From positions 1 through 64,000 of the forward strand of contig JAJOHG010000146.1 in NCBI GenBank assembly GCA_021029095.1: a stretch of DNA of 64,000 nt. The letters are read 5' to 3'. Below are positions 1 through 64,000 of the stretch, piece after piece. The notes under the pieces are model-generated. The model was not told the origin of the DNA, ran no database searches, and saw only the letters and a program-made list of their open reading frames with translations. The DNA is from Phellopilus nigrolimitatus (taxonomy: Eukaryota; Basidiomycota; Agaricomycetes; Hymenochaetales; Hymenochaetaceae). The stretch's first letter is position 1. Each line of letters starts with the position of its first letter. The translations under genes were made by a program, and so were the position numbers.

Positions 1-1
1 G

Positions 2-169
2 TCCATCATAAGTGATAACATATATGATGCGGCCTTTGCTGCTGCAAGGCTCGGAAAGAAATGTGATATTGTGGTCTTCGACTCCGTCCTGCCTGACTGG
101 CTAAGCGCCAACGGAATAACCTTGAGTTTTTCGACCCGGAAATTACACAAGGATAAGGTGTTGGCACAG
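2..169 (+). CDS. 3' end of an unknown gene (partial)
   Basis: The frame starting at base 2 is open from the window edge to a TAG at 167-169 and encodes about 55 residues of ordinary globular-looking protein (for example AAFAAARLGKKCDIVVFDS). There is no start codon, so this would be the last exon of a gene that begins outside the window. I do not recognise the family. The opposite strand is also open here, so the strand choice rests on protein-like composition only. Confidence 0.35.
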
Positions 170-528
170 TAGAGGGACAGCGTCTCCGAGTCCTCGCCAC
201 TTTGGATTTAATCGAATGAGAAAAACACACAGTTGCTGCGCTAGAGCAATCTCATAATGCCAGATCTCGTACGAAGGCAAGCGGAATTGACGAGTGCCAA
301 CCCCCAAGATAGAACTCGGCATTTCCGACTAGTCTTTATTCTTTATCAACAGCTATAAGGGAAAAAAAAAAAGAGAAAAGAAAGACGTTATGATCAATCT
401 ATTCCTTTCCGACACTCCAGGCTCGCACGTATTCCATGAAGTACATACCCTCCTTACGAACAACACACAGTTGTTAAAAGCCACAGCGAGGCATTTCGTA
501 TACATTTGCAAATTTCAATATGAGGACA
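170..528. other. intergenic
   Basis: No gene was recognised. An A-rich tract near 361-382 lies in the likely 3' region shared by the converging flanking genes. Confidence 0.4.
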
Positions 529-1819
529 CTACAGATGACCTCTGACCACCTTCGGGACATAACTAAAAAGAAAAAATATCAGTACCCGATCCCCCCAAAA
601 AACAAGAGAACGTGGCACGACATACGGCTCCTCGAGGTACTTGACCTCCTCCTCCGCGAGCACCTTGCCGTTGACGATCGCCCCTCCAGGCGCGCAGGCG
701 AGCTGACGCCGACGATGGGGCTCGCGACCTTCGTGTTGATCCACGCGAGCGCCACCTGGCTCATCGTCCAGCGACGCTTCTGCGCGACCCTCCTCGACGC
801 GCGCGATGATCGCGCGGTCCGCGGCGGAGTACTTGCGCTCCTGCGGCGTGCCCTTCGTCGCGTCGCGCCGCGCGGTGCTCTCGCTGACCGGGTACGCGAG
901 GTCGCCTGCCTGCAGCGGGCCCCACGGGATCAGCCCGATCCCGTGCGCGTTGCAGTATGGGATCATCTCGCGTTCCTGGTGGTGTGGCGGAAATCAATAG
1001 AGGGTCCGGGAAAAAAGGGAAGGCCACGCACGTCCTCGCGGTAGAGCAGCGAGTACTCGCTCTGCATGCTGACAAACTGCGTCCAGCCGTTCAGCTCCGC
1101 AACATGGTTGAGCTCCGCGAACTGCCACGCGCGCATCGAGCTCGCGCCGATGTAGCGCACCTTGCCGCTCCGCACGAGGTCGTGCAGCGCGCGCATCGTC
1201 TCCGCGGGCGGCGTGTGCGGGTCGAAGCGGTGGATCTGGAGGAGGTCGACGTACGGCGTGCCGAGGCGTGCGAGCGACGCGTCGACGGCGCTGAAGATCG
1301 CGCCGCGCGAGAGCCCGCACTGGTTCACGTAGTCGCGCACGTCGCGCAGCTCCGGGTGGAGGTGCGGGACCACGCTCGGGTCCTCCGGCACGACCGCGAA
1401 GCACTTGGTGAGGATCAGGAGCTTCGCGCGCGGGATGTTGTACTGGCAGAATAGACATCGTCAGCGAAGATTCATAATATACGGCGTGAGACCGGATGCA
1501 AGCACGCACCTGCTTGATAAACTTCCCAATGATCCGCTCGGACTCGCCGTTCGAGTATGCGTTCGCCGTGTCGATCGTCGTGACTCCGCGGTCCCACGCC
1601 GCCTTCAGCAGCGGGAGGGCCTGCATCAGACGTTCACGAGTAAGCTCGACTCTTACAGATGCTTGAGACGGAGAGTCGCACTTTGTCCTCGTTGATGACC
1701 CACGGCTGCCACTTGTCGCTGCCGAAGCTCATGGCACCGACGATGGGGACGGAAACGCGCAGGCCGGATGCGCCCAGGCGGCGGTACTCGACGGCCGGCG
1801 GCGCCTGCTTCTCTGACAT
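529..1819 (-). pseudogene. aldo/keto reductase, frameshifted
   Basis: An NADPH-dependent aldo/keto reductase of the fungal aryl-alcohol dehydrogenase type. It starts at 1819 ([19 protein letters not shown]) and runs over about four exons. The catalytic tetrad is visible: Asp and Tyr in [14 protein letters not shown], Lys in LILTKC, His in LLQIHRFD. In the last exon the expected protein needs two compensating frame changes. One extra base near 788 moves the reading into the MSQVALAWINTKVASPIVG frame, and a second shift near 690 returns it to AIVNGKVLAEEEVKYLEEPY. The family C-terminus is thus present but split between two frames. Either this is a young pseudogene or the sequence has two indel errors. 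The family is confident; whether the gene is active is not. Confidence 0.8.
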
Positions 1820-2349
1820 TGCGGGTTGGCGGTGTGGGGATTGGAGAGGCGGGGTGAGAGAAAGATACGGGAAAGCGGAGAGGGCAGCGATACCGCGGAC
1901 GCCCTTTATTTGAGTTCGGCATGGCTGGTGGTATGACCAACCGTGGTTCGTGAGAGCACATCGGATTCTAAGTATATCTGTCCACTCGCGTGGAGTGCTT
2001 TCTATTTCCAGGCCGAGCGCGAGCTGCTTAGGTCGGTCCTGCAGAGAACTAGGAGAGCCGAGCGACGCGCAGGTGCGTCATGGGGACAGGAGAATAACAC
2101 GCGTAGGGCGCGCAATGCTAGTCCGGGTTCATGTATCCAGTTCTAAATTCGCATTCACAGTTGAAGGCGATGGTATGTGCGCTCGCCAGCGGCGAATTTA
2201 AGGGAAGCAGGAAGCAAGTCGCAGCCGACAGTCTGGGCCGGCGCGAAGAGGCTCCGCGCAAGACAATGGCACAGGCGTCCTGAGCAGCGGATCGTCTCGC
2301 TCTCTGCGTATGAACGGGAGAGGTGTCACAGATGCGTGTTATCCTCAAT
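1820..2349. other. intergenic, promoter side of the reductase
   Basis: No gene was recognised. It should contain the aldo/keto reductase promoter and holds one copy of a dispersed repeat (2131-2256). Confidence 0.4.
2131..2256 (+). repeat. dispersed repeat, copy 1 (inverted partner at 38340-38462)
   Basis: The stretch tcatgtatccagttcta... through cgccagcggcgaatttaa... and on to ...gcagccgacagtctg is found again in reverse orientation at 38340-38462. The two copies share a head, a middle and a tail separated by small indels. No ORF is shared. It could be a SINE-like element or a solo LTR fragment. Confidence 0.55.
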
Positions 2350-2760
2350 TACGTAAGAGTCGTGACACGGTCTGCAATCCAGGATCGCCTCCAGCGCAGA
2401 CAAGCGCAATCCCGCAGGCGCGCTCGCAGCGCTCCATTCCCTTCTTCCGGTACGCCCAAGGCGGATATCCTGCGGCTCTCGTCTGAGATCGACAAGTGAG
2501 TGCGCCCATGCAAATATACCATATAGTATAAAGCGTGTTATCTTTTCTGACTTCGCGAAGACTAGCGACACAGCTCGGGCTGAGGACCTGCCTACAATCG
2601 CGGAGCATGCGCTCGGGAGCAGCTACGGCACGCGCTTCCCGGCGGTGTACGGATTCCTCGAGGGTCTGTATCACTTCTTCAGCGATGATGACGGCATCGC
2701 GGTGATGTCGAAACACGCCCGCAAAGGGTCCACCTCTAGCAGTCAAACTTCAACAAACAA
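2350..2760 (+). CDS. unknown small gene or gene fragment
   Basis: A possible intron (donor gtgagtgcgcc after 2495, acceptor near 2568) joins an upstream stretch to a protein-like exon containing LPTIAEHALGSSYGTRFPAV and FLEGLYHFFSDDDGIAVMSK. The join is in frame. No start or clear end is visible, and the frame runs into the duplicated block at 2812. I do not recognise the protein. It may be a remnant cut by the duplication boundary. Confidence 0.3.
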
Positions 2761-2950
2761 AGCTCTCGCAAAGAAAAAGATAAAAACGAGAAGGAGAGTG
2801 GCTCAGAAAGGACTAGAATGGGTTTTTGCCCCGGCAGATCGGAACGTTGACCAGGGAGTGGAGACCCGCACACAGATACTTTTCGCTCCACGCCTTGCGC
2901 AGAAATCCCACATCTGATTCGTATCGGGTTTACATTCAATTTGGTTTGGA

Positions 2951-4058
2951 TTACCCTAGCAACTTTCTACGAACCAAATTCCATAACCTCGAGATACACG
3001 TATACTGCTGCATCAACGACGTTTTCGTGCTAGCCCACTCGAATGCAAAGTTCGGCAGGTGGATGATCATGCTCAAGACGGACATGCTCTGGCTCGAAAA
3101 CCCGGTCGAGTACTTCGTGTTCTGCTTGCCAATCTGCTGTGTGAAGTACGGGTACTCCTGGCGCTGCACGGGGCCCATCGACGGCTACATATGCGCACTC
3201 ACATCGTACACGCACTTGCAGCTGCACGCACCAATGTAGCCCGTCACGACGGCGTGCAGCGGCGCGCCGTGGATCTTCGGCAGCGGCTTCCTGTTCGTCT
3301 CGTACGCAAGCAGCACCTCTTCGTTCGTGCGCACCTTGCGCCACGGCGCGGCTGCCGCGTAGTCGAGCACCTGGCCCTTCCGGGCTGTGCAAAAGGCGAT
3401 TTTACAGAGCGAGCGGGTGAGGGAGGACTCACGCAACACGCTTGAAGTAGATCTCGGCGCCGATGAGTTCGAGGTGCTTGCGTTCAGGATGGACGCCGTC
3501 ACAGGCGATATTCAGCACCTTCTTGAGCGGGACGCCTTCATGCACCGCCGTTCCGCTTGAATACACCCGCCAAAGCCCCGAAACGAAAAAAAAGAGTAAA
3601 GACGACGCACATGGTGCTCTCGCCCCACGGAGTATTGGTGAGCTCGTCTCCGTCACTGGGGTACTCCAGGATCTGCTCGATGTGCCGCACGCCGCTGCAC
3701 TGCAGCGTGACCGTCTTCTCACCCTGGCTGGTGTGCGGCACGTCAGCGGCCGCCGAAAAGGAGAAAGAAGGGAAAAAATAGGAAAATTGGCGTTGTACAG
3801 GAATTCTTCCGGAACTTTGAGGTCCTTGAGCGAGATGCTGTTGACGAGTCCGCCGACCTCATAGCAGAGGGCATCTTCGTCGATGTAGGGGACGCCGCCG
3901 TGGTTCCGGATGTTGACACCCGCAGACCCGGACGCACAAATGGTGCACGTTATCCGTGAGGTTCCCTTGCATGAGCTGGTCACTGCGCGTCTCATGGTTT
4001 CAACCACCCTAACCGGGCCCGGCTTCGACTGAACCAGCCCCGTCTCCGATCGACGCAT
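2951..4058 (-). pseudogene. sulfite-oxidase-like molybdopterin oxidoreductase, truncated (copy A)
   Basis: Pieces of the molybdopterin-binding domain appear in family order on the minus strand: RNHGGVPYIDEDALCYEVGG, then TVTLQCSGVRHIEQI (the family Cys that binds molybdenum is present, but the usual NRR after it is changed), then GVPLKKVLNIACDGVHPE, then PWRKVRTNEEVLLAYE and PKIHGAPLHAVVTGYIGA, then YFTQQIGKQNTKYSTGFS. A stop follows the GYIGA block, and the next block needs another frame. The N-terminus and the dimerisation domain are missing. Unit B has the same truncated gene, so the damage predates the duplication. It is almost certainly non-functional as an oxidase. Confidence 0.75.
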
Positions 4059-4465
4059 GCCCTAGTCAGACCGAGTACTCTGATCTCCTTTAGAGTCGTT
4101 TCAGAACCTGCGTATGCAACTGAAAAGCCGGATGTTGATGGTTTTCACGCTCTCCCCGCCTCATATTTCACAATTCTGTAACGGCGGGCACATAGTCAAA
4201 ATCTGAATTATACATGTAGCATACACTCTCAATCCTCCAACGAGACACGACCCAGTATCCCAGAAACAGAAATCAGGAATAAAGATACACGGATTGGAGG
4301 ACGTCGTGCAGCGCGCCACCGATGCAAGCCTCGAGCGCGATGGTAGAAAGTGCATAAAGTAATTAGAAGGAATAAGTATAGAGCGATTGAGTAGTGTCAC
4401 GGTGAGCAGGTGTGCCAGCAGGCGAGCAGGTGGTGACGAACAAGCGAATTCTCAGCACTTCAGCA

Positions 4466-4485
4466 GTAGGTAGGTAGGTAGGTAG
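4466..4485 (+). repeat. TAGG microsatellite
   Basis: Five uninterrupted units of a TAGG/GTAG tetranucleotide. The same array is in unit B near 30828-30846. Confidence 0.85.
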
Positions 4486-4672
4486 TTTATTACCGGAACG
4501 GTCCCATTAAGGAACACCGGCTTGTCAACTACTATACAATTAACACACCCGGGTAAATTATGACCACTGACCATCTCACATAATTTGCTCCTGGATGCTG
4601 AGAAAGAGAAACACAGGGTAAGTAACTACTAATCATAAATCTGTATTGTCTCGTTCCGTTTCAATGTCTGAT

Positions 4673-4894
4673 TCAGCCAATTGGTCTGTGCCATGTGGGA
4701 TGAAAGAAAGGTTGCTCTTCAAAGACTTTTTGTATGTCAAATGAGACCTTAGCCAGAAGCTGGATAATCTGCTTCTCATGGTACAATTTGTGAAAGATGT
4801 CTGCAGGGGACCAAGACATATTGAGCAGAGAGGGGCATGCAGCTTTGGCTTTGTCCATGGTGACCACAAAAAGAGGGTATGAGAACATACACAT
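4673..4894 (-). CDS. unknown 73-aa ORF, conserved in unit B
   Basis: The ORF starts MCMFSYPLFVVTMDKAKAAC and contains SWSPADIFHKLYHEKQIIQL. Its counterpart at 31034-31255 differs by one residue. It lies about 200 bases downstream of the CaaX gene stop on the same strand, past an AATAAA signal. It could be a short separate gene, an unrecognised exon or simply 3' flanking sequence in the most conserved part of the duplication. No family was recognised. Confidence 0.25.
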   Translation of the reverse strand: MCMFSYPLFVVTMDKAKAACPSLLNMSWSPADIFHKLYHEKQIIQLLAKVSFDIQKVFEEQPFFHPTWHRPIG

Positions 4895-4959
4895 GAAATT
4901 TACCGTTGCAACTGCACTTGGCTGCTGTGGTCAGGTGGTGAACACTGAAAATTCATAAC

Positions 4960-4965
4960 TTTATT
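4960..4965 (-). terminator. AATAAA poly(A) signal of the CaaX gene (copy A)
   Basis: Reading the minus strand, AATAAA lies about 140 bases after the TAG stop of the CaaX gene. It is conserved in unit B. Confidence 0.5.
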
Positions 4966-5102
4966 GGATTCTGTAAGTCAGTGTGACTCTTGGAAATCCA
5001 CATCAATCTCATTTGGAAAGCAGCAGCATAAATGAACATAATAGAACTTGAATAGTGCTAGAGCTACCTTTTTATCAACAAGAGCTACATAAATTACTGA
5101 TA

Positions 5103-7115
5103 CTAAGAGATGAGACAACATTTCTCTTTGGGCCTGAGTGAGCAACATGAGTTACTTGGCTAGTTCGATACTCCAATGCTTACCTTTGTGCTGACTCTCC
5201 TCTGAGCTTGCTGGAATCTGGCCCTAATTCACGTTCAATGTAATGCGGTGCTTCCCTGTGTTCATCATAATATTCCTTGAGAATATATGACTAATTCTGA
5301 TGCTATAATGCTTACCATTGTGCTGGCTGTTCTCTGAGCCCACTGTAATATTCCTTGAGAACATATGACTAATTATGATGCTCTAATGCTGACCTTTGTG
5401 TTTGCTGGGGATTTTTGCGACCTTCCATAAAACAGGAACTGGTTTGCCAATGCATTAACTCAATGATTTCAGATGGTGTCCCTGAGTATGCAGCAATATC
5501 ATTGTTGCTCTCAACAGTCATTGTTGGATTCCTTGTCACTGTGTATTTGGTTTGTGTGTGATAGAAGGAATGTCAGGTTTCCATGTAATCCCAGAAAAGA
5601 AATTTCACAGCTTACATCTGATACACACCATCTCCACCCCCATATGTATGAATCTTTTGTAGTAGATTTTACAACCCTTTTGCTCTTTAATTTCAACTTA
5701 AAGAACAATACACTGGTCAGTAACATAGGCAATTTCTGGGGGGAAAAATCCCAGCTTTGCATCAGCCTGAAGCACACTCCAAGCTACTCACTGAAGTAAT
5801 GATACCTCATTTCTTCCTCAAGCACTTTCAAGTCATCATTGTTCTTGTCCATAAGGATATTGGGTGTAATCTCTGTAAAGTTGCCTTTTGCTTTATTTAT
5901 AACAACAATCAAAGGCTTTTGGCACTTTCAGTGTCTGACACATGTGCAGCTCTAGTCACAAACTCACTTTGCACATGCCTGGAATTATCTTATAATAACT
6001 GTAAAAATGAAATAACTTTATGATTGCAGATGGTGTCCCTGAGAGTGCAACCCAATCTTTATTGGTATTGCCTTTAATAATCCTTGTTGGATTATTTGTC
6101 ACTGTATATTTTGTATGCATGTGATAGAAAAATAGGTCAGCTCTCCATGTAGTCTTTTCAAAAGGAGTTCCACAGCTTACCTCTGACACACACCATTTCT
6201 ACTCCATTATCAATGAATATTTTATAATAGAATCTGTACCCTTTCTGTGCAACTTGAAAAAACAGCACTAGTCAGTAACATGTACAACCACTGGAAGCAA
6301 AGCACAGTCTGGGACCAGGCAGAAGCATAATTCAAACTGCTCACAGTCATGCTCTTCCATTTCCTCCACAATGTACTTCAAGTCACCATTGTTCTTAAGG
6401 ACTTCAGTTGTAATCTCTGTGAATCCACCTTCTGCCTTATCTATGATTCTCAACCGGGACTGTTGGCACATCTCAGGATCTCAGGTGTTTCAGAAATTCA
6501 GATCTAGACACAGACTCACTCTGTACATATTCTTAACTTGAAACACGAAGAACTCCTCATCACGATGCATTAATTCAATAATTTCAGATGGTGTCCCTGA
6601 GTACACAATAACATCATAATTACTGTACTCTTCATGCCTTCTTACTGTGCATTTGGTACATATGAGATAGAAGGATTATGTCAGATCTCTATGTAGTCCC
6701 TTCAGGAGAAACTCTGCAGCTCACATCTGAAGCACACCATGTTCTTGCCATCATGTCTGAATCTTTTATAGTTGAGTTTGCATCGCTGATGATGATAACC
6801 GCCCGAGGCTTTAAGAAAACAGAACAAATCAACATCGTGGACAAACACTGGTAAGATTGCCCGGTTTGCAACCCGGCAGAAGCACAAATACAATTTACTC
6901 ACACGTGTGATGCCATTCTATTTCCTGTGCAGCATCCTCCAAATCATGATTGCTCTCAAGGATATCTGGTGTAAGCTCTGTAAATTCTCCTTCCGCTCTA
7001 TCTATGGCTCCCCGCCAAGCCTGTCGGCAATCTCAGGGTCATCTGAGGCATTTTGCAGTTCAAGTCACAGACTCACTTCATCCATTTCTTCGAAACCGCG
7101 TGCCTTAAGTGCCAT
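5103..7115 (-). CDS. unknown modular protein with C-terminal CaaX box, copy A (13 exons, 388 aa)
   Basis: No known family. Exons by GT-AG borders: 7115-7077, 7020-6903, 6808-6725, 6644-6520, 6459-6345, 6252-6181, 6101-5968, 5915-5792, 5696-5616, 5538-5394, 5342-5316, 5255-5184, 5133-5103. They join in one frame with no stop. After MALKARGFEEMDE come three repeats of about 107-117 residues (14-122, 123-229, 230-346), each from three exons with the same phases (1, 1, 0; the last differs at its end). Conserved blocks are I-x-(K/R)-A-(E/K)-G-x-FTE(I/L)T, YYKRF...(V/N)EMVC(I/V/F)R and (Y/L)SGTPS(E/A)II. The tail ends RPKEKCCLIS: Cys-aliphatic-aliphatic-Ser predicts farnesylation, and the neighbouring Cys could be palmitoylated as in Ras. 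There is no signal peptide or membrane span. A cytosolic protein tethered to a membrane is inferred. Splicing is inferred from sequence only. Confidence 0.7.
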
Positions 7116-7216
7116 CTTTTAAGTAAGTTGATTTTCAAGTTTGAGAACTTTTTGAGATTGATTAAGAGGGGCTGTTATGCTGCTTGCAATTGACGGAGTT
7201 CAGAGAAACGTACAAG

Positions 7217-7227
7217 ATTTTATATGT
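7217..7227 (-). promoter_or_regulatory. TATA-like box of the CaaX gene (copy A)
   Basis: On the minus strand catataaaat lies about 105 bases upstream of the ATG at 7115. A TATAAAA occupies the same relative place in unit B (32509-32515). The surrounding 7116-7690 holds no other recognisable gene. Confidence 0.45.
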
Positions 7228-7689
7228 GAAGCGCCAAGCAGCAAAGCGCACACCGAAGCCTGCCTCGCGACGGTCACCCGCTTTGCGGAGCATACGAGAA
7301 TGTGCGATGTGCCAGAGCATTGCAGTGGCGAGGCTTCGTTACCTGGGGAGCGACATCGTATGCGTGGTAGTTTGCTGCTTCTTGGCGTTGGCTCTTGACG
7401 ACTTGCAGCAGCCCCATTTGGGCCTTTCTGCCTCCATGCATCACAACGAGCGACATTACTTGCAAATCGGTACTTCGTTTGGGGCAGCCGGCGTCGACGA
7501 GTCCTTTGCTGTCCTCGGGAACCGTGCATTCTTTGTACTAGTTTTGCAATCAGACGAAGCAAACTGGATACAGATCGCCACAAGGCTGCACAGCAGACAT
7601 ACAATCCAAGCAATCGTCGAAGCTGGTCCGCAAAGCTAATTATTGGGCACGCAAAGCGGTACAATGTTGAGGTAGTGGACGAGCCTGGA

Positions 7690-8075
7690 AGTGGATCGTC
7701 GTCAGAACGGAAGCGAAAGGGTCTGTGTTGAGCGGCGCAGGCGGACCTCGTATTTGAGGCTGGCGACGTTCTTGCAGACGCGCAACGGTTTCACGACGTC
7801 CTGAGATATGGATATGAGCAAATGTATGGGAAGACGTACGTTCGGTTCGAGCGCGAGTCCGCTCACAGTTTACGGTCTATTCGTCCATGTCCAGCGGGGC
7901 GCCGACGGAGGTCATGTCGGCCGAGTCCAGGAATCTCTTCATCGACACAACTAAGAAAGTCAATGCGTACAAGCAGACAAGCCGTGGTCGAGCCGTACGT
8001 ATGGTGCTTCAAAGTAGTGCTCGACAGTACGTGCGAGGAAGGGCAGCCGCTATCGAAACTCCGCATTGTCAGGCT
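7690..8075 (-). pseudogene. flavin reductase fragment (unit A, degenerate)
   Basis: Two exon-like pieces match the intact flavin reductase at 8733-10046: FLDSADMTSVGAPLDMDE (compare FLDAANSTSVDAPPDVDE) followed by an in-frame stop, and a piece resembling VKPPRVRESAASFECE. The remaining exons are absent. Unit B carries the same remnant at 33000-33270, so it was present before the duplication. Confidence 0.65.
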
Positions 8076-8732
8076 GCCGAGTGTCAGCGAAACTCATGCG
8101 TCTTTACGAAATGAAATACCGTTGTCCAACGCCATAGTATACTGTAGATACACACATATGGAGGCGAGACGGCACCGGCGCGGCGTCGAACATGCCTCCG
8201 AGTCCCCGGGCAGACGAACAAATACTGTGCAAGAAGAGAGAACACAACGACCGACACAGGAAATAAAATGTAAAGAAAAAGAAAAAGAATGGGCCAATTG
8301 AGTTTCCTCTACACATATCCATCCGCTTCCGCCGATACGGCGCGTTCTGCGTCCTCGCCCATGCTCGGCCGCCGACCACCGCGCCGCTGCTTTCCTCTCA
8401 CAGTCGCACCTCACATCCTCATCTGCGCGCGGATTTCCTGCGTCTGCGACACGCCATCAGAAACGCCACCCACGGCTGCGCATACTAGCCGCAGACTGTC
8501 CCTGCTATTCAAACAAGCATACTCTGAACCGCAGGGCTAGCAGGCAAACCAGAATATTGCTTGGAATATCTCCTTGCTTCCGGGAGACGTCATTTCAGAT
8601 TGCCTCTGTCAGAAGTCCAGATTGCAAAACCTGTGGCACTTGGGGAAGGAGTTCTGAGGATTTTTGTTTAAAGTGTACAATATTGACGTAACGCAAGGAA
8701 ACGGAGAGCTCAACGACTTTACGGCAGGGTGG
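8076..8732. other. no gene recognised
   Basis: The first 350 bases match unit B 33420-33720. An A-rich run lies near 8270-8290. Nothing coding was supported. Confidence 0.4.
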
Positions 8733-10046
8733 CTACGTTTCCCCCTCCTTCTCTCCCTTCTTCCTATCAATCAACTTGCGCACCTCGTCCCCCCTCTCGT
8801 GCCACGCCAGGCGCGGGATGTCCACGCCCGGGCCGACGCGCGCATACGTGCTCCCGCCGAGGCGGCTCACGGCGCGCAGCGCGGCCGGGTCTGCTTGCAC
8901 ACCGTCGGGCGCGAGGACGGCGTGCCGCACGTGCGCGCGGCGGATGCGGCCGAGGATGAGCGTGTGCGTCGGCGGCGCGCCGGGCGACGCGATGTCGAGG
9001 TGCTGGAAGAGCTAGGAAATATTTTTGTCTCAGTTCATAGGCGTCCTTTTTATTTTGCTTTGAGTGAGAAAGGCAGACCTCGCATTCGAAGCTGGCGGCG
9101 CTCTCGCGAACGCGCGGTGGTTTAACGACGTCCTGTCAGAGAATAGGTATGTATCTTATGTGACTAAGAACACGAAGAGACGTACGCTTGGTTCAGATGT
9201 GAGCCCACTCACGGTCCACTCGTCGACATCGGGTGGGGCGTCGACGGAGGTCGAATTGGCCGCGTCCAGGAACCTATTCATCGAAACAACCGAAATCATG
9301 TAAATAAGTAGAAGCAAGGGACAGATAGACAAGCATGTGCACGTACGGCTCACTGATGATGTTCACGACGAACTCCTTCGTCAATATTATGTTCGCAGGC
9401 GTGTCCTTCGGCCCGTCGGGCTGGATGACGAAAGAAACACTGAGCAAAGGCGGGTCATGCGAGATCTGCTATGAATGAGCGGCTAGCAGTGCTTGGAGGC
9501 ACATTTCATTAACGGACCAGTGAGAAATAGCTGAGAGCGTGGTGATCAGATATATGTGGCCGGGCTCGAAGAGGCGATTTAGCATACCTGAAAGGCGCCA
9601 GGTTGGGCACACCGTCCTCCGAGAGCGTCGAGACGAGTGCGATTGGCCGGGGCGTCACCGTCGAGATCAACATCCTATACGCCAGGCTGCACATTTATTC
9701 ACGAGGAGAGTCGCGGAAGATGCGAATTTGGGACGTACTACTTCTCCATCGCGTCGAGGTCGAACGTCTTCCACCCGAGCGCCTCGCCCGTCTTCCATTC
9801 ACGCGCGAGCGCAGATGCGTCCCCGAGCCCGCCTCCCAGCGGCCATCTTTCATCCGGGCTCCCGGACCACCGGAACGCAGGCGCGGGGTCGAACGGCGGC
9901 GCCTTCGACGACGACGATATTTGCGGCGAAGAGCTCGAGAGCGTGCGCGAGCCGGTGACGGCGCGTAGGGTCACATGTGTCAGCGTCGGCCGGCTGAATC
10001 TTACTATTGGGGCTGCACGCAACGATAGCTTTGGGAGGACGTCCAT
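8733..10046 (-). CDS. flavin reductase-like domain protein (FMN-binding split barrel)
   Basis: A member of the fungal flavoprotein-oxygenase / DIM6-NTAB type family, which binds FMN in a split beta-barrel. About six exons join in frame from MDVLPKLSLRAAPIVRF at 10046. The next blocks are PPFDPAPAFRWSGSPDERW, AYRMLISTVTPRPIALVST (the flavin-binding signature region), NLAPF, then FVVNIISEPFLDAANSTS, VDEWTVSGL, VKPPRVRESAASFECE and LGGSTYARVGPGVDIPR, with a stop at 8733. Introns have good GT-AG ends. The first 50 residues are rich in Arg and Ser and may be a mitochondrial leader. It is divergently paired with an Fe-ADH gene across 188 bases, an arrangement repeated in units B and C. It is the only apparently intact copy here. 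Confidence 0.8.
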
Positions 10047-10234
10047 CGTACGCGTTTGGCGGAGGCATGCGACACTGCTACTTATAAATAATGCAGCAGT
10101 GACCGAGTCGTTGCTGATGAATCATTCACATGGAGGACGAGGCGTCGCAGGCCCGCGACATCGTTTATGCGCGACTTTCTTTCCCCGCGCTGCGTAATCG
10201 CCCCACCCCGCTGCCTGTTCTGCTACGTACCAAC
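10047..10234. promoter_or_regulatory. shared divergent promoter, flavin reductase / Fe-ADH
   Basis: 188 bases separate two divergent start codons (10046 minus, 10235 plus). The same intergenic sequence recurs in unit B (about 34149-34330), which supports a functional unit in the ancestor. No specific factor site is claimed. Confidence 0.45.
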
Positions 10235-10405
10235 ATGTCGAGCGACGCGCCAGACTCGACGCTGAGCAGCTCGTACGCGTACACTGACACGCTCAAGGGC
10301 GTCTACTATGGACCCGGCTGCCTCACGGTCGCGCTCCCGAAGCTGCTCGCGACGCTCGGTGCGACGAAGGCGTTGGTCGTCACATGCAGGAGCCTGCACG
10401 AGAAG
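10235..10405 (+). pseudogene. iron-containing alcohol dehydrogenase, exon 1 (copy A)
   Basis: The exon reads MSSDAPDSTLSSSYAYTD... with GVYYGPGCLTVALPKLL and ATKALVV, as at the N-terminus of fungal Fe-ADH / maleylacetate-reductase-like proteins. It ends at the donor gtgcgtag after 10405. The gag-only LTR element was inserted ten bases into that intron. The acceptor and exon 2 are now at 28879, 18.5 kb away. Confidence 0.75.
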
Positions 10406-10415
10406 GTGCGTAGTG

Positions 10416-10603
10416 TGTTGTAATTTCGGTAGCTTAGTGCCGTGAGACGTAGACAAAAGCAATAGAATTTACGTTTGACCTGCTGAGCTCTGAGGCAAAC
10501 GGATAAGAGAAAACATACATGCACGGCACATACTTATACTCTACGGACCGATAAGAAACAAATAAACAAAGATGACGCAACGATCGAGCTCGTCATTCCA
10601 ACA
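10416..10603 (-). repeat. LTR of the gag-only element (left, intact)
   Basis: 188 bp with TG...CA ends, adjoining TSD TAGTG on its left. It matches the split right LTR. Confidence 0.9.
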
Positions 10604-10687
10604 CACCCCCTCGAGCGAAGCATCGTTGGCAATAAGTAAGAATAAAAACAAATGAAGAAAAGATGCGAAAGAAACAATAAAAAGTAT

Positions 10688-13600
10688 CTACCAAAGGTCC
10701 GAGTCGGAGAGCGAGTCGACTTCGTCGGCGCACGCGGCGGTGTCGGGGTCCTCGTCGACTGCGTTGGCGATGTCGTCTTCGAGCGACGGACAGACTTTTG
10801 TAATACTGTGAAGAAGTCCGGCTCAGTCTCGGCAGTACAAGACTCGATTTAGCTAGCTACCTGTGAAGAAGTCCGGCTAATGTACAGGTAGTTAGAAATG
10901 AATAGAAACGGATCACGATACAACGGAGCGCTCACCTCAGTCTCGGCGGTACAAGACTGAGGTGCGCATATAGTCAGGAAATTTTACTTGTAGTCAGCTG
11001 CACGGGCCATTTATCAATAAGGAAATAGAAAATAATAAAAGGAAACTCGTTGCCACCAAACGCCACCGACACGCGAGCTGCTTATGTCACGCGTGCCGTC
11101 CTTTATTCTCAACACTCCCCCTCAGCTCGCCGTGTCAATTCAATCCGAGCAGGTTGACACAGATCCAGTGGGCAGCCGGCGGAAGCGGTTTAGTAAGCAG
11201 ATCCGCAGGGTTGCGATCACCGCGGACGTGGATAAACTCGATTCGGTGTTTCTGGACTTCGTCACGTATGTGATGGACTGGGATATCTATATGTTTAGTA
11301 CGCGAATGAAACACTGGATTGGCGGCCATTTGGATTGCCGCCTGGTTATCCACGTGAATCTTGATGGGTTGGGTGCCAAATCCACGTCCAATCTCTTCAA
11401 AAAAATTACGCAACCATAGGGCCTCGCGAGTGCAATGTGACGCCGCCAAATACTCTGCTTCTGCCGTTGATGTGGCGACCACGTTTTGCTTTTTAGCTTT
11501 CCATCCGATCGGTCCTCCATTGAGAAGGAAAACGTAGCCGCCAATAGATTTTCTGTCTCCGAGGTCTCCGGCCCAGTCGGAGTCAGAGTATCCGATCGGC
11601 TTGTCCATCCCTGCTCCCCCTCGATAGACGATCCCTAAATCAATAGTACCCTTAAGGTACCGTAATACGCGCTTCCCTGCTATCCAATGGACCAATTTGG
11701 GCTTTTTAAGGAAACGTGCTAGTATGTTCACCGCTAGTACGACATCGATTCGGAGTACTGTTGCCAGGAACAGGAGTTCTCCGATTAGACTAGAGAACGG
11801 CCAGGGTGGTGAATCGAAACCCTCTGATTTGTCACGATCAAAGATCGCTAGCGCGTTGCGCGCCATCGGTGTCTTCACGGTGTTTGCATCGAGAAGTCCG
11901 TACTTTTCGAGTGCACGCTTGATCTTAATCGGTGCCGAGATTTTGACCCAACCTTCTTTGGCGTTCTTCTCGACCGTTAAGCCCAATTGAATGGCTTTTT
12001 GTGACGTGAATTTCTCCTTAAATTGGAAATCGGACCCTATGTCCGCTTTGAATCTAGCAGCTTCGACTCCTTCAGACGCCGACTTACACGCGGCAGTGCA
12101 GTCGTCTACATGCGTTGCCACAATTGTCTCCCCCTCGGCGTCTGAACGGCGGTAGACGCTGGGAGCGGAGATCAATCTCTGGTAGCCGTGGCGGTCTAGA
12201 CGCCCCGAGAGATGATCTGCCCAGGCCCGAGCACCCTGACGTAGTCCGTATAGAGCCCGATCAAGGTGACACACAGGGTTGGCAATATTTGCTGGGGCAT
12301 GGTCAGTAAGACCGGTTGGAAATTCGACAACGAGGTTCTTCTCGTCAAGTGGACTGTGAAGATAAGCCGAATTGATGTCAATAGTAACAAGATCGGACGT
12401 AGTCTCGGCACTGAGTGCCATAACGATTTTGGCAGCGACATAATCACCAGATGCTGCGAAGGTTTCATCGAATTCTAGCCTGGGGACTTGAGAATCGCCA
12501 CGTGCGACCCATCGTGCGCGATAATCGAGTGACCCGTCGGCATTTTCTTTGATATTGAAAACCCACATTCCTTGTATCACGTGCAAATCTTGTGGGCACG
12601 GGATAATTGTCCACACGTCCATGTCCACGAGCTTACCAAGCTCATACAACATTTGTTTCTTCCAGTGCCCGCGTTGCGGGGACGAAAGGGCCTCATTAGC
12701 GGAACGGGGAATTAAAATACCTGCCACAGAGCGTCGAGCATTTGTGGCATTAACTCGCTCATCCTCGCCAGGAGGATTGTCTAAATGCGCAAGTGTTTCC
12801 TGCTGCTCAACACCAGCCGCACGGCGATCCGTCGACTTAGGGACTCGTCCGGATCTGCGAGGATTAACCTCGACAGGATCGACATGTGCGGGGGGAGCGC
12901 TCTCATCGCCGTCCAGGACTTCTGGCTCGGAAAGGAATGGGCCATCCTCCGAGTCTGAGTCATCATCGGCGATGTACTCGTTCACTGTGGGCTTTCGGCG
13001 AGTGAATCGGCCCTGCTCATCAAACAAAACGTCACGCGAAAACGTAATTTCGCGAGTGTCAGGGTTCATCACTTTCCACGCTGCGTCATCACGAACACCG
13101 ACAAAAATACCACGGAGCGCCTTAGGATCAAGTTTCTTTCGTAGTTCCGGCACGACTCGTACGTACGCAATACATCCGAAGATGCGGAGATGCCCGACGT
13201 CCGGTTTACGTTTGTGTAGAATTTCGTAGGGGGTTTTGCCGGGATCCAAAAAGGCAGTACTAAGTCGATTGTGACAAAACGTGAAATACGCGTAAGCTTC
13301 TGCCCAGTAAGCGCGCGGCAAATTTGCAGTTTGAAGCATAGATCTGACGGCGTCGGCGCCCGTACGGTTCATTCTCTCGGCTAACCCATTTTGTTCGTGA
13401 CGGTGTGGAGCCGTGAGGCGATGATTGATACCGTTTTCGATATTGTATGCATTCATATCTCCGTTGACAAATTCTGTCCCATTGTCAGAGTGTAGGGCAC
13501 GCGTCGTCACGTCAAATTGAGTTTTCATGAATGCCACTACCGTCTTCCATTTTTCCAGGACGGCCTCGCCCGTCTTGTCCTTTAGTGCGTATTGAAAAAG

Positions 13601-16600
13601 GTATCCAGAAGCTCCGTCCGTGAATTTCAAAGAGTAGATCGCGCCGCCAAAGGACCGATCGAGCATATACTCAATGTCTGCATGAATTACATCTCCGGGC
13701 TTCTGTCCCTGATCGGGACGGCTGGGCGCGCTTGTAGCGGGAAGTTTGCCGAGCGCGCATCCTTCACATCTCGCAAGGGGATCTTTCCCATGGGCGATTT
13801 CCATTCCGGAGACCGCGCCGGATGCTGCCATTGCCAATAGTTTGTCGCTTCCGGCATGGGCGAAGCGCTCGTGCCAGATGTGTAGCGATTGCCGCCGTTC
13901 GGAATTCGACGAAACTAATTTGGCCGTCTCGTGGTTAACCGCCATACGTAAATGGTAAAGGCTGTTGACCTGGTTCCCATAACCAAATGTCGACCCGTTT
14001 CAGCTGAGATAGCATCTACCATTTGTGAAATGCACATTCACACCTGAAGCAGTAAGCTTGGAGACGGACATGAGGCTCATCTCGATGTCAGGAGTGTGAA
14101 GGACCCCCGAAATAGTTACTTCTGTGACTTCACCGTTGTGTATGAATTTAGCAACGATCGAGCCGTGCCCAACTGCTTGTAAAAATCCGCCCTTTTGGGC
14201 AGTGGTAATGTCAAACGGATCAATAATTTCGTATTGCGTGAATTCGAACCGGTGCTTTGCCATATGCGACGAAGCCCCTGAATCCATCAGCCACGCATTG
14301 TCCCTGAGTCCGACAATCCCCGTCTGCAGTGCGAAGGTTTGACTCGGCGTAGCACCCGCAAGATTAGCGATCTCCGCTTGGGAGTCGGGTTTCTCCGCGG
14401 TCTTTTCAGCGGATGCATTCGCGGCCTCTTTTGGATTTCCACCCGCTGCCGCGTCTTTCTTGGGTTTAGTGCAGGTGGCCTGGACGTGGCCGCGCTCGTT
14501 GCAATTCCAGCAAATGATCCCGGTCCGGCCGCGACCCTGAGGTCTACCCTGAGCATTCATACGCATTGCCGATTCTGATGAAGACGCCTTCCGTTGACTC
14601 TTATCCATATCCAGTTTAACTTGGTGAACCTCGAGGACCCTGATGAGTTCTTCCGGATCTGTCATTGCGTGACCTAGCATGGAGAATGAATCCCAATCTC
14701 CAGCGAGCGATCCGAGGATGATCATAAGCCACTCTTCTTTTTCAAGATTGCCGCCCGCATTAATTAGGTTCGCGCGGCGCTTTCTGAGTTCCTGGATGTG
14801 CGTATCCATCCTTTCGGAGGGTCCGATCTTCTTGGATCTGAGGCTGGCATTGGCTAACGACTTTGCCATCACGTTCTTCTTTCCGAAACGATCAGCTAAC
14901 GCTTCCCATAGTTGTTTAGCCTGCTTAGTCGGATGCTCGGCTATGAGCGTCATATCGATATTCAGGGCTATATGCGAAAGCGCCCGACTATTCTTGACCT
15001 TCCATACCGGATGCGTCGTGTGGAAATCGGAATCTGTCTGGACGGGCTCCTTGACTGTGCCATCGACATAACCAATTAGACTTTTTGATTCGAGAATCAT
15101 CTCGATTACGGCTTTCCATGGGAAGAAATTCTCCCCGCTTGCCTTGAGTTTGTTGTCGTCAGACAGGGACTGAATTGACGTTCCCTGATCTGGGTTCGAC
15201 ATAGCGACTCGAGGCGAAGGCGATTGCAAATTCACGGGGTTACTCAACGCAACTGATCCAGGTCCGTATCCTGGAGGGAAAGGTACACGCGAATCTCCGA
15301 CGTGACCCTGATCTTCTCTTTCTAATTCAACGTCTCCGTTGTCTGACTCGGGTACGGCGACACTTGTAGCGGTCTCTAAGTTCTCCGCTTCGATGGCGAT
15401 CGGATCGACGTTAATCGGGATTCCTAATGCAAGTCGTTGTCTTCTCGTGAGCCTAGGTATCATTTACCTAAAGTACCGTCACTCCGTAGGTTCTGTCGCA
15501 GTGGTTCAAAACGCAAGGCTCATAACCTTTTGTAATACTGTGAAGAAGTCCGGCTCAGTCTCGGCGGTACAAGACTCGATTTAGCTAGCTACCTGTGAAG
15601 AAGTCCGGCTAATGTACAGGTAGTTAGAAATGAATAGAAACGGATCACGATACAACGGAGCGCTCACCTCAGTCTCGACGGTACAAGACTGAGGTGCGCA
15701 TATAGTCAGGAAATTTTACTTGTAGTCAGCCGCACGGGCCATTTATCAATAAGGAAATAGAAAATAATAAAAGGAAACTCGTTGCCACCAAACGCCACCG
15801 ACACGCGAGCTGCTTATGTCACGCGTGCCGTCCTTTATTCTCAACACAGACGATGCGCATGTGCCCGATGCCCCGGCACTTATGGCACCGCACCCCCTGA
15901 AGCCCCGATCCCTTCCTCTTCACTTCTCCGGCAAAGCGGCGTCCAGCGGGGACCACAGCCATCGCAACGTCCTCGGGTTCAGCCTTGACCGGGTGCGTTT
16001 GACGCGATTCCTCGTTGAGTAACCGATCAATGACGGTCTCGAACGTGAGTTCGTCGGCTGGAGTGCTGTCGAGTGCGACAATGAGCGGCGCGTACTGTTA
16101 CGGAGTAACAGAGTCTTGCCTAATGGAGCGAGGAGCGTGACTGTGGACAGTGACGTGACGAGTGACGTGAGGCTTGACTGTGACAAGGCGACGATGACTA
16201 TGGCAAGACTGTGAAGCGCAGGGCGCAGGACTATGAAGAGCAAGGCGATGAATAGCAAGACTATGCTAGCTACTGAACAAGGAGGTCAAGCTGGGGCTTA
16301 AGGTCCCAGCGATGTACCTATATATACTGTGAGGCTGACTATGATGTCAGCGGAGCTGTGGAGTCATGCGGAGCATGACATGAGGGGAGCGTGAGGGAAA
16401 GGCCCGTAAGGGGCATGTACAGTGGAGCGTGGAATGAGGTAGTGGAGCGTGGAGTGGGGAACGCCCAGGAGGGGCGCGTACAATGAGGAAGGGGTCAGGC
16501 CATGAACTAAGGGAAAGATAATGGAAAGGTGAAGGGCCTGACTAAGCAAGGAAGGAATGATGTAAGGGGGATCGTGAGGTAAGCAAGGTAAGTTCTAACA

Positions 16601-19600
16601 TTACCCCCTCTTTAAGACCGACAGTTCGCCGAAACTGTCAAAGAAAACAAAGGAAAGGCGAAAAGAAAACGCGATAAGGCGAAATAAACGCCAATAAGCA
16701 GTTACAATGCGCGTGAAGGAAGTCAAAACTGAAAAGTAAAAGAGAAAACTCAACAAGAAAAAGCAAAACGAGACGAGACATGACCGTGCCGGATTCCGAA
16801 AATCTCCAGCCGTGAAGGTTTCTCAGCATCACCAACAAGCAGAAGGTTTCGAGCGAGCCTACAACTTCAAGAAGGGTTTAACGAAAGCAATAAAGCTCAC
16901 CCAAAACGTTGGACCAGGTTTGTCAGCGTCACCTGAAAGCAGAGGGTTTCACGAATCTGTTCCCACAACGACCTCCTAGTTTAACGTCATCGCGGACGTT
17001 CCGCCCCTAATAATGACGGTTCGTGTGCGGGCAGTTGGTCGAAGAGTGTCCGGGGGCGAGTCTGTCGCACCATCCACATTGGTAGCGAATACAATCCTGT
17101 TGCCGATGTCCGTCTTGGCCGCATGTGAAGCACCTGATGACCCGAGGCGAGAACTGTGTCCGAACTCGAAGCGGAGTTGCCGTGGAGTTCTCAGGGGAAT
17201 TGCGCTGGTTAAGGTGTCCTTGGATCTCCTGAGGCGACATCTGAGAGAACGGGACGTCACCCATCATGGACTGTGTGAAGGGATTGACCGCACGACGGAA
17301 GGGACGAGCCGTGGGTGGAGTGACCGGTGGCGAAGTTCCTGCGATAAATTCATCCGGGGGAGACGGAGATGGCGATGGTGCCGTAGGAGGTGGCTGAGTC
17401 GACGGTGGAGGGACCGGAAGTCCAGGCGGAGGCGAGGTAAGGTCGATGGCACCGGTGACTTCGTCAATGGGAAAGCGGTCATTCGAGGGACGGTAGTCAT
17501 CCAGAACAGCGAGTACACCAGCGTCGAGGGCTCCTTCGAGAATTTGCCGAATTTGTCGTCGTGCCGTAGATTTTGCCTTCTCGTTTTCGTGGCGCAGGTC
17601 ATCGATATGTTCACCCATGCGATTGGCGATGGTGAGGGTCTGCTCGGCTCGGTCGTGGGCCTTCTGCCAGCGGACGAGATCGGGCCGTTGAGAGTCTCGG
17701 ATGGTTTGACTGATCGGGCTGACGAGGCCGGGATCGACGAAGACATGACGGAGGAAAGAGCGATCGTTGGCGAAGTCGAGGTTGGGCCGGTTGCCAGAGA
17801 CGGGGAGCCGAGTGTGAGGTGCCGGGAGAGGATCAAAGGTGTTCAGGCGCCTCGGGGATCTCTGTGGCGGCATCGCGATAGACGGGGACGGGGTCGAGGT
17901 CAGGGATGAGGTCTTCTGGTGGAGCGAAGTGTACAGGTATGTTGCGTGCAAGGACGGCTCGAGATCGACGATTGATCCTGCGGCTGCGTGGGATGGATCG
18001 GAAGACGAGGTGGAGGATTTGCTGTTCGAGGACGTCAATGCCGAGGCGGATTACGAGGCGGCGGTCGTCGGGGTAGTCGGTGTGGTCGATGATGAACTGG
18101 AGGAAGATAGGGGTGGATTCTCCGATTTCAAGGGCGAAGGTCCAGTTGACAGAGGGTAGGTGCGGTAGGTGGAAAGGGAAGTAGGGCATGAGACAGTGGA
18201 AGTGGGAGCTGATGGACGGTGTTAGAGTCGATGGGTCTTTTTATAATCGTTGAGAAGTTTTTTTGCATTTTTGAGGTCCGATTCCTTCTGCCACGAGTTG
18301 TGGAGCGATGACCATCCTTTCCAGGATACGAGGTATTGTCTTCGGTTCTTTGGGAAACGATGACGTAGTATTGCGTCAACCTCGTATTCTTCTTCTCCAT
18401 TGACAAGGTCAGGTGGTGGCTCCGCGTGGGTAGGTCCGTGGGTATCGGTCTCCACATAACGAGTCAGGAGGGAGGCATGGAAGACGTTGTGGATTCGCCA
18501 TCGGACCGGTAGAGTCAGGCGATAAGACCATGGGGATAGTACGTCCTTGATTTCGAAGGGACCTTCGCGTTTAGGGGACAATTTCTTGTATGGAGAGGCG
18601 ATGTCAAGGTTTCGGGCTTCTAGCCAAACTTTCTCCCCTTTCTTGAAGGGTGTGAAATTCCGAGTCATGCGGGCAGCCATGTGCATGTGAGCAAGCTCAT
18701 GCGCAGCAAGTGCTTCTTCTCGGAGGGCTTTAAGGGAGCGAAGGCGTTCTTCTACCGAGGGGTGATCGGAGTTGGGGTCTGCAGCAGGGATGGCGATTGG
18801 TTCGTACCCCATAAGGAGTGAGAATGGAGAGCGTTTTGTGGCAGAATGTTCACGCTGATTGTGTGCGAACTCGATATCAGGCAGGTGATCAGCCCAGGTT
18901 TCGGGATGGCGTCCACAATAGATTCGAAGGTATGCTTCGACTTCTTGGTTTACTCGCTCCGTTTCTCCGTCTGTTTGAGGGTGGAATGCGGTGGATAGGG
19001 CTGATGTGATATTGAGCTTCTTGCAAAGCTCCTGGAATACTTTGGAGGCAAATTGGGGTCCTCGGTCGGAGATGAGTTTCTGGGGTAACCCAAAGCGCCG
19101 GTAGACGTTGTCGTGATACAATTGGGCAGTTCCAAGGGCATCAATGGTTTTGTTGCAGGGGGAAAGGACGATGCCTTTGGAAAGGTTGTGATCGACGGTG
19201 ACGAATAGGGAGTCGTAGCCATTTGATTCGGGGAGTCCAGGTGATAAAGTCCATGGAGACTGTGGAAAACGGATGCGCATTGGGTTCAGCAGGGATCGGA
19301 TGGAGGGGTGGGACTGGTGGGATGTGTGTTGATCTTCATTTGTTGACAGATCGCGCAACCATTGACGAATTTCTTGACAAAGATGTACATTCCTGGCCAC
19401 CAATAATGTTGTTTGAGCAATGCGAGGGTTTTGTAAATTCCAGGGTGTCCCATGACAGGGGTGTCGTGGTACAGTTGTACTGCATGTCGGCGAAGTTCGA
19501 TGTCGTCTGGGATGTAGGCCTTCTGTTTAAAGAATACAATGCCATCTTTCTCTGTCCAATCGGCAAGGGAAGACCGAAATGGTGGAATACCGGCTGATCG

Positions 19601-22600
19601 GATGATATTGAGAGCTTCATTGGCAAAGTTGTCTTCCTTGGTGCGAAGAATTAGACGGGTCTTAAAGTCGAATGTAGTCGTGGCCACGAAGACGGATTCG
19701 GGTAAGAGTGGGGGGTCATCGGGTTCTGATTTGCCATCAATCAGGTAGTCAGAGCGTCGAGACATGGGATCTGTGGTGTTGTCTTTTCCTGGTGCGTATT
19801 GAATGTGGTGGTCGAACTGGGAGAGAAATAGACTCCATCGTGCTTGGCGGGGTGAAAGACGGCGGGCCGCACGGAAATAGGTAAGGTTCTTGTGGTCGCA
19901 CCAGATGGTTATCTTATGGGGTGCACCCAATAGATAGTGTCGCCAGGCCTCAAGTCCGCGGATGATCGCCAAGAGTTCTCGATCATAAATCTCATAGCGT
20001 CGTTGGGTGTCGTCAAACTGTTTGGAGATGAAACCACAGGGATGGGGTTCGCCGTTCGAGTCGAGTTGTTTAAGAGTGCCAGCCGATGCTACACCAGAGG
20101 CGTCGGTTTCCAGGATGAATGGCCGAGTTTTGTCAGGCATCTGGAGAATGGGTTTCTCAAGGAATTTGCCTTTGAGCCGTTGGAATGCATTCTCATGTAC
20201 GTCTGACCATTCCCAGGTGGTTTTCTCCCTTTTTAGTACGTCCAATGGTGCCGCAATTTCTGCATAATGGTCGATGAATTGGCGATAGAAGTTGCAGAAC
20301 CCTAGGAAGGAGTGGACTTGGGTTTTGTTCGTCGGTGTGGGCCATTGCGAGATTCCAGCCAGTTTGACAGGGTCCATGGAAACTGAGTTTTCCGAAATGA
20401 TAAGTCCAAGATATTCTACCTGTGTGGCTTCGAAAACACATTTCTCCGGTTTGAAGTATAAGTCGGCATCTTGTACCAATGGCGAGGACTTTGCGGGTGC
20501 GTTCGCGAAGTGTAGGAATGTCCGAGGCCATGATGAAAATGTCGTCCATGTAGATGAGGACCCATCCTTCCAGCAGAACGGTTCGGAAGGTATCGTCCAT
20601 GAATGCTTGAAAAGTCGCTGGTGAATTGCAAAGTCCAAAAAACATGACCATGGGTTCGAAGAGTCCTCGATTTGTTTTGAATGCTGCCTTCCATTGGTCG
20701 CCGTCTTTGATCCGAATATTGTTGTATCCCCATCGTACATCCAGTTTGGTGAAGTATTTTGCGCCCTGAATTTTGTCTAATAGTTCAGATACGAGGGGAA
20801 TCGGATAAGCGTTTTTGACTGTTCCTTCGTTGAGTTTGCGATAGTCCTGGCATCCACGCAATTTTCCGTCCTTTTTTCCGACGAAGAAGAAAGGTGAGGC
20901 CATGGGGGAAGAGGATTTGCGAATATAACCTTTCTTCAAGTTGTCGTCAAGGAAGTCATCCAGAGCCTTTTGTTCCGTGGGTGCCATGGGATAGACTTTG
21001 CAGTCTTTAGGTTGGAAATCGGGTTTTAGGACGATGGCGTGGTCATAGGTCCGTACTGGAGGAAAACGTTCGGATGCCTTCTGTTCGAAAACCTTCAGGA
21101 ACTGGTGGTAGTGTGCTGGTACAATTTCTTCAAGGGGTTTCTGTTCCTTGGCAGCATTGGCACGTTGTGCAAGATCCATGGCGGTGTTTACTTTTGCGCG
21201 GATGTTGAGAGTGATTTTTGCGACAAAAGATCGCTCTTCGGGTGGGGCATAGGATTCGCATCGGGCAAAAGATAGGGATCGTGGATTTTGCTTAGGGATG
21301 TCCAGAGTGCGTTTCTCCCAATCGATTTTGGGGTTGATGCGACGTAGCCAAGGAAGGCCCAGGATAGCGGTTTCTCTTCCAAGGGAGGTAACGAGAAAAT
21401 AAATTGGGATGAGTTCTTCGCCGATCGCAATGAATCGCCAAGTGAAACGACTGATTTCTCCTTCGGAATTAGGAGTTCCGTCAACATTAAGGACTTGAAT
21501 GGGTCGACGCAGAGGTTTGGTGGGGATTTGGTGTATGTCCACAAAGGTGGAGTCGAGGAATTGTCCTTCTGCGCCGGAGTCTATGAGGGCTGTGGTTTCG
21601 ACGATTTCTTTTCTCGAGTGGATGCCAATGGGAATTTTCATGGAATTGTGGGCATGTTCGGCTATGATTACAGGAGAAATCGAAATACTAGGCAGTGCAG
21701 ACGTCGATGCTGGCTGCCTTCTTAAAAACCCTCGAGGTCCAGGTTGTCGAATGCGGATTTGCGTTCTTCTTCAGAGAGGTTGGCCAGGATGGCGCGAATG
21801 CGGGCCGAAGGGGGTTCTTTAGCGGGTGTCGAAGATTCGGCATGCTGGGCAGGCGCTTCTGTGGCTGGGGTGCTGCGGATGCTGCGCCTCGGGGGGTCGC
21901 GATGGAACATGATCTTGTAGTTGCTGCCAGCCCTTGTGGTTCGATTGTCAAAGGCGAATCGTCGACTGTTGGGAGTGTCGAATTTCTGACGGCATTCGCG
22001 CGCCAGATGTCCCTTCTTCCCGCAATAGAAGCAAAGTCCGTCTGTCTTGCGACGATCTCTCTCCTCCTTAGAGACTCGTCCAATTTCCATGGCGTTGGGA
22101 TCGGTTTGCTTCCCAGAAGTTGGCTCCCAGGCTGCGCCGCTGGAGCTGCGTTGGAAGCCTTCAGGGTCAGTCTTCTTCGTCAGGTTGTTGCCTGGGCTGG
22201 TACCAAAGCCCCAGACCAACGCTTGTCGCGCGTGCTTGAGCTCAGCTTGGCGTCGTAGGTTCTGTTGGGCTTTGCTGGCTTCGGTGTACCATCCTTCAAG
22301 TGTAGTAGGCTCGCCTCGATTGTAGATCTTGTCTGCAATGCTGGATTTGAGACCTCGGCGGAAGTACTCGATGAGGGGTTCCTCTTGGGTGAACCCGGCT
22401 TGGAGGGCGAGACTCTTGAATGTAGCGATGAAGCCGTCGACATCGTCGTCCTGTTTGCAATTGGCGATTGCAAATGACGCATCCTGTTTGGCATTGACAG
22501 GGAGGAACTGGGCGTCGAAGGCTTTGGCGAAGTCTGCCCAGGTTCCGTATTCTGCCGTGTCCGTGTATGTCTTGTACTTATTGCTGGCGAAAGTAGCGGC

Positions 22601-24176
22601 TGAACCAGTCTTCATGAATGAAAGGACGAACGTGATTTTGTGCAGATCGGTCTTGTAGATGTCCTTGTTGCCTCGTAGATAGGCCTGGCAGGCATCCCAA
22701 AAGTATTGGGCATTGCTGCGCTTGCCATCGAAGTCAGGGGGCTTGGCGAATGCGATTTCTTTGGTGCTCATGGTGGGGCTTGGTGTGACGGTCGGTACTG
22801 TGGTCTGTGGTGGAGTATTTGGTCGAGTAGGAACGTGAGGTGGTGCAGTGGAATTGTCGTCAAGCGATGTTTGAGATAACGATCGAGTGATTACGTCAAC
22901 AGGGTCGATATGCTGTGGTGGCGTTGGTATTTCGATAGGTCGGCTTGAGTGTTCGCGGGGTCGGACGTTTTGGAGGATTCCAAATTCGTGGTAACGGTAT
23001 AAAAGTTCGGTGTGTGGATCGCCTCCTTCAAGAAATACTTTCCAGGCAATTCGTCCGTCCGATCTCCTTCTGAGGGTGAGTGGATAGGTTCCCGCAGTTG
23101 GGTAGGGTTGATCGGTGGGCCAGACCGCGTTAGCGGGGAGTTTGGGTAGGGTAGAAATTTTGTCTAGACGTTGATACGTCGACAATCAAAGAGAGCTTGA
23201 CCTAATGTTACGGAGTAACAGGGTCTTGCCTAATGGAGCGAGGAGCGTGACTGTGGACAGTGACGTGACGAGTGACGTGAGGCTTGACTGTGACAAGGCG
23301 ACGATGACTATGGCAAGACTGTGAAGCGCAGGGCGCAGGACTATGAAGAGCAAGGCGATGAATAGCAAGACTATGCTAGCTACTGAACAAGGAGGTCAAG
23401 CTGGGGCTTAAGGTCCCAGCGATGTACCTATATATACTGTGAGGCTGACTATGATGTCAGCGGAGCTATGGAGTCATGCGCAGCATGACATGAGGGGAGC
23501 GTGAGGGAAAGGCCCGTAAGGGGCATGTACAGTGGAGCGTGGAATGAGGTAGTGGAGCGTGGAGTGGGGAACGCCCAGGAGGGGCGCGTACAATGAGGAA
23601 GGGGTCAGGCCATGAACTAAGGGAAAGATAATGGAAAGGTGAAGGGCCTGACTAAGCAAGGAAGGAATGATGTAAGGGGGATCGTGAGGTAAGCAAGGTA
23701 AGTTCTAACACGTACGTCTCCGGGAGTCCCTGGGTAAGGGCGAGGGTTTTGTCGATTTCCGTAACGTCGAATTTCGCCTTCTCAAGAAGGTAAGCAGTGT
23801 GCCGAACGTCGGCAGCCCATGACTGGATGGATTGGTTGGGCGCCTTCACCATGTTGAAAAAGCGGCGGCGTAGGGCGAGAAGACTGCCGATACCGCGGGG
23901 CGTATGGACGCGCTCGAGCTCGTCCCAGATCTCCTTCGGCGTTTCAAAACGCGTGTGCGGCAGCTGCGACTTGTCCACGTTCAGGACGATCTTCGCCTTC
24001 GCAAGGTGCTGCTTGCGGCGGTACGTCTTGACTGGCTTCGAGTTCAGTCCACCAAGCGGCTCGACGTCGTCTCCGGACACCACACCCCAAACGTCTTTGT
24101 CCACCAGCAAAGCCTCCATCACCGGAGCCCAATCCTCATAGTTCCCTCCTGTGAGCTTTTCGATGTCGGATCCCAT
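10688..24176 (-). CDS. Gag of the gag-only element, split by two insertions
   Basis: The coding pieces are 24176-23711, 16090-15852 and 10795-10688. Left in place they are separated by the Gypsy and Copia elements. Counting each target duplication once, the three pieces total 813 nt, a single open frame of 270 residues ending in TAG at 10688. The N-terminal part (MGSDIEKLTGGNYEDWAPVM) is the usual Copia-type Gag, with YLLEKAKFDV and LALTQGLPETY. The C-terminal part has a CCHC zinc knuckle, CHKCRGIGHMRIVC, into which the Copia element inserted. The ORF was therefore intact when it was hit. The 5' leader is 24177-24544. Confidence 0.8.
10796..11114 (-). repeat. Copia 3' LTR
   Basis: 319 bp, about 99% identical to the 5' LTR. 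It contains an internal repeat of tgaagaagtccggct. Confidence 0.9.
11135..13945 (-). CDS. Copia Pol: integrase, reverse transcriptase, RNase H
   Basis: 936 codons in the frame of the upstream gag-protease ORF. In order: integrase HHCC zinc finger (HIWHERFAHAG ... CEGCALGK), the DDE core (DGASGYLF, ALHSDNGTEF and HEQNGLAERMNRT), RT with YGLRQGARAWADHL and the catalytic box HVDD where many families have YVDD, then RNase H (YSDSDWAGD, STAEAEYLAA, IHVDNQAA, TKHIDI). No internal stop. If the upstream TGA is read through or suppressed, the polyprotein is complete. Confidence 0.92.
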   Translation of the reverse strand: MAVNHETAKLVSSNSERRQSLHIWHERFAHAGSDKLLAMAASGAVSGMEIAHGKDPLARCEGCALGKLPATSAPSRPDQGQKPGDVIHADIEYMLDRSFGGAIYSLKFTDGASGYLFQYALKDKTGEAVLEKWKTVVAFMKTQFDVTTRALHSDNGTEFVNGDMNAYNIENGINHRLTAPHRHEQNGLAERMNRTGADAVRSMLQTANLPRAYWAEAYAYFTFCHNRLSTAFLDPGKTPYEILHKRKPDVGHLRIFGCIAYVRVVPELRKKLDPKALRGIFVGVRDDAAWKVMNPDTREITFSRDVLFDEQGRFTRRKPTVNEYIADDDSDSEDGPFLSEPEVLDGDESAPPAHVDPVEVNPRRSGRVPKSTDRRAAGVEQQETLAHLDNPPGEDERVNATNARRSVAGILIPRSANEALSSPQRGHWKKQMLYELGKLVDMDVWTIIPCPQDLHVIQGMWVFNIKENADGSLDYRARWVARGDSQVPRLEFDETFAASGDYVAAKIVMALSAETTSDLVTIDINSAYLHSPLDEKNLVVEFPTGLTDHAPANIANPVCHLDRALYGLRQGARAWADHLSGRLDRHGYQRLISAPSVYRRSDAEGETIVATHVDDCTAACKSASEGVEAARFKADIGSDFQFKEKFTSQKAIQLGLTVEKNAKEGWVKISAPIKIKRALEKYGLLDANTVKTPMARNALAIFDRDKSEGFDSPPWPFSSLIGELLFLATVLRIDVVLAVNILARFLKKPKLVHWIAGKRVLRYLKGTIDLGIVYRGGAGMDKPIGYSDSDWAGDLGDRKSIGGYVFLLNGGPIGWKAKKQNVVATSTAEAEYLAASHCTREALWLRNFFEEIGRGFGTQPIKIHVDNQAAIQMAANPVFHSRTKHIDIPVHHIRDEVQKHRIEFIHVRGDRNPADLLTKPLPPAAHWICVNLLGLN
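14000..15463 (-). CDS. Copia Gag and protease
   Basis: The 487-codon ORF starts MIPRLTRRQRLALGIPINVD. The Gag core has WEALADRFGKKNVMAKSL and the zinc knuckle CWNCNERGHVQATC. The retroviral-type aspartic protease follows, with active site LMDSGASSHMAKH. The ORF stops with TGA at 14000-14002. The same frame is open again immediately after and continues into integrase, so this TGA is the only break between gag-protease and integrase-RT. Confidence 0.9.
   Translation of the reverse strand: MIPRLTRRQRLALGIPINVDPIAIEAENLETATSVAVPESDNGDVELEREDQGHVGDSRVPFPPGYGPGSVALSNPVNLQSPSPRVAMSNPDQGTSIQSLSDDNKLKASGENFFPWKAVIEMILESKSLIGYVDGTVKEPVQTDSDFHTTHPVWKVKNSRALSHIALNIDMTLIAEHPTKQAKQLWEALADRFGKKNVMAKSLANASLRSKKIGPSERMDTHIQELRKRRANLINAGGNLEKEEWLMIILGSLAGDWDSFSMLGHAMTDPEELIRVLEVHQVKLDMDKSQRKASSSESAMRMNAQGRPQGRGRTGIICWNCNERGHVQATCTKPKKDAAAGGNPKEAANASAEKTAEKPDSQAEIANLAGATPSQTFALQTGIVGLRDNAWLMDSGASSHMAKHRFEFTQYEIIDPFDITTAQKGGFLQAVGHGSIVAKFIHNGEVTEVTISGVLHTPDIEMSLMSVSKLTASGVNVHFTNGRCYLS
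15528..15846 (-). repeat. Copia 5' LTR
   Basis: 319 bp partner of 10796-11114, adjoining the right TSD CAGAC. Confidence 0.9.
16096..16600 (-). repeat. Gypsy 3' LTR
   Basis: 505 bp, flanked by TSD CGTAC on the left and the polypurine tract on the right. Confidence 0.92.
16601..17006. other. Gypsy 3' non-coding region
   Basis: The polypurine tract abuts the LTR at 16601-16613. Two related stretches (near 16795-16850 and 16910-16950) share the words tttctcagc/tttgtcagcgtcacc...aagcagaaggtttc, a short direct repeat. No ORF. Confidence 0.5.
17007..18189 (-). CDS. extra 3' ORF of the Gypsy element, with zinc knuckles (frameshifted)
   Basis: It lies between integrase and the 3' LTR. The frame from 18189 (MPYFPFHLPHLPS ... 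FLQFIIDHTDYPDDRRLV) reads to PEAPEHL near 17833. The protein then appears to continue in the frame of the 18038 ORF (FDPLPAPHTRLP ... ). One extra base near 17840 explains the change. The C-terminal half has a charged helical stretch (AHDRAEQTLTIANRMGEHID), a Pro-rich linker and Cys/His clusters: CFTCGQDGHRQQDC (a classic CCHC knuckle) and CGWCDRLAPGHSSTNC. That resembles a second Gag or nucleic-acid chaperone rather than an envelope; there is no signal peptide or membrane span. Function unknown. Confidence 0.65.
18222..21721 (-). pseudogene. Gypsy Pol: protease, RT, RNase H, integrase, chromodomain (frameshifted)
   Basis: Domains in order: aspartic protease (ALIDSGAEGQFLD), RT (AYPIPLVSELLDKIQGAKYF, YMDDIFIMA), RNase H (LETDASGVASAG, YDRELLAIIRGLEAWRHYL), integrase HHCC (HPGIYKTLALLKQHYWWPGM ... 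CAICQQMK) and DDE residues (DHNLSKG, SDRGPQF, HPQTDGETERVNQEVE), then a chromodomain (YEVDAILRHRF ... YLVSWKGW). The reading moves between frames near 20480, 19287 and 19239. Each change is explained by one extra base and none lies in a long homopolymer. The chromodomain makes this a chromovirus, a group that often targets heterochromatin. Confidence 0.9.
21722..21731 (-). promoter_or_regulatory. candidate -1 ribosomal frameshift site, GGGTTTT before the gag stop
   Basis: On the minus strand the gag frame ends G GGT TTT TAA. GGGTTTT (21731-21725) has the X-XXY-YYZ form of a -1 slippery heptamer, and the stop follows at once (21724-21722). Slipping back one base opens a frame without stops through the 27 codons to the protease ATG at 21641. 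Confidence 0.6.
21722..23185 (-). CDS. Gypsy Gag
   Basis: 487 codons starting MSTYQRLDKISTLPKLPANA. The core retrotransposon Gag region includes FWDACQAYLRGNKDIY and FAKAFDAQFLP, and a zinc knuckle CFYCGKKGHLAREC lies near the C-terminus. Intact. It ends in the slippery motif described separately. Confidence 0.9.
   Translation of the reverse strand: MSTYQRLDKISTLPKLPANAVWPTDQPYPTAGTYPLTLRRRSDGRIAWKVFLEGGDPHTELLYRYHEFGILQNVRPREHSSRPIEIPTPPQHIDPVDVITRSLSQTSLDDNSTAPPHVPTRPNTPPQTTVPTVTPSPTMSTKEIAFAKPPDFDGKRSNAQYFWDACQAYLRGNKDIYKTDLHKITFVLSFMKTGSAATFASNKYKTYTDTAEYGTWADFAKAFDAQFLPVNAKQDASFAIANCKQDDDVDGFIATFKSLALQAGFTQEEPLIEYFRRGLKSSIADKIYNRGEPTTLEGWYTEASKAQQNLRRQAELKHARQALVWGFGTSPGNNLTKKTDPEGFQRSSSGAAWEPTSGKQTDPNAMEIGRVSKEERDRRKTDGLCFYCGKKGHLARECRQKFDTPNSRRFAFDNRTTRAGSNYKIMFHRDPPRRSIRSTPATEAPAQHAESSTPAKEPPSARIRAILANLSEEERKSAFDNLDLEGF
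23206..23710 (-). repeat. Gypsy 5' LTR
   Basis: 505 bp partner of 16096-16600, followed by TSD CGTAC. Confidence 0.92.
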
Positions 24177-24544
24177 GGCGAGCGAAGCGAGTGTTGTGCT
24201 GCGAAACTCGATTCAGACTACTCTAGGTCTGTCGGGTTTAAGAACGAGGTAGAGGTTGATTGCGCAATAGCGAACGCAAGATAAGAGAAATGGCGTGCCA
24301 CGGCAGAGGCCAAAAAAGGCACGCGGCCCGTAGATTCCGGTGTGCCGCACGCGCGCGCAGTGACCGTAGATAAGATACCGGTGTGCCGCAGCAGTGACCG
24401 TAAGGCCCGCGGCCTGCAAATTCCGGTGTGCCGTCCGCGACGCGCAGTGACCGTGTCGTCCGGTTTACAGTCCCGTAGACTAGGTTTGTGGTCTGAGCCC
24501 CACAAGGCTACTTGATGTGACCCTCAAGCGAGGCGATCCGTTTG

Positions 24545-24688
24545 TGTTGTAATTTCGGTAGCTTAGTGCCGTGAGACGTAGACAAAAGCAATAGAATTTA
24601 CGTTTGACCTGCTGAGCTCTGAGGCAAACGGATAAGAGAAAACATACATGCACGGCACATACTTATACTCTACGGACCGATAAGAAAC
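24545..24688 (-). repeat. right LTR of the gag-only element, inner part
   Basis: 144 bp matching 10416-10559, cut at TAAGAAAC by the hAT-like insertion. The other 44 bp lie at 28763-28806. Confidence 0.9.
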
Positions 24689-25539
24689 AGTCCTCCCAGC
24701 TCATTCATTCAATAAACCTCAGCGGTTTCATTAAATGAAATGCAGCGTTGCTTATATGGCCATGTTGCATCAATGTCAGCGTTTGCTTGAGAAAAAATAG
24801 TTCAGCAACGCTGCTCTGAATGAAAATTCAAATCTGGGGCCAAATTTTGCTTGAAAAGGGAAATATTAGGTTGGAAATTTTTAATAATATTGCATTAATT
24901 ATCCTGGGCAGCTGCATCATTTAGATGCAGCATTAATTGATGGAAGAATGTCAAAAAGGATTTGTTTCTTCGGGAGGCACATCAATTTGAGGATTAACAT
25001 ATTGATTGCTTGTAAAGACTATCAGTATTGATTGATGGTTACGTACTGTCGTTTTCGCAGCACACAAGTCATTCCGGCCTTGAACTATGCAGGACCCTTT
25101 ATTGTCTACTTTTATTTATATTGTAGAGAAAAATATATTATATTCAACCAATAAATGCAACTACTATTTAATATATCAATATATAAAGGGGGCACAACGC
25201 GTCGGCCGTCGGGCGGCGAAATGCGATGGCACGTATCGTCGCGCTCGCAGTCACAACCCCTCCCCCCACCCCGGACCGCTCGTCTCGTTGATAGCGCGCA
25301 GCGCAGACCCCGCCTTCGTCGCCGGTGTACTCGCTGTTCTTTTCGATTCTACGGGTCCTCACCGCGCGAGCGTTTGTTCCGCTCGCCGCGCTCGCCGTCA
25401 GCGCCGCTCGCTCAGTGCGCAGTCCTCCGTGGCCCCCTTTCATCGGTACGCGCGGCTCTCCACACGAAGACGCTTGCACGTGGTTGAGTGTCCTGGTGTA
25501 TAATCATCTACGCAGACTAAGATAAAACAGAAAAAAAGG

Positions 25540-25900
25540 ACAGGGAGATGTAAAGAACGCACCCTGTCCCAGACGCCCGCATAGTATGTCGTCGCCTTCG
25601 CAAGCTTATCATCGGCCCGGTGCTCGTGCCTTGCAAGGCCTGCACTGCAGTCTTCGCTGCACGCCCGAGCGCGTGCGGGAGTGTCTTGTGCTGCACGGGC
25701 TCTGGCAAACGGCCGTGCGTGCAGGAGGTTCGTGGCAAAGTTGGTGAGCCCGTGCCCGATCGTCGTCGACAGCTGTGTTAGCGACTCCTGATTATATAAA
25801 ATGAGTCATATATGGACTTGCTGAGTATTTAAACGCTTACCTTGAGCTTTCCACGGTTCTTGGTTGGCGTGAACGACATTGTTGAGCATGTCGAACCCAA
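25540..25900 (-). pseudogene. possible captured gene fragment, unknown
   Basis: On the minus strand, MLNNVVHANQEPWKAQ is followed by a plausible intron (gtaagcgt...ataatcag) and an exon reading ESLTQLSTTIGHGLTNFAT and on to ATTYYAGVWDRV. The joined frame is open and protein-like, and its GC content contrasts with the AT-rich surroundings. No family was recognised. It may be a second host fragment in the transposon. Confidence 0.3.
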
Positions 25901-27174
25901 CGAGCACGCATGTTCAACCGTGCGAAAGTTGTGTCGAACCGCGCAAATGCTCGTAAGCGCTCGCGGTAGCGCGCAACCATTTCGTTTCTCATAATTCACG
26001 TACTTCCCAGACTTGCTTTAAAGCCTGTAGTTATGTTTGAATAGTAGTACTACATCTTATAAAAAAGTTTACATTACCAGGATACGTGCGATGGTAATGG
26101 ATAAAGCATTTAGTTGACGTACATTGGGGATTTGTGCTACTTTTTACCCAAACAATTATCGACCTCGATCGGCTGGGCCGAACGGGCTCAAACTTCGTGA
26201 CATATGTATTCAATGTATTTAAAAACCTTTAATGTACCTTGATTATTGATTAAGAGGTTAGAATATGTAGATCTAGGAAACAGGTGAGTTCAAAGCTGAA
26301 GATCGGTTTGCTTTTCTTGTAAGTCATCCCGGCTTACAGGTTCAAAGCCTTCACACCTGATACTTTCATATGCAACCTCAAATCAAAAAATATGGAGGGA
26401 ATCGGGTGTATTCAAAGTGCTTCATGCTACCAATAAAATAATTTTTGTGTGCTCATAAAATATTCAGAATTTGCTACAGTTTGCAAAACAGTCTTTTGCA
26501 GCATCTTTGCTTTCCAGTGTAACTGCCCAGCTTTTAAACAGCTCAGGACTTTTTAATATGATATCAGTAAAGTATATAGGCCTGTATGTATAACATCTGT
26601 GTGGTTAGGTGCCCTTTCGGAGGTAGAACAAATCAATCAGACCCGAAACTGCTGCATACAGAGTATCATGTACTGTGAGCTATTATACACAAGATGTAGA
26701 CTTTCGCAGGTGCTTAAACTTTCAATATCGAAGAAATACATACTAGAAACCTAGACTAAATACTTACATTGCTTCGGGTACCCTGTATATAGCACTACAA
26801 AGGCAACACTTAAGAAAAACCGATATTTGCACTGTTAGGTTAATAACTCAGTTTATGGCATTTGCGGACATCCAGTTTCTTCTAAAAAGCAAGGTTATAT
26901 AAGCTATAATTATAAAGTGATTTTTTGGTAATTTATAATTGAGATGCTGCTGCGCTACAGCAATGTTTTGTAGCTGCGGCGAGCCCATCAATTGCTGCTG
27001 ATCCAAAACATACCTGATTTGGACGAATGTGATGACCTATTTCGGTAAGTCACCCGTGACATGTTGAATTTCGTGCTCGTCGGCGATGTCGTCGTGCTCG
27101 TCGTGCTCATCGTGCTCATCGTCTCTGCTCATACCTCTGTCTTTTCTAAGTCTTCGTTCCTCGGGCCTTTTGCT

Positions 27175-27840
27175 AGTCTCCACGCTGGGCCACTGCGCTG
27201 CTCGAACTGCTCGCGCTGTGTGCCCAAGGACAAAACCATCAAGCGCTTCACCGTGCGCATCATGGCCGAGTCCGCCGCTGTCCGTGACATCTCCGAGGCA
27301 TCAGTCTACCAGGGTAAGCTTAAACTTCATTTCGAGTTTCGAGGATTCTTATCCCCCTGATTGTTTGAGCAGAATACGTGATCCCGAAGCTGTACCTCAA
27401 GATCGCCTACTGCGTATCGTGTGCCATCCACTCGCACGGTGAGTCTCATATCTCTTTCATTCTCTTTTTTATGCTGACTCTTTGGTCCTCAGTTGACGCG
27501 CGAAGGCCGCCGCAACCGTGCTCCACTCCCTCATGTGCGTTACAAGGACGGCAAAAAGGCCCACTTGGCCGTCGAAGCTGCTGCCGGTGCTGCCGCTAGC
27601 GAGATGTGCCGGTTAACTGCCTCTCGGTACGTCAAGATAGCCTGTGCGTCATCTATTCGCACGGTACGTCTCTTTTCCTCTTTTTTCTCTTTCAGAGTAC
27701 TGACCTCTTATCTCACAGTTGTCCGTGTCCGTTCGTATAATGATGGCCGTAACCGTGCCCCACACTCCTCATGTGTGTTACAAGGACGGCAAAAGGACCC
27801 AGCCATCGTAGATGCTGATGACGCTGCCGCCGCGAAAATC
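27175..27840 (+). pseudogene. RPS26: ribosomal protein eS26 (RPS26) gene pieces, partly duplicated
   Basis: Three exons of the small-subunit protein eS26 are recognisable. [20 protein letters not shown] and [14 protein letters not shown] end at 27313. A 59-nt intron (27314-27372) follows, then EYVIPKLYLKIAYCVSCAIH, a second intron, and EGRRNRAP with YKDGKK. The zinc-binding Cys pairs of eS26 are present. The first exon of the family is missing and the third joins out of frame after a small deletion. A second, poorer copy of part of exon 2, the intron and exon 3 (VVRVRS, GRNRAP) follows at 27610-27840. Introns are kept, so it came from genomic DNA, not a processed transcript. Confidence 0.85.
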
Positions 27841-27904
27841 TGCTTTCCGATCGCGTCGAATTCCAGCTGTTTATTCATACCTTCTTTCGCTTTGACCGAT
27901 CCTC

Positions 27905-28075
27905 ACTCGAAACACCTCCCGACCGCGCGGGACGCGAGCGCGAAGGCGCGCCAGGCAGGGCACGGAACGCGAGTGCGAAGACGTGTCGGGCGGCGTACGG
28001 GATGCGAGCGCAAAGGTGCGTCGGGCAGCGCGCGGGACGAGCGCGAAGACGTGCTAGGTAGCGCGCTGGACGAGC
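27905..28075 (+). repeat. degenerate GC-rich tandem repeat
   Basis: Several copies of a unit of roughly 33-37 bp, built on gcgggacgcgagcgcgaagg and cgtcgggcagc. It lies inside the hAT-like element, just after the RPS26 pieces. Confidence 0.55.
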
Positions 28076-28762
28076 GTACAGGGACGCCAGCCCGTCTGGA
28101 GGCGCCATAACGCGTGCAGGCGCCAGGGTAAGCTACGTGCAAGTAGGGGCTGGTGCGTATGTGTGCAAGGCGGAGGGGAAGTGCGGGGGCTTTTTTTTTT
28201 TTGTAAATGAACAATAAATTACTATTAATGATACATTTGAGCGTCCTGGGACGCCATTATGCGCGCCGGCGCCAGGGCGAGCCTACGGGCACGCCCGCCA
28301 CTACGGGGTAACCAGCGTACAGGTGTGCATTGCAGCTGGGCGCTTTTGCGCATTGGGGGGAGCGCGCGCAGCGGGCAGGGATTTATTCTGTAAATAAATA
28401 AATAAATAGGAATAATAATACTAAATTTCTGACAAATCAAGCCCTGTAAGGTACAAAATGATCACCTGAAGATCATGATGACGGAAGATCGTCGTTTGAT
28501 GATCACATGATAAGAATACTGTTCCGACAGCTATTGATATGAAAATCTTTATAAACTACTTTAAATGGGATACAATAACAAAAATACCAATTAAACCTAT
28601 CTGCAGCTCTAATACTAGCTTATTAACCTTAGTTTGATACTGGTAGCAATGCTGAAAACAGAATGCTCAAACGCTCAGCATTTGCTGAGATTGATGCAAC
28701 ATGTCACCGAGAGCGTTCGCTGACCTTGAATCAATCAGGCAGCTGGTACCAGTGTAAGAAAC

Positions 28763-28806
28763 AAATAAACAAAGATGACGCAACGATCGAGCTCGTCATT
28801 CCAACA
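28763..28806 (-). repeat. right LTR of the gag-only element, outer part
   Basis: 44 bp matching 10560-10603, ending ATTCCAACA and followed by TSD TAGTG. Confidence 0.9.
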
Positions 28807-28878
28807 TAGTGCATGTCCCGCCTCGTCAAATGCGCACTGAAATTGACATGAATTCATCAATGCCATGTTGCCAAACAG

Positions 28879-29118
28879 ACGTCGTGCGCCGAGTCGAGGC
28901 CATCCTTCGTGAGCACGGCGCATACGGCGCGACGTTCTGGGAGATCGGCGAGCACGCGCCGGTTGCGGGGATCAAGTCGGGCGTGCAGGCGCTCGTGGGC
29001 GCTGCAGCAGACGTTGTTGTCAGCGTCGGCGGCGGGACGCCGAGTCAGGCGATCCGGACGCGCAGTTCCTCCCGCACATCGCCGTGCCGACAAGACTGAG
29101 CGCCGCTGAATATACCGT
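28879..29118 (+). pseudogene. iron-containing alcohol dehydrogenase, exon 2 (copy A)
   Basis: It continues exon 1 of 10235-10405 after the acceptor ccaaacag. It reads VVRRVEAILREHGAYGATFW, EIGEHAPVAGI and DVVVSVGGGTP (the NAD-binding GGGS/T loop of the Fe-ADH family). The part after GGG is deleted, so LSAAEYT near the end is reached only in another frame with a stop before it. The metal-binding C-terminal half is absent: sequence resembling unit B starts at 29169. Copy A was therefore probably dead or truncated independently of the retrotransposon in its intron. Confidence 0.75.
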
Positions 29119-29305
29119 GCGTCTTGCTTCTTCTTCCTCTTTACTTATCTGAGTGTCTTAGAAAAAACTAGAATGGGTTTTTGCCCCGGCAGATCGGAAC
29201 GTTGACCAAAGAGTGGAGACCCGCACACAGATACTTTTCGCTCCACGCCTTGCGCAGAAATCCCACATCTGATCTGTATCGGGTTTACATTCAATTTGGT
29301 TTGGA

Positions 29306-30363
29306 TCACCCTAGCAACTTTCTACGAACCAAATTCCATAACCTCGAGATACACGTATACTGCTGCATCAACGACGTTTTCGTGCTAGCCCACTCGAATG
29401 CAAAGTTCGGCAGGTGGATGATCATGCTCAAGACGGACATGCTCTGGCTCGAAAACCCGTTCGAGTACTTCGTGTTCTGCTTGCCGATCTGCTGTGTGAA
29501 GTACGGGTGCTCATGGCGCTGCACGGGGCCTATCGACGGCTACATATGCGCATTCACGTCGTACACGCACTTGCAGCTGCGCGCATTAATGTAGCCCGTC
29601 ACGACGACGCGCAGCGGCGCGCCGTGGATCTTCGGCAGCGGCTTCCTGTTCGTCTCGTACGCGAGCAGCACCTCTTCATTCGTGCGCACCTTGCGCCACG
29701 GCGCGGCTGCCGCGTAGTCGAGCACCTAGCCCTTTCGGGTCGTGCAAAAGGCGATTTTACAGAGGGAGCGGGCGAGGGAGGACTCACGCAACACGCTTGA
29801 AGTAGGTGTCGGTGCCGATGAGTTCGAGGTGCTTGCGTTCAGGATGGACGCCGTCACAGGCGATATTCAGCACCTTCTTGAGCGGGACGCCTTCATGCAC
29901 CGCCGTCCCGCTTGAATACACCCGCTAAAGCCCCCAGACGAAAAAAGGAGTAAAGACGACGCACATGGTGCCCTCGCCCCACGGAGTATTAATGACCCCA
30001 CGGAGTATTGATGAGCTCGTCGTCGTCACTGGGGTACTCCGTGATCTGCTCGATGCGCTGCTCGCCGCTGCACTGTACCCTGGCTGGTGTGCGGCAGGTC
30101 AGTGGCCGCCGAAAAGGAGAAAGAAGGGAAGAAATAGGGAAATCGGCGTCGTACAGGAATTCTTCCGGAACTTTGAGGTCCTTGAGCGAGATGCTGTTGA
30201 CGAGTCCGCCGACCTCATAGCAGAGGGCATCTTCGTCGATGTAGGGGACGCCGCCGTGGTCCCAGATGCTAGCACCCGCAGACCCGGACGCACAAATGGT
30301 GCACGTTGTCCGTGAGCTTCCCTTGCATGAGCTGGTCGCGGCGTGTCTCATGGTTTCAACCAC
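29306..30363 (-). pseudogene. sulfite-oxidase-like molybdopterin oxidoreductase, truncated (copy B)
   Basis: The same blocks as copy A: HGGVPYIDEDALCYEVGG, VQCSGEQRIEQITEYPSD (Cys kept, following residues changed), GVPLKKVLNIACDG, KIHGAPLRVVVTGYINA. There are additional small indels, and a duplicated cccacggagtattgatga stretch near 29985-30015. It ends at the same truncated C-terminus as copy A. Non-functional as an oxidase. Confidence 0.75.
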
Positions 30364-31033
30364 CCTAACCGGGCCCGGCTTCGACCGAAACCAGCCCCAT
30401 TTCCAATCAATGCATGCCCTAGTCAGACCGAGTACTCTGATCTCCTTTAGAGTCGTTTCAGAACCTGCGTATGCAACTGAAAGGCCGGATGTCGATGGTT
30501 TTCACGCTCTCCCCCCCTCATATTTCACAATTCTGTAACGGCTGGCACATAGTCAAAATCTGAATTATACATGTGTGTAGCATACACTCTCAATCCTCCA
30601 ACGAGACACGACCCAGTATCCCAGAAACAGAAATCAGGAATAAAGATACACGGATTGGAGGACGTCGTGCAGCGCGCCACCGATGCAAGCCTCGAGCGCG
30701 ATGGTAGAAAGTGCATAAAGTAATTAGAAGGAATAAGTATAGAGCGATTGAGTAGTGTCACGGTGAGCAGGTGTGCCAGCAGGCGAGCAGGTGGTGACGA
30801 ACAAGCGAATTCTCAGCACTTCAGCAGTAGGTAGGTAGGTAGGTAGTTTATTACCGGAACGGTCCCATTAAGGAACACCGGCTTGTCAACTACTATACAA
30901 TTAACACACCCGGGTAAATTATGACCACTGACCATCTCACATAATTTGCTCCTGGATGCTGAGAAAGAGAAACACAGGGTAAGTAACTACTAATCATAAA
31001 TCTGTATTGTCTCGTTCCGTTTCAATGTCTGAT

Positions 31034-31255
31034 TCAGCCAATTGGTCTGTGCCATGTGGGATGAAAAAAAGGTTGCTCTTCAAAGACTTTTTGTATGTCA
31101 AATGAGACCTTAGCCAGAAGCTGGATAATCTGCTTCTCATGGTACAATTTGTGAAAGATGTCTGCAGGGGACCAAGACATATTAAGCAGAGCGGGGCATG
31201 CAGCTTTGGCTTTGTCCATGGTGACCACAAAAAGAGGGTATGAGAACATACACAT
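31034..31255 (-). CDS. unknown 73-aa ORF, copy B
   Basis: Counterpart of 4673-4894 with one residue changed (Ala for Ser after KAAC-P). The same reservations apply. Confidence 0.25.
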   Translation of the reverse strand: MCMFSYPLFVVTMDKAKAACPALLNMSWSPADIFHKLYHEKQIIQLLAKVSFDIQKVFEEQPFFHPTWHRPIG

Positions 31256-31463
31256 GAAATTTACTGTTGCAACTGCATTTGGCTGCTGTGGTCAGGTGGT
31301 GAACACTGAAAATTCATAACTTTATTGGATTCTGTAAGTCAGTGTGACTCTTGGAAATCCACATCAATCTCATTTGGAAAGCAGCGGCATAAATGAACAT
31401 AATAGAACTTGAATAGTGCTAGAGCTACCTTTTTATCAACAAGAGCTACATAAATTACTGATA

Positions 31464-32422
31464 CTAAGAGATGAGACAACATTTCTCTTTGGGCCTGAGT
31501 GAGCAACATGAATAAGACAAGAAAACAGTAATAGTCTATGAGTGAACATGTGACTGATTCTGATGCTCTAACACATACCTTTTTGCTGGATTTTCTCCAC
31601 CTTCACTGTAATATTCCTTGAGAACATATGATTAATTCTGATGCTCTAATGCTTACCTCTGTGCTGGCTGTCCTCTGGGCTCTCTGTAATATAGCTCTTC
31701 CCTGTATTCATTTTAATATTCCTTGAGAATATATGACCAATTCTGATGCTCAAATGCTTACATTTGTGCCGACTGTCCTCTGTAATTTGGCTCTTCCCTG
31801 TATTCATTTTAATATTCCTTGAGCACATATGACTAATTCTGATGCTCTAATGCTTACATTTGTGCTGGCTGAACTGTTGGACCCCTGTAATGATACCAAT
31901 AGCCTGTTCTCATCTCCGCAAATGCCGAACGCAGCATACCCTTGTTCATACACCAAAAGGCATCATATATACGGCCATCTTTCACTATGTATGTGTCATA
32001 GTTTATAGAAGGAATAGGTCAGCTTCCATGTAGTCTCTTGAAACATTTCACAGCTTACCTATGACGGCCTGAAGATCCATGTGCAAAGTGTGACTGTAAT
32101 ATTCTAGGCTGTAGAGTTTGCTATCTTTCTTCTCTGCAGCCGCCCCTTCAAAGAAACAGAATTGGTCAGCAACATGGACAATTACGAGCGCAGTCGCCCA
32201 AATGACCCACAAATGTAGATTGCTTTGACATCTTCAATAAAAGGCTCAAAGATTTTGGGTTCGTTGACTGTTATCTCTATCCATTCGGCTCTTGCATTTA
32301 CTACCTCTTTTGCTACTCCTTCATCCGTAGGCCAAGACTGTATTTTCGACACTTCTCAGGATCTGAGGCACTTTTAGCCATGGTCACAGACTTACCCCGG
32401 TCAAATTGGTGCCCAAAAGCAT
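31464..32422 (-). CDS. unknown modular protein with C-terminal CaaX box, copy B (8 exons, 168 aa)
   Basis: Exons 32422-32396, 32337-32211, 32145-32059, 31984-31858, 31797-31762, 31701-31657, 31605-31579 and 31494-31464 join in one open frame with the same intron phases as copy A. MLLGTNLTG is followed by one module whose first exon keeps A-R-A-E-W-I-E-I-T (compare copy A D-R-A-E-G-E-F-T-E). The second and third exons are hardly alignable by eye. The tail has three micro-exons of 36, 45 and 27 nt, after a third module exon that itself ends PTVQPAQ. Two give MEEPNYRGQSAQ and MEELYYREPRGQPAQ. The last exon is identical to copy A: RPKEKCCLIS, a predicted farnesylation site. The exon 2 donor gtgggt is weak but the only one that keeps frame. 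Function unknown. Confidence 0.65.
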
Positions 32423-32508
32423 AATCTTGGTTGATTCTTAAGTTGGAGAACTTGCTGATATCAGTTGAGAGGGGTTTGTGGTTGATGGAGTTCAGGAGAA
32501 CGTATGGG

Positions 32509-32515
32509 TTTTATA
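32509..32515 (-). promoter_or_regulatory. TATA box of the CaaX gene (copy B)
   Basis: TATAAAA on the minus strand about 90 bases upstream of the ATG at 32422, matching the position in copy A. The rest of 32516-32999 shows no gene. Confidence 0.45.
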
Positions 32516-32999
32516 CGCGCACACCGAAGCCTGCCTCGAGACGGTCGCCCGCTTTGCAGAGCATAGTAAAATGCGTAATGCGCCAGAGTATTGCAGTGGC
32601 GAGGCTTCGTTGCCTGGGGAGCGACATCGTATGCATTGTAGTTTGCTGTACCTTGGCATTGGCTCTTGACAACTTGCAACAAACGGCTCCATTTGGGCCT
32701 TTCTGCCTCCATGCGTCACAGCGAGCGGCATTACTTGCAAACCAGTAGAAAGCTCAACTTTGATTTTCTTCATCTGGAGCAGCCGGCGACAACGAGTCCT
32801 TTTCTGTCCTCGGGAATCGTGCATTCTTTGTGCTAGTTCTGCAATCAGACGAAGCAAACTGGATACAGATCGCCACAAGGTTGCACAGCAGACATACAAC
32901 CCAAGCAATCATCGAAGCTGGTCCGCAAAGCTAATTATTGGGCACGCAAAGCGGTGCGATGTTGAGGTAGTGGACGAGCCTGGAAGTGGATCGTCGTCA

Positions 33000-33290
33000 G
33001 AACGGAAGCGAAAGGGTCTGTGTTGAGCGGCGCAGGCGGACCTCGTATTTGAGGCTGGCGGCGTTCTCGCAGACGCGCAATGGTTTCACGATGTCCTGAG
33101 TTATACATGTATATGAATATGAAAGAATGAAGGCACTGGAAGACGTACGTTCGGTTCGGGCGCGAGTCCGCTCACAGTTCACGGACCATTCGTCCATGTC
33201 CAGCGGGGCGCCCACGGATGTCATGTTGGCCGCGTCCAGAAATCTCTTCATCGACACAACTGAGAAAGTCAATGCGTAAAAGCAGACAAG
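33000..33290 (-). pseudogene. flavin reductase fragment (unit B)
   Basis: FLDAANMTSVGAPLDMDEWS and VKPLRVCENAASLKYEVRL match two exons of the intact gene at 8733-10046. Other exons are missing. It is the counterpart of 7690-8075 in unit A. The following 33291-33897 holds no recognisable gene. Confidence 0.65.
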
Positions 33291-33897
33291 CCGTGGTCGA
33301 GCCGTACGTCTGGTGCTTCCAAATTATCAAGTAAATAGTGCTCAACGAGTCTGTGTGCCTTGCGCAAGGGAAGGGCAGCCGCTGTTGAAGCTCCGCAGTG
33401 TCGGGCTGTCGAGTGTCAGCGAAACTTATGCGTCTTTTAAAAAGGAAATACCGTTGTCAACGCCATAGTATACTGTAGATACATATGGAGGCGAGACGGC
33501 ACCGGCACGGCGTCGAACACACCCCCGGGGCAGAAGGGTTATTGTGCAAGAAAAGATAACACAGCCGACACAGAAAATAAGATGGAAAGAAAAAGAAAAA
33601 GAATGAGCCAATTGAGTTTCCTATACACATTGTATCTATCCGCTACCGTCAATACGGCGCGTTCTGCGTCCTCACCCATGCTCGGCCGCCGACCACCACG
33701 CCGCTGATTTCCTCTCACACTCATTCGACATCGAGAAAGGCAAGGGGGAAGGGAAATGGGAAGCAAGAAACAGAGGAGAAGGACAATTTGAACCACTCAG
33801 ACCACTCACACTCGCACTCACACTCGCATTCGCTCTTTGACGGCCACTTGAAGATGACGGCCTCCTGCCATCGAACCCCGCCCATATGAGCCCGCAC

Positions 33898-34148
33898 CTA
33901 GCCCCGCCCCTCGCCTATGACAGCGGCTTGCGGGCGTGCGTGTGATATGTATGCGGCGAAGTACGTCTCCTCGTCCTCGAGCGTCGCCTCGAACGGCTTC
34001 GGGAGGTCGAGGATTGGATCGATGCACCGTGCGCCGCGAGCAACCGTCTGCGTGCGCGTGCAGGCGGCGCGTAGGGTCACATGTGTCAGCGTCGGCCGGC
34101 TGAATCTTACTATTGGGGCTGCACGCAAGGATAGCTTTGCGAGGACAT
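33898..34148 (-). CDS. chimeric ORF starting like the flavin reductase
   Basis: The first 29 codons (MDVLAKLSLRAAPIVRF...) match the start of the intact flavin reductase in unit A. The sequence then changes to an unrelated stretch, DLPKPFEATLEDEETYFAAY, and stops after about 83 residues. The switch marks one edge of the deletion that removed the flavin reductase body from unit B. I do not recognise the new part. It could be a short gene sharing the old promoter, or a chance ORF. Confidence 0.35.
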
Positions 34149-34233
34149 CCATCGTACGCGTTTGGCGGAGGCATGCGACACTGCTACTTATGAATGCAAA
34201 ATGCAGCCGTGACCGAGTCGTTGCTGATGAATC

Positions 34234-34410
34234 ATTCACATGGAGGACGAGGCGCCGCAGGCCCGCGACATCGTTTATGCGCGACTTTTTTTCCCCGCGC
34301 TGCGTAACAACCCCACCGCAGGCGTTGGTCGTTACAGGCAGGAGCCTGCACGAGAAGGTGCGCAGTGCATGTCCCGCCTCGTCGAGGCCGTCCTTCGCGA
34401 GCACGACGAC
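34234..34410 (+). pseudogene. iron-containing alcohol dehydrogenase fragment (copy B)
   Basis: QALVVTGRSLHEK, the donor gtgcgcag and a short piece resembling VEAVLREH are left. The exon 1 start is lost and homology ends near 34410. The divergent arrangement with the flavin-reductase-like start at 34148 is kept. Confidence 0.6.
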
Positions 34411-34978
34411 ACGGTCCCGCAGAATCAGCAGGGCGCCGAAACATGCCGGTCCATCCGAAAGCCCGGGCCGGCAACGCGACTCACATCACTTCATTTGGCT
34501 TTATCAGCCGCTACATGAATACAGTGGCCAGCAGAGGCTTGAGCGGCCCTCCCTTAAAGCTCGTCACCACGCTTCCCTGAAACTGAGCCCGAACTCTACT
34601 GTTGGGCAGGCAGAAGGCCCACTGGATGCTCCATGATGCTCGGTCCTGGAGGTCCGCTCCCACAGGCGCAGATTTCTTCGGCATGTCGTCCAACGCCCGA
34701 CGATTCTTGCTAGGAACTCAATGCACATGCGTATAGACACGCACATAAGATTACAAGCGAGGCAGCAAAGAGCTCAGAGGGCGAGCACCCAGATTTGACG
34801 ATGTTAAAGTCTCGCAAGGCTCTTCGTGCTGGCGGATGCAGACGGCCGTACTTACAACAAGTTGACGCGCAAATGGCATATTTACATTACAAACCGAATT
34901 CCATTTCTTTTTTTCTTCTTCTTCCGAGGCTATTCTTACATCCAGCCCTAAGCAAAACCGCCCGCAGCGCGCCGCGCG
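34411..34978. other. no supported gene
   Basis: A 60-codon minus-strand ORF (34693-34511) contains DRASWSIQWAFCLPNSRVRA and looks mildly protein-like. No family was recognised and no partner exons are evident. Confidence 0.3.
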
Positions 34979-35966
34979 CTACTTCGCAGGCGCGGGGACA
35001 GCCAAACCGGCCTGCACGGCAGGGCGCGCGGCGATGCGGTCGACCCACGCCTTGACCCTGGGGAACTCGGCGAGGGGCACGCCGGTGCGGTCCGCGATGC
35101 GCACCCACGCGAAGGCCTTGATGTCCGCGAGGCCGTACGCGCCGCCGACGAGGTAGTCGCGCGTCGCGAGGTGGGACTCGAGCACGGAGTAGAGGCGCCG
35201 CGTCTCGGAGAGGTAGCGGTTGATTGCGTAGGGGCTGGGGCGGGGGTGGTGGTGGTGGTGAGGATGGGAGAAAGGGAAAAGGGAGGGGACGTACATCTTC
35301 TCGGGCGCGTAGAGGTTGAAGTGGTTCGCCTGGCCCTGCATGGGGCCGATCCCGCCGTGCTGCAGCGCAAACAACGCGTGTCAGACCCGATTGACTCTGG
35401 AATGATTTTGGGCTTACTGTGAAGAAGAGCCACTGCAGCTCCTCGCTGTAGCCGCGCGGGTCGGCGGCGGGGTCGCGCGAGAACTTGTGCGCGGGGTCGA
35501 AGTGCGCGCCGAGGTAGAGCAGGATGGCGGACGTCTCGAAGACGGGGAAGCCGCCGTGCGTGATGGCGGGGATGCGTCCGTTCGGGCTGATCTGGCGGCG
35601 CGGACAGGACAGTTGGCAGGTGAGGAAGGGAGAGGGAGGGAGGGGAGAGGAGGGGAGGGACGCACTTTGAGGAACCACGGGGACTTGACCTGGTTGTGGA
35701 CCTTGCCGATGTCGGCGTCGCGGATGCTCATCGAGACAGCTCTGGCACGGCGCGCGTCAGCGCAGCACGCCTGCAGCAGAGGCCGTGCGACTCACTCGTA
35801 TTCAGGGGCGCCGTACGCGGCCTGCGGGCGTGTGAGGACGCTGTAGGCGGAGCACGGAGGCGAAGCAGCGCACCTTGAGCTCCTCGAGGAGGATGGAGGG
35901 CGCCCAGCCGTTCGGGGTGCCCTGGGTGTAGAGCACGACGGGGGCGTCTGTCTGGGTCGTCGTCAT
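34979..35966 (-). CDS. glutathione S-transferase (Ure2p/GTT-like)
   Basis: Transfers glutathione to electrophilic compounds. Start at 35966: MTTTQTDAPVVLYTQGTPNG, then APSILLEELK. Small exons follow: AAYGAPEYE, then AVSMSIRDADIGKVHNQVKS with PWFLK, then ISPNGRIPAI with ETSAILLYLG (the thioredoxin-fold glutathione-binding part with its cis-Pro and Glu-Thr-Ser). The helical C-terminal domain has SHLATRDYLVGGAYGLADIK, FAWVRIADRTGV and VKAWVDRIAARPAVQAG. The LYTQGTPNG start is typical of fungal Ure2p-like GSTs. Stop at 34979. Introns have GT-AG ends. It shares an upstream region with the divergent ferrochelatase gene. Confidence 0.88.
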
Positions 35967-36746
35967 CGTTGCGGCTGTCAGGAGTGGTGTTGGGAGAGAG
36001 AGCGGGCGTGGAGAGGGCCTCAGGAGGCGAGATGCGCAGCTCTTTATGGGCGGGCGGGACAGGTGGGAGAGCATGCGAAGTGTATGGATGACGCCATCCG
36101 CGATGGACTCGTTGCCATGCTTGCTCAGCCGTTCACTAACCCGACTCGCAGAGGTGACTAAAGGCGCGCGGAGAGCACGTCGTGCTTTGTAAGAACGCCT
36201 TCGATCACCGCGCGTAACTCCGTGGCATCCGTGCGAAACGCTGACAAACATGGTCCGTCCAATGGTAACGCTAGATCACGTCTTCTTCGCCAATGCGAGC
36301 TCAAGTGCTATGCGCGTAGTGCTTTCTCAGCTACTGCATGTACACTGGATGACTGCAATAAAGATAACTCACATGTATTGTATTATGCACTCCAAAAAAA
36401 AAAAATGGAAACAAGTTTGCTCGTTCCATGACTTACAACTTGAAATAAACAAAAACGCAAAAACGCCCATACAGATTGAAACCAGGCTTTCCTTCTCCCC
36501 CAGAAAGACAAAGATCTCAATTTACAGCAAATATATGTACGATAACTGTTTGAACTAAAGCGATTCCAGCCTTTTCCTTAGATGAGCGACGCGCCATTAC
36601 TAACCATTTTCCCACGAATACAACTCAATCCTCTTGTTCTCACTGGTCCACGCTCACCGCCGTGCACACCGCCGCCGTGCGCAATGCCTCTTCGTCCCCG
36701 CCGTCTGCGCTAGCCACATCCCCTCTCCTCTATCCTCCACCCTCCG
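35967..36746. promoter_or_regulatory. divergent intergenic region, GST / ferrochelatase
   Basis: 780 bases between two divergent start codons, with an A12 run near 36392. No further gene was seen. Confidence 0.4.
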
Positions 36747-38160
36747 ATGCCCGCCTTGAAAACCGGCGCGAACGCCGCGCTGCGCGTCCTCGGCCGCTCC
36801 TACGCCGCCGTGCATGCCGCCCCGCGCCCCAAGCCGTGAGTCCGCCCATCGCCCGCTGCGCGCACCTACTCCCGCTGACCCCGCGCCAGACCCACAGGTT
36901 CGTCTCCTCTCGCTCCCGCGCGCCGCGCACGCTCACCGTGCACCCCCAGCGGTCGTCATGCTTAACATGGGCGGGCCCTCCACGGTGCGCACACAACACC
37001 TCCGCCCGCACTGAAAAACGCTCACGTGCTCACACTTCCCCGCCCAGCTCCCCGAAGTGCACGGCTTCCTCCGCAACCTCTTCCTCGACGCCGACCTCAT
37101 CCCGCTGCCCTTCCAGCGCCTGCTCGCCCCGTGGATCGCCCGCCGGCGCACGCCCCAGATCGAACAGCAGTACGCCGCCATCGGCGGCGGCTCGCCCATC
37201 CTGCGCTACACCCGCCTCCAGGGCGCCGCCATGGCCGCCCTCCTCGACGAGCTCCACCCCGCGACCGCCCCGCACAAGGCGTACACCGCCTTCCGCTACG
37301 CCGCGCCCCTCACCGCGGACGCCGCAGAGGAGATGGCGCGCGACGGCGTGCGCCGCGCGGTCGCGTTCAGCCAGTACCCGCAGTACAGCTGCAGCACCAC
37401 CGGCAGCAGCCTCAACGCGCTCTGGCGGCATGCCACGCAGCACGCCGGCGGCAGCGGCGGCGGGGGGCTCTCCGGCGTCGAGTGGAGCGTCGTCGACCGC
37501 TGGGGCACGCACGCGGGCTTCGTCGCCGCCGTCGCGCAGCGCGTCGAGGCCGCGCTCCAGAAGTTCCCGCCCGCGCGCCGCGCGGACGCCGTGCTGCTCT
37601 TCAGCGCGCACTCGCTGCCGATGAGCGTCGTGAACCGCGGCGACCCGTATGTCGCCGAGGTCGCCGCGAGCGTCGCCGCCGTCGTGCGCGCGCTCGGTGA
37701 GAGGCATGCGTATAGGCTCGTGTGGCAGAGCCAGGTCGGCCCGCGCGCGTGGATGGGCATGCAGACGCGCGACGCGCTCACGGGGCTCGCGCGCATCGGC
37801 CGCAAGGACGCCGTGCTTGTGCCCATCGCGTTCACGAGCGACCACATCGAGACGCTGTACGAGCTCGACCTCGAGTACGGGAAGGAGGCCGCCGAGGCGA
37901 GTGCCGCGTGTATTTTCTCCGTTCTCGCGTATTCTGATTAATGTGCTGCGCAGCTCGGCATGGAGGTGCACCGCGCAGAGTCGCTCAACGACTCGCCCGT
38001 CTTCGTGCGCGCGCTCGCGGACATCGTCGCCGCGCACCTGCGCGACTGCGCCGCGGGCGCCGCGGGCCCGACGAGCGTCCAGATGGGCCTGCGCTGCCCC
38101 GGCTGCACGAGCACCGCGTGCGCCGCGCAGAAGGCGTGGTTCGCGCGCGGGGGGCTGTGA
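36747..38160 (+). CDS. HEM15: ferrochelatase, mitochondrial
   Basis: Inserts Fe2+ into protoporphyrin IX, the last step of haem synthesis, at the inner mitochondrial membrane. Exons 36747-36835, 36890-36897 (8 nt), 36950-36984, 37048-37896 and 37954-38160 give 395 aa. The N-terminus, MPALKTGANAALRVLGRSYA, is a basic presequence. VVMLNMGGPST, FSQYPQYSCSTTG, the signature LFSAHSLPMSVVNRGDPY and AFTSDHIETLYELD are conserved. The C-terminus RCPGCTSTAC holds Cys residues of the [2Fe-2S] cluster found in fungal and animal enzymes. The fourth intron starts with GC (gcgagt), the only choice that keeps frame. GC content is very high, as in the adjacent GST gene. Confidence 0.92.
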
Positions 38161-38693
38161 CGCGCGGAGGCGGGCGAGGGGACGGGCGAGGGGGCGTGTC
38201 GGTTTCTTGAGACGTTGTTTTCGTGCTTTTTTTTTTTTTCCCTTGCATTCGCGCTATTTTGTATGGTACCTGGATAATCGCACATACTGCATACATACAT
38301 ACGCACTACTATGTGCACCCTGCCCGACGGCGATCGAAGCAAAGACGCGCCGTGCTTTCGCAGACCGTCGGCTGATACTTTCTTCCTTTAAATTCGCCGC
38401 TGGCGAGTGCGTATACGATTGTATTTAAATGCGAATGCGAATCTAGAACTGGATACATGAGACGTATTAGCATCGCGCTGCCTTCCTCGCGCTGCATGCC
38501 GGCCGTTTCTCCTAATTCTCCCCATGGCCGACTTCAGCAACTCGCCGTCGCAGGGGTCTCCGACTGCCATCACAAACAGTTTTCTCCGAATCGCTCAATG
38601 ATCCCCCTTACTCAGGATTCTCGACGCGTTTGGAGTCATGTCTATCATGTTTATTATAAAATGTTCTTACTACATTCTCGAAAATGTTTATGT
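38161..38693. other. intergenic, between converging genes
   Basis: A T14 run near 38226, then the second copy of the dispersed repeat. No gene. Confidence 0.4.
38340..38462 (-). repeat. dispersed repeat, copy 2
   Basis: Reverse complement of 2131-2256, with small indels. Confidence 0.55.
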
Positions 38694-40454
38694 CTAAGGA
38701 AGAGTAGGCAGCTCGTATCCCTTCTCCCTGATCGCGTTCGCAGTCGCCTCATACACATCGTACATATTCTTCTCCGCATCAAAACCGAGAAGCCAATCCG
38801 GCCGTGGAAGCTCGATAGCTGCGCCCTTGTCGGTTGGTTTGGCCTTGTGCCACATGTCGCGCGTCGTCTCGCCCATTTTCTGCGCGCGCCGCACGCGCTG
38901 GTAGCGGATCCTCTCCCAGGCGCGCACAGAGAGCGGGATGTCCTGCTTTCCGCCTATCTGGAGCGCGGCCGCCAGCGTAACGCCGTCTTCCACGGCTTGC
39001 GAGGCGCCCTGGATGCCCGTCCTGGAACGGTGGCCAAATCAGCTTTTCAGTATAAGTGAAAATCAGGCTGGACTGACGGCAAGAAAGGATGCGCGGCGTC
39101 GCCTATGAGAGCAAGGCGTGCGCCTTTACTAACCCACGTTGGCAGCGGATCACGGTACACGAGCTTCCAGTCCACGCAGGAAGGCGCTTTGGAGATGATA
39201 GCAGCACACCGCGGATCCCAGCCGTCAACAACGGCGAGGGCGTCTTCCAACTTCCCAGGAAACGACCATGACTCATCGATGTCGGCGTCATCTCTGCATT
39301 CGGCGTCCATAAATTATTTGAGACAGGAGCAAATATTATATTTATACGAACTTGTGAGTCATGACCCATGCCGTTTCGCTGCCATTTTTTGACGAGGATG
39401 AAAGAAGATGAACATCTGGGCCTGGATTCTATGAAATATTGCTCGCGCAAAGTTCGACGAATGTCTACGCACCTATCCAGCCGAAAAAAGCGTCGCCGTT
39501 CTTGCACGTAAAGTCTGTCAGTGGATCTGTGTCGACTCCCTGCTCGCGGGTATTGAACCAAGCCCTGTATATCGCATACCCAGAGGATTTCGGTTTGTCT
39601 TCATATCCCTATGAAGATGAGATGAGACGATTTGCGATCAAAAACGCCTTAAAGATGACATACCAAAACGAGTGTCCTCGCCTTGCTCCTCACTCCATCC
39701 GCTCCAACGACCACGTCGGCTGCTATGCTCTCGCCGTTCGCGACAACGCCAGCCTCGCCTTTCTCCTCGTCTTCCCAGTACTCTGAGACATCCTGTCCGA
39801 GCCGAATATCCACGCCAACGGACATTGCATAATCGAAGACGCACTCGTGGATTACGCCGCGGTGTCCATTGTAGCTATACGAGCCGTACTGCACATTCGG
39901 CAATTTCTGAATGGTGAGTAACTCCCCTTTCGAGTTATGCAAATAGAGCTCGTCATGATGGGTGCACCGCGGCCATAACCTGAGAAGATAGTCAACGACT
40001 CCGTTCAGCGATAATTTACAGTGTCTGTAAACTTACTCGTCGTGAATACCCCAACGCGCGAAGATCTTTCCAGCATTATAAGCAAACGATATAATCTGAA
40101 AACGCAACTCGAGTCGATATTGTATCGCAAGAGTAGACGAACGGCATTACATACGTCGCCTAAAATGCGAACGACGGTTAACGAATTGTGTATAGGCAGC
40201 TTATGTAACTCACCGAGGACCTTAAGCTCCTTGAACTTCTCCAGAAGCAGGACGTCGTGCCCCTTGCGTTTGCACTCGATCGCGCACGTCAGGCCAGCGA
40301 AGCCAGCGCCGACGATGACGACCTTGATGCCCGTCGAGTTCGGCGGGGCGACCTTGTTGAATCCGACGCCTGGGTTCGCGCGCAGGGCCTCCTTCGCGGC
40401 GGCGTCTAAATTAGAGGCGTGCACGCCACTTGAACCTGTCAAGGTTGCCTCCAT
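38694..40454 (-). CDS. FAD-dependent monooxygenase (salicylate hydroxylase-like)
   Basis: A group A flavin monooxygenase that would hydroxylate an aromatic or similar substrate with NAD(P)H and O2. Start at 40454 ([20 protein letters not shown]). The Rossmann fingerprint [20 protein letters not shown] is followed by a Glu at the end of the second strand (LLLEKF). Then [11 protein letters not shown], the DG motif region [25 protein letters not shown], the second FAD motif [14 protein letters not shown] and [16 protein letters not shown]. It stops at 38694 after [11 protein letters not shown]. About seven exons. There is no targeting signal. It is divergent from the Old Yellow Enzyme gene. The substrate cannot be told from the sequence. 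Confidence 0.85.
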
Positions 40455-40991
40455 GTTCTGCGATGTATGGTACGTGTTGAAAGCGATCGGAGGACAAAAT
40501 CAGTGCTGAGGATGTCTCGCCACTAATTCTGTTTTATAGCTGTGTCGCCAGAAGTGACATATGCGTATAGTGCGTGCAGTCGTACAGTGCATGTAAATGT
40601 TCTTACGCAGGAAGGCCGTAGCCGATAATCGCAGCCTCCTTCGTTTCTCATGGAATAAAAGCGCAAGTGTTCTGATGAGCAACGATTGGCCTGCTACGAG
40701 CATCGTGTCCTTCGCGACTGAGTCTTATCCCGGACAGGCATATGCGGCGAGAAAAGAACAACAGCGAGCGCAGTGCGAAGTCACGTACGCCGATTCTTCG
40801 GGCCGCGAGCGTGTCCTTCCTTCAGACCACCGCAACATATTAACATATCTTGCCAATTTAGATGACGAGCTCGAAGTCCGATCGCACATCATGACCACCT
40901 CTCGCTCACTAATCACCCCGCGGGGCTAACTAGAAAGAATATGAGCAGTTGAGTCGTCGCACAGCGTGCATCCTATCTCTAACACGACAAA
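40455..40991. promoter_or_regulatory. divergent intergenic region, FAD monooxygenase / Old Yellow Enzyme
   Basis: 537 bases between two divergent oxidoreductase starts, possibly co-regulated. No convincing gene inside. Confidence 0.4.
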
Positions 40992-42379
40992 ATGCCCCAC
41001 TCAACCGCAAGTCTCTTCCAGTCCGTGCGCGTCGGCGACCTGACGCTGCAGCACCGCGTCGTCTTCGCGCCCTGCACGCGCTTTCGAGCGGACGACGCAC
41101 ACGTCCCCACGGACGCGATGGTGGACTACTACGCCCAGCGCGCGAGCGTGCCCGGCACGCTACTCATTGCCGAGGCAACCCTCATCGCGGCGAAGGCGGG
41201 CGGAGCTGACGATGTGCCCGGCATCTGGAGCGCGGCGCAGGTTGCCGGCTGGAAGAAGGCACGTACACGCGCTCGCAGGGAAACCGGCCGTTGATCGTCG
41301 TGGCCCACTTATTTATAACTTGTTATTTCATATACTGGACAGGTCGTCGACGCCGTGCACGCGCAGGGCTCGTACATCTACCTGCAGCTATGGCAATTCG
41401 GCAGGGCGGCGCTGCCGCACATCCTCGCGAGGCCGGATTCGCCTTCGAACCCCGGTGGGCCGCACCCCTACGTCTCCGCGTCTGATATCCCGCTCACCGG
41501 CAGAGCCGAGCGCCCGCGTGCGCTCACACACGACGAGATCCTAGAGTATATAGAGCTCTTTGGTGCGGCAGCGCACAATGCGGTGCACGGAGCGGGGTTC
41601 GACGGCGTGGAGGTGCACGGTGCTAATGGGTACCTCGTCGACCAGTTCACGCAGGACGTGTCAAACAAGCGCACTGACCAGTGGGGCGGAAGTATAGAAA
41701 ATAGGACGCGCTTCGCGCTGGAGGTGCTGAAGAAGATAGCGAGCGTCGTGGGCGAGGAGCGTACGGCGATCCGTATGAGTCCATTCAATCCCTTTCAAGG
41801 TACTCGAAGCAACCCATTGCCCCTTCAAATCGCTAAAACAAAGAGTCCATCGTAGACATGCGCATGGTGCACCCCGAGCCCACCTTCGCACACCTTGTGC
41901 ACCGCATCCGCGAGTCGTACCCGCGCTTCGCCTACATCCACGTCGTCGAGCCGCGCATCGCCGGCGCATCGGACCGCCAGGCGCAGGCGGGAGAGTCCAA
42001 TGACTTCCTGCGCGCGATCTGGAAGACGCCCGAGAGCGGGGGAAATGGGTCCGTATACGTCACCGCTGGGGGTTACAAGCCGGAGAGCGCGCTCGAGATT
42101 GCGGAGACGAAGGGGGACCTCGTCGCATTCGCGAGATATTATATCGCGAACGTGCGTGATTCGTGTAGCCAACGTGCACATCTTGAAGAAAACTGACTCA
42201 ACATGATTGTCTAGCCCGACTTGCCGGCGCGGATCAAGAAGGGCATACCGTTCACTCCGTACGATCGCGAAACATTCTACGCACCCGGGCTCGCGGGCTA
42301 CACAGACCAGAAGTTTGCGGATCCGGAAACAGAGGCGAACTACGAGAGGTTGGCGAAGGAGATAAAGCGTGCAGACTAG
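40992..42379 (+). CDS. NADH:flavin oxidoreductase, Old Yellow Enzyme family
   Basis: An FMN enzyme that reduces activated C=C bonds, typically in enones. Exons 40992-41258, 41343-41799, 41856-42151 and 42215-42379 give 394 aa. Seen in order: MPHSTASLFQSVRVGDLTL, APCTRFRA (the Thr that tunes FMN), YLQLWQFGRAALP (substrate and flavin contacts), VEVHGANGYLVDQF (the His-x-x-Asn pair and the catalytic Tyr), NKRTDQWGGSIENR, YIHVVEPR, VYVTAGGYKPESALE and FARYYIANPDLP. The first intron starts with GC (gcacgt) and is required for the AGWKK-VVDAVHAQG junction. A complete, normal-length enzyme. Confidence 0.93.
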
Positions 42380-43199
42380 CATGTAGGGCGCGCAAATACA
42401 TGCTCGGAAGCGTTCTTCAATAAGATGAGCCAGACGCTCGAAGTCACGTAGTTCATGAGGAGTCGGTTGGATTAGAGGCTGCTATGTAATTTTATGGTGC
42501 AGGGCAGGACATGGCCGGCCACAGGGATCCAACACCAGCACCATCCAAGTGTAGCCTTCAGCGCAATCACGCTGACGAGGAAATATTGAAGTACATGATT
42601 GCCTCGTGAGTGCCGTGGTCGTCTGTGCACGCGACAGCTCCGTGCTGGTCCTTCCGGCCGAGTTGCGATGCGACGGACGGAGCGCTCAAGAACTACAGAG
42701 GAAATTCGACAACCGGAGTATCGGCGGAATCATCGAGTAATCAAAACAAAGCTTCATTTGTCCGGACTCGAGTGGGACGTCTGTGGAAAGAAACTCGGCC
42801 GTCGCGCATAGGCTGTATATATTATCGAAGTTTGGTACGCCTCTGAGAGCTCTGAGGAGAAAGAGATATGCTATGCCGTGGCACGGACGAACTGAGGAGA
42901 GGAGCTCCCTAGTTGCTGTGCAATGAGACGCGCAGAGATGCTCCATACAGGCGATTTCCTGCTCAACTTGATCAATAGATGCAATCGGTAGTAGAATGCG
43001 GGATGTGTTCGCCAGGTAGCCTCATGTATGGGCTTCCCTCCCATATCCCTTCATCGTTCCCTGCAACCTCGATGCGCGTCGAGATCTAGGAGAAGGTGAA
43101 GTACTGCAGGAAACGTTCTCGGGAATCAACTGGGGAGTTTGTAGTAAAACTGAGGGAAAATGATAACGCACAAGAGTGATATAGAGGCTAATGTGGTAC
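42380..43199. other. no gene recognised
   Basis: Short ORFs on both strands, without protein-like blocks. Confidence 0.4.
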
Positions 43200-43895
43200 T
43201 TCGCGCCGAGTTTGTGTCCGAGGCGCACCTTGCGGACGTCGCCGTCCGCCAGCGTCTCCAGTTACAACATGGATGATCCTGTGGTCCGTTCAGCTGGACC
43301 TTCACGGGGTGAGGTACGCCCTGTCAGTAGAGGCTCTTGACGGCGACCCGGACCTTGTTCCCGTTCTCGTCAGTAAAGCCCGTGCCAACCTGAACAACAC
43401 GCACGAAGTCCAGATAAGCAAACAGAAAGAAGAAGCATAAAACAAAGAAGCAAGACGCACGGTGTACTCTGCGGCACTCAGCGTTGTCGGCACGGCGATG
43501 TACGGGAGGAACTGCGCGTCCAGATCGTCCGACTCGGCGGCGTGGCAGATGTGAACCATCGCCTCGGCGGCGTCGACGGGACTCCCGCCGCCGACGCCGA
43601 CGACGACGTTCGCCCCTGCGCGAGCGGGCGCCCGCGCTCTTGTCTTGATTCCCGCAACCGGTGCGTGCTCGCCGATCTCCCAGAACATCACGCGGTTATG
43701 CGCCGTGTTCACGTAGGATGGCCTCGACTCGGTGCAACACGTCTATCTGGCGGCATGGCGGGTGCGGCGTGAGCAACTTCGGGAGCGCGACCGTGAGGCA
43801 GCCGGGCCCATAGTAGACGCCCTTGAGCGTGTCGGTGTACGCGTACGAGCCGCTCAGCGTCGAGCTGGTGCGTCGCTCGACATGATGGTACCAAT
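43200..43895 (-). pseudogene. iron-containing alcohol dehydrogenase, copy C
   Basis: Minus-strand blocks: SYAYTDTLKGVYYGPGCLTV, ALPKLL, then a deletion relative to copy A of the ATLGATKALVV part. Then HRVEAILRE, a stop, FWEIGEHAPVAGI, VGVGGGSPVDAAEAM (the GGGSP nucleotide loop, complete here), SDDLDAQFLPYIAVPTTLS, AAEYTV and GFTDENGNKVRV. Frames differ between blocks and the metal-binding domain is missing. With the flavin reductase remnant at 44017 it forms an inverted partial third copy of the unit. Confidence 0.75.
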
Positions 43896-44016
43896 CAAGG
43901 CAGCAGGATGATTACACGGCGCGGGGAAAGAATGTCGCGCTTAAACAATGTCACGCGCCTGCGAGGCCTCGTCCTCCATCAGTGACGGCTCGACCACGGC
44001 TGCATACGCCCGCTCG

Positions 44017-44530
44017 ACGCGTACGATGGATGTCCTTCCCAAGCTATCGTTGCGTGTGGCCCGAAGATCCAGTCGGTCGACGCTGGCGTATATGAGCGCA
44101 TCTGCCGCGCCGGCGCGCGCACGACCTCGAGCTCTTCTCCGCGCCCATTGTCGTCATCGAAGGTGCCGCCGTTCGACTCCACACGTGCTTTCCAGTGGAC
44201 CGCGAGTCCAAATGAAGGGTGACACGCTCGGGGATTGCTCGCGCGTGAATGGAAGGAGAGCGAAGCGCGAGGGTGGAGGACGTTCGACCTCGAAGTGATG
44301 GAGAAGTAGTTGGTGCGTCTCTGAACTGCGTTTCTCGAAATTTAACTGGTGAACGCGCTTGTGTATAGGTTGCTGATCTCGACGGTGACGCCCCGACCTA
44401 TCGCGTTCGTCGACTCTGTCGGTGGACGGCGTGTCCAACCTTGCACCTTTCAGATTTCAACTCCAAAGACCATCGCGCTCTTAGCTATTTCTCCCTGGTC
44501 CGTTAATGAGTTGCTTCTCCAAAGCTCTAC
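44017..44530 (+). pseudogene. flavin reductase-like fragment, copy C
   Basis: It begins MDVLPKLSLRVARRSS like the intact gene in unit A. SSSKVPPFDSTRAFQWTASP follows in another frame, then WKEGEA and YRLLISTVTPRPIAFVDSV. Several frame changes and a missing 3' half make it a pseudogene. It is divergent from Fe-ADH copy C, which preserves the ancestral head-to-head arrangement. Confidence 0.7.
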
Positions 44531-44772
44531 AGTGCATAAAGGCATAAGTCAACAAGCCGGAAAGGTCCGAATTACTTTTCTATCTACATTTGCCACATTT
44601 ATCTATGGCCTATTTATTTATACGCATTGGTTAAAGGCCATGCGTGTCTACAGATCTTGTATCGTAGATTTCTCAATTGTCGACTTTTTCTTCTTCGACC
44701 ACTGAAATTTTGAAACAAATAATAATAATGATTAAAATGCGTTTAAAATTGCCTAATATAGGTTATTATATA

Positions 44773-45568
44773 CAGTCATTCACCAGTCAATGGGACACCA
44801 AATCGCCATCGCGAACTCAACCACATTTTTCCCCTTTTTCACGAAACAAAAAATACTGGAAGGTAAAAAAACTACTTTAGAATGTCCTTACAGAATTTTG
44901 TGTAAAAATAAGGAGATATGAAAGAGATATAGTGAAAACAAAAAGTTGTGACGTTTTTGCTCCTCACCGCTCAATGGGACAGTAGCTTTCCCACGACCCT
45001 TACCACAATAGTAGAGTAACTACGGGTGGTACTGGCCACCAAATAATATAGTAAGTGCATGTACTGGTAGCTACAGATGTCCTCTTCGTTAATATGCCTC
45101 TAACCATGGATTTATATAATGTTGAGTAATTAAATTGTCTTCGAAGCCATCTAGGACACATATGGGACTTCTGTAACACCTGTGACCTCTTGATAGGATA
45201 GAGCATATATACTGTCATTCTCAAGATCTGTTCAGATTCTCCTTCATATAATGTCATGTTTATGTTACAGACATATTCTCCTCTCATTATATGAAAAATC
45301 AGTGTAGATCCAAAGGGAGAAAATTTGTGCAGAGGGCATAATGTATTGTGTCACACCAAGTTGCAGTTACCATTTTAGTACAATTTGACTGTATTTTGAG
45401 CATTTCTCAAGCAATACTGAGCCTGGCTGGCTCACACTTGGTATACAGTACGTTGACATGCATTCAAGCTCGAAATCTCAAAATTAATTGGAAAAAACGG
45501 TTGAGAAATGGGTGTTTTAGGCGGGTGTCCCATTGAGTGGTGGTGTCCCATTGACCGGTGAATGACTG
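44773..45568. mobile_element. non-autonomous pogo/Tc1-like DNA transposon
   Basis: Inverted ends CAGTCATTCACCAGTCAATG at 44773 and its partner reading in from 45568 match over 28 bases with one difference (A/G). They are flanked by TA at 44771-44772 and 45569-45570, the Tc1/mariner/pogo target. Further copies of the word caatgggac lie just inside (44971-44980; 45528-45536 inverted). The 796-bp body is AT-rich and has no transposase. Confidence 0.75.
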
Positions 45569-45740
45569 TAAGATAAGCGCCCAAATCTAAATTAAGTCCG
45601 GCATTTCGGATGACCATTTCGCATTAGCCAGTCAGTATCTGACATTTCTTCTTGCACATTTCAGCATAGGAGAGTAGAAATATTCCAGGATAAAGTTGCG
45701 GACTCCCTGACAAACAGATGTAACACGTGATTTGCTATTA

Positions 45741-45780
45741 TTTTAATTTAATTTAATTTAATTTAATTTAATTTAATTTT
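45741..45780 (+). repeat. (TTTAA)n microsatellite
   Basis: About seven units of taattt/tttaa, preceding a TTTT run. Confidence 0.85.
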
Positions 45781-45915
45781 TTTCTCAGAAAATTTTGAAA
45801 CATCCCCAAAAAACCGGGAAATTGCGAGAAATTGCGTATTTTGCTTACTTCTATTAGCGAAACTAAAAAAGAAATCCGAAATTCGCAAAATTCCGGCTTC
45901 CAGACAATTGATGCT

Positions 45916-46575
45916 TCATGCCTTTATGCACCGTAGCAACGTCTTGCCAGATTTCACGTGACCCGCCGGCGTTTCTTTTGTCATCCAGCCATGATCAAGG
46001 CGTTGCGACGCGTCTAACCGGCATTCATGACGTTTGTCTCGCTCTACCCTCACTATATCGGTGCTAGAATGTCGGAATGCCGGTAGTATTCTATCACAGT
46101 TTCGACCTGTCCGCGCGCACAGGACGTTCTTCATACTCAGGTACGTAAATCTCAATTGAATTCCAATACACGTTTTCAACCCAAAGCAGTTCGCCGCAGT
46201 TCGCCGTCGCAGCTCTCCTTCGATATTTGGAGCTTCTACCTTGAAAAAGGTTATTCCGTCGATATTTGCATCATCGAGAAGTGCCTGGAAGCTGTTGGTC
46301 CTAGCCTGGAGGATTGATTTTTTTCGGAGTTCAGACAAATATTCTCAGTTCTCGAAAGCGAGTCTGCGCGAGCTCAAAGCTCTCTGTGATAATTCTTCTT
46401 CTAAGTGTGATTTGCTTTTGGCCTTACTCGGGTGCATCCGTTTTCTTTTTAGTTTGAGTCGTGTATGGAAGCTCATTTGTGTACCGATTAATCTGTGCTT
46501 CTGTTCATAGGTGTGGAATATTGGATACCCCCTGATGGCCAGGGAGATAAGGTATATTGAAATGTGTCCAATCAA
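45916..46575 (-). CDS. uncertain ORF upstream of the P450
   Basis: Two minus-strand ORFs in one frame are separated by a single TGA near 46345. The first contains HLEEELSQRALSSRRLAFEN, the second SELRKKSILQARTNSFQALL and FFKVEAPNIEGELRRRTA. The charged, helical composition is protein-like, but no family was recognised. It could be a degenerate gene or chance. Stretches 44531-44770 and 45571-45740 show nothing. Confidence 0.25.
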
Positions 46576-46621
46576 CCGAGCCTAACCTGACTCCTCTCTC
46601 GTCTTTCTTAGTCACACCGCC

Positions 46622-48892
46622 ATGACCATCGCGATGGAGCTTGCAGCTGGCTTAATTCTTGTCTTGCTAGCTAAAGCAATTGTCAGTGCCGTCCAAAGAC
46701 TCCGTCAAGGGTTCGTCAGTCTCGGGTGAATGTCAATCATACGTTACTAAACAATGTCGGGTGCTGACTGCAAGTACTGCAGATCATGCCCAGGAAGGCA
46801 CTTTTTGTGGTTGCATCCGTTTAGCATCATAGGACTTGTTATGGCTCCCATTTTTCCTTCGAAGGGATGGCTAGGTCATTATGGCGGCAAATTCTCGTGT
46901 TAGTCATACTGCTCTTAACGTGGTTTTTCCTTCCAATAAATTTATAACTATTTATTCAGTATACGCCAAGGAAGGCAGCACAATCCTGTCGGGGCTTCTC
47001 GTCTGGAGCTCGACGCCCATATTTTGGCTGGCAGATGTGGAGGCCATAAAGGTTGTGACCTCGGACAGGCACACTTTTAAGAAATACCTTGACGCTGTGA
47101 GTAATCGATCAATTCTACGTTTATCGTCTTTCATAATCCATATTATCTTTCCAGTACGAACCGGTGAATATATATGGGAAAAACATTGTGAGCACGGAAG
47201 GCACCGAGTGGCGCAAACATCTTGGAATTGCAGGTCCCGCCTTCAGCGAGGCAAATTACTCGCTTACCTGGAGAGAGACACTTCGTGTCGTCCACGAATG
47301 GTTTGAAGAAATGAATGATGTAGACACTGGGAAACTGAGAAAAATAGTGCGTGGTGTTGACGTCAAGGCGAACATGACACAGGCGACACTTCACATCATC
47401 GCCGCGGCGGGCTTCGGGATGCGTATGCCATGGGAAGCATTCTCTGAGTCCAAGTCGCAAGTGTCTGAATCGCTTCACGCCTCTGACCCTCTTGAAATCG
47501 GCATCCTCCCCTTCCATACGGCGCTCTCAAGTACGATAGAGAAGCTGTTCATCAATACCCTTGCACCGTCATTCCTTCATAATCTGCCCTTCCGCGTCCC
47601 ATGGATTTCAGCACAGCTTGACGCTGCGCACCACTCGTTCGCGAGCCTAAAGGCACACATGACTGAGCTTGTGGCTGCTGTGCGAAGGGGAGAGAAGGGC
47701 GGAAGTGATTATGGGGAAAACGAGAATGATACAGGTGCGGACTTGCTTCGAAGACTAGTACAAGCAAGTGATGCCACAAAAAGAGACGGGTCTGGTGGGA
47801 AGGGAACTTTGACAGATGGCGAATTGTTCAGCAATATTTTTGTAAGTTGTCCCCAAAGCTGCCATGAAACCAATTTTGAGAATATACCTCCAGACGTTTT
47901 TACTCGCGGGACACGGTACGCTTGTCAAATCTACCGATAACGTATCGATTGAATTGAATCTCAAATTATAATCCAGAGACCTCCGCTCATACTCTGAGCT
48001 TCGCAATCATGCTCCTCGCACTCTACCCTGATGTCCAGAGTAAACTTCGGGAGGAAGCTTTACGTATCTGGCCTACAGACGATGATGTGATGTCGTCAAC
48101 GTTCAAGCGGGATTTCGACAAGTTTGTGCGTTCAGCAAACAAAACAAAAAACGAACATGCTGTTTCTGAGTAAACTATGTTACAGGAATACACGCTCGCC
48201 TTTTTCCGCGAGACCCTCCGATGCTTCCCCTCGGAACCACGTCTTCTCAAGATAACTGATGCTGATGCTATTCTCTCCGGCACGCGATTCGGCCCCACCC
48301 CCGGTACCTCCATGCGGGAGCCAGAATCTTCGTATGATGGCGGCCACACTAATGTGCAGTTCCTACTAGATGACGCGAGTCAGGAGAAGTTTGCCGTTCA
48401 TATACCCAGGGGTAGTATGCTGATGATGGACGTTTGGGCGGTTCACATGTCACGTATGTTTGAATATATCCATGAACGTTTGGAAGACTGAGTAAAGGTC
48501 TTCTAGCATTGGTCTGGGGTTCGGACGCACATACTTTCCTCCCGGAGCGTTTCATCGACACAGCGAACTACAAGTGGCCTCGTGATGGGCGTAAGTCTTT
48601 CTTACTTCCCAGCCACGTAAACGCTGTCTCAATTATTTCACGAAAAGTGTTGGCTTTCTCCGCTGGTGCACGTGGCTGCATCGGAAATCGTTTCGCCACG
48701 ACTGAAGCCGTATGCCTTCTTGCGTCCCTCGTACGACAATATGAAATTCTTCTCCCTACCGACTGTCATCGTCCCACCGACGTGGTATCTCAAGGTCTCA
48801 AGCGCGAGATGTTGAAGTGGTCGAACGCCCTCACGCTTACCCCGGCGAATGCGTTCGTGGAGCTTCGTGTTAACCCGGACTCTGAGAAATGA
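46622..48892 (+). CDS. cytochrome P450 monooxygenase
   Basis: A membrane-anchored haem-thiolate oxygenase. Start MTIAMELAAGLILVLLAKAI, an N-terminal anchor helix. After two introns come HPFSIIGLVMAPIFPSKGW and KEGSTILSG, then HLGIAGPAFSEANYSL (C-helix region), FLLAGHETSAHTLSFAIML (I-helix with the O2-binding Thr), FFRETLRCFP (the ExxR of the K-helix), FLPERF (PERF) and the haem loop FSAGARGCIGNRFA with the Cys ligand. The stop is at 48890. All eight or so introns have GT-AG ends and keep frame. The family is likely a fungal CYP of the large Agaricomycete expansions; the number cannot be assigned by eye. Confidence 0.9.
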
Positions 48893-49200
48893 TAATGGAT
48901 TTGGAAATAGTTCTATTCCTGATGTTTCTAATTCACTCCCGAGGAAACATATAAGCGGATTGACGTAGATTATTACAGAAAATACTTCCTAAGGGGAAAA
49001 TCACTATAAGAGTATCGCCCATTCCTGGCGGTATTTGTCAATTCTCTCGAAGGAAAAGGTCAAGCTCAACTTGAATAGAAATCAAAAGACGACATCCCGA
49101 GCATTGAGCTTCCTGACGAAAACCGAAATGCCGTCCATCATTTACTCGGTATTCTGTAAATGTAACGTGTGCCTTCCATCTGATAAAACAAAAGTCTAAA
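48893..49200. other. intergenic between converging genes
   Basis: AT-rich 3' flank. No gene was seen. Confidence 0.4.
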
Positions 49201-50086
49201 TCAACGAAGTGCGACTTCAACGCCTTCGTTAGACTCTCCTTTAACCTGCGTGTCCTCCGTGCAGACCATAATGAGCAAAGGCAGGCCCCATGCACCCATT
49301 TCAAAGAGCTTCGTCCCATCCTGAGGACGAGCCAACACAAAGCCCCGGGGTGCGGAAGCTAGAACGTCCCCATGTACCTCCACAGGCTTTGCGTCTCCCA
49401 GAAAATTGCGCTCGGTTGTTGAAACACGAGTCTCTGAACACGTCTGACATGTGCCATGCCTTCAGTTAACATGAGCCTTGGCATCAAATCTAAGATAAAC
49501 GGTGAGCCAATGGCCGCCATTATAAACCCAATATATGGGCTGCCTGCTAAGTTGACTGCCCAGAAATAAACCCCTACATATAATGGGTGGTATAAAGGTA
49601 GCTGAACATTAATTCGCCCATAAATTCGGCGATTTCTTTTGTTATATAGAAACAACTTACCTCCTGAACTCCTGCAGATAACTATCAACAAGTGGTAATT
49701 TAATAGAAAAAAATGAGCGAACCAACCAACCATAACTAGCTTATGCATTTTGAAGGCTTTTACGACAGCTGCAAAATCGTTCGCGTAGAGCCGCAACGCA
49801 TAGTCATCTATCGTACCAGGCTTGTAACTCCTTCTACGTCCTCTTATCATACCGGACCTTTCGAAATCAAAGAAATTGCCCAGATTACTACGCAATACAA
49901 TGCGAAATTCACAAGGTAGAATTTGGTGCTATATTTTTTGTCCCAAATTATATTGTCATAGGCCATGCCGCTGAACGCGAGGCCATGTGCGAAGATGATG
50001 CACGGGTTCGCTCAGTAGCCTACCGCATCTGCGTAGATGCGTGTGACATCCGGCGAGGTCAGTATTTTCGAGTTCGGGATCCGCAT
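49201..50086 (-). pseudogene. alpha/beta hydrolase, inactivated
   Basis: Start at 50086 (MRIPNSKILTSPDVTRIYAD), then an in-frame TGA inside VGY-stop-ANPCIIFAHG, which is the oxyanion-hole strand of the fold. IDDYALRLYANDFAAVV follows, then MVGWSSG across an intron (nucleophile elbow G-x-S-x-G), NLAGSPYIGFIMAAIGSPF, a frame change near 49390, and GFVLARPQDGTKLFE with LPLLIMVCTEDTQVK. The C-terminal part that carries the catalytic His is missing. The nonsense codon, frameshift and truncation together make it a pseudogene. Confidence 0.75.
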
Positions 50087-50714
50087 GGCAAGTAAAATAA
50101 TGTGCAGGTTGTCTGACGCACTGGTATCTTATATAGGTACGCCTGGGCCGCCTTTAGCCTCTATGGTGACCATTCGTAAGATATAAACTGTCCAGATTCT
50201 AGCTTCAAACCCTTACGGGAAGTCGATCAAATTGCAATGATCGAGCCTATCCAATTCTATAATTTCACCCTCTTTGCTTCTGAATGCCGGAAGGACACAC
50301 CGGTAAGCGTGGAGAAGACCAGATGCCGAGAGCAATAACGTGCTTGAGAAACTTATGAAGTTACTAACTACCTCTAGTCAGCGCCACTAGCAATGCAGGT
50401 AAGTACATCTGGCAGAACGACGTTCAATATGCACGCCCTACAAATCAAAGCCATCGGCTTCTCGACCGTGTACATCGGGCGCAGGCGGCCAATGCAGTTC
50501 GAAAACACCGAGAAGATCAGGTTGCAAATGAATTCAACGATAAGTTCCTGTACAAGAAAAGTTATGATATGCAATGCAAAATAATAATACACAATTGACA
50601 GTGATGAAAGCAATGCGACAGATGCAATTATGTCCAGTGATCGACCACATCAATCCCAACCGTGGCGATAGTCATCAAGGCTTCATCTCGAGAACCTGAA
50701 GCCGAAGTCAGTGA
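50087..50714. other. no supported gene
   Basis: The minus strand has an open stretch (50613-50374) with EFICNLIFSVFSNCIGRLRP that looks hydrophobic but is unanchored. The plus strand has an overlapping ORF. Neither is supported by a start, splice sites or family. Confidence 0.3.
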
Positions 50715-53413
50715 TCAGTCAAATATTGTTTCGGCGTCCACCGAGAGTTCTACGCACCTGAACGATTCTAATCTGCTCTTCGTGCTACAAACGACCTCTT
50801 CGATGTCGTCTGACAGCATTGCAATTGGCGTATCGCGGGATTCGAAACTGGTCGCTGTGCTGGCGATCGGACGGATTAAAGGGTATGGATCAGACTTGCG
50901 TGGCTTGAGCCCCGATCCATTGCGCGGTGCCTGACAACCAGATGAATCAGGACGAGGACGCGGAGCAGATGCAGACTTTGTTATTTTCGCGCGACCAAAT
51001 TGCGAGGCCTAATTTCAAAAGACACTGAGCAATTTATTGAGGCTGTCAACAACGAGAAATACGCACCTTTGGTGTCGAAAGCGGCATTTGCATCCCAGCG
51101 TTTCTGCCAGTAACCCCCATGACGGCCGGGCTGCCAAACGAGAAGCGGGTCGCCCATCCCTGCGCAACCTTCGCATGCGTCGTCTTCTGCGCTCGATTCA
51201 TCTCCTCATCGTCGTCCCAAATCTCCTCTATTTCTGCGTGGACTCGCTCAACGTCACTTGTGTCTATCTGGGACTGAGATGCGATCTGGGTCGGTATGAG
51301 TGGTGTTACGCAGCCGTAGGGAGCTTCTTCGCCCGACACCGGAGTGTCCTGATCCTGATTGTTGTCCCAGCATAAGATCTCGCTGCTCGGCTCCGAGTGC
51401 GATTCTACATCGTCGTCATTGTCCCCTTCAAAATTGAGCGCCAGGTCCGGTCCTAGTACAGCCTCGATATCCTCTTCACATTCCTGATAAAAAGGCTCCG
51501 GAGACCCGCGTACGAGGACCCGCACCGCCGCATCTTGCGTCGGTGATTCCTGTGTAGTGGCGCCCATTCGGCGGGGCACGTGCAAGGTGCTCGCGAGAGA
51601 AGGGCTCGACAGTAGGTCGTACGGATCGATCTCTGTCCCTAAGGAGACCGGGGCTTTACGATGTGTCGTCGTCGTGTGAGCGATAGGAGATGAGAGGTCG
51701 GGAGTACTGTTACGCGATAAGCACGGCGACGGGGAAATGTATCCATCTTCCTGAGCAACAGGGTCGAACACACTTTCCTCGTCTTCTTCCCCCGTACACC
51801 CTTCAGGTGCAGCGTTTTCTTTCTCGTCGCCTTTGAAAGCGTCTGGCACTGCGGCGCGAGAAGGGCCCGCTGGATGGTTAGCAGCGGCGCCCCGTTGGTG
51901 GAAGAACCGACTGAACGAGAGGCTAACCTCGTGCTTCTTCTCCGCCTCCGCCTCGACTTTCTTCCGCTTTGTCGCCACATCTTGTTCCATCACATCCATG
52001 AGCGTGCGTTTCCCAGAAGCGTCTCCTGTGACGATCCCGTTGGACCGGCGCTTCGTCGGGCAAGGCTTTTGCTGTGTTGGCGGCGTTTTCGTAGTCGCCG
52101 CTGAATAGATTATAGAAATCAGCTTTAGATACAGTACGACGATATGACTACTCACAGAAAAAGCTCAGAAGACCGACTCCTTTTGCTAGCTGTTTTCCTT
52201 TCGGCGTTTTCGTACTGTTCGTATCGCGACTTTGTAGCGGAAGCGGCTTGATAGCTTTGGGTGTAAACGAGGGATTTATGTCTTCCATGTCCGCGAGAGA
52301 GATCGGACAGGCGTCGCCCTCGGCGATTCTCTTCGCTAAAGAAGGATCAAGATCTCTACCCAATTTTTTAGAGAGTACACGCGACAAATATGGAAACAAT
52401 CGCGTACCTTCCAATGTACGACTCCGCCTCTTCGCTCAAATCAAGATCGTCAGAAGGATTCGTGAGATAGACAAGTTTTTCTAAACCAGGATCATAAACG
52501 CGTTGATGCAAGAAGACCTTCTCCGCAAGATAGAATGCGTCGAGATACCTTCTCGGCACATCCTTCTTTCCCTCCAGGCGTATCATCTTGACCACCTTAT
52601 CTACCGTCTTGTGCCTTTTGATGAGCTGCCATGCCGTTTTCAGGCCAATGCCAGAAATACTAGGTAGGTAATCGCAACCGCTCAGCATGGCCATCCAGCG
52701 AAACTGCGCGTCAGACCAGCCGACAAGAGATAAAGAGTCAGAAGCAAGCGCAGGTGAGCCGAACTCAGAACGGGAGATGTTGGTAATGGTGGAAGAGACG
52801 GGATCGAGCTTGAAAAGGACGTTTCGGCAGCCGAAAACGAGGAGGTCAGAGTCTTCGGTAATTATACCGTCGACAAGGCCTACGCGCTCGAGGTAGGCGA
52901 GTTGCGCATCTGCTTCGTATGGAGCAACAATGTATGGCACGCCCTCGGCTTTCAGTGCCTAACAAAATGTAAGTACTAGCTAGCTGAATAAAAGGATCCG
53001 TGCATTACCTTAATGACCTGATACGCCATCTGCGGCGTCACGTCGACACACTTGACATAATACTCTCTTGCCTGGCTCTCCTTCCCCTGAGCCGAAAGCT
53101 CGTTTGCACGTTTTACATTATCCGCTCTTTTCTTCTCGCGCTCTTTCTCTGTACCCTGCTTCGCGGGGAGCGGGCCGCCGTCGAAGACGAGAAATGGCGA
53201 GATGTGGTGGTGTCGTAAAAGCCGGACGCGATGCATGCAGTAGTCGACATACTTGCATGTTGGACGGCCTTGCACGAGCTCCGGAGCGCACGCGTACGTG
53301 CCGCGGTGCAGCCAGACGTATGCGTCGACGGCGAGTGTCTGGCCCGCGAACTCGGAGAGGTGCTTCTGCCGCTGAATGGGCTTGAGGAGGGGAAGAAGGC
53401 CCGTGATTCCCAT
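50715..53413 (-). CDS. EXO1: exonuclease 1 (Rad2/XPG family)
   Basis: A 5'-3' exonuclease and flap endonuclease for mismatch repair and resection of double-strand breaks in the nucleus. Exons 53413-53009, 52958-52408, 52355-52156, 52100-51067 and 51008-50715 give 827 aa. The N-nuclease domain starts MGITGLLPLLKPI, with LAVDAYVWLHRG and SPFLVFDGGPLPAK (metal Asp). The I-domain has APYEADAQLAYLER and IITEDSDLLVFGC. The helix-hairpin-helix has SGCDYLPSISGIGLKTA. The C-terminal half is long, acidic and low in structure, with FSRFF near the middle that could act as a PCNA- or MutL-contact motif. It is divergent from the PH-domain gene across 610 bases. Complete. Confidence 0.93.
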
Positions 53414-54023
53414 TCTGGCTCATCTAGAAGACCATGAAGACGGGTATTCGCAAGAAGAAGGCTTGTCGTTGTCGACGTTGAAGGTGGTGGCCAAGCGCGT
53501 CGCGGTGGCACGCTGAACATCCAAAATAGGCATGCGCAAGCAAACGTAAATAACGCGTCGAACCCAGCCAACCATAGTCGTATAAGTATCGATTATGCGT
53601 GTCGCGACGTAGTTCTCCGGAGGTGCCGATTCTCATTGTTTAACTCTATTTAAAAGATATTTCCCGGATGGATTCTGATTTTCTACATCTTTTTCTACCG
53701 ACCAAATAGGATCTTTAGCGCGACAAATTCACATCAAAACAATGAATTTTCGACGTATCATCAACTGCAGCATAGGATGTCAAATTCTCAGATATTTCTG
53801 TATTTCTCTAGATTTTCCTTGAGCGAGTTTTTGTGACCCTTGAGCAGGCAACGGCGAAATGATGCACACTTCCTTCTTAGGAAAGCATATACCAAAAGCG
53901 GGTGTTCGGTCGCCACAAAGTCGTGTGTTGGACGCGAGGGCCAGGCTTTAGCAACTCTCCTGTCCCGACTTCTCCGCGCCGTCATCCACATCGTTCTCGT
54001 TCGCGAGCTCACCGGCGAGCACG
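53414..54023. promoter_or_regulatory. divergent intergenic region, EXO1 / cortical PH protein
   Basis: 610 bases between divergent starts. No further gene was seen. Confidence 0.4.
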
Positions 54024-57000
54024 ATGGCCACCTTTTCAGATGGCCCCCATAATGAGCTCGGCGGTGGCGGCGGCGACGTCTTCAGCGACGGCGACGTGCT
54101 GTCGTCGGCGGGCACCATGCGGCAATATTTGCAGGATCTGCTGGACAGCAAAGAAAAACAGCTGCAGCACGCAGGCACGCTCGGGCAGCGGGTTCTCGCG
54201 CAGCAGATGGAACTCGAAGAACGCGTCCGACAGTTGCAGGAGATCGACGCCGAGAAGGTTGAAGATGACGACGTCAGCGCCGAGTTGCGTCTGCGCTACC
54301 GCGACCTCGCCAGCACTCTCAAGGCCTGGGACGAGGAGAACATCCTCCTCTCTAGTGCTTTCGGAGATGGGGTCAGTTCTATGTTTCTTTCTGGCGCGAA
54401 TTCTGCTAAGTAACGCGTCAACAGACAAACGGCCAACAGCCGTCACCCTCGCTGCCCCTACCCGACCTCCCTCAGGATCAACCCTCGCATGGCCCCTCGG
54501 CTCCCTCAGCTTCACAGTCGCGGCGCGCTAAAAACGCGGCGCACCGCGCGAACGATGTCGGTCAGTACAAGTAAAAATTGGCTTCCCAAGACGTGACTTA
54601 CTTTGCCTAGCAGAATTCGCTTTTGAGATCGGAAGCAGCTTGTTAACCGAAGTGCGGAGACTGCAGAGTTTGCTTGGAGAACGCGACAAAGCAATCCAGG
54701 ACATGAAGGGTGAGAAGGATGATCTCGAGAAAGGTGTCGAAAATCTTCAGACCGCATTGCGGACTCAGGAGCAGAGCGCCGGTGCGTACTTAATTCGCAT
54801 TTCGAAAAATTTCACGACGTTCTTACACGTTCCCCAGACAAATTCAAAGAAGAGAACTGGAACCTCGAAGTCTCCCTTCAGGAGATGCGCGTTCAGCTTT
54901 CCGACGCCCAGGCCGCGGCACAGCGCGGCGAGGCAGAGACGAAACGGCTCACAAGGGTTCTCGCCGGGTCGCGCGAGTCGAACGACTCGTACAAGAATGA
55001 GGTCGAGCGGCTCAAGTCCTCGATAGAGGAGACCAAGATCAAGCACGAGACCGATGTCGCACACCATCGCAAGCACGCCGCCGCCCTCGCGCGTGACAAA
55101 TCCGACCTCCAGCAGTCTGTCGATACGTACAAGGTTGAGCTCGCGCGAGCGAGTCGCCGCCTGCCGCGCTTTGGGTCTCCCTTCACGCCTGGTTCCCACA
55201 CGGACGCGCAAACGCCGCGCATGCCGGAGGATGAGGATGATCCCTTTGGACCGGGCACAACGGGCATGTCGACAAACCGCCGCCGCCTCGACACATCCGG
55301 ACTCTTTCCCCCTGACGCGTTCGGTCCAGAATCCGTAGACAACACACCCGACCCGTCGCCCTCGCGCCCGTTCCTCGCTCCGAGCCACCCAACGAACGAG
55401 ATCGAGGCGCTCCAGCAGAAGCTCGCGCACGCGCAGAGGCATATCTCCACGCTCAAGGGCACGCTCAATCGCGAGAAGGAGCTACGCATGGAGTACAGGC
55501 GCAAGATGCTTGAGGCTGGCGTCACGGAACGGCTGGATCTGGATGAGGATGAGGATGGTGAGGACAGGGAAGAAGAGGATGGAGAAGTAAACGAGGCAGC
55601 GCAGACGAGACCACGTACACGGGCCATGCCGTTCAGAGGAAGAGGATATGGCCGACCAGGGAGATCTGGCAGCCGCCTTACGCTGACGCAAAAGCTCAGA
55701 ATGTCTGCGAACAGCCCATCTTCTGATGTCGACGACGAGGAAAACAGTACACCAGACACTACGAACCTTGACGAATCCGACGTATACCCATCAACATACA
55801 TCCCGGAGACGGAGACGTCTGTTACCGACTCGCAGAATGAGACCTTTCAATCTGCTTCTCCGGGCTCTCCGGCGCCGCCATCGAATCGCGCGAGCGTCGT
55901 GAGCGTGGATGGCATGGACCCCGAATTCGCAAACGTGTTGCGCAGGAACTCGTCTGTGTCTCTCAGGCGCGGCGCGAACCCCATCATCCGCTCGGGTGGG
56001 CGCGGCGGGCGCGGCGGACTAGTCGGCAGACGGCGGGGTGGCACTGCGTACCAGGAGCCGCGGCCGTCATCATTAGTTGGCGCCCCTGAGGCACTCGCGG
56101 CAGAGCTCGGCTTGCGTATGAGCGTTGGGATGGACAGCGTCAGGGAAGATGTCCCCGAGGAGAAGGAGGAGCGGGAGATGAAGGAGTTTGCGTGCCAGAC
56201 AGACTATAAGGAGCCGTCTGCTCCTGTTCCTGCTACTCTTGTTCCCATCCCGGAGTCAGAGGTAGCTATCAAGCCCGAGACTACTGAGATTAGTATTCAG
56301 GTCGACCCCGAACCCCCTGCTCGAATCCCGGAGCCGGATATGGTTGTCAAGCCCGAGACCGCTGAAGTCAGTATTCAAGTCGACCCGGAACCTGAACCCG
56401 AACGCGAGCCTGAGCCCGTTGTTGAATTACCTGCAGTTATCAAGGTGGACTCATTTATGCAAACTGACGAGGCGTCTCGCACGGAGATCTTACCAGAGCC
56501 TGAACCTGAACCTGAGCCAGTAGTCAAAGTGCCCGTGGCGGTCAAGGTCAACTCGTCGATGCAGACTGACGATACTCCTCGCGCGGACATTTCAATCTCA
56601 ACAGATCCGCAGGTCTTTCCTGTCTTGGTTGATAGCAGCACGCTCACGGAGCAATCTGTACCCGCGCAGTCTGCTGAGATGGAGATCCAGACCGATGCAG
56701 AGCCGGAAGCCATTCCTGAAACTATCACGTTACCGCAGAAACCACAGCGCAACGAGGCCGACATGCAGACGCAGACGCAGACGCCGCAGCGCAGCGAGGC
56801 CGAAACACAAACGCAGACTTTGTCACGCGCGGAGTACTCCACCAACGCGCCCGTTCTCCCCGCGGTCCTCCCCGGACAACGGACCCGATACCTCAGCAGC
56901 GCGTCAACCGCCACGACTGTGCCGCGTCCATCATTATTCCAAATAGCGCGAGCAGAGGAGGACGATGATATGAACACGCGGACTGAACTCGCATACCTCA

Positions 57001-59474
57001 CCGGGGGTGAGCCCGAGACGGAGACGGACGCAGATGACTACCGGGACGCGCGGAGCGTCGCACAGACGCCGTCTGCGTCTGAGTCGTTAGACGACTTTCA
57101 CTCGATCTCGACCATGACGGACAACGAATTTTCGGATGACGACGAGGATGAAGATGAGGATGACACAGAGAGTATCAAGGTATCGGTGCTCGATATGGGT
57201 GGTCAGGTCTCGCGTGGGTCTTTGTTCCAACCCGTTGAGGAGGAAGTCCCTTCAAAGACTTTAGTCACGTACGAGTCTCAGGGCGTCGGGACGGATGCTC
57301 CCGTTGAAGAGCCTGAGCGCGAGCTGGCGGAGATATCGATCCAGACAGACGAATGGCGGCCTGAGCCGCTCGCCATGCCCAAGCCTCAGGTTCCTCCAGG
57401 ATTCGGTCTCTACCGTGTTGGACCGAACTCACAGCAGTTCCAGTTCATCTCTCCTACTCCACCCGCCCCACCAACGTCCACGTCTATCCCCATCGCACCT
57501 TCTCATTCTCTTGCGACCCCGCCCACGCAAAATCTTCGTGACTCGACTTCCACCGTCATCGCCCGCCCGCTCCGCTTCTCCTCCCCATCCCTTCCTGTCG
57601 ACGTCGAGAGACGGAAGTCTGATGAGTCAGTATCGTTGAACACTCCCGAGGCTGCTGGTCCTCGCCAACATACTCAGTCCCTGGGTATGTCACCTACCAT
57701 CGACAGAACGCGTCCGCCGACGATGATGCTTCCTCCACCGCCCAAGATGCCTCCACCGCCGAACAGCATGCCGCCTCCATCGTTCATTCCGGAGAAACGC
57801 AGAGCTCCCTCTGCACTATCGTCTCATCGCGAGATGCCTCCTCCAAGACCGTCATCTCCTCCACCCCCAGAGCTCATTCAGCGAGCAACTACACCAACGT
57901 TCGGAGCAGTGCTTACCGTTCCCGGCAGGGGTATTCCTCCGCGCCAGCACGGCTCAAGCCTCCCGCCAATGTCCGTCCTGCGTCAGCCGGCGTCGACGAA
58001 CAGTTTCAGGTCCGCCGCGAACGCCGGAACTCACGCGCAGGTGTCGAGTGGCAGCGGCAGCGGGCTCTTCATGGACAGCCGGGACCGACGACTGCACTCA
58101 GCGACATCGCTTCTCTCCGACCAAGAAGACGTACTTTCGCGGCGCTCCTCGGTCTCATCTGACTTCCACACACGCGGCGCATTGTCGGAGCCCGAGCATG
58201 CTGGAAATACGACGCTCAACGCACCTACGACACCGACGAGAGTCCCTGGGAACATGCCGGGAAGCTCGACGGATCCCACGATCATCCATGCGATTACGCA
58301 AACCATGATTGGCGAGTTTTTGTACAAGTACACGCGCCGGACGATTGGAAAGGGCCATGGAGAGCGAAGGCACAAGCGCTTCTTTTGGGTACATCCGTAC
58401 ACTAAGACGCTTTATTGGAGCTCGGGTGACCCTGGCTCGACGAATGTCACGGAACAGAGTGCAAAGAGCGGTACGTGAATGGGTTTTCTGTTACTCGTTA
58501 TCTATTGACTTAGAATTCATCTGTAGCGTATATCGATTCTGTTCGGGCTGTTTTGGATCCCAACCCCATGCCGCCTGGGCTGTACCAGTACAGTGTCGTT
58601 ATTTCCACGCCGCAGAGGGAGATGAAATTCACCGCCCCGACAAAGGAGAGGCACGAAATATGGCTGAACGTAGGCTACTGATACTTTTCCGTACCCGCCC
58701 CAGAACTAACTCATTACCATAAAGGCTCTTCAATATCTTCTCGCTCGCCCAACCCCTGCTGTCCAATCTCCTGGGACATCGCAGGTTAATGGCCCACCCG
58801 TGACACCCGTGCGCAATACGAGTGGCTACAACAACATTCACGGGCAGGGCGGTGTTACTTCTCCAATGTCGCAACGCACCGGCCGTAGTGAAAAGTCTGG
58901 AATGTCCGGCGAGTCGCCATGGAATGTCACCCCGCGCGGCGGGCGGCGCAGCCGCTCGCGTATCTCCGTGGGTGGCTCGGTCGGTAAGCGCTCAGGCACA
59001 CCTGCTGCTGAATACCTGCGCTGGACAGACGGACCCGGGAGCCCCGGCGCGCACAGCCTGCACGGGTTCGAGCAATTCGGGAATGGCAGAGATTTCGACG
59101 ATGACGACCTGGACTTTGAGATACACGACGCGACCTTGAGCGACCAGGAGGGCTTCGAAGGCCTTGAAAATGTGCGCGCATGCTGTGATGGGCGGCATAC
59201 TGTCGGGCGCTCGGGAATGCTCGAGCATCACCACCACGACCACAACCACACGCTTCCGAATCATCACCACGCGCATGTGCACCGGCCGATTCCTCAGTTT
59301 CTCAGAGGCAACGACCCCATGCCGGAGCATCTCCAGCCATCCCGCCCGGTCTCTCCTGCGTTCTCTTTTCGCTCGCGCGCGAGCAGTCGAAAAAGTGGTG
59401 AAGGCGGAGGGAACCTCTTCTCTCGCTTCGGAACGCGCAGATCAAAGAACGCGCCAACAGCGACTGAAGGGTGA
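54024..59474 (+). CDS. cortical coiled-coil PH protein (Num1/Mcp5/ApsA-like)
   Basis: A large scaffold that in other fungi anchors dynein and mitochondria at the cell cortex and moves nuclei. Exons 54024-54371, 54425-54560, 54614-54781, 54838-58470, 58527-58669 and 58725-59474 give 1,725 aa. The N-terminal half has coiled coils (MRQYLQDLLDSKEKQLQHAG, SLLTEVRRLQSLLGERDKAI, LQQKLAHAQRHISTLKGTL). The middle is acidic, with repeats such as EISIQVDPEP, SFMQTDE and SIQTDE. A Pro-rich region and a C-terminal Mcp5-type PH domain follow: TQTMIGEFLYKYTRR, RHKRFFWVHPYTKTLYWSSG, YSVVISTPQREMKFTAP and HEIWLNALQYLL. A His-rich stretch (HHHHDHNH) lies near the end. The PH domain predicts binding to plasma-membrane phosphoinositide. 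Intact. Confidence 0.85.
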
Positions 59475-60141
59475 CCTAACCGATGAGGCGAAGAATCAAC
59501 TAGGGCATACCATCAAGTTGAAAGCAGTTCGCTGAATATCAGCCAGTCGCTGAGCATACGTCATAATCGCTGAGTCAGATTATTTTTCTCTTTTCTCTTT
59601 AGAATACCACGCTACCCCCTCTTAGTTATCATTTTCTCTCTTTAGTTTTGTTCCGGTTTCGTTTCGTTTATGCTTGCTTGCTCCGTCTTTCGTTCTTTTT
59701 GTTATGGCTAATCCCGCGGTCCTTGTTTCTTTTCATCTCTTGAGGAAGATTTACACCTAGTACTTCCTAATCTCCTATCGCTCGTTCAAACTGTTGCCCT
59801 CGTATGATGTATCTGCCAAACTGCACACCTCTTGTGAAATTATCACTTTCCTTGAGATAAAACTTATACTTTACGACAATGATCAATGAATTACAAGCTG
59901 TTCGTTTCACACTGAAATCGGTAAGTTTGGGACTGTCTCGGCGATCTGTGACTGTGCCTCCAGATCCTGCAGAGTTACTTATCATGTTTCTGTTCGCAGT
60001 CGCACTACATTTTGATATATAATTACAGCAAACTTGGGTATGAGAAGTTCGTGTAAGCTCACGTGATGAGCCATGACGTATTGACCAAGCCTAATGCAAA
60101 GTGACCGACAGCAGGCGTTTACTTGTTCACTGTCTGCAGCG
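59475..60141. other. intergenic
   Basis: A T-rich 3' flank (59580-59720), then the promoter of the protease gene. No gene was seen. Confidence 0.45.
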
Positions 60142-63032
60142 ATGAGCTCGAGCATACGCGACCGCGCGGCGTCCGTGCTCGCTTTCAAGAAGCTGCCTGT
60201 TACGATCGTAGTCGTCTTCATCTACGCTGCAATTTACATTTCCCTCTCCATAACCGATAACCTGCCGTCGTTTCCTACGCCGGCCGGCCAGCACGGTCTC
60301 AACCTCGACGATGCGTATGCCGACCTCCACAAGGTTCTCGTCCTCGAAAATGCTCGAGCTTCTACTGCCTACTAATGCCTATTCGAAGATTGCGGGTCTT
60401 CCGCATCCTTACAACTCTCACCAGAACGATGTCGTGCGCAAGTTTATCCTCGCCCGCGTGCAGTCCATCGCCGCCGTGTCGCCATTTGTTGAGGTTGACG
60501 ACGACCGCATCAGCAATGTGACCTTCGGTATGGCTGGCTCAGGTGTTGCGGCGTATTTCGAGGGATCGAACGTGCTCATCAAGGTGGACGGCACTCAACC
60601 GGACCTCAACGCGTTGCTCTTCTCAGCTCACTTCGACTCAGTATCGACCGCCCCGGGCGCCACGGACGACGGCATGGGTGTGGCTACATTGATCTCACTT
60701 GTCGACTACTTCTCAAATAATCAGCCGAAGCGCACACTGGTTTTTAACATTAACAATGGCGAAGAGGATGGGCTGTATGGTGCACATGCGTGAGTAGAGC
60801 ATTTTGGATTGGACACCTTGCTGACTTGCTACATCAGCTTCCTCGAACATCCGTGGTTCAACCTCACCAGGAATTTCATTAATGTCGAGGGTGCAGGAGC
60901 CGGCGGGTAAGTGACAACTAATGCGGGTCTGCGAGGAATTGTATTAATAACGCGTTGCAGGCGCCCGCTTCTCCTGCGTGCAACGGCGACGCACCACGCT
61001 CGTGCTTGGAGTGCCGTCGCGCACCCGCATGGGCTCGTGGCAAGCGCAGACGCATTTGCGCGTGGAGTCGTCAAGAGCGCCACGGACTATTCGGTATACA
61101 CCGCCGCGGCGCGTGGCGGAATCGACTTCTCGTTCTATCGCCAGCGCAGCAAGTATCACACGAAGGAGGACACAATTCCTTCGCTCGGTGGCAAGGCCGC
61201 GCTGTGGAACATGATGGAGTCGACCTTCCTTGCAGGCCTTGCTCTCATAGAAGAAGACGACAAGACCGCCGGAGAGGAAAGCACGCCGGTGTATTTTGAT
61301 TGTGGGCACTCTTTTCGAAACAGCGATGTTCGTCCTGCTGATGCTGGATCATATAGTGTTTGGAGAGGCCTTTGCTGTGTTGTCACTCAAAACGTTCTAC
61401 ATCATCAACATTGTCCTGCTTGTCGTCGGCCCAATTTTAGTTGCTGTACTAGTCTTCGTTGCACAGAGGAAGAACAAACTATACTGGTCCGCTAAAGGAT
61501 GGGGCCGTACTCCGACTGCGCTAGTAATTGGAGGTGGGTTAACTGTCGGTCTCGGGATACTGTACAGATTTGTCAACCCTTTCGTAAGTCGACAGTGGGA
61601 TGTAATACAGCTGCACCTGACTAACACCCTACGTAGATTATCTACTCCTCCGCCACTGCTGTGCTCATCTCCACGCTCACGCTGAGTCTTCTCTCATTCT
61701 ACGCTGTCCTCGCGCTCTTCGCATTCTTCCTTCCCGTCCCGCAGCAGCGTTCGACAGTCCTTCTAGAATCCTACATCTTCTGGTGGATCCTGCTCGTCAT
61801 CGACACCGTGGCTATTGGTCGTTCGCAGATTGGAGGGCTCTACTTCGTGACGTTTTTTTACGCCGGGACACTCGTGGCGCTTCTGCTTGGATTGCTCGAA
61901 CACTTCGAACTTCCATCAGCACGGCGAGGGAGCCGTAATGGCAACGCCGCTGTCATTGACAACGAGTATCGCAGTGAAGGAGACGATACGGCACATGAAG
62001 TGTCTTCAGAAAGGACGCCGCTGCTCGCGCAGAACGGCCGCGGAATTAAAAAAAGTGAGATGGATGAAGACAATGAGATCGGGTTATGGTTTATCCAATT
62101 CCTACTCGCGGTACCGTTCCCTGTCATCCTGATTACACAGGTTGGGTTACTGCTGATCAACGCGCTCAGCCAGACACTCGCCGACGGCAGCTCAGTGACA
62201 ACAGGTAAGGTTTATGTCATTTTCTTGATAATACGAGGCTTATACTCTTGTTTTATTAGTGTACCTAGCAGTGTCTTTTGTCTCGATTATCAGTTTCGTC
62301 CCTCTTCTACCATTTATCCATAAACTGCACCGTTTTATCCCGTACACGCTTGTTCTCGTTCTCGTCGTCACAACCATCTACAACGTCTTCTCGTTTCCTT
62401 TCTCCGAAAACTCACCGCTCAAGATCTTCTTTCAAGAAACCATCAACCTTGACTCCGATGCGAATTTTGTACAGCTCTCCGGTGTAAATCCCTGGCTCGA
62501 GAACTCTATCGTCTCTGAGCTGCCATCGGCGTGGGACAACAATCGCAACTGCTCGACCACCGACCCCCTCCGTGCGAACATTCCGTCGTGTACGTGGCCA
62601 GGGCTTCCTCCTCACGTCGCCGCAGGACAGCCCTCATCCTGGCTGCGCGTGAACGCGACGCAGACCGCCCCGGGTGCAGGTCTGCTCTCGATCGCGGGTG
62701 TGGGCTCGCGCAGCTGTCGTGTGTACTTTGACACTCCCGCAGGGCTGGCACGCGTGCGCGGATCCGGTGGACGCGTGCAGGCGCCATTCCCACTCGCAAA
62801 ATCCGGTGTTGATGAGCTGCGCCTGTGGAGTCGTACGTGGGAACGCACGTTCGAGGTGAGCGTCGCATGGGAGGGCGGCGCTCCGATGAGTGGACGCGTC
62901 GCGTGCGAGTGGGCGGAGCAGACGGGTATCCCTGCGCTTGAGGAGGTCGTGAGCTTCCTCCCGAAGTGGGCGCGCGTGACGAAGAGGACTGACGGGCTAC
63001 TAGAGGTGTCTAAGTCCTTCACTTTGAATTGA
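60142..63032 (+). CDS. PFF1: vacuolar membrane protease, M28 family (Pff1-type), with one frameshift
   Basis: A zinc aminopeptidase-like protein with many membrane spans, known from yeast vacuoles. Start MSSSIRDRAASVLAFKKLPV, with a first span TIVVVFIYAAIYISLSI. The M28 domain has PHPYNSHQNDVVR, FSAHFDSVSTAPGATDDG (His and Asp zinc ligands), NNGEEDGLYGAHAF (catalytic Glu and ligand), FINVEGAGAGG, SATDYSVYTAAARGG and YHTKEDT (last His). Several hydrophobic spans follow (LKTFYIINIVLLVVGPILVA, ESYIFWWILLVIDTVAIG), and a C-terminal lumenal domain ends KSFTLN. Between VYFD and IVGTLFETAMFV (61293-61300) the frame changes, as if two bases were missing or one added. No intron fits there. Everything else is conserved. 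Confidence 0.82.
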
Positions 63033-63318
63033 TCCCGGGTTTTGTCGTTGTCGGAGGAACTGTTTGTAATACAGACACGTGTACGAGATGGACTCGTCGT
63101 CCTTGTTTCTTTTCTCTGTGCTTCTTACTTTCTCTGGACATCTACTTGCAATCTCAAATACTTACTACATAATCAATCCATGCGTCCTCAATGTTTTCTC
63201 TCGTTCATTGTGTAGCATAGCACATCCAGGATTGGTTAAAAGGGAGTTAATATTTTCACGTATATAACAACAAGTCCCTGAAAATAAACATAGTATAGAA
63301 ACGTACAAGAATAAATCA
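63033..63318. other. intergenic between converging genes
   Basis: No gene. AT-rich 3' flanks of both neighbours. Confidence 0.4.
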
Positions 63319-64000
63319 GTCAGAATCGTCGCCTGGAGACGTTATGATTGTCTCGACGTGGACAGTTCCCTCAAAATACTGCTCAATAGCATCGCAGTGC
63401 TCCTGCAGCACGCCATTACAATCAAATATGAAGAGTTCCTTCAAAGTCTCTGTATTCGAGTTCCGCAATGATTGGACCAAGCAGTCTCCCGAGACGTCCT
63501 GGGCGGACGCGAGCCCAAAGACGTGTAGCCTCGCAAAAACGCTTTCATTGTCGGAATGCAGGCCAAGGCGGGCGATAAAGTCGTCGTCAACCACACAGTT
63601 CTCGAGCCACAGGCTCTCGAGTTGGGCACACATCGCGAGACACCCGCCTAGCGCCGAAACTGTCGCGTCGAAGTGCTGGAACGCGAGGCTCCGCAGTGGA
63701 GGGTTCGACTGCCGGAGGAACTGCCAGAAGTGGACCCACGGGCCGCCCGCGGGCAGGTCACCAGAAATCTCCATGTGTTCGGCTGCGGCGCGAGAAGCAG
63801 GTCGAAGAATGCCCCGCAGTCTACAGGGAACACCCAGGAAAGGTTCAGTGTCTTCAGATTCGCAGCGACCACCATTTCCTGCGGCGGTGCATCGCCGTGG
63901 TTGATGTATGCAGATACGCGTTGCAGTTGCGGAAACTCGGAGAAGATTAGGAGCAGCTCTGTGGTCGACAGACAAGAGGCGCCGTGAGTGTCGAGCAACT
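63319..64000 (-). CDS. leucine-rich-repeat / F-box-like protein (3' part, partial)
   Basis: The gene runs off the right edge. The first part, in the frame from 63998, has LSTTELLLIFSEFPQLQRV, VVAANLKTLNLSWVFPVDCG and FFDLLLAPQPNTW. The second, in another frame, has PWVHFWQFLRQSNPPLRSLA, LGGCLAMCAQLESLWLENC and VQSLRNSNTETLKELFIFDC, and stops at 63319. These L-x-x-L-x-L spacings resemble the irregular repeats of Agaricomycete F-box proteins. The frame change near 63775 may be a short unrecognised intron or a 1-base indel. An F-box itself would lie outside the window. Confidence 0.5.

What the first reader, a model, noticed from the sequence alone, without database searches (positions are those of the whole stretch)
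5103..7115. Undescribed-looking modular protein made of tandem three-exon repeats and ending in a CaaX box
Seen: 13 exons join in a single open frame of 388 codons, with GT-AG borders at every junction. Three successive modules have exon lengths 118/84/125, 115/72/134 and 124/81/145 nt and the same phases at module borders. Conserved blocks (FTE(I/L)T, YYKRF, EMVC, SGTPSEII) recur in each. Chance cannot easily give 12 consistent splice joins plus protein repeats. Known: C-terminal Cys-aliphatic-aliphatic-Ser is a farnesyltransferase signal, and a second adjacent Cys is often palmitoylated in Ras-type proteins. Inferred: a lipid-anchored repeat protein of a new family.
Basis: partly seen in the sequence, partly recalled or inferred. 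Interest (0 to 1): 0.88.

Follow-up and report, generated by a model that had tools for sequence, protein, structure and literature searches.

The report
Fungal anchor-tailed protein with swappable cores
In a wood-rotting bracket fungus this gene belongs to a family in which promoters and introns stay more alike than the protein-coding cores in most copies compared, and some copies end in a predicted lipid anchor, so the family likely supplies changeable recognition proteins at cell membranes.

Summary
Thirteen GT-AG exons on the minus strand (7115 to 5103) join into 388 codons: three tandem three-exon modules and a tail ending CCLIS. The fungus is Phellopilus nigrolimitatus; the allele is deposited as an unnamed 343-aa protein that shares introns 1-9 but lacks the CaaX exons. 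The gene is a three-module member of a larger family; 27 places in the genome match the 5' region of one member, alleles included. A second member, E (32422 to 31464), lies in the window. A and E sit in duplicated flanks (95.0% over 2.4 kb on the 3' side) and share a 108-nt identical end with the same CaaX exon, yet their cores belong to different classes. Exons are less alike than introns in 16 of 18 pairs. CaaX ends occur in 7 of 22 models, as CLIS, CAIS, CTLQ and CTVM. No known domain or fold, and no relative outside this species, was found. Best reading: a fast-diversifying family of cytosolic modules, some likely farnesylated, probably for self/non-self or anti-parasite recognition. Function is inferred; no transcript was seen.

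The parts
5103..7115 (-). Gene A: 13 exons, 388 aa, three modules plus CaaX tail
   Evidence: allele deposited as P0001 without exons 11-13
7218..7224 (-). TATAAAA box, about 103 nt upstream of the ATG; region shared with B, C, D, E and others
   Evidence: read; shared 5' region
7077..7115 (-). A exon 1 (start exon)
6520..7020 (-). A module 1: exons 7020-6903, 6808-6725, 6644-6520
5968..6459 (-). A module 2: exons 6459-6345, 6252-6181, 6101-5968
5394..5915 (-). A module 3: exons 5915-5792, 5696-5616, 5538-5394
5184..5342 (-). A tail exons 11 (5342-5316) and 12 (5255-5184), themselves repeats of one another in part
5103..5133 (-). A exon 13: KEKCCLIS, predicted CaaX farnesylation signal
   Evidence: identical 108-nt stretch in E
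31464..32422 (-). Gene E: 8 exons (32422-32396, 32337-32211, 32145-32059, 31984-31858, 31797-31762, 31701-31657, 31605-31579, 31494-31464), 168 aa, one module of another core class, same CaaX tail
32509..32515 (-). TATAAAA box of gene E, about 87 nt upstream of its ATG
   Evidence: read
2796..5150 (.). 3' flank of A, duplicated at E (29151-31511, 95.0%)
29151..31511 (.). 3' flank of E, copy of 2796-5150
7246..8402 (.). 5' flank of A, duplicated at E (32517-33719, 85.6%) and partly at other members
32517..33719 (.). 5' flank of E, copy of 7246-8402

Best explanation
Gene A encodes three tandem copies of a 107-116-residue module and a tail predicted to be farnesylated, in a Phellopilus nigrolimitatus family whose core exons differ more than its introns in 16 of 18 pairs compared, and it likely works as a membrane-held recognition protein whose reading part is renewed by core exchange. 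Shown: the gene model; the family; the same 5' region, intron places and CaaX tail around unlike cores in A and E; a frame kept open under heavy substitution between A and B; an allelic pair (K/Kp) with alike flanks and very unlike exons. Predicted: the CaaX cysteine is farnesylated, and nearby basic residues (and in A and E a second cysteine) help hold the protein on the inner face of a membrane; none of the 13 members scored has a strongly hydrophobic 19-residue stretch. Inferred: a recognition conflict (self/non-self between mycelia, or against a virus, parasite or selfish element) favours new cores; ectopic exchange inside a constant promoter-and-tail chassis provides them; and three modules in a row add binding surface or avidity. 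Members without CaaX would be a soluble form of the same modules.
For: Gene model and repeats. Family: 27 places match the 5' region of D, alleles included; 19 of 24 further sites gave a coherent four-exon model. A and E: flanks 95.0% and 85.6% alike, 108-nt identical end, unlike cores; E's core matches H (2.7e-8) and P (6.8e-6) better than A's third module (0.011), and its intron 2 is 86% like those of H and P but 40-50% like those of A's modules. Exons less alike than introns in 16 of 18 pairs, Fisher p below 0.05 in 14; in 11 of 12 pairs under circular label shifts, 8 of them at 5% or less. No stop in 141 A-B substitutions, 5.7 expected. K/Kp: 96.5% upstream, 67.3% exons, 82.8% introns. CaaX in 7 of 22 models with four spellings. 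Six CaaX members scored carry net charge +1 to +4 in the last 20 residues. Prenyltransferase-family genes are present.
Against: No transcript seen; the deposited models lack the CaaX exons. A-B dN/dS is 0.95 (0.68-1.42), not above 1, and synonymous divergence (0.139) also exceeds intron divergence, so constraint on introns or conversion could make the contrast. A-B changes are not enriched in predicted loops: helix 29/133, loop 23/104, strand 17/90. Q-R2 shows the reverse pattern and R-T, D-F and D-I are not below 5%. Introns 1 and 3 of E do not separate the core classes. K is probably a broken allele. Gene A itself is nearly identical in both haplotypes (5 mismatches in 3001 nt). No fold, ligand or partner is known.
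Confidence: 0.42

Rival explanations
1. Ordinary lineage-specific orphan family under weak constraint: copies spread by duplication and drift, the introns are conserved for splicing or by conversion, and there is no special recognition role.
For: A-B dN/dS about 1; broken copies C and probably K; no relative found outside the species.
Against: No stop among 141 substitutions where 5.7 are expected; all four A-B exon indels are multiples of 3 while four of five intron indels are not; dN/dS of 0.31-0.74 between the older modules of A and D, though dS there is near saturation; CaaX kept under four spellings.
Confidence: 0.27
2. Selfish killer family like the wtf meiotic drivers of fission yeast: clustered, quickly changing, partly broken copies that spread by killing meiotic products that lack them.
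For: Clustered, partly broken, haplotype-specific copies and mosaic exchange between members, as described for wtf genes (PMC6526906, passages).
Against: No sign of paired poison and antidote forms was looked for or seen; the proteins scored have no strongly hydrophobic stretch, whereas wtf proteins span membranes (recalled).
Confidence: 0.13
3. Lipopeptide signal precursors: the CaaX tail is cut off and exported as a pheromone-like peptide, and the modules are only the precursor part.
For: Fungal mating pheromones end in CaaX; a repeated-motif CaaX precursor is known in Trichoderma (PMC3068285, abstract and outline). R, S and T have a Glu-Arg pair upstream of the CaaX, a processing motif in basidiomycete pheromones (recalled).
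Against: No PF08015 match in A or R; the only genome hit is below cut-off on another contig, C46; STE3 receptors lie on C13, C38, C80, C322 and C533, not on C112 or C53; folded modules of 107-116 residues and models without CaaX.
Confidence: 0.08
4. The CaaX is an accident of splice choice: the true proteins end at the read-through stop and are soluble.
For: Both deposited models end there; the CaaX end of A ranks seventh at best of 38 and that of D falls below the cut-off.
Against: It is the best-scoring end in B and E, and R, S and T reach a CaaX without tail introns.
Confidence: 0.1

Closest known systems
Phellopilus nigrolimitatus hypothetical proteins DFH11DRAFT_1566348 (P0001) and DFH11DRAFT_1599044 (P0002)
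   Same: P0001 is the allele of gene A; P0002 is the allele of paralogue D.
   Different: Deposited without function and without the CaaX exons.
Snake three-finger toxin genes with accelerated segment switch in exons (ASSET)
   Same: Introns alike, exon segments exchanged, fold kept (PMC2474615, abstract and passages).
   Different: Secreted disulfide-rich animal toxins; here cytosolic-looking fungal proteins, some with a predicted lipid anchor. No homology found.
wtf killer meiotic drivers of Schizosaccharomyces
   Same: Quickly changing clustered family with non-allelic exchange (PMC6526906, passages).
   Different: Other proteins; no drive or dual-transcript evidence here.
Prenylated animal defence proteins (GBPs; long form of ZAP)
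   Same: Defence proteins that depend on a C-terminal CaaX or farnesyl group; known to me here from titles and abstract starts (PMC7240152, PMC8568172, listing) and recall.
   Different: Other proteins; no sequence relation was tested beyond the Pfam scans.
Fungal heterokaryon-incompatibility (het) genes
   Same: Diverse alleles kept by selection for non-self recognition (PMC11138114, PMC9262711, abstract starts in the listing).
   Different: No HET, NLR or other Pfam domain here.

Membership tests
The Phellopilus module family described here | core motif, phases 0/1/1 and shared intron places | tested here: met
   A, B, D and E by hand-built models; other members by constrained search, 19 of 24 sites
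CaaX-box (farnesylated) proteins | C-terminal Cys-aliphatic-aliphatic-X with X favouring farnesyltransferase | tested here: met
   CLIS, CAIS, CTLQ, CTVM in 7 of 22 models; depends on unverified splicing in A, B, D and E; X preference recalled; CaaT variants have Thr at the first aliphatic place
CaaX-box (farnesylated) proteins | lipid attached in vivo | not testable with these tools
   needs tagged protein; prenyltransferase-family genes exist in the genome, FTase beta not singled out
Basidiomycete mating pheromone precursors (PF08015) | match to PF08015 | tested here: not met
   no match in A at E up to 10 or in R at E up to 1
Basidiomycete mating pheromone precursors (PF08015) | linkage to STE3 receptor genes | tested here: not met
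   18 STE3 matches on five other contigs
Accelerated-exon (ASSET-like) gene families | exons less alike than introns | tested here: met
   16 of 18 pairs; 11 of 12 pairs, 8 at 5% or less
Accelerated-exon (ASSET-like) gene families | dN/dS above 1 | tested here: not met
   A-B 0.95, interval 0.68-1.42
wtf-like meiotic drivers | paired poison and antidote transcripts; spore killing | not testable with these tools
   no transcript or cross data
Fungal het / NLR allorecognition genes | HET, NLR or other known incompatibility domain | tested here: not met
   Pfam scans of A, one A module and nine members
Fungal het / NLR allorecognition genes | old, unlike alleles kept in a population | tested here: inconclusive
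   one unlike allelic pair, K/Kp, one of them probably broken; one individual only
Known protein folds (PDB) | clear structural match | tested here: inconclusive

The most novel reading that the evidence does not exclude
A recognition system in a mushroom-forming fungus that works by core exchange: a constant chassis (promoter, introns, farnesylated CaaX tail) into which three-exon recognition cores of at least two classes are swapped and, as in gene A, strung in tandem, giving each haplotype its own set of membrane-held recognition proteins for telling self from non-self or blocking parasites.
Probability: 0.3. Interest if true: 0.88.

Novelty: new variant of a known kind. Interest (0 to 1): 0.7.

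Why it matters
Families whose exons diverge faster than their introns are best known from venom toxins; a cytosolic-looking family with predicted lipid anchors that shows it in a wood-decay fungus points to an unknown arms race inside mycelia. Few genes for vegetative incompatibility in basidiomycetes are known (recalled), and these partly haplotype-specific clusters are direct candidates. Many members also seem to be missing from protein databases, which is a caution for orphan-gene surveys.

Tried and rejected
Pheromone precursor: disfavoured by size, PF08015 and STE3 positions. Known domain: DUF3258 (E 0.0084), DUF493 (0.045), DUF7081 (0.023), MIF4G_like (0.13) and Nairovirus_NSm (0.14) are all below Pfam cut-offs and differ from member to member. 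PDB by sequence or profile: best E 0.57, no hit, 0.056. Fold search: potato multicystatin, PUR repeats, SAS-6 and ribosome-hibernation factors are tied and weak on a low-confidence model; the second model was not searched; absence of a match shows nothing. Hypervariable loops: I expected A-B changes to gather in loops; they do not. dN/dS above 1: not found. A free splice enumeration over the whole gene timed out; it was replaced by a fixed model and a tail-only enumeration. Five of 24 sites gave no automatic model (J, L, N, O, V); J reads by eye as a normal member without CaaX. The homologue search is limited: the single-module profile did not return member Q, which lies in this genome and fits the length limits, so Q is probably unannotated and absence from other fungi is weak evidence. 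No collection of fungal genomes was open to search here.

Full report
WHAT WAS CLAIMED AND WHAT IS THERE. The three units are also visible as DNA repeats about 550 nt apart that span exons and introns, so the gene grew by tandem copying of a genomic three-exon unit.

WHERE IT IS FROM. The protein search returns DFH11DRAFT_1566348 of Phellopilus nigrolimitatus (Hymenochaetales), 98% identical over 88%, on a contig of 2,267,646 bases, the length of contig C112 of the window's own assembly. The window is contig C53 (64,149 bases), which is 99.8% identical to C112 over 3001 nt around the gene and so is probably the other haplotype. The deposited protein (343 aa, P0001) starts at Met 11, uses introns 1-9 as here, and stops by reading through the exon-10 donor. 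It supports the modules and lacks the CaaX exons.

THE FAMILY. Three homologue searches found only P0001 and P0002, both Phellopilus. Searching the own genome with protein and DNA gave far more. Paralogue B (C112 2.132 Mb; 14 exons, 393 aa, three modules) ends KYCAIS; D (2.083 Mb; 8 exons, 243 aa, two modules) ends RQCLIS; C (2.078 Mb) is D-like with a 2-nt length difference that breaks the frame. The 5' region of D matches 27 places, alleles included. A constrained four-exon search at 24 sites, E among them, gave a model at 19: mostly single-module proteins of 100-180 aa with a short start exon and the same phases. Of 22 models (A, B, D and these 19, with E taken), 7 end in CaaX: A, D and E CLIS; B CAIS; R CTLQ; S and T CTVM. 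F, Fp, G and Gb are near copies, as are H and M, Q and R2, and R, S and T, so these are not independent. The model of K is out of frame with the family and was not trusted. On C112 nine members (C, D, F, B, I, J, K and the alleles of A and E) lie between 2.077 and 2.202 Mb of 2.268 Mb.

A SECOND MEMBER IN THE WINDOW. Gene E (32422..31464, minus) has 8 exons and 168 aa, one module and a tail ending RPKEKCCLIS. A and E lie in a segmental duplication: 2796-5150 matches 29151-31511 at 95.0%, and 7246-8402 matches 32517-33719 at 85.6%. Of 25 matches to the 3' flank only four span all of it: A, E and their counterparts on C112. The last exon and its surroundings are identical over 108 nt. Yet the cores differ: E's core matches members H and P (E 2.7e-8 and 6.8e-6) and A's third module only at 0.011; E's intron 2 is 86% like those of H and P and 40-50% like those of A's modules. 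Introns 1 and 3 of E do not tell the classes apart. The simplest reading is that a core of another class was put into an A-type chassis, or the reverse; fast divergence of one copy is the alternative.

EXONS CHANGE FASTER THAN INTRONS. A-B over 11 exons: exons 950/1055 (90.0%), introns 688/718 (95.8%). Across 18 pairs exons are less alike than introns in 16, Fisher p below 0.05 in 14; Q-R2 is reversed and H-M near identical; pairs are not independent, and the model of X is weak. Because divergence comes in blocks, I repeated the test with circular shifts of the exon/intron labels on 12 pairs: 11 go the same way and 8 are at 5% or less (A-B 0 of 1772 shifts, W-X 1 of 546, K-Kp 8 of 550, C-D 55 of 1245, and none for D-P, D-Q, R-Q and W-P); D-I (5.5%), D-F (13%) and R-T (31%) are not, and Q-R2 is reversed. 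A-B dN/dS is 0.95 (0.68-1.42), and dS (0.139, raised by a poorly aligned tail) exceeds intron divergence, so point-wise positive selection is not shown; segment exchange, or constraint on introns, must contribute. A-B changes are not concentrated in predicted loops. The protein is nevertheless kept: no stop among 141 substitutions (5.7 expected, P 0.0025), and exon indels of 6, 12, 3 and 3 nt against intron indels of 1, 1, 1, 15 and 1.

HAPLOTYPES. C266 is the counterpart of C112 at about 2.125-2.148 Mb. Around B they are 99.7% identical over 7 kb, but C266 carries a second, inverted F-type gene (G) where C112 carries I and J (on the parts of C266 that I held: 1-3000, 3400-10400, 10500-14500, 16700-20500); misassembly is not excluded. 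At K the two copies are 96.5% alike over 400 nt upstream, 86.1% in the first 600 nt downstream and 97.3% beyond, but 67.3% in exons and 82.8% in introns; exon 2 differs by 8 nt in length, so one allele is probably broken. Gene A itself is nearly identical in the two haplotypes.

THE CAAX END. Splice scores trained only on core introns were applied to the tails. The CaaX end is the best of 47 distinct ends in E and of 54 in B; in A it is seventh at best (28.4 vs 31.3, of 38); in D its acceptor falls below the cut-off. The final codons differ between members yet stay CaaX; R and S share DNA up to TGTTGTAC and then end CTLQ and CTVM with unlike sequence. The last 20 residues of the six CaaX members scored carry net charge +1 to +4; of seven others scored, H is +2 and the rest are 0 or negative. 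No 19-residue stretch in the 13 proteins passes mean hydropathy 1.4, so they look cytosolic. Read-through at the exon-10 donor would give a soluble form of A and B; untested.

FOLD. AlphaFold2 with the two deposited sequences gives mean pLDDT 65.7 and, per module, three helices, three strands and a helix. No PDB match is convincing. The fold is undetermined.

MECHANISM. Best supported: small cytosolic modules, in some members predicted to be fixed to membranes by a prenyl group, whose surface is renewed by swapping and multiplying cores in a constant chassis. What selects for this is inferred: recognition when mycelia fuse, or defence. Rivals and their odds are in the fields.

LITERATURE. No held paper names the deposited loci (0 papers). 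Searches for conserved introns with fast exons in fungi and for CaaX orphan families listed no such family (open-licence PubMed Central only; I saw titles and abstract starts of the papers listed, not all that matched). Closest in manner is ASSET in three-finger toxins (PMC2474615, abstract and passages). A population-genomics paper that mentions P. nigrolimitatus (PMC12878558, passages) deals with other species' genomes.

Noticed in passing
10795-15847: Copia-like retrotransposon (assigned by eye from the two ORFs 11135-13945 and 14000-15463) between direct repeats 10795-11115 and 15527-15847 that are 99.1% identical; it lies between genes A and E.
   Followed up: partly
16093-23710: Gypsy-type element with gag, RT, RNase H, integrase and chromodomain frames between 508-nt repeats that are 99.2% identical.
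   Followed up: partly
54885-58478: 1197-codon frame with a C-terminal Mcp5-type PH domain match, probably an ordinary cell-cortex protein.
   Followed up: no
7310-8410: This upstream stretch travels with many family members (31 matches in the genome), so the duplicating unit is larger than the gene.
   Followed up: partly
L049 1650-2860 and L050 from 1357: Members S and T differ in the number of a tandem tail unit (about three copies against one) just before the CaaX end.
   Followed up: no
L041 and L042: Allelic pair K/Kp: alike flanks, exons only 67.3% alike, exon 2 differing by 8 nt.
   Followed up: partly
5103-7115 and 31464-32422: Both genes are AT-rich islands: GC 0.405 and 0.413 against 0.528 for the window.
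   Followed up: no
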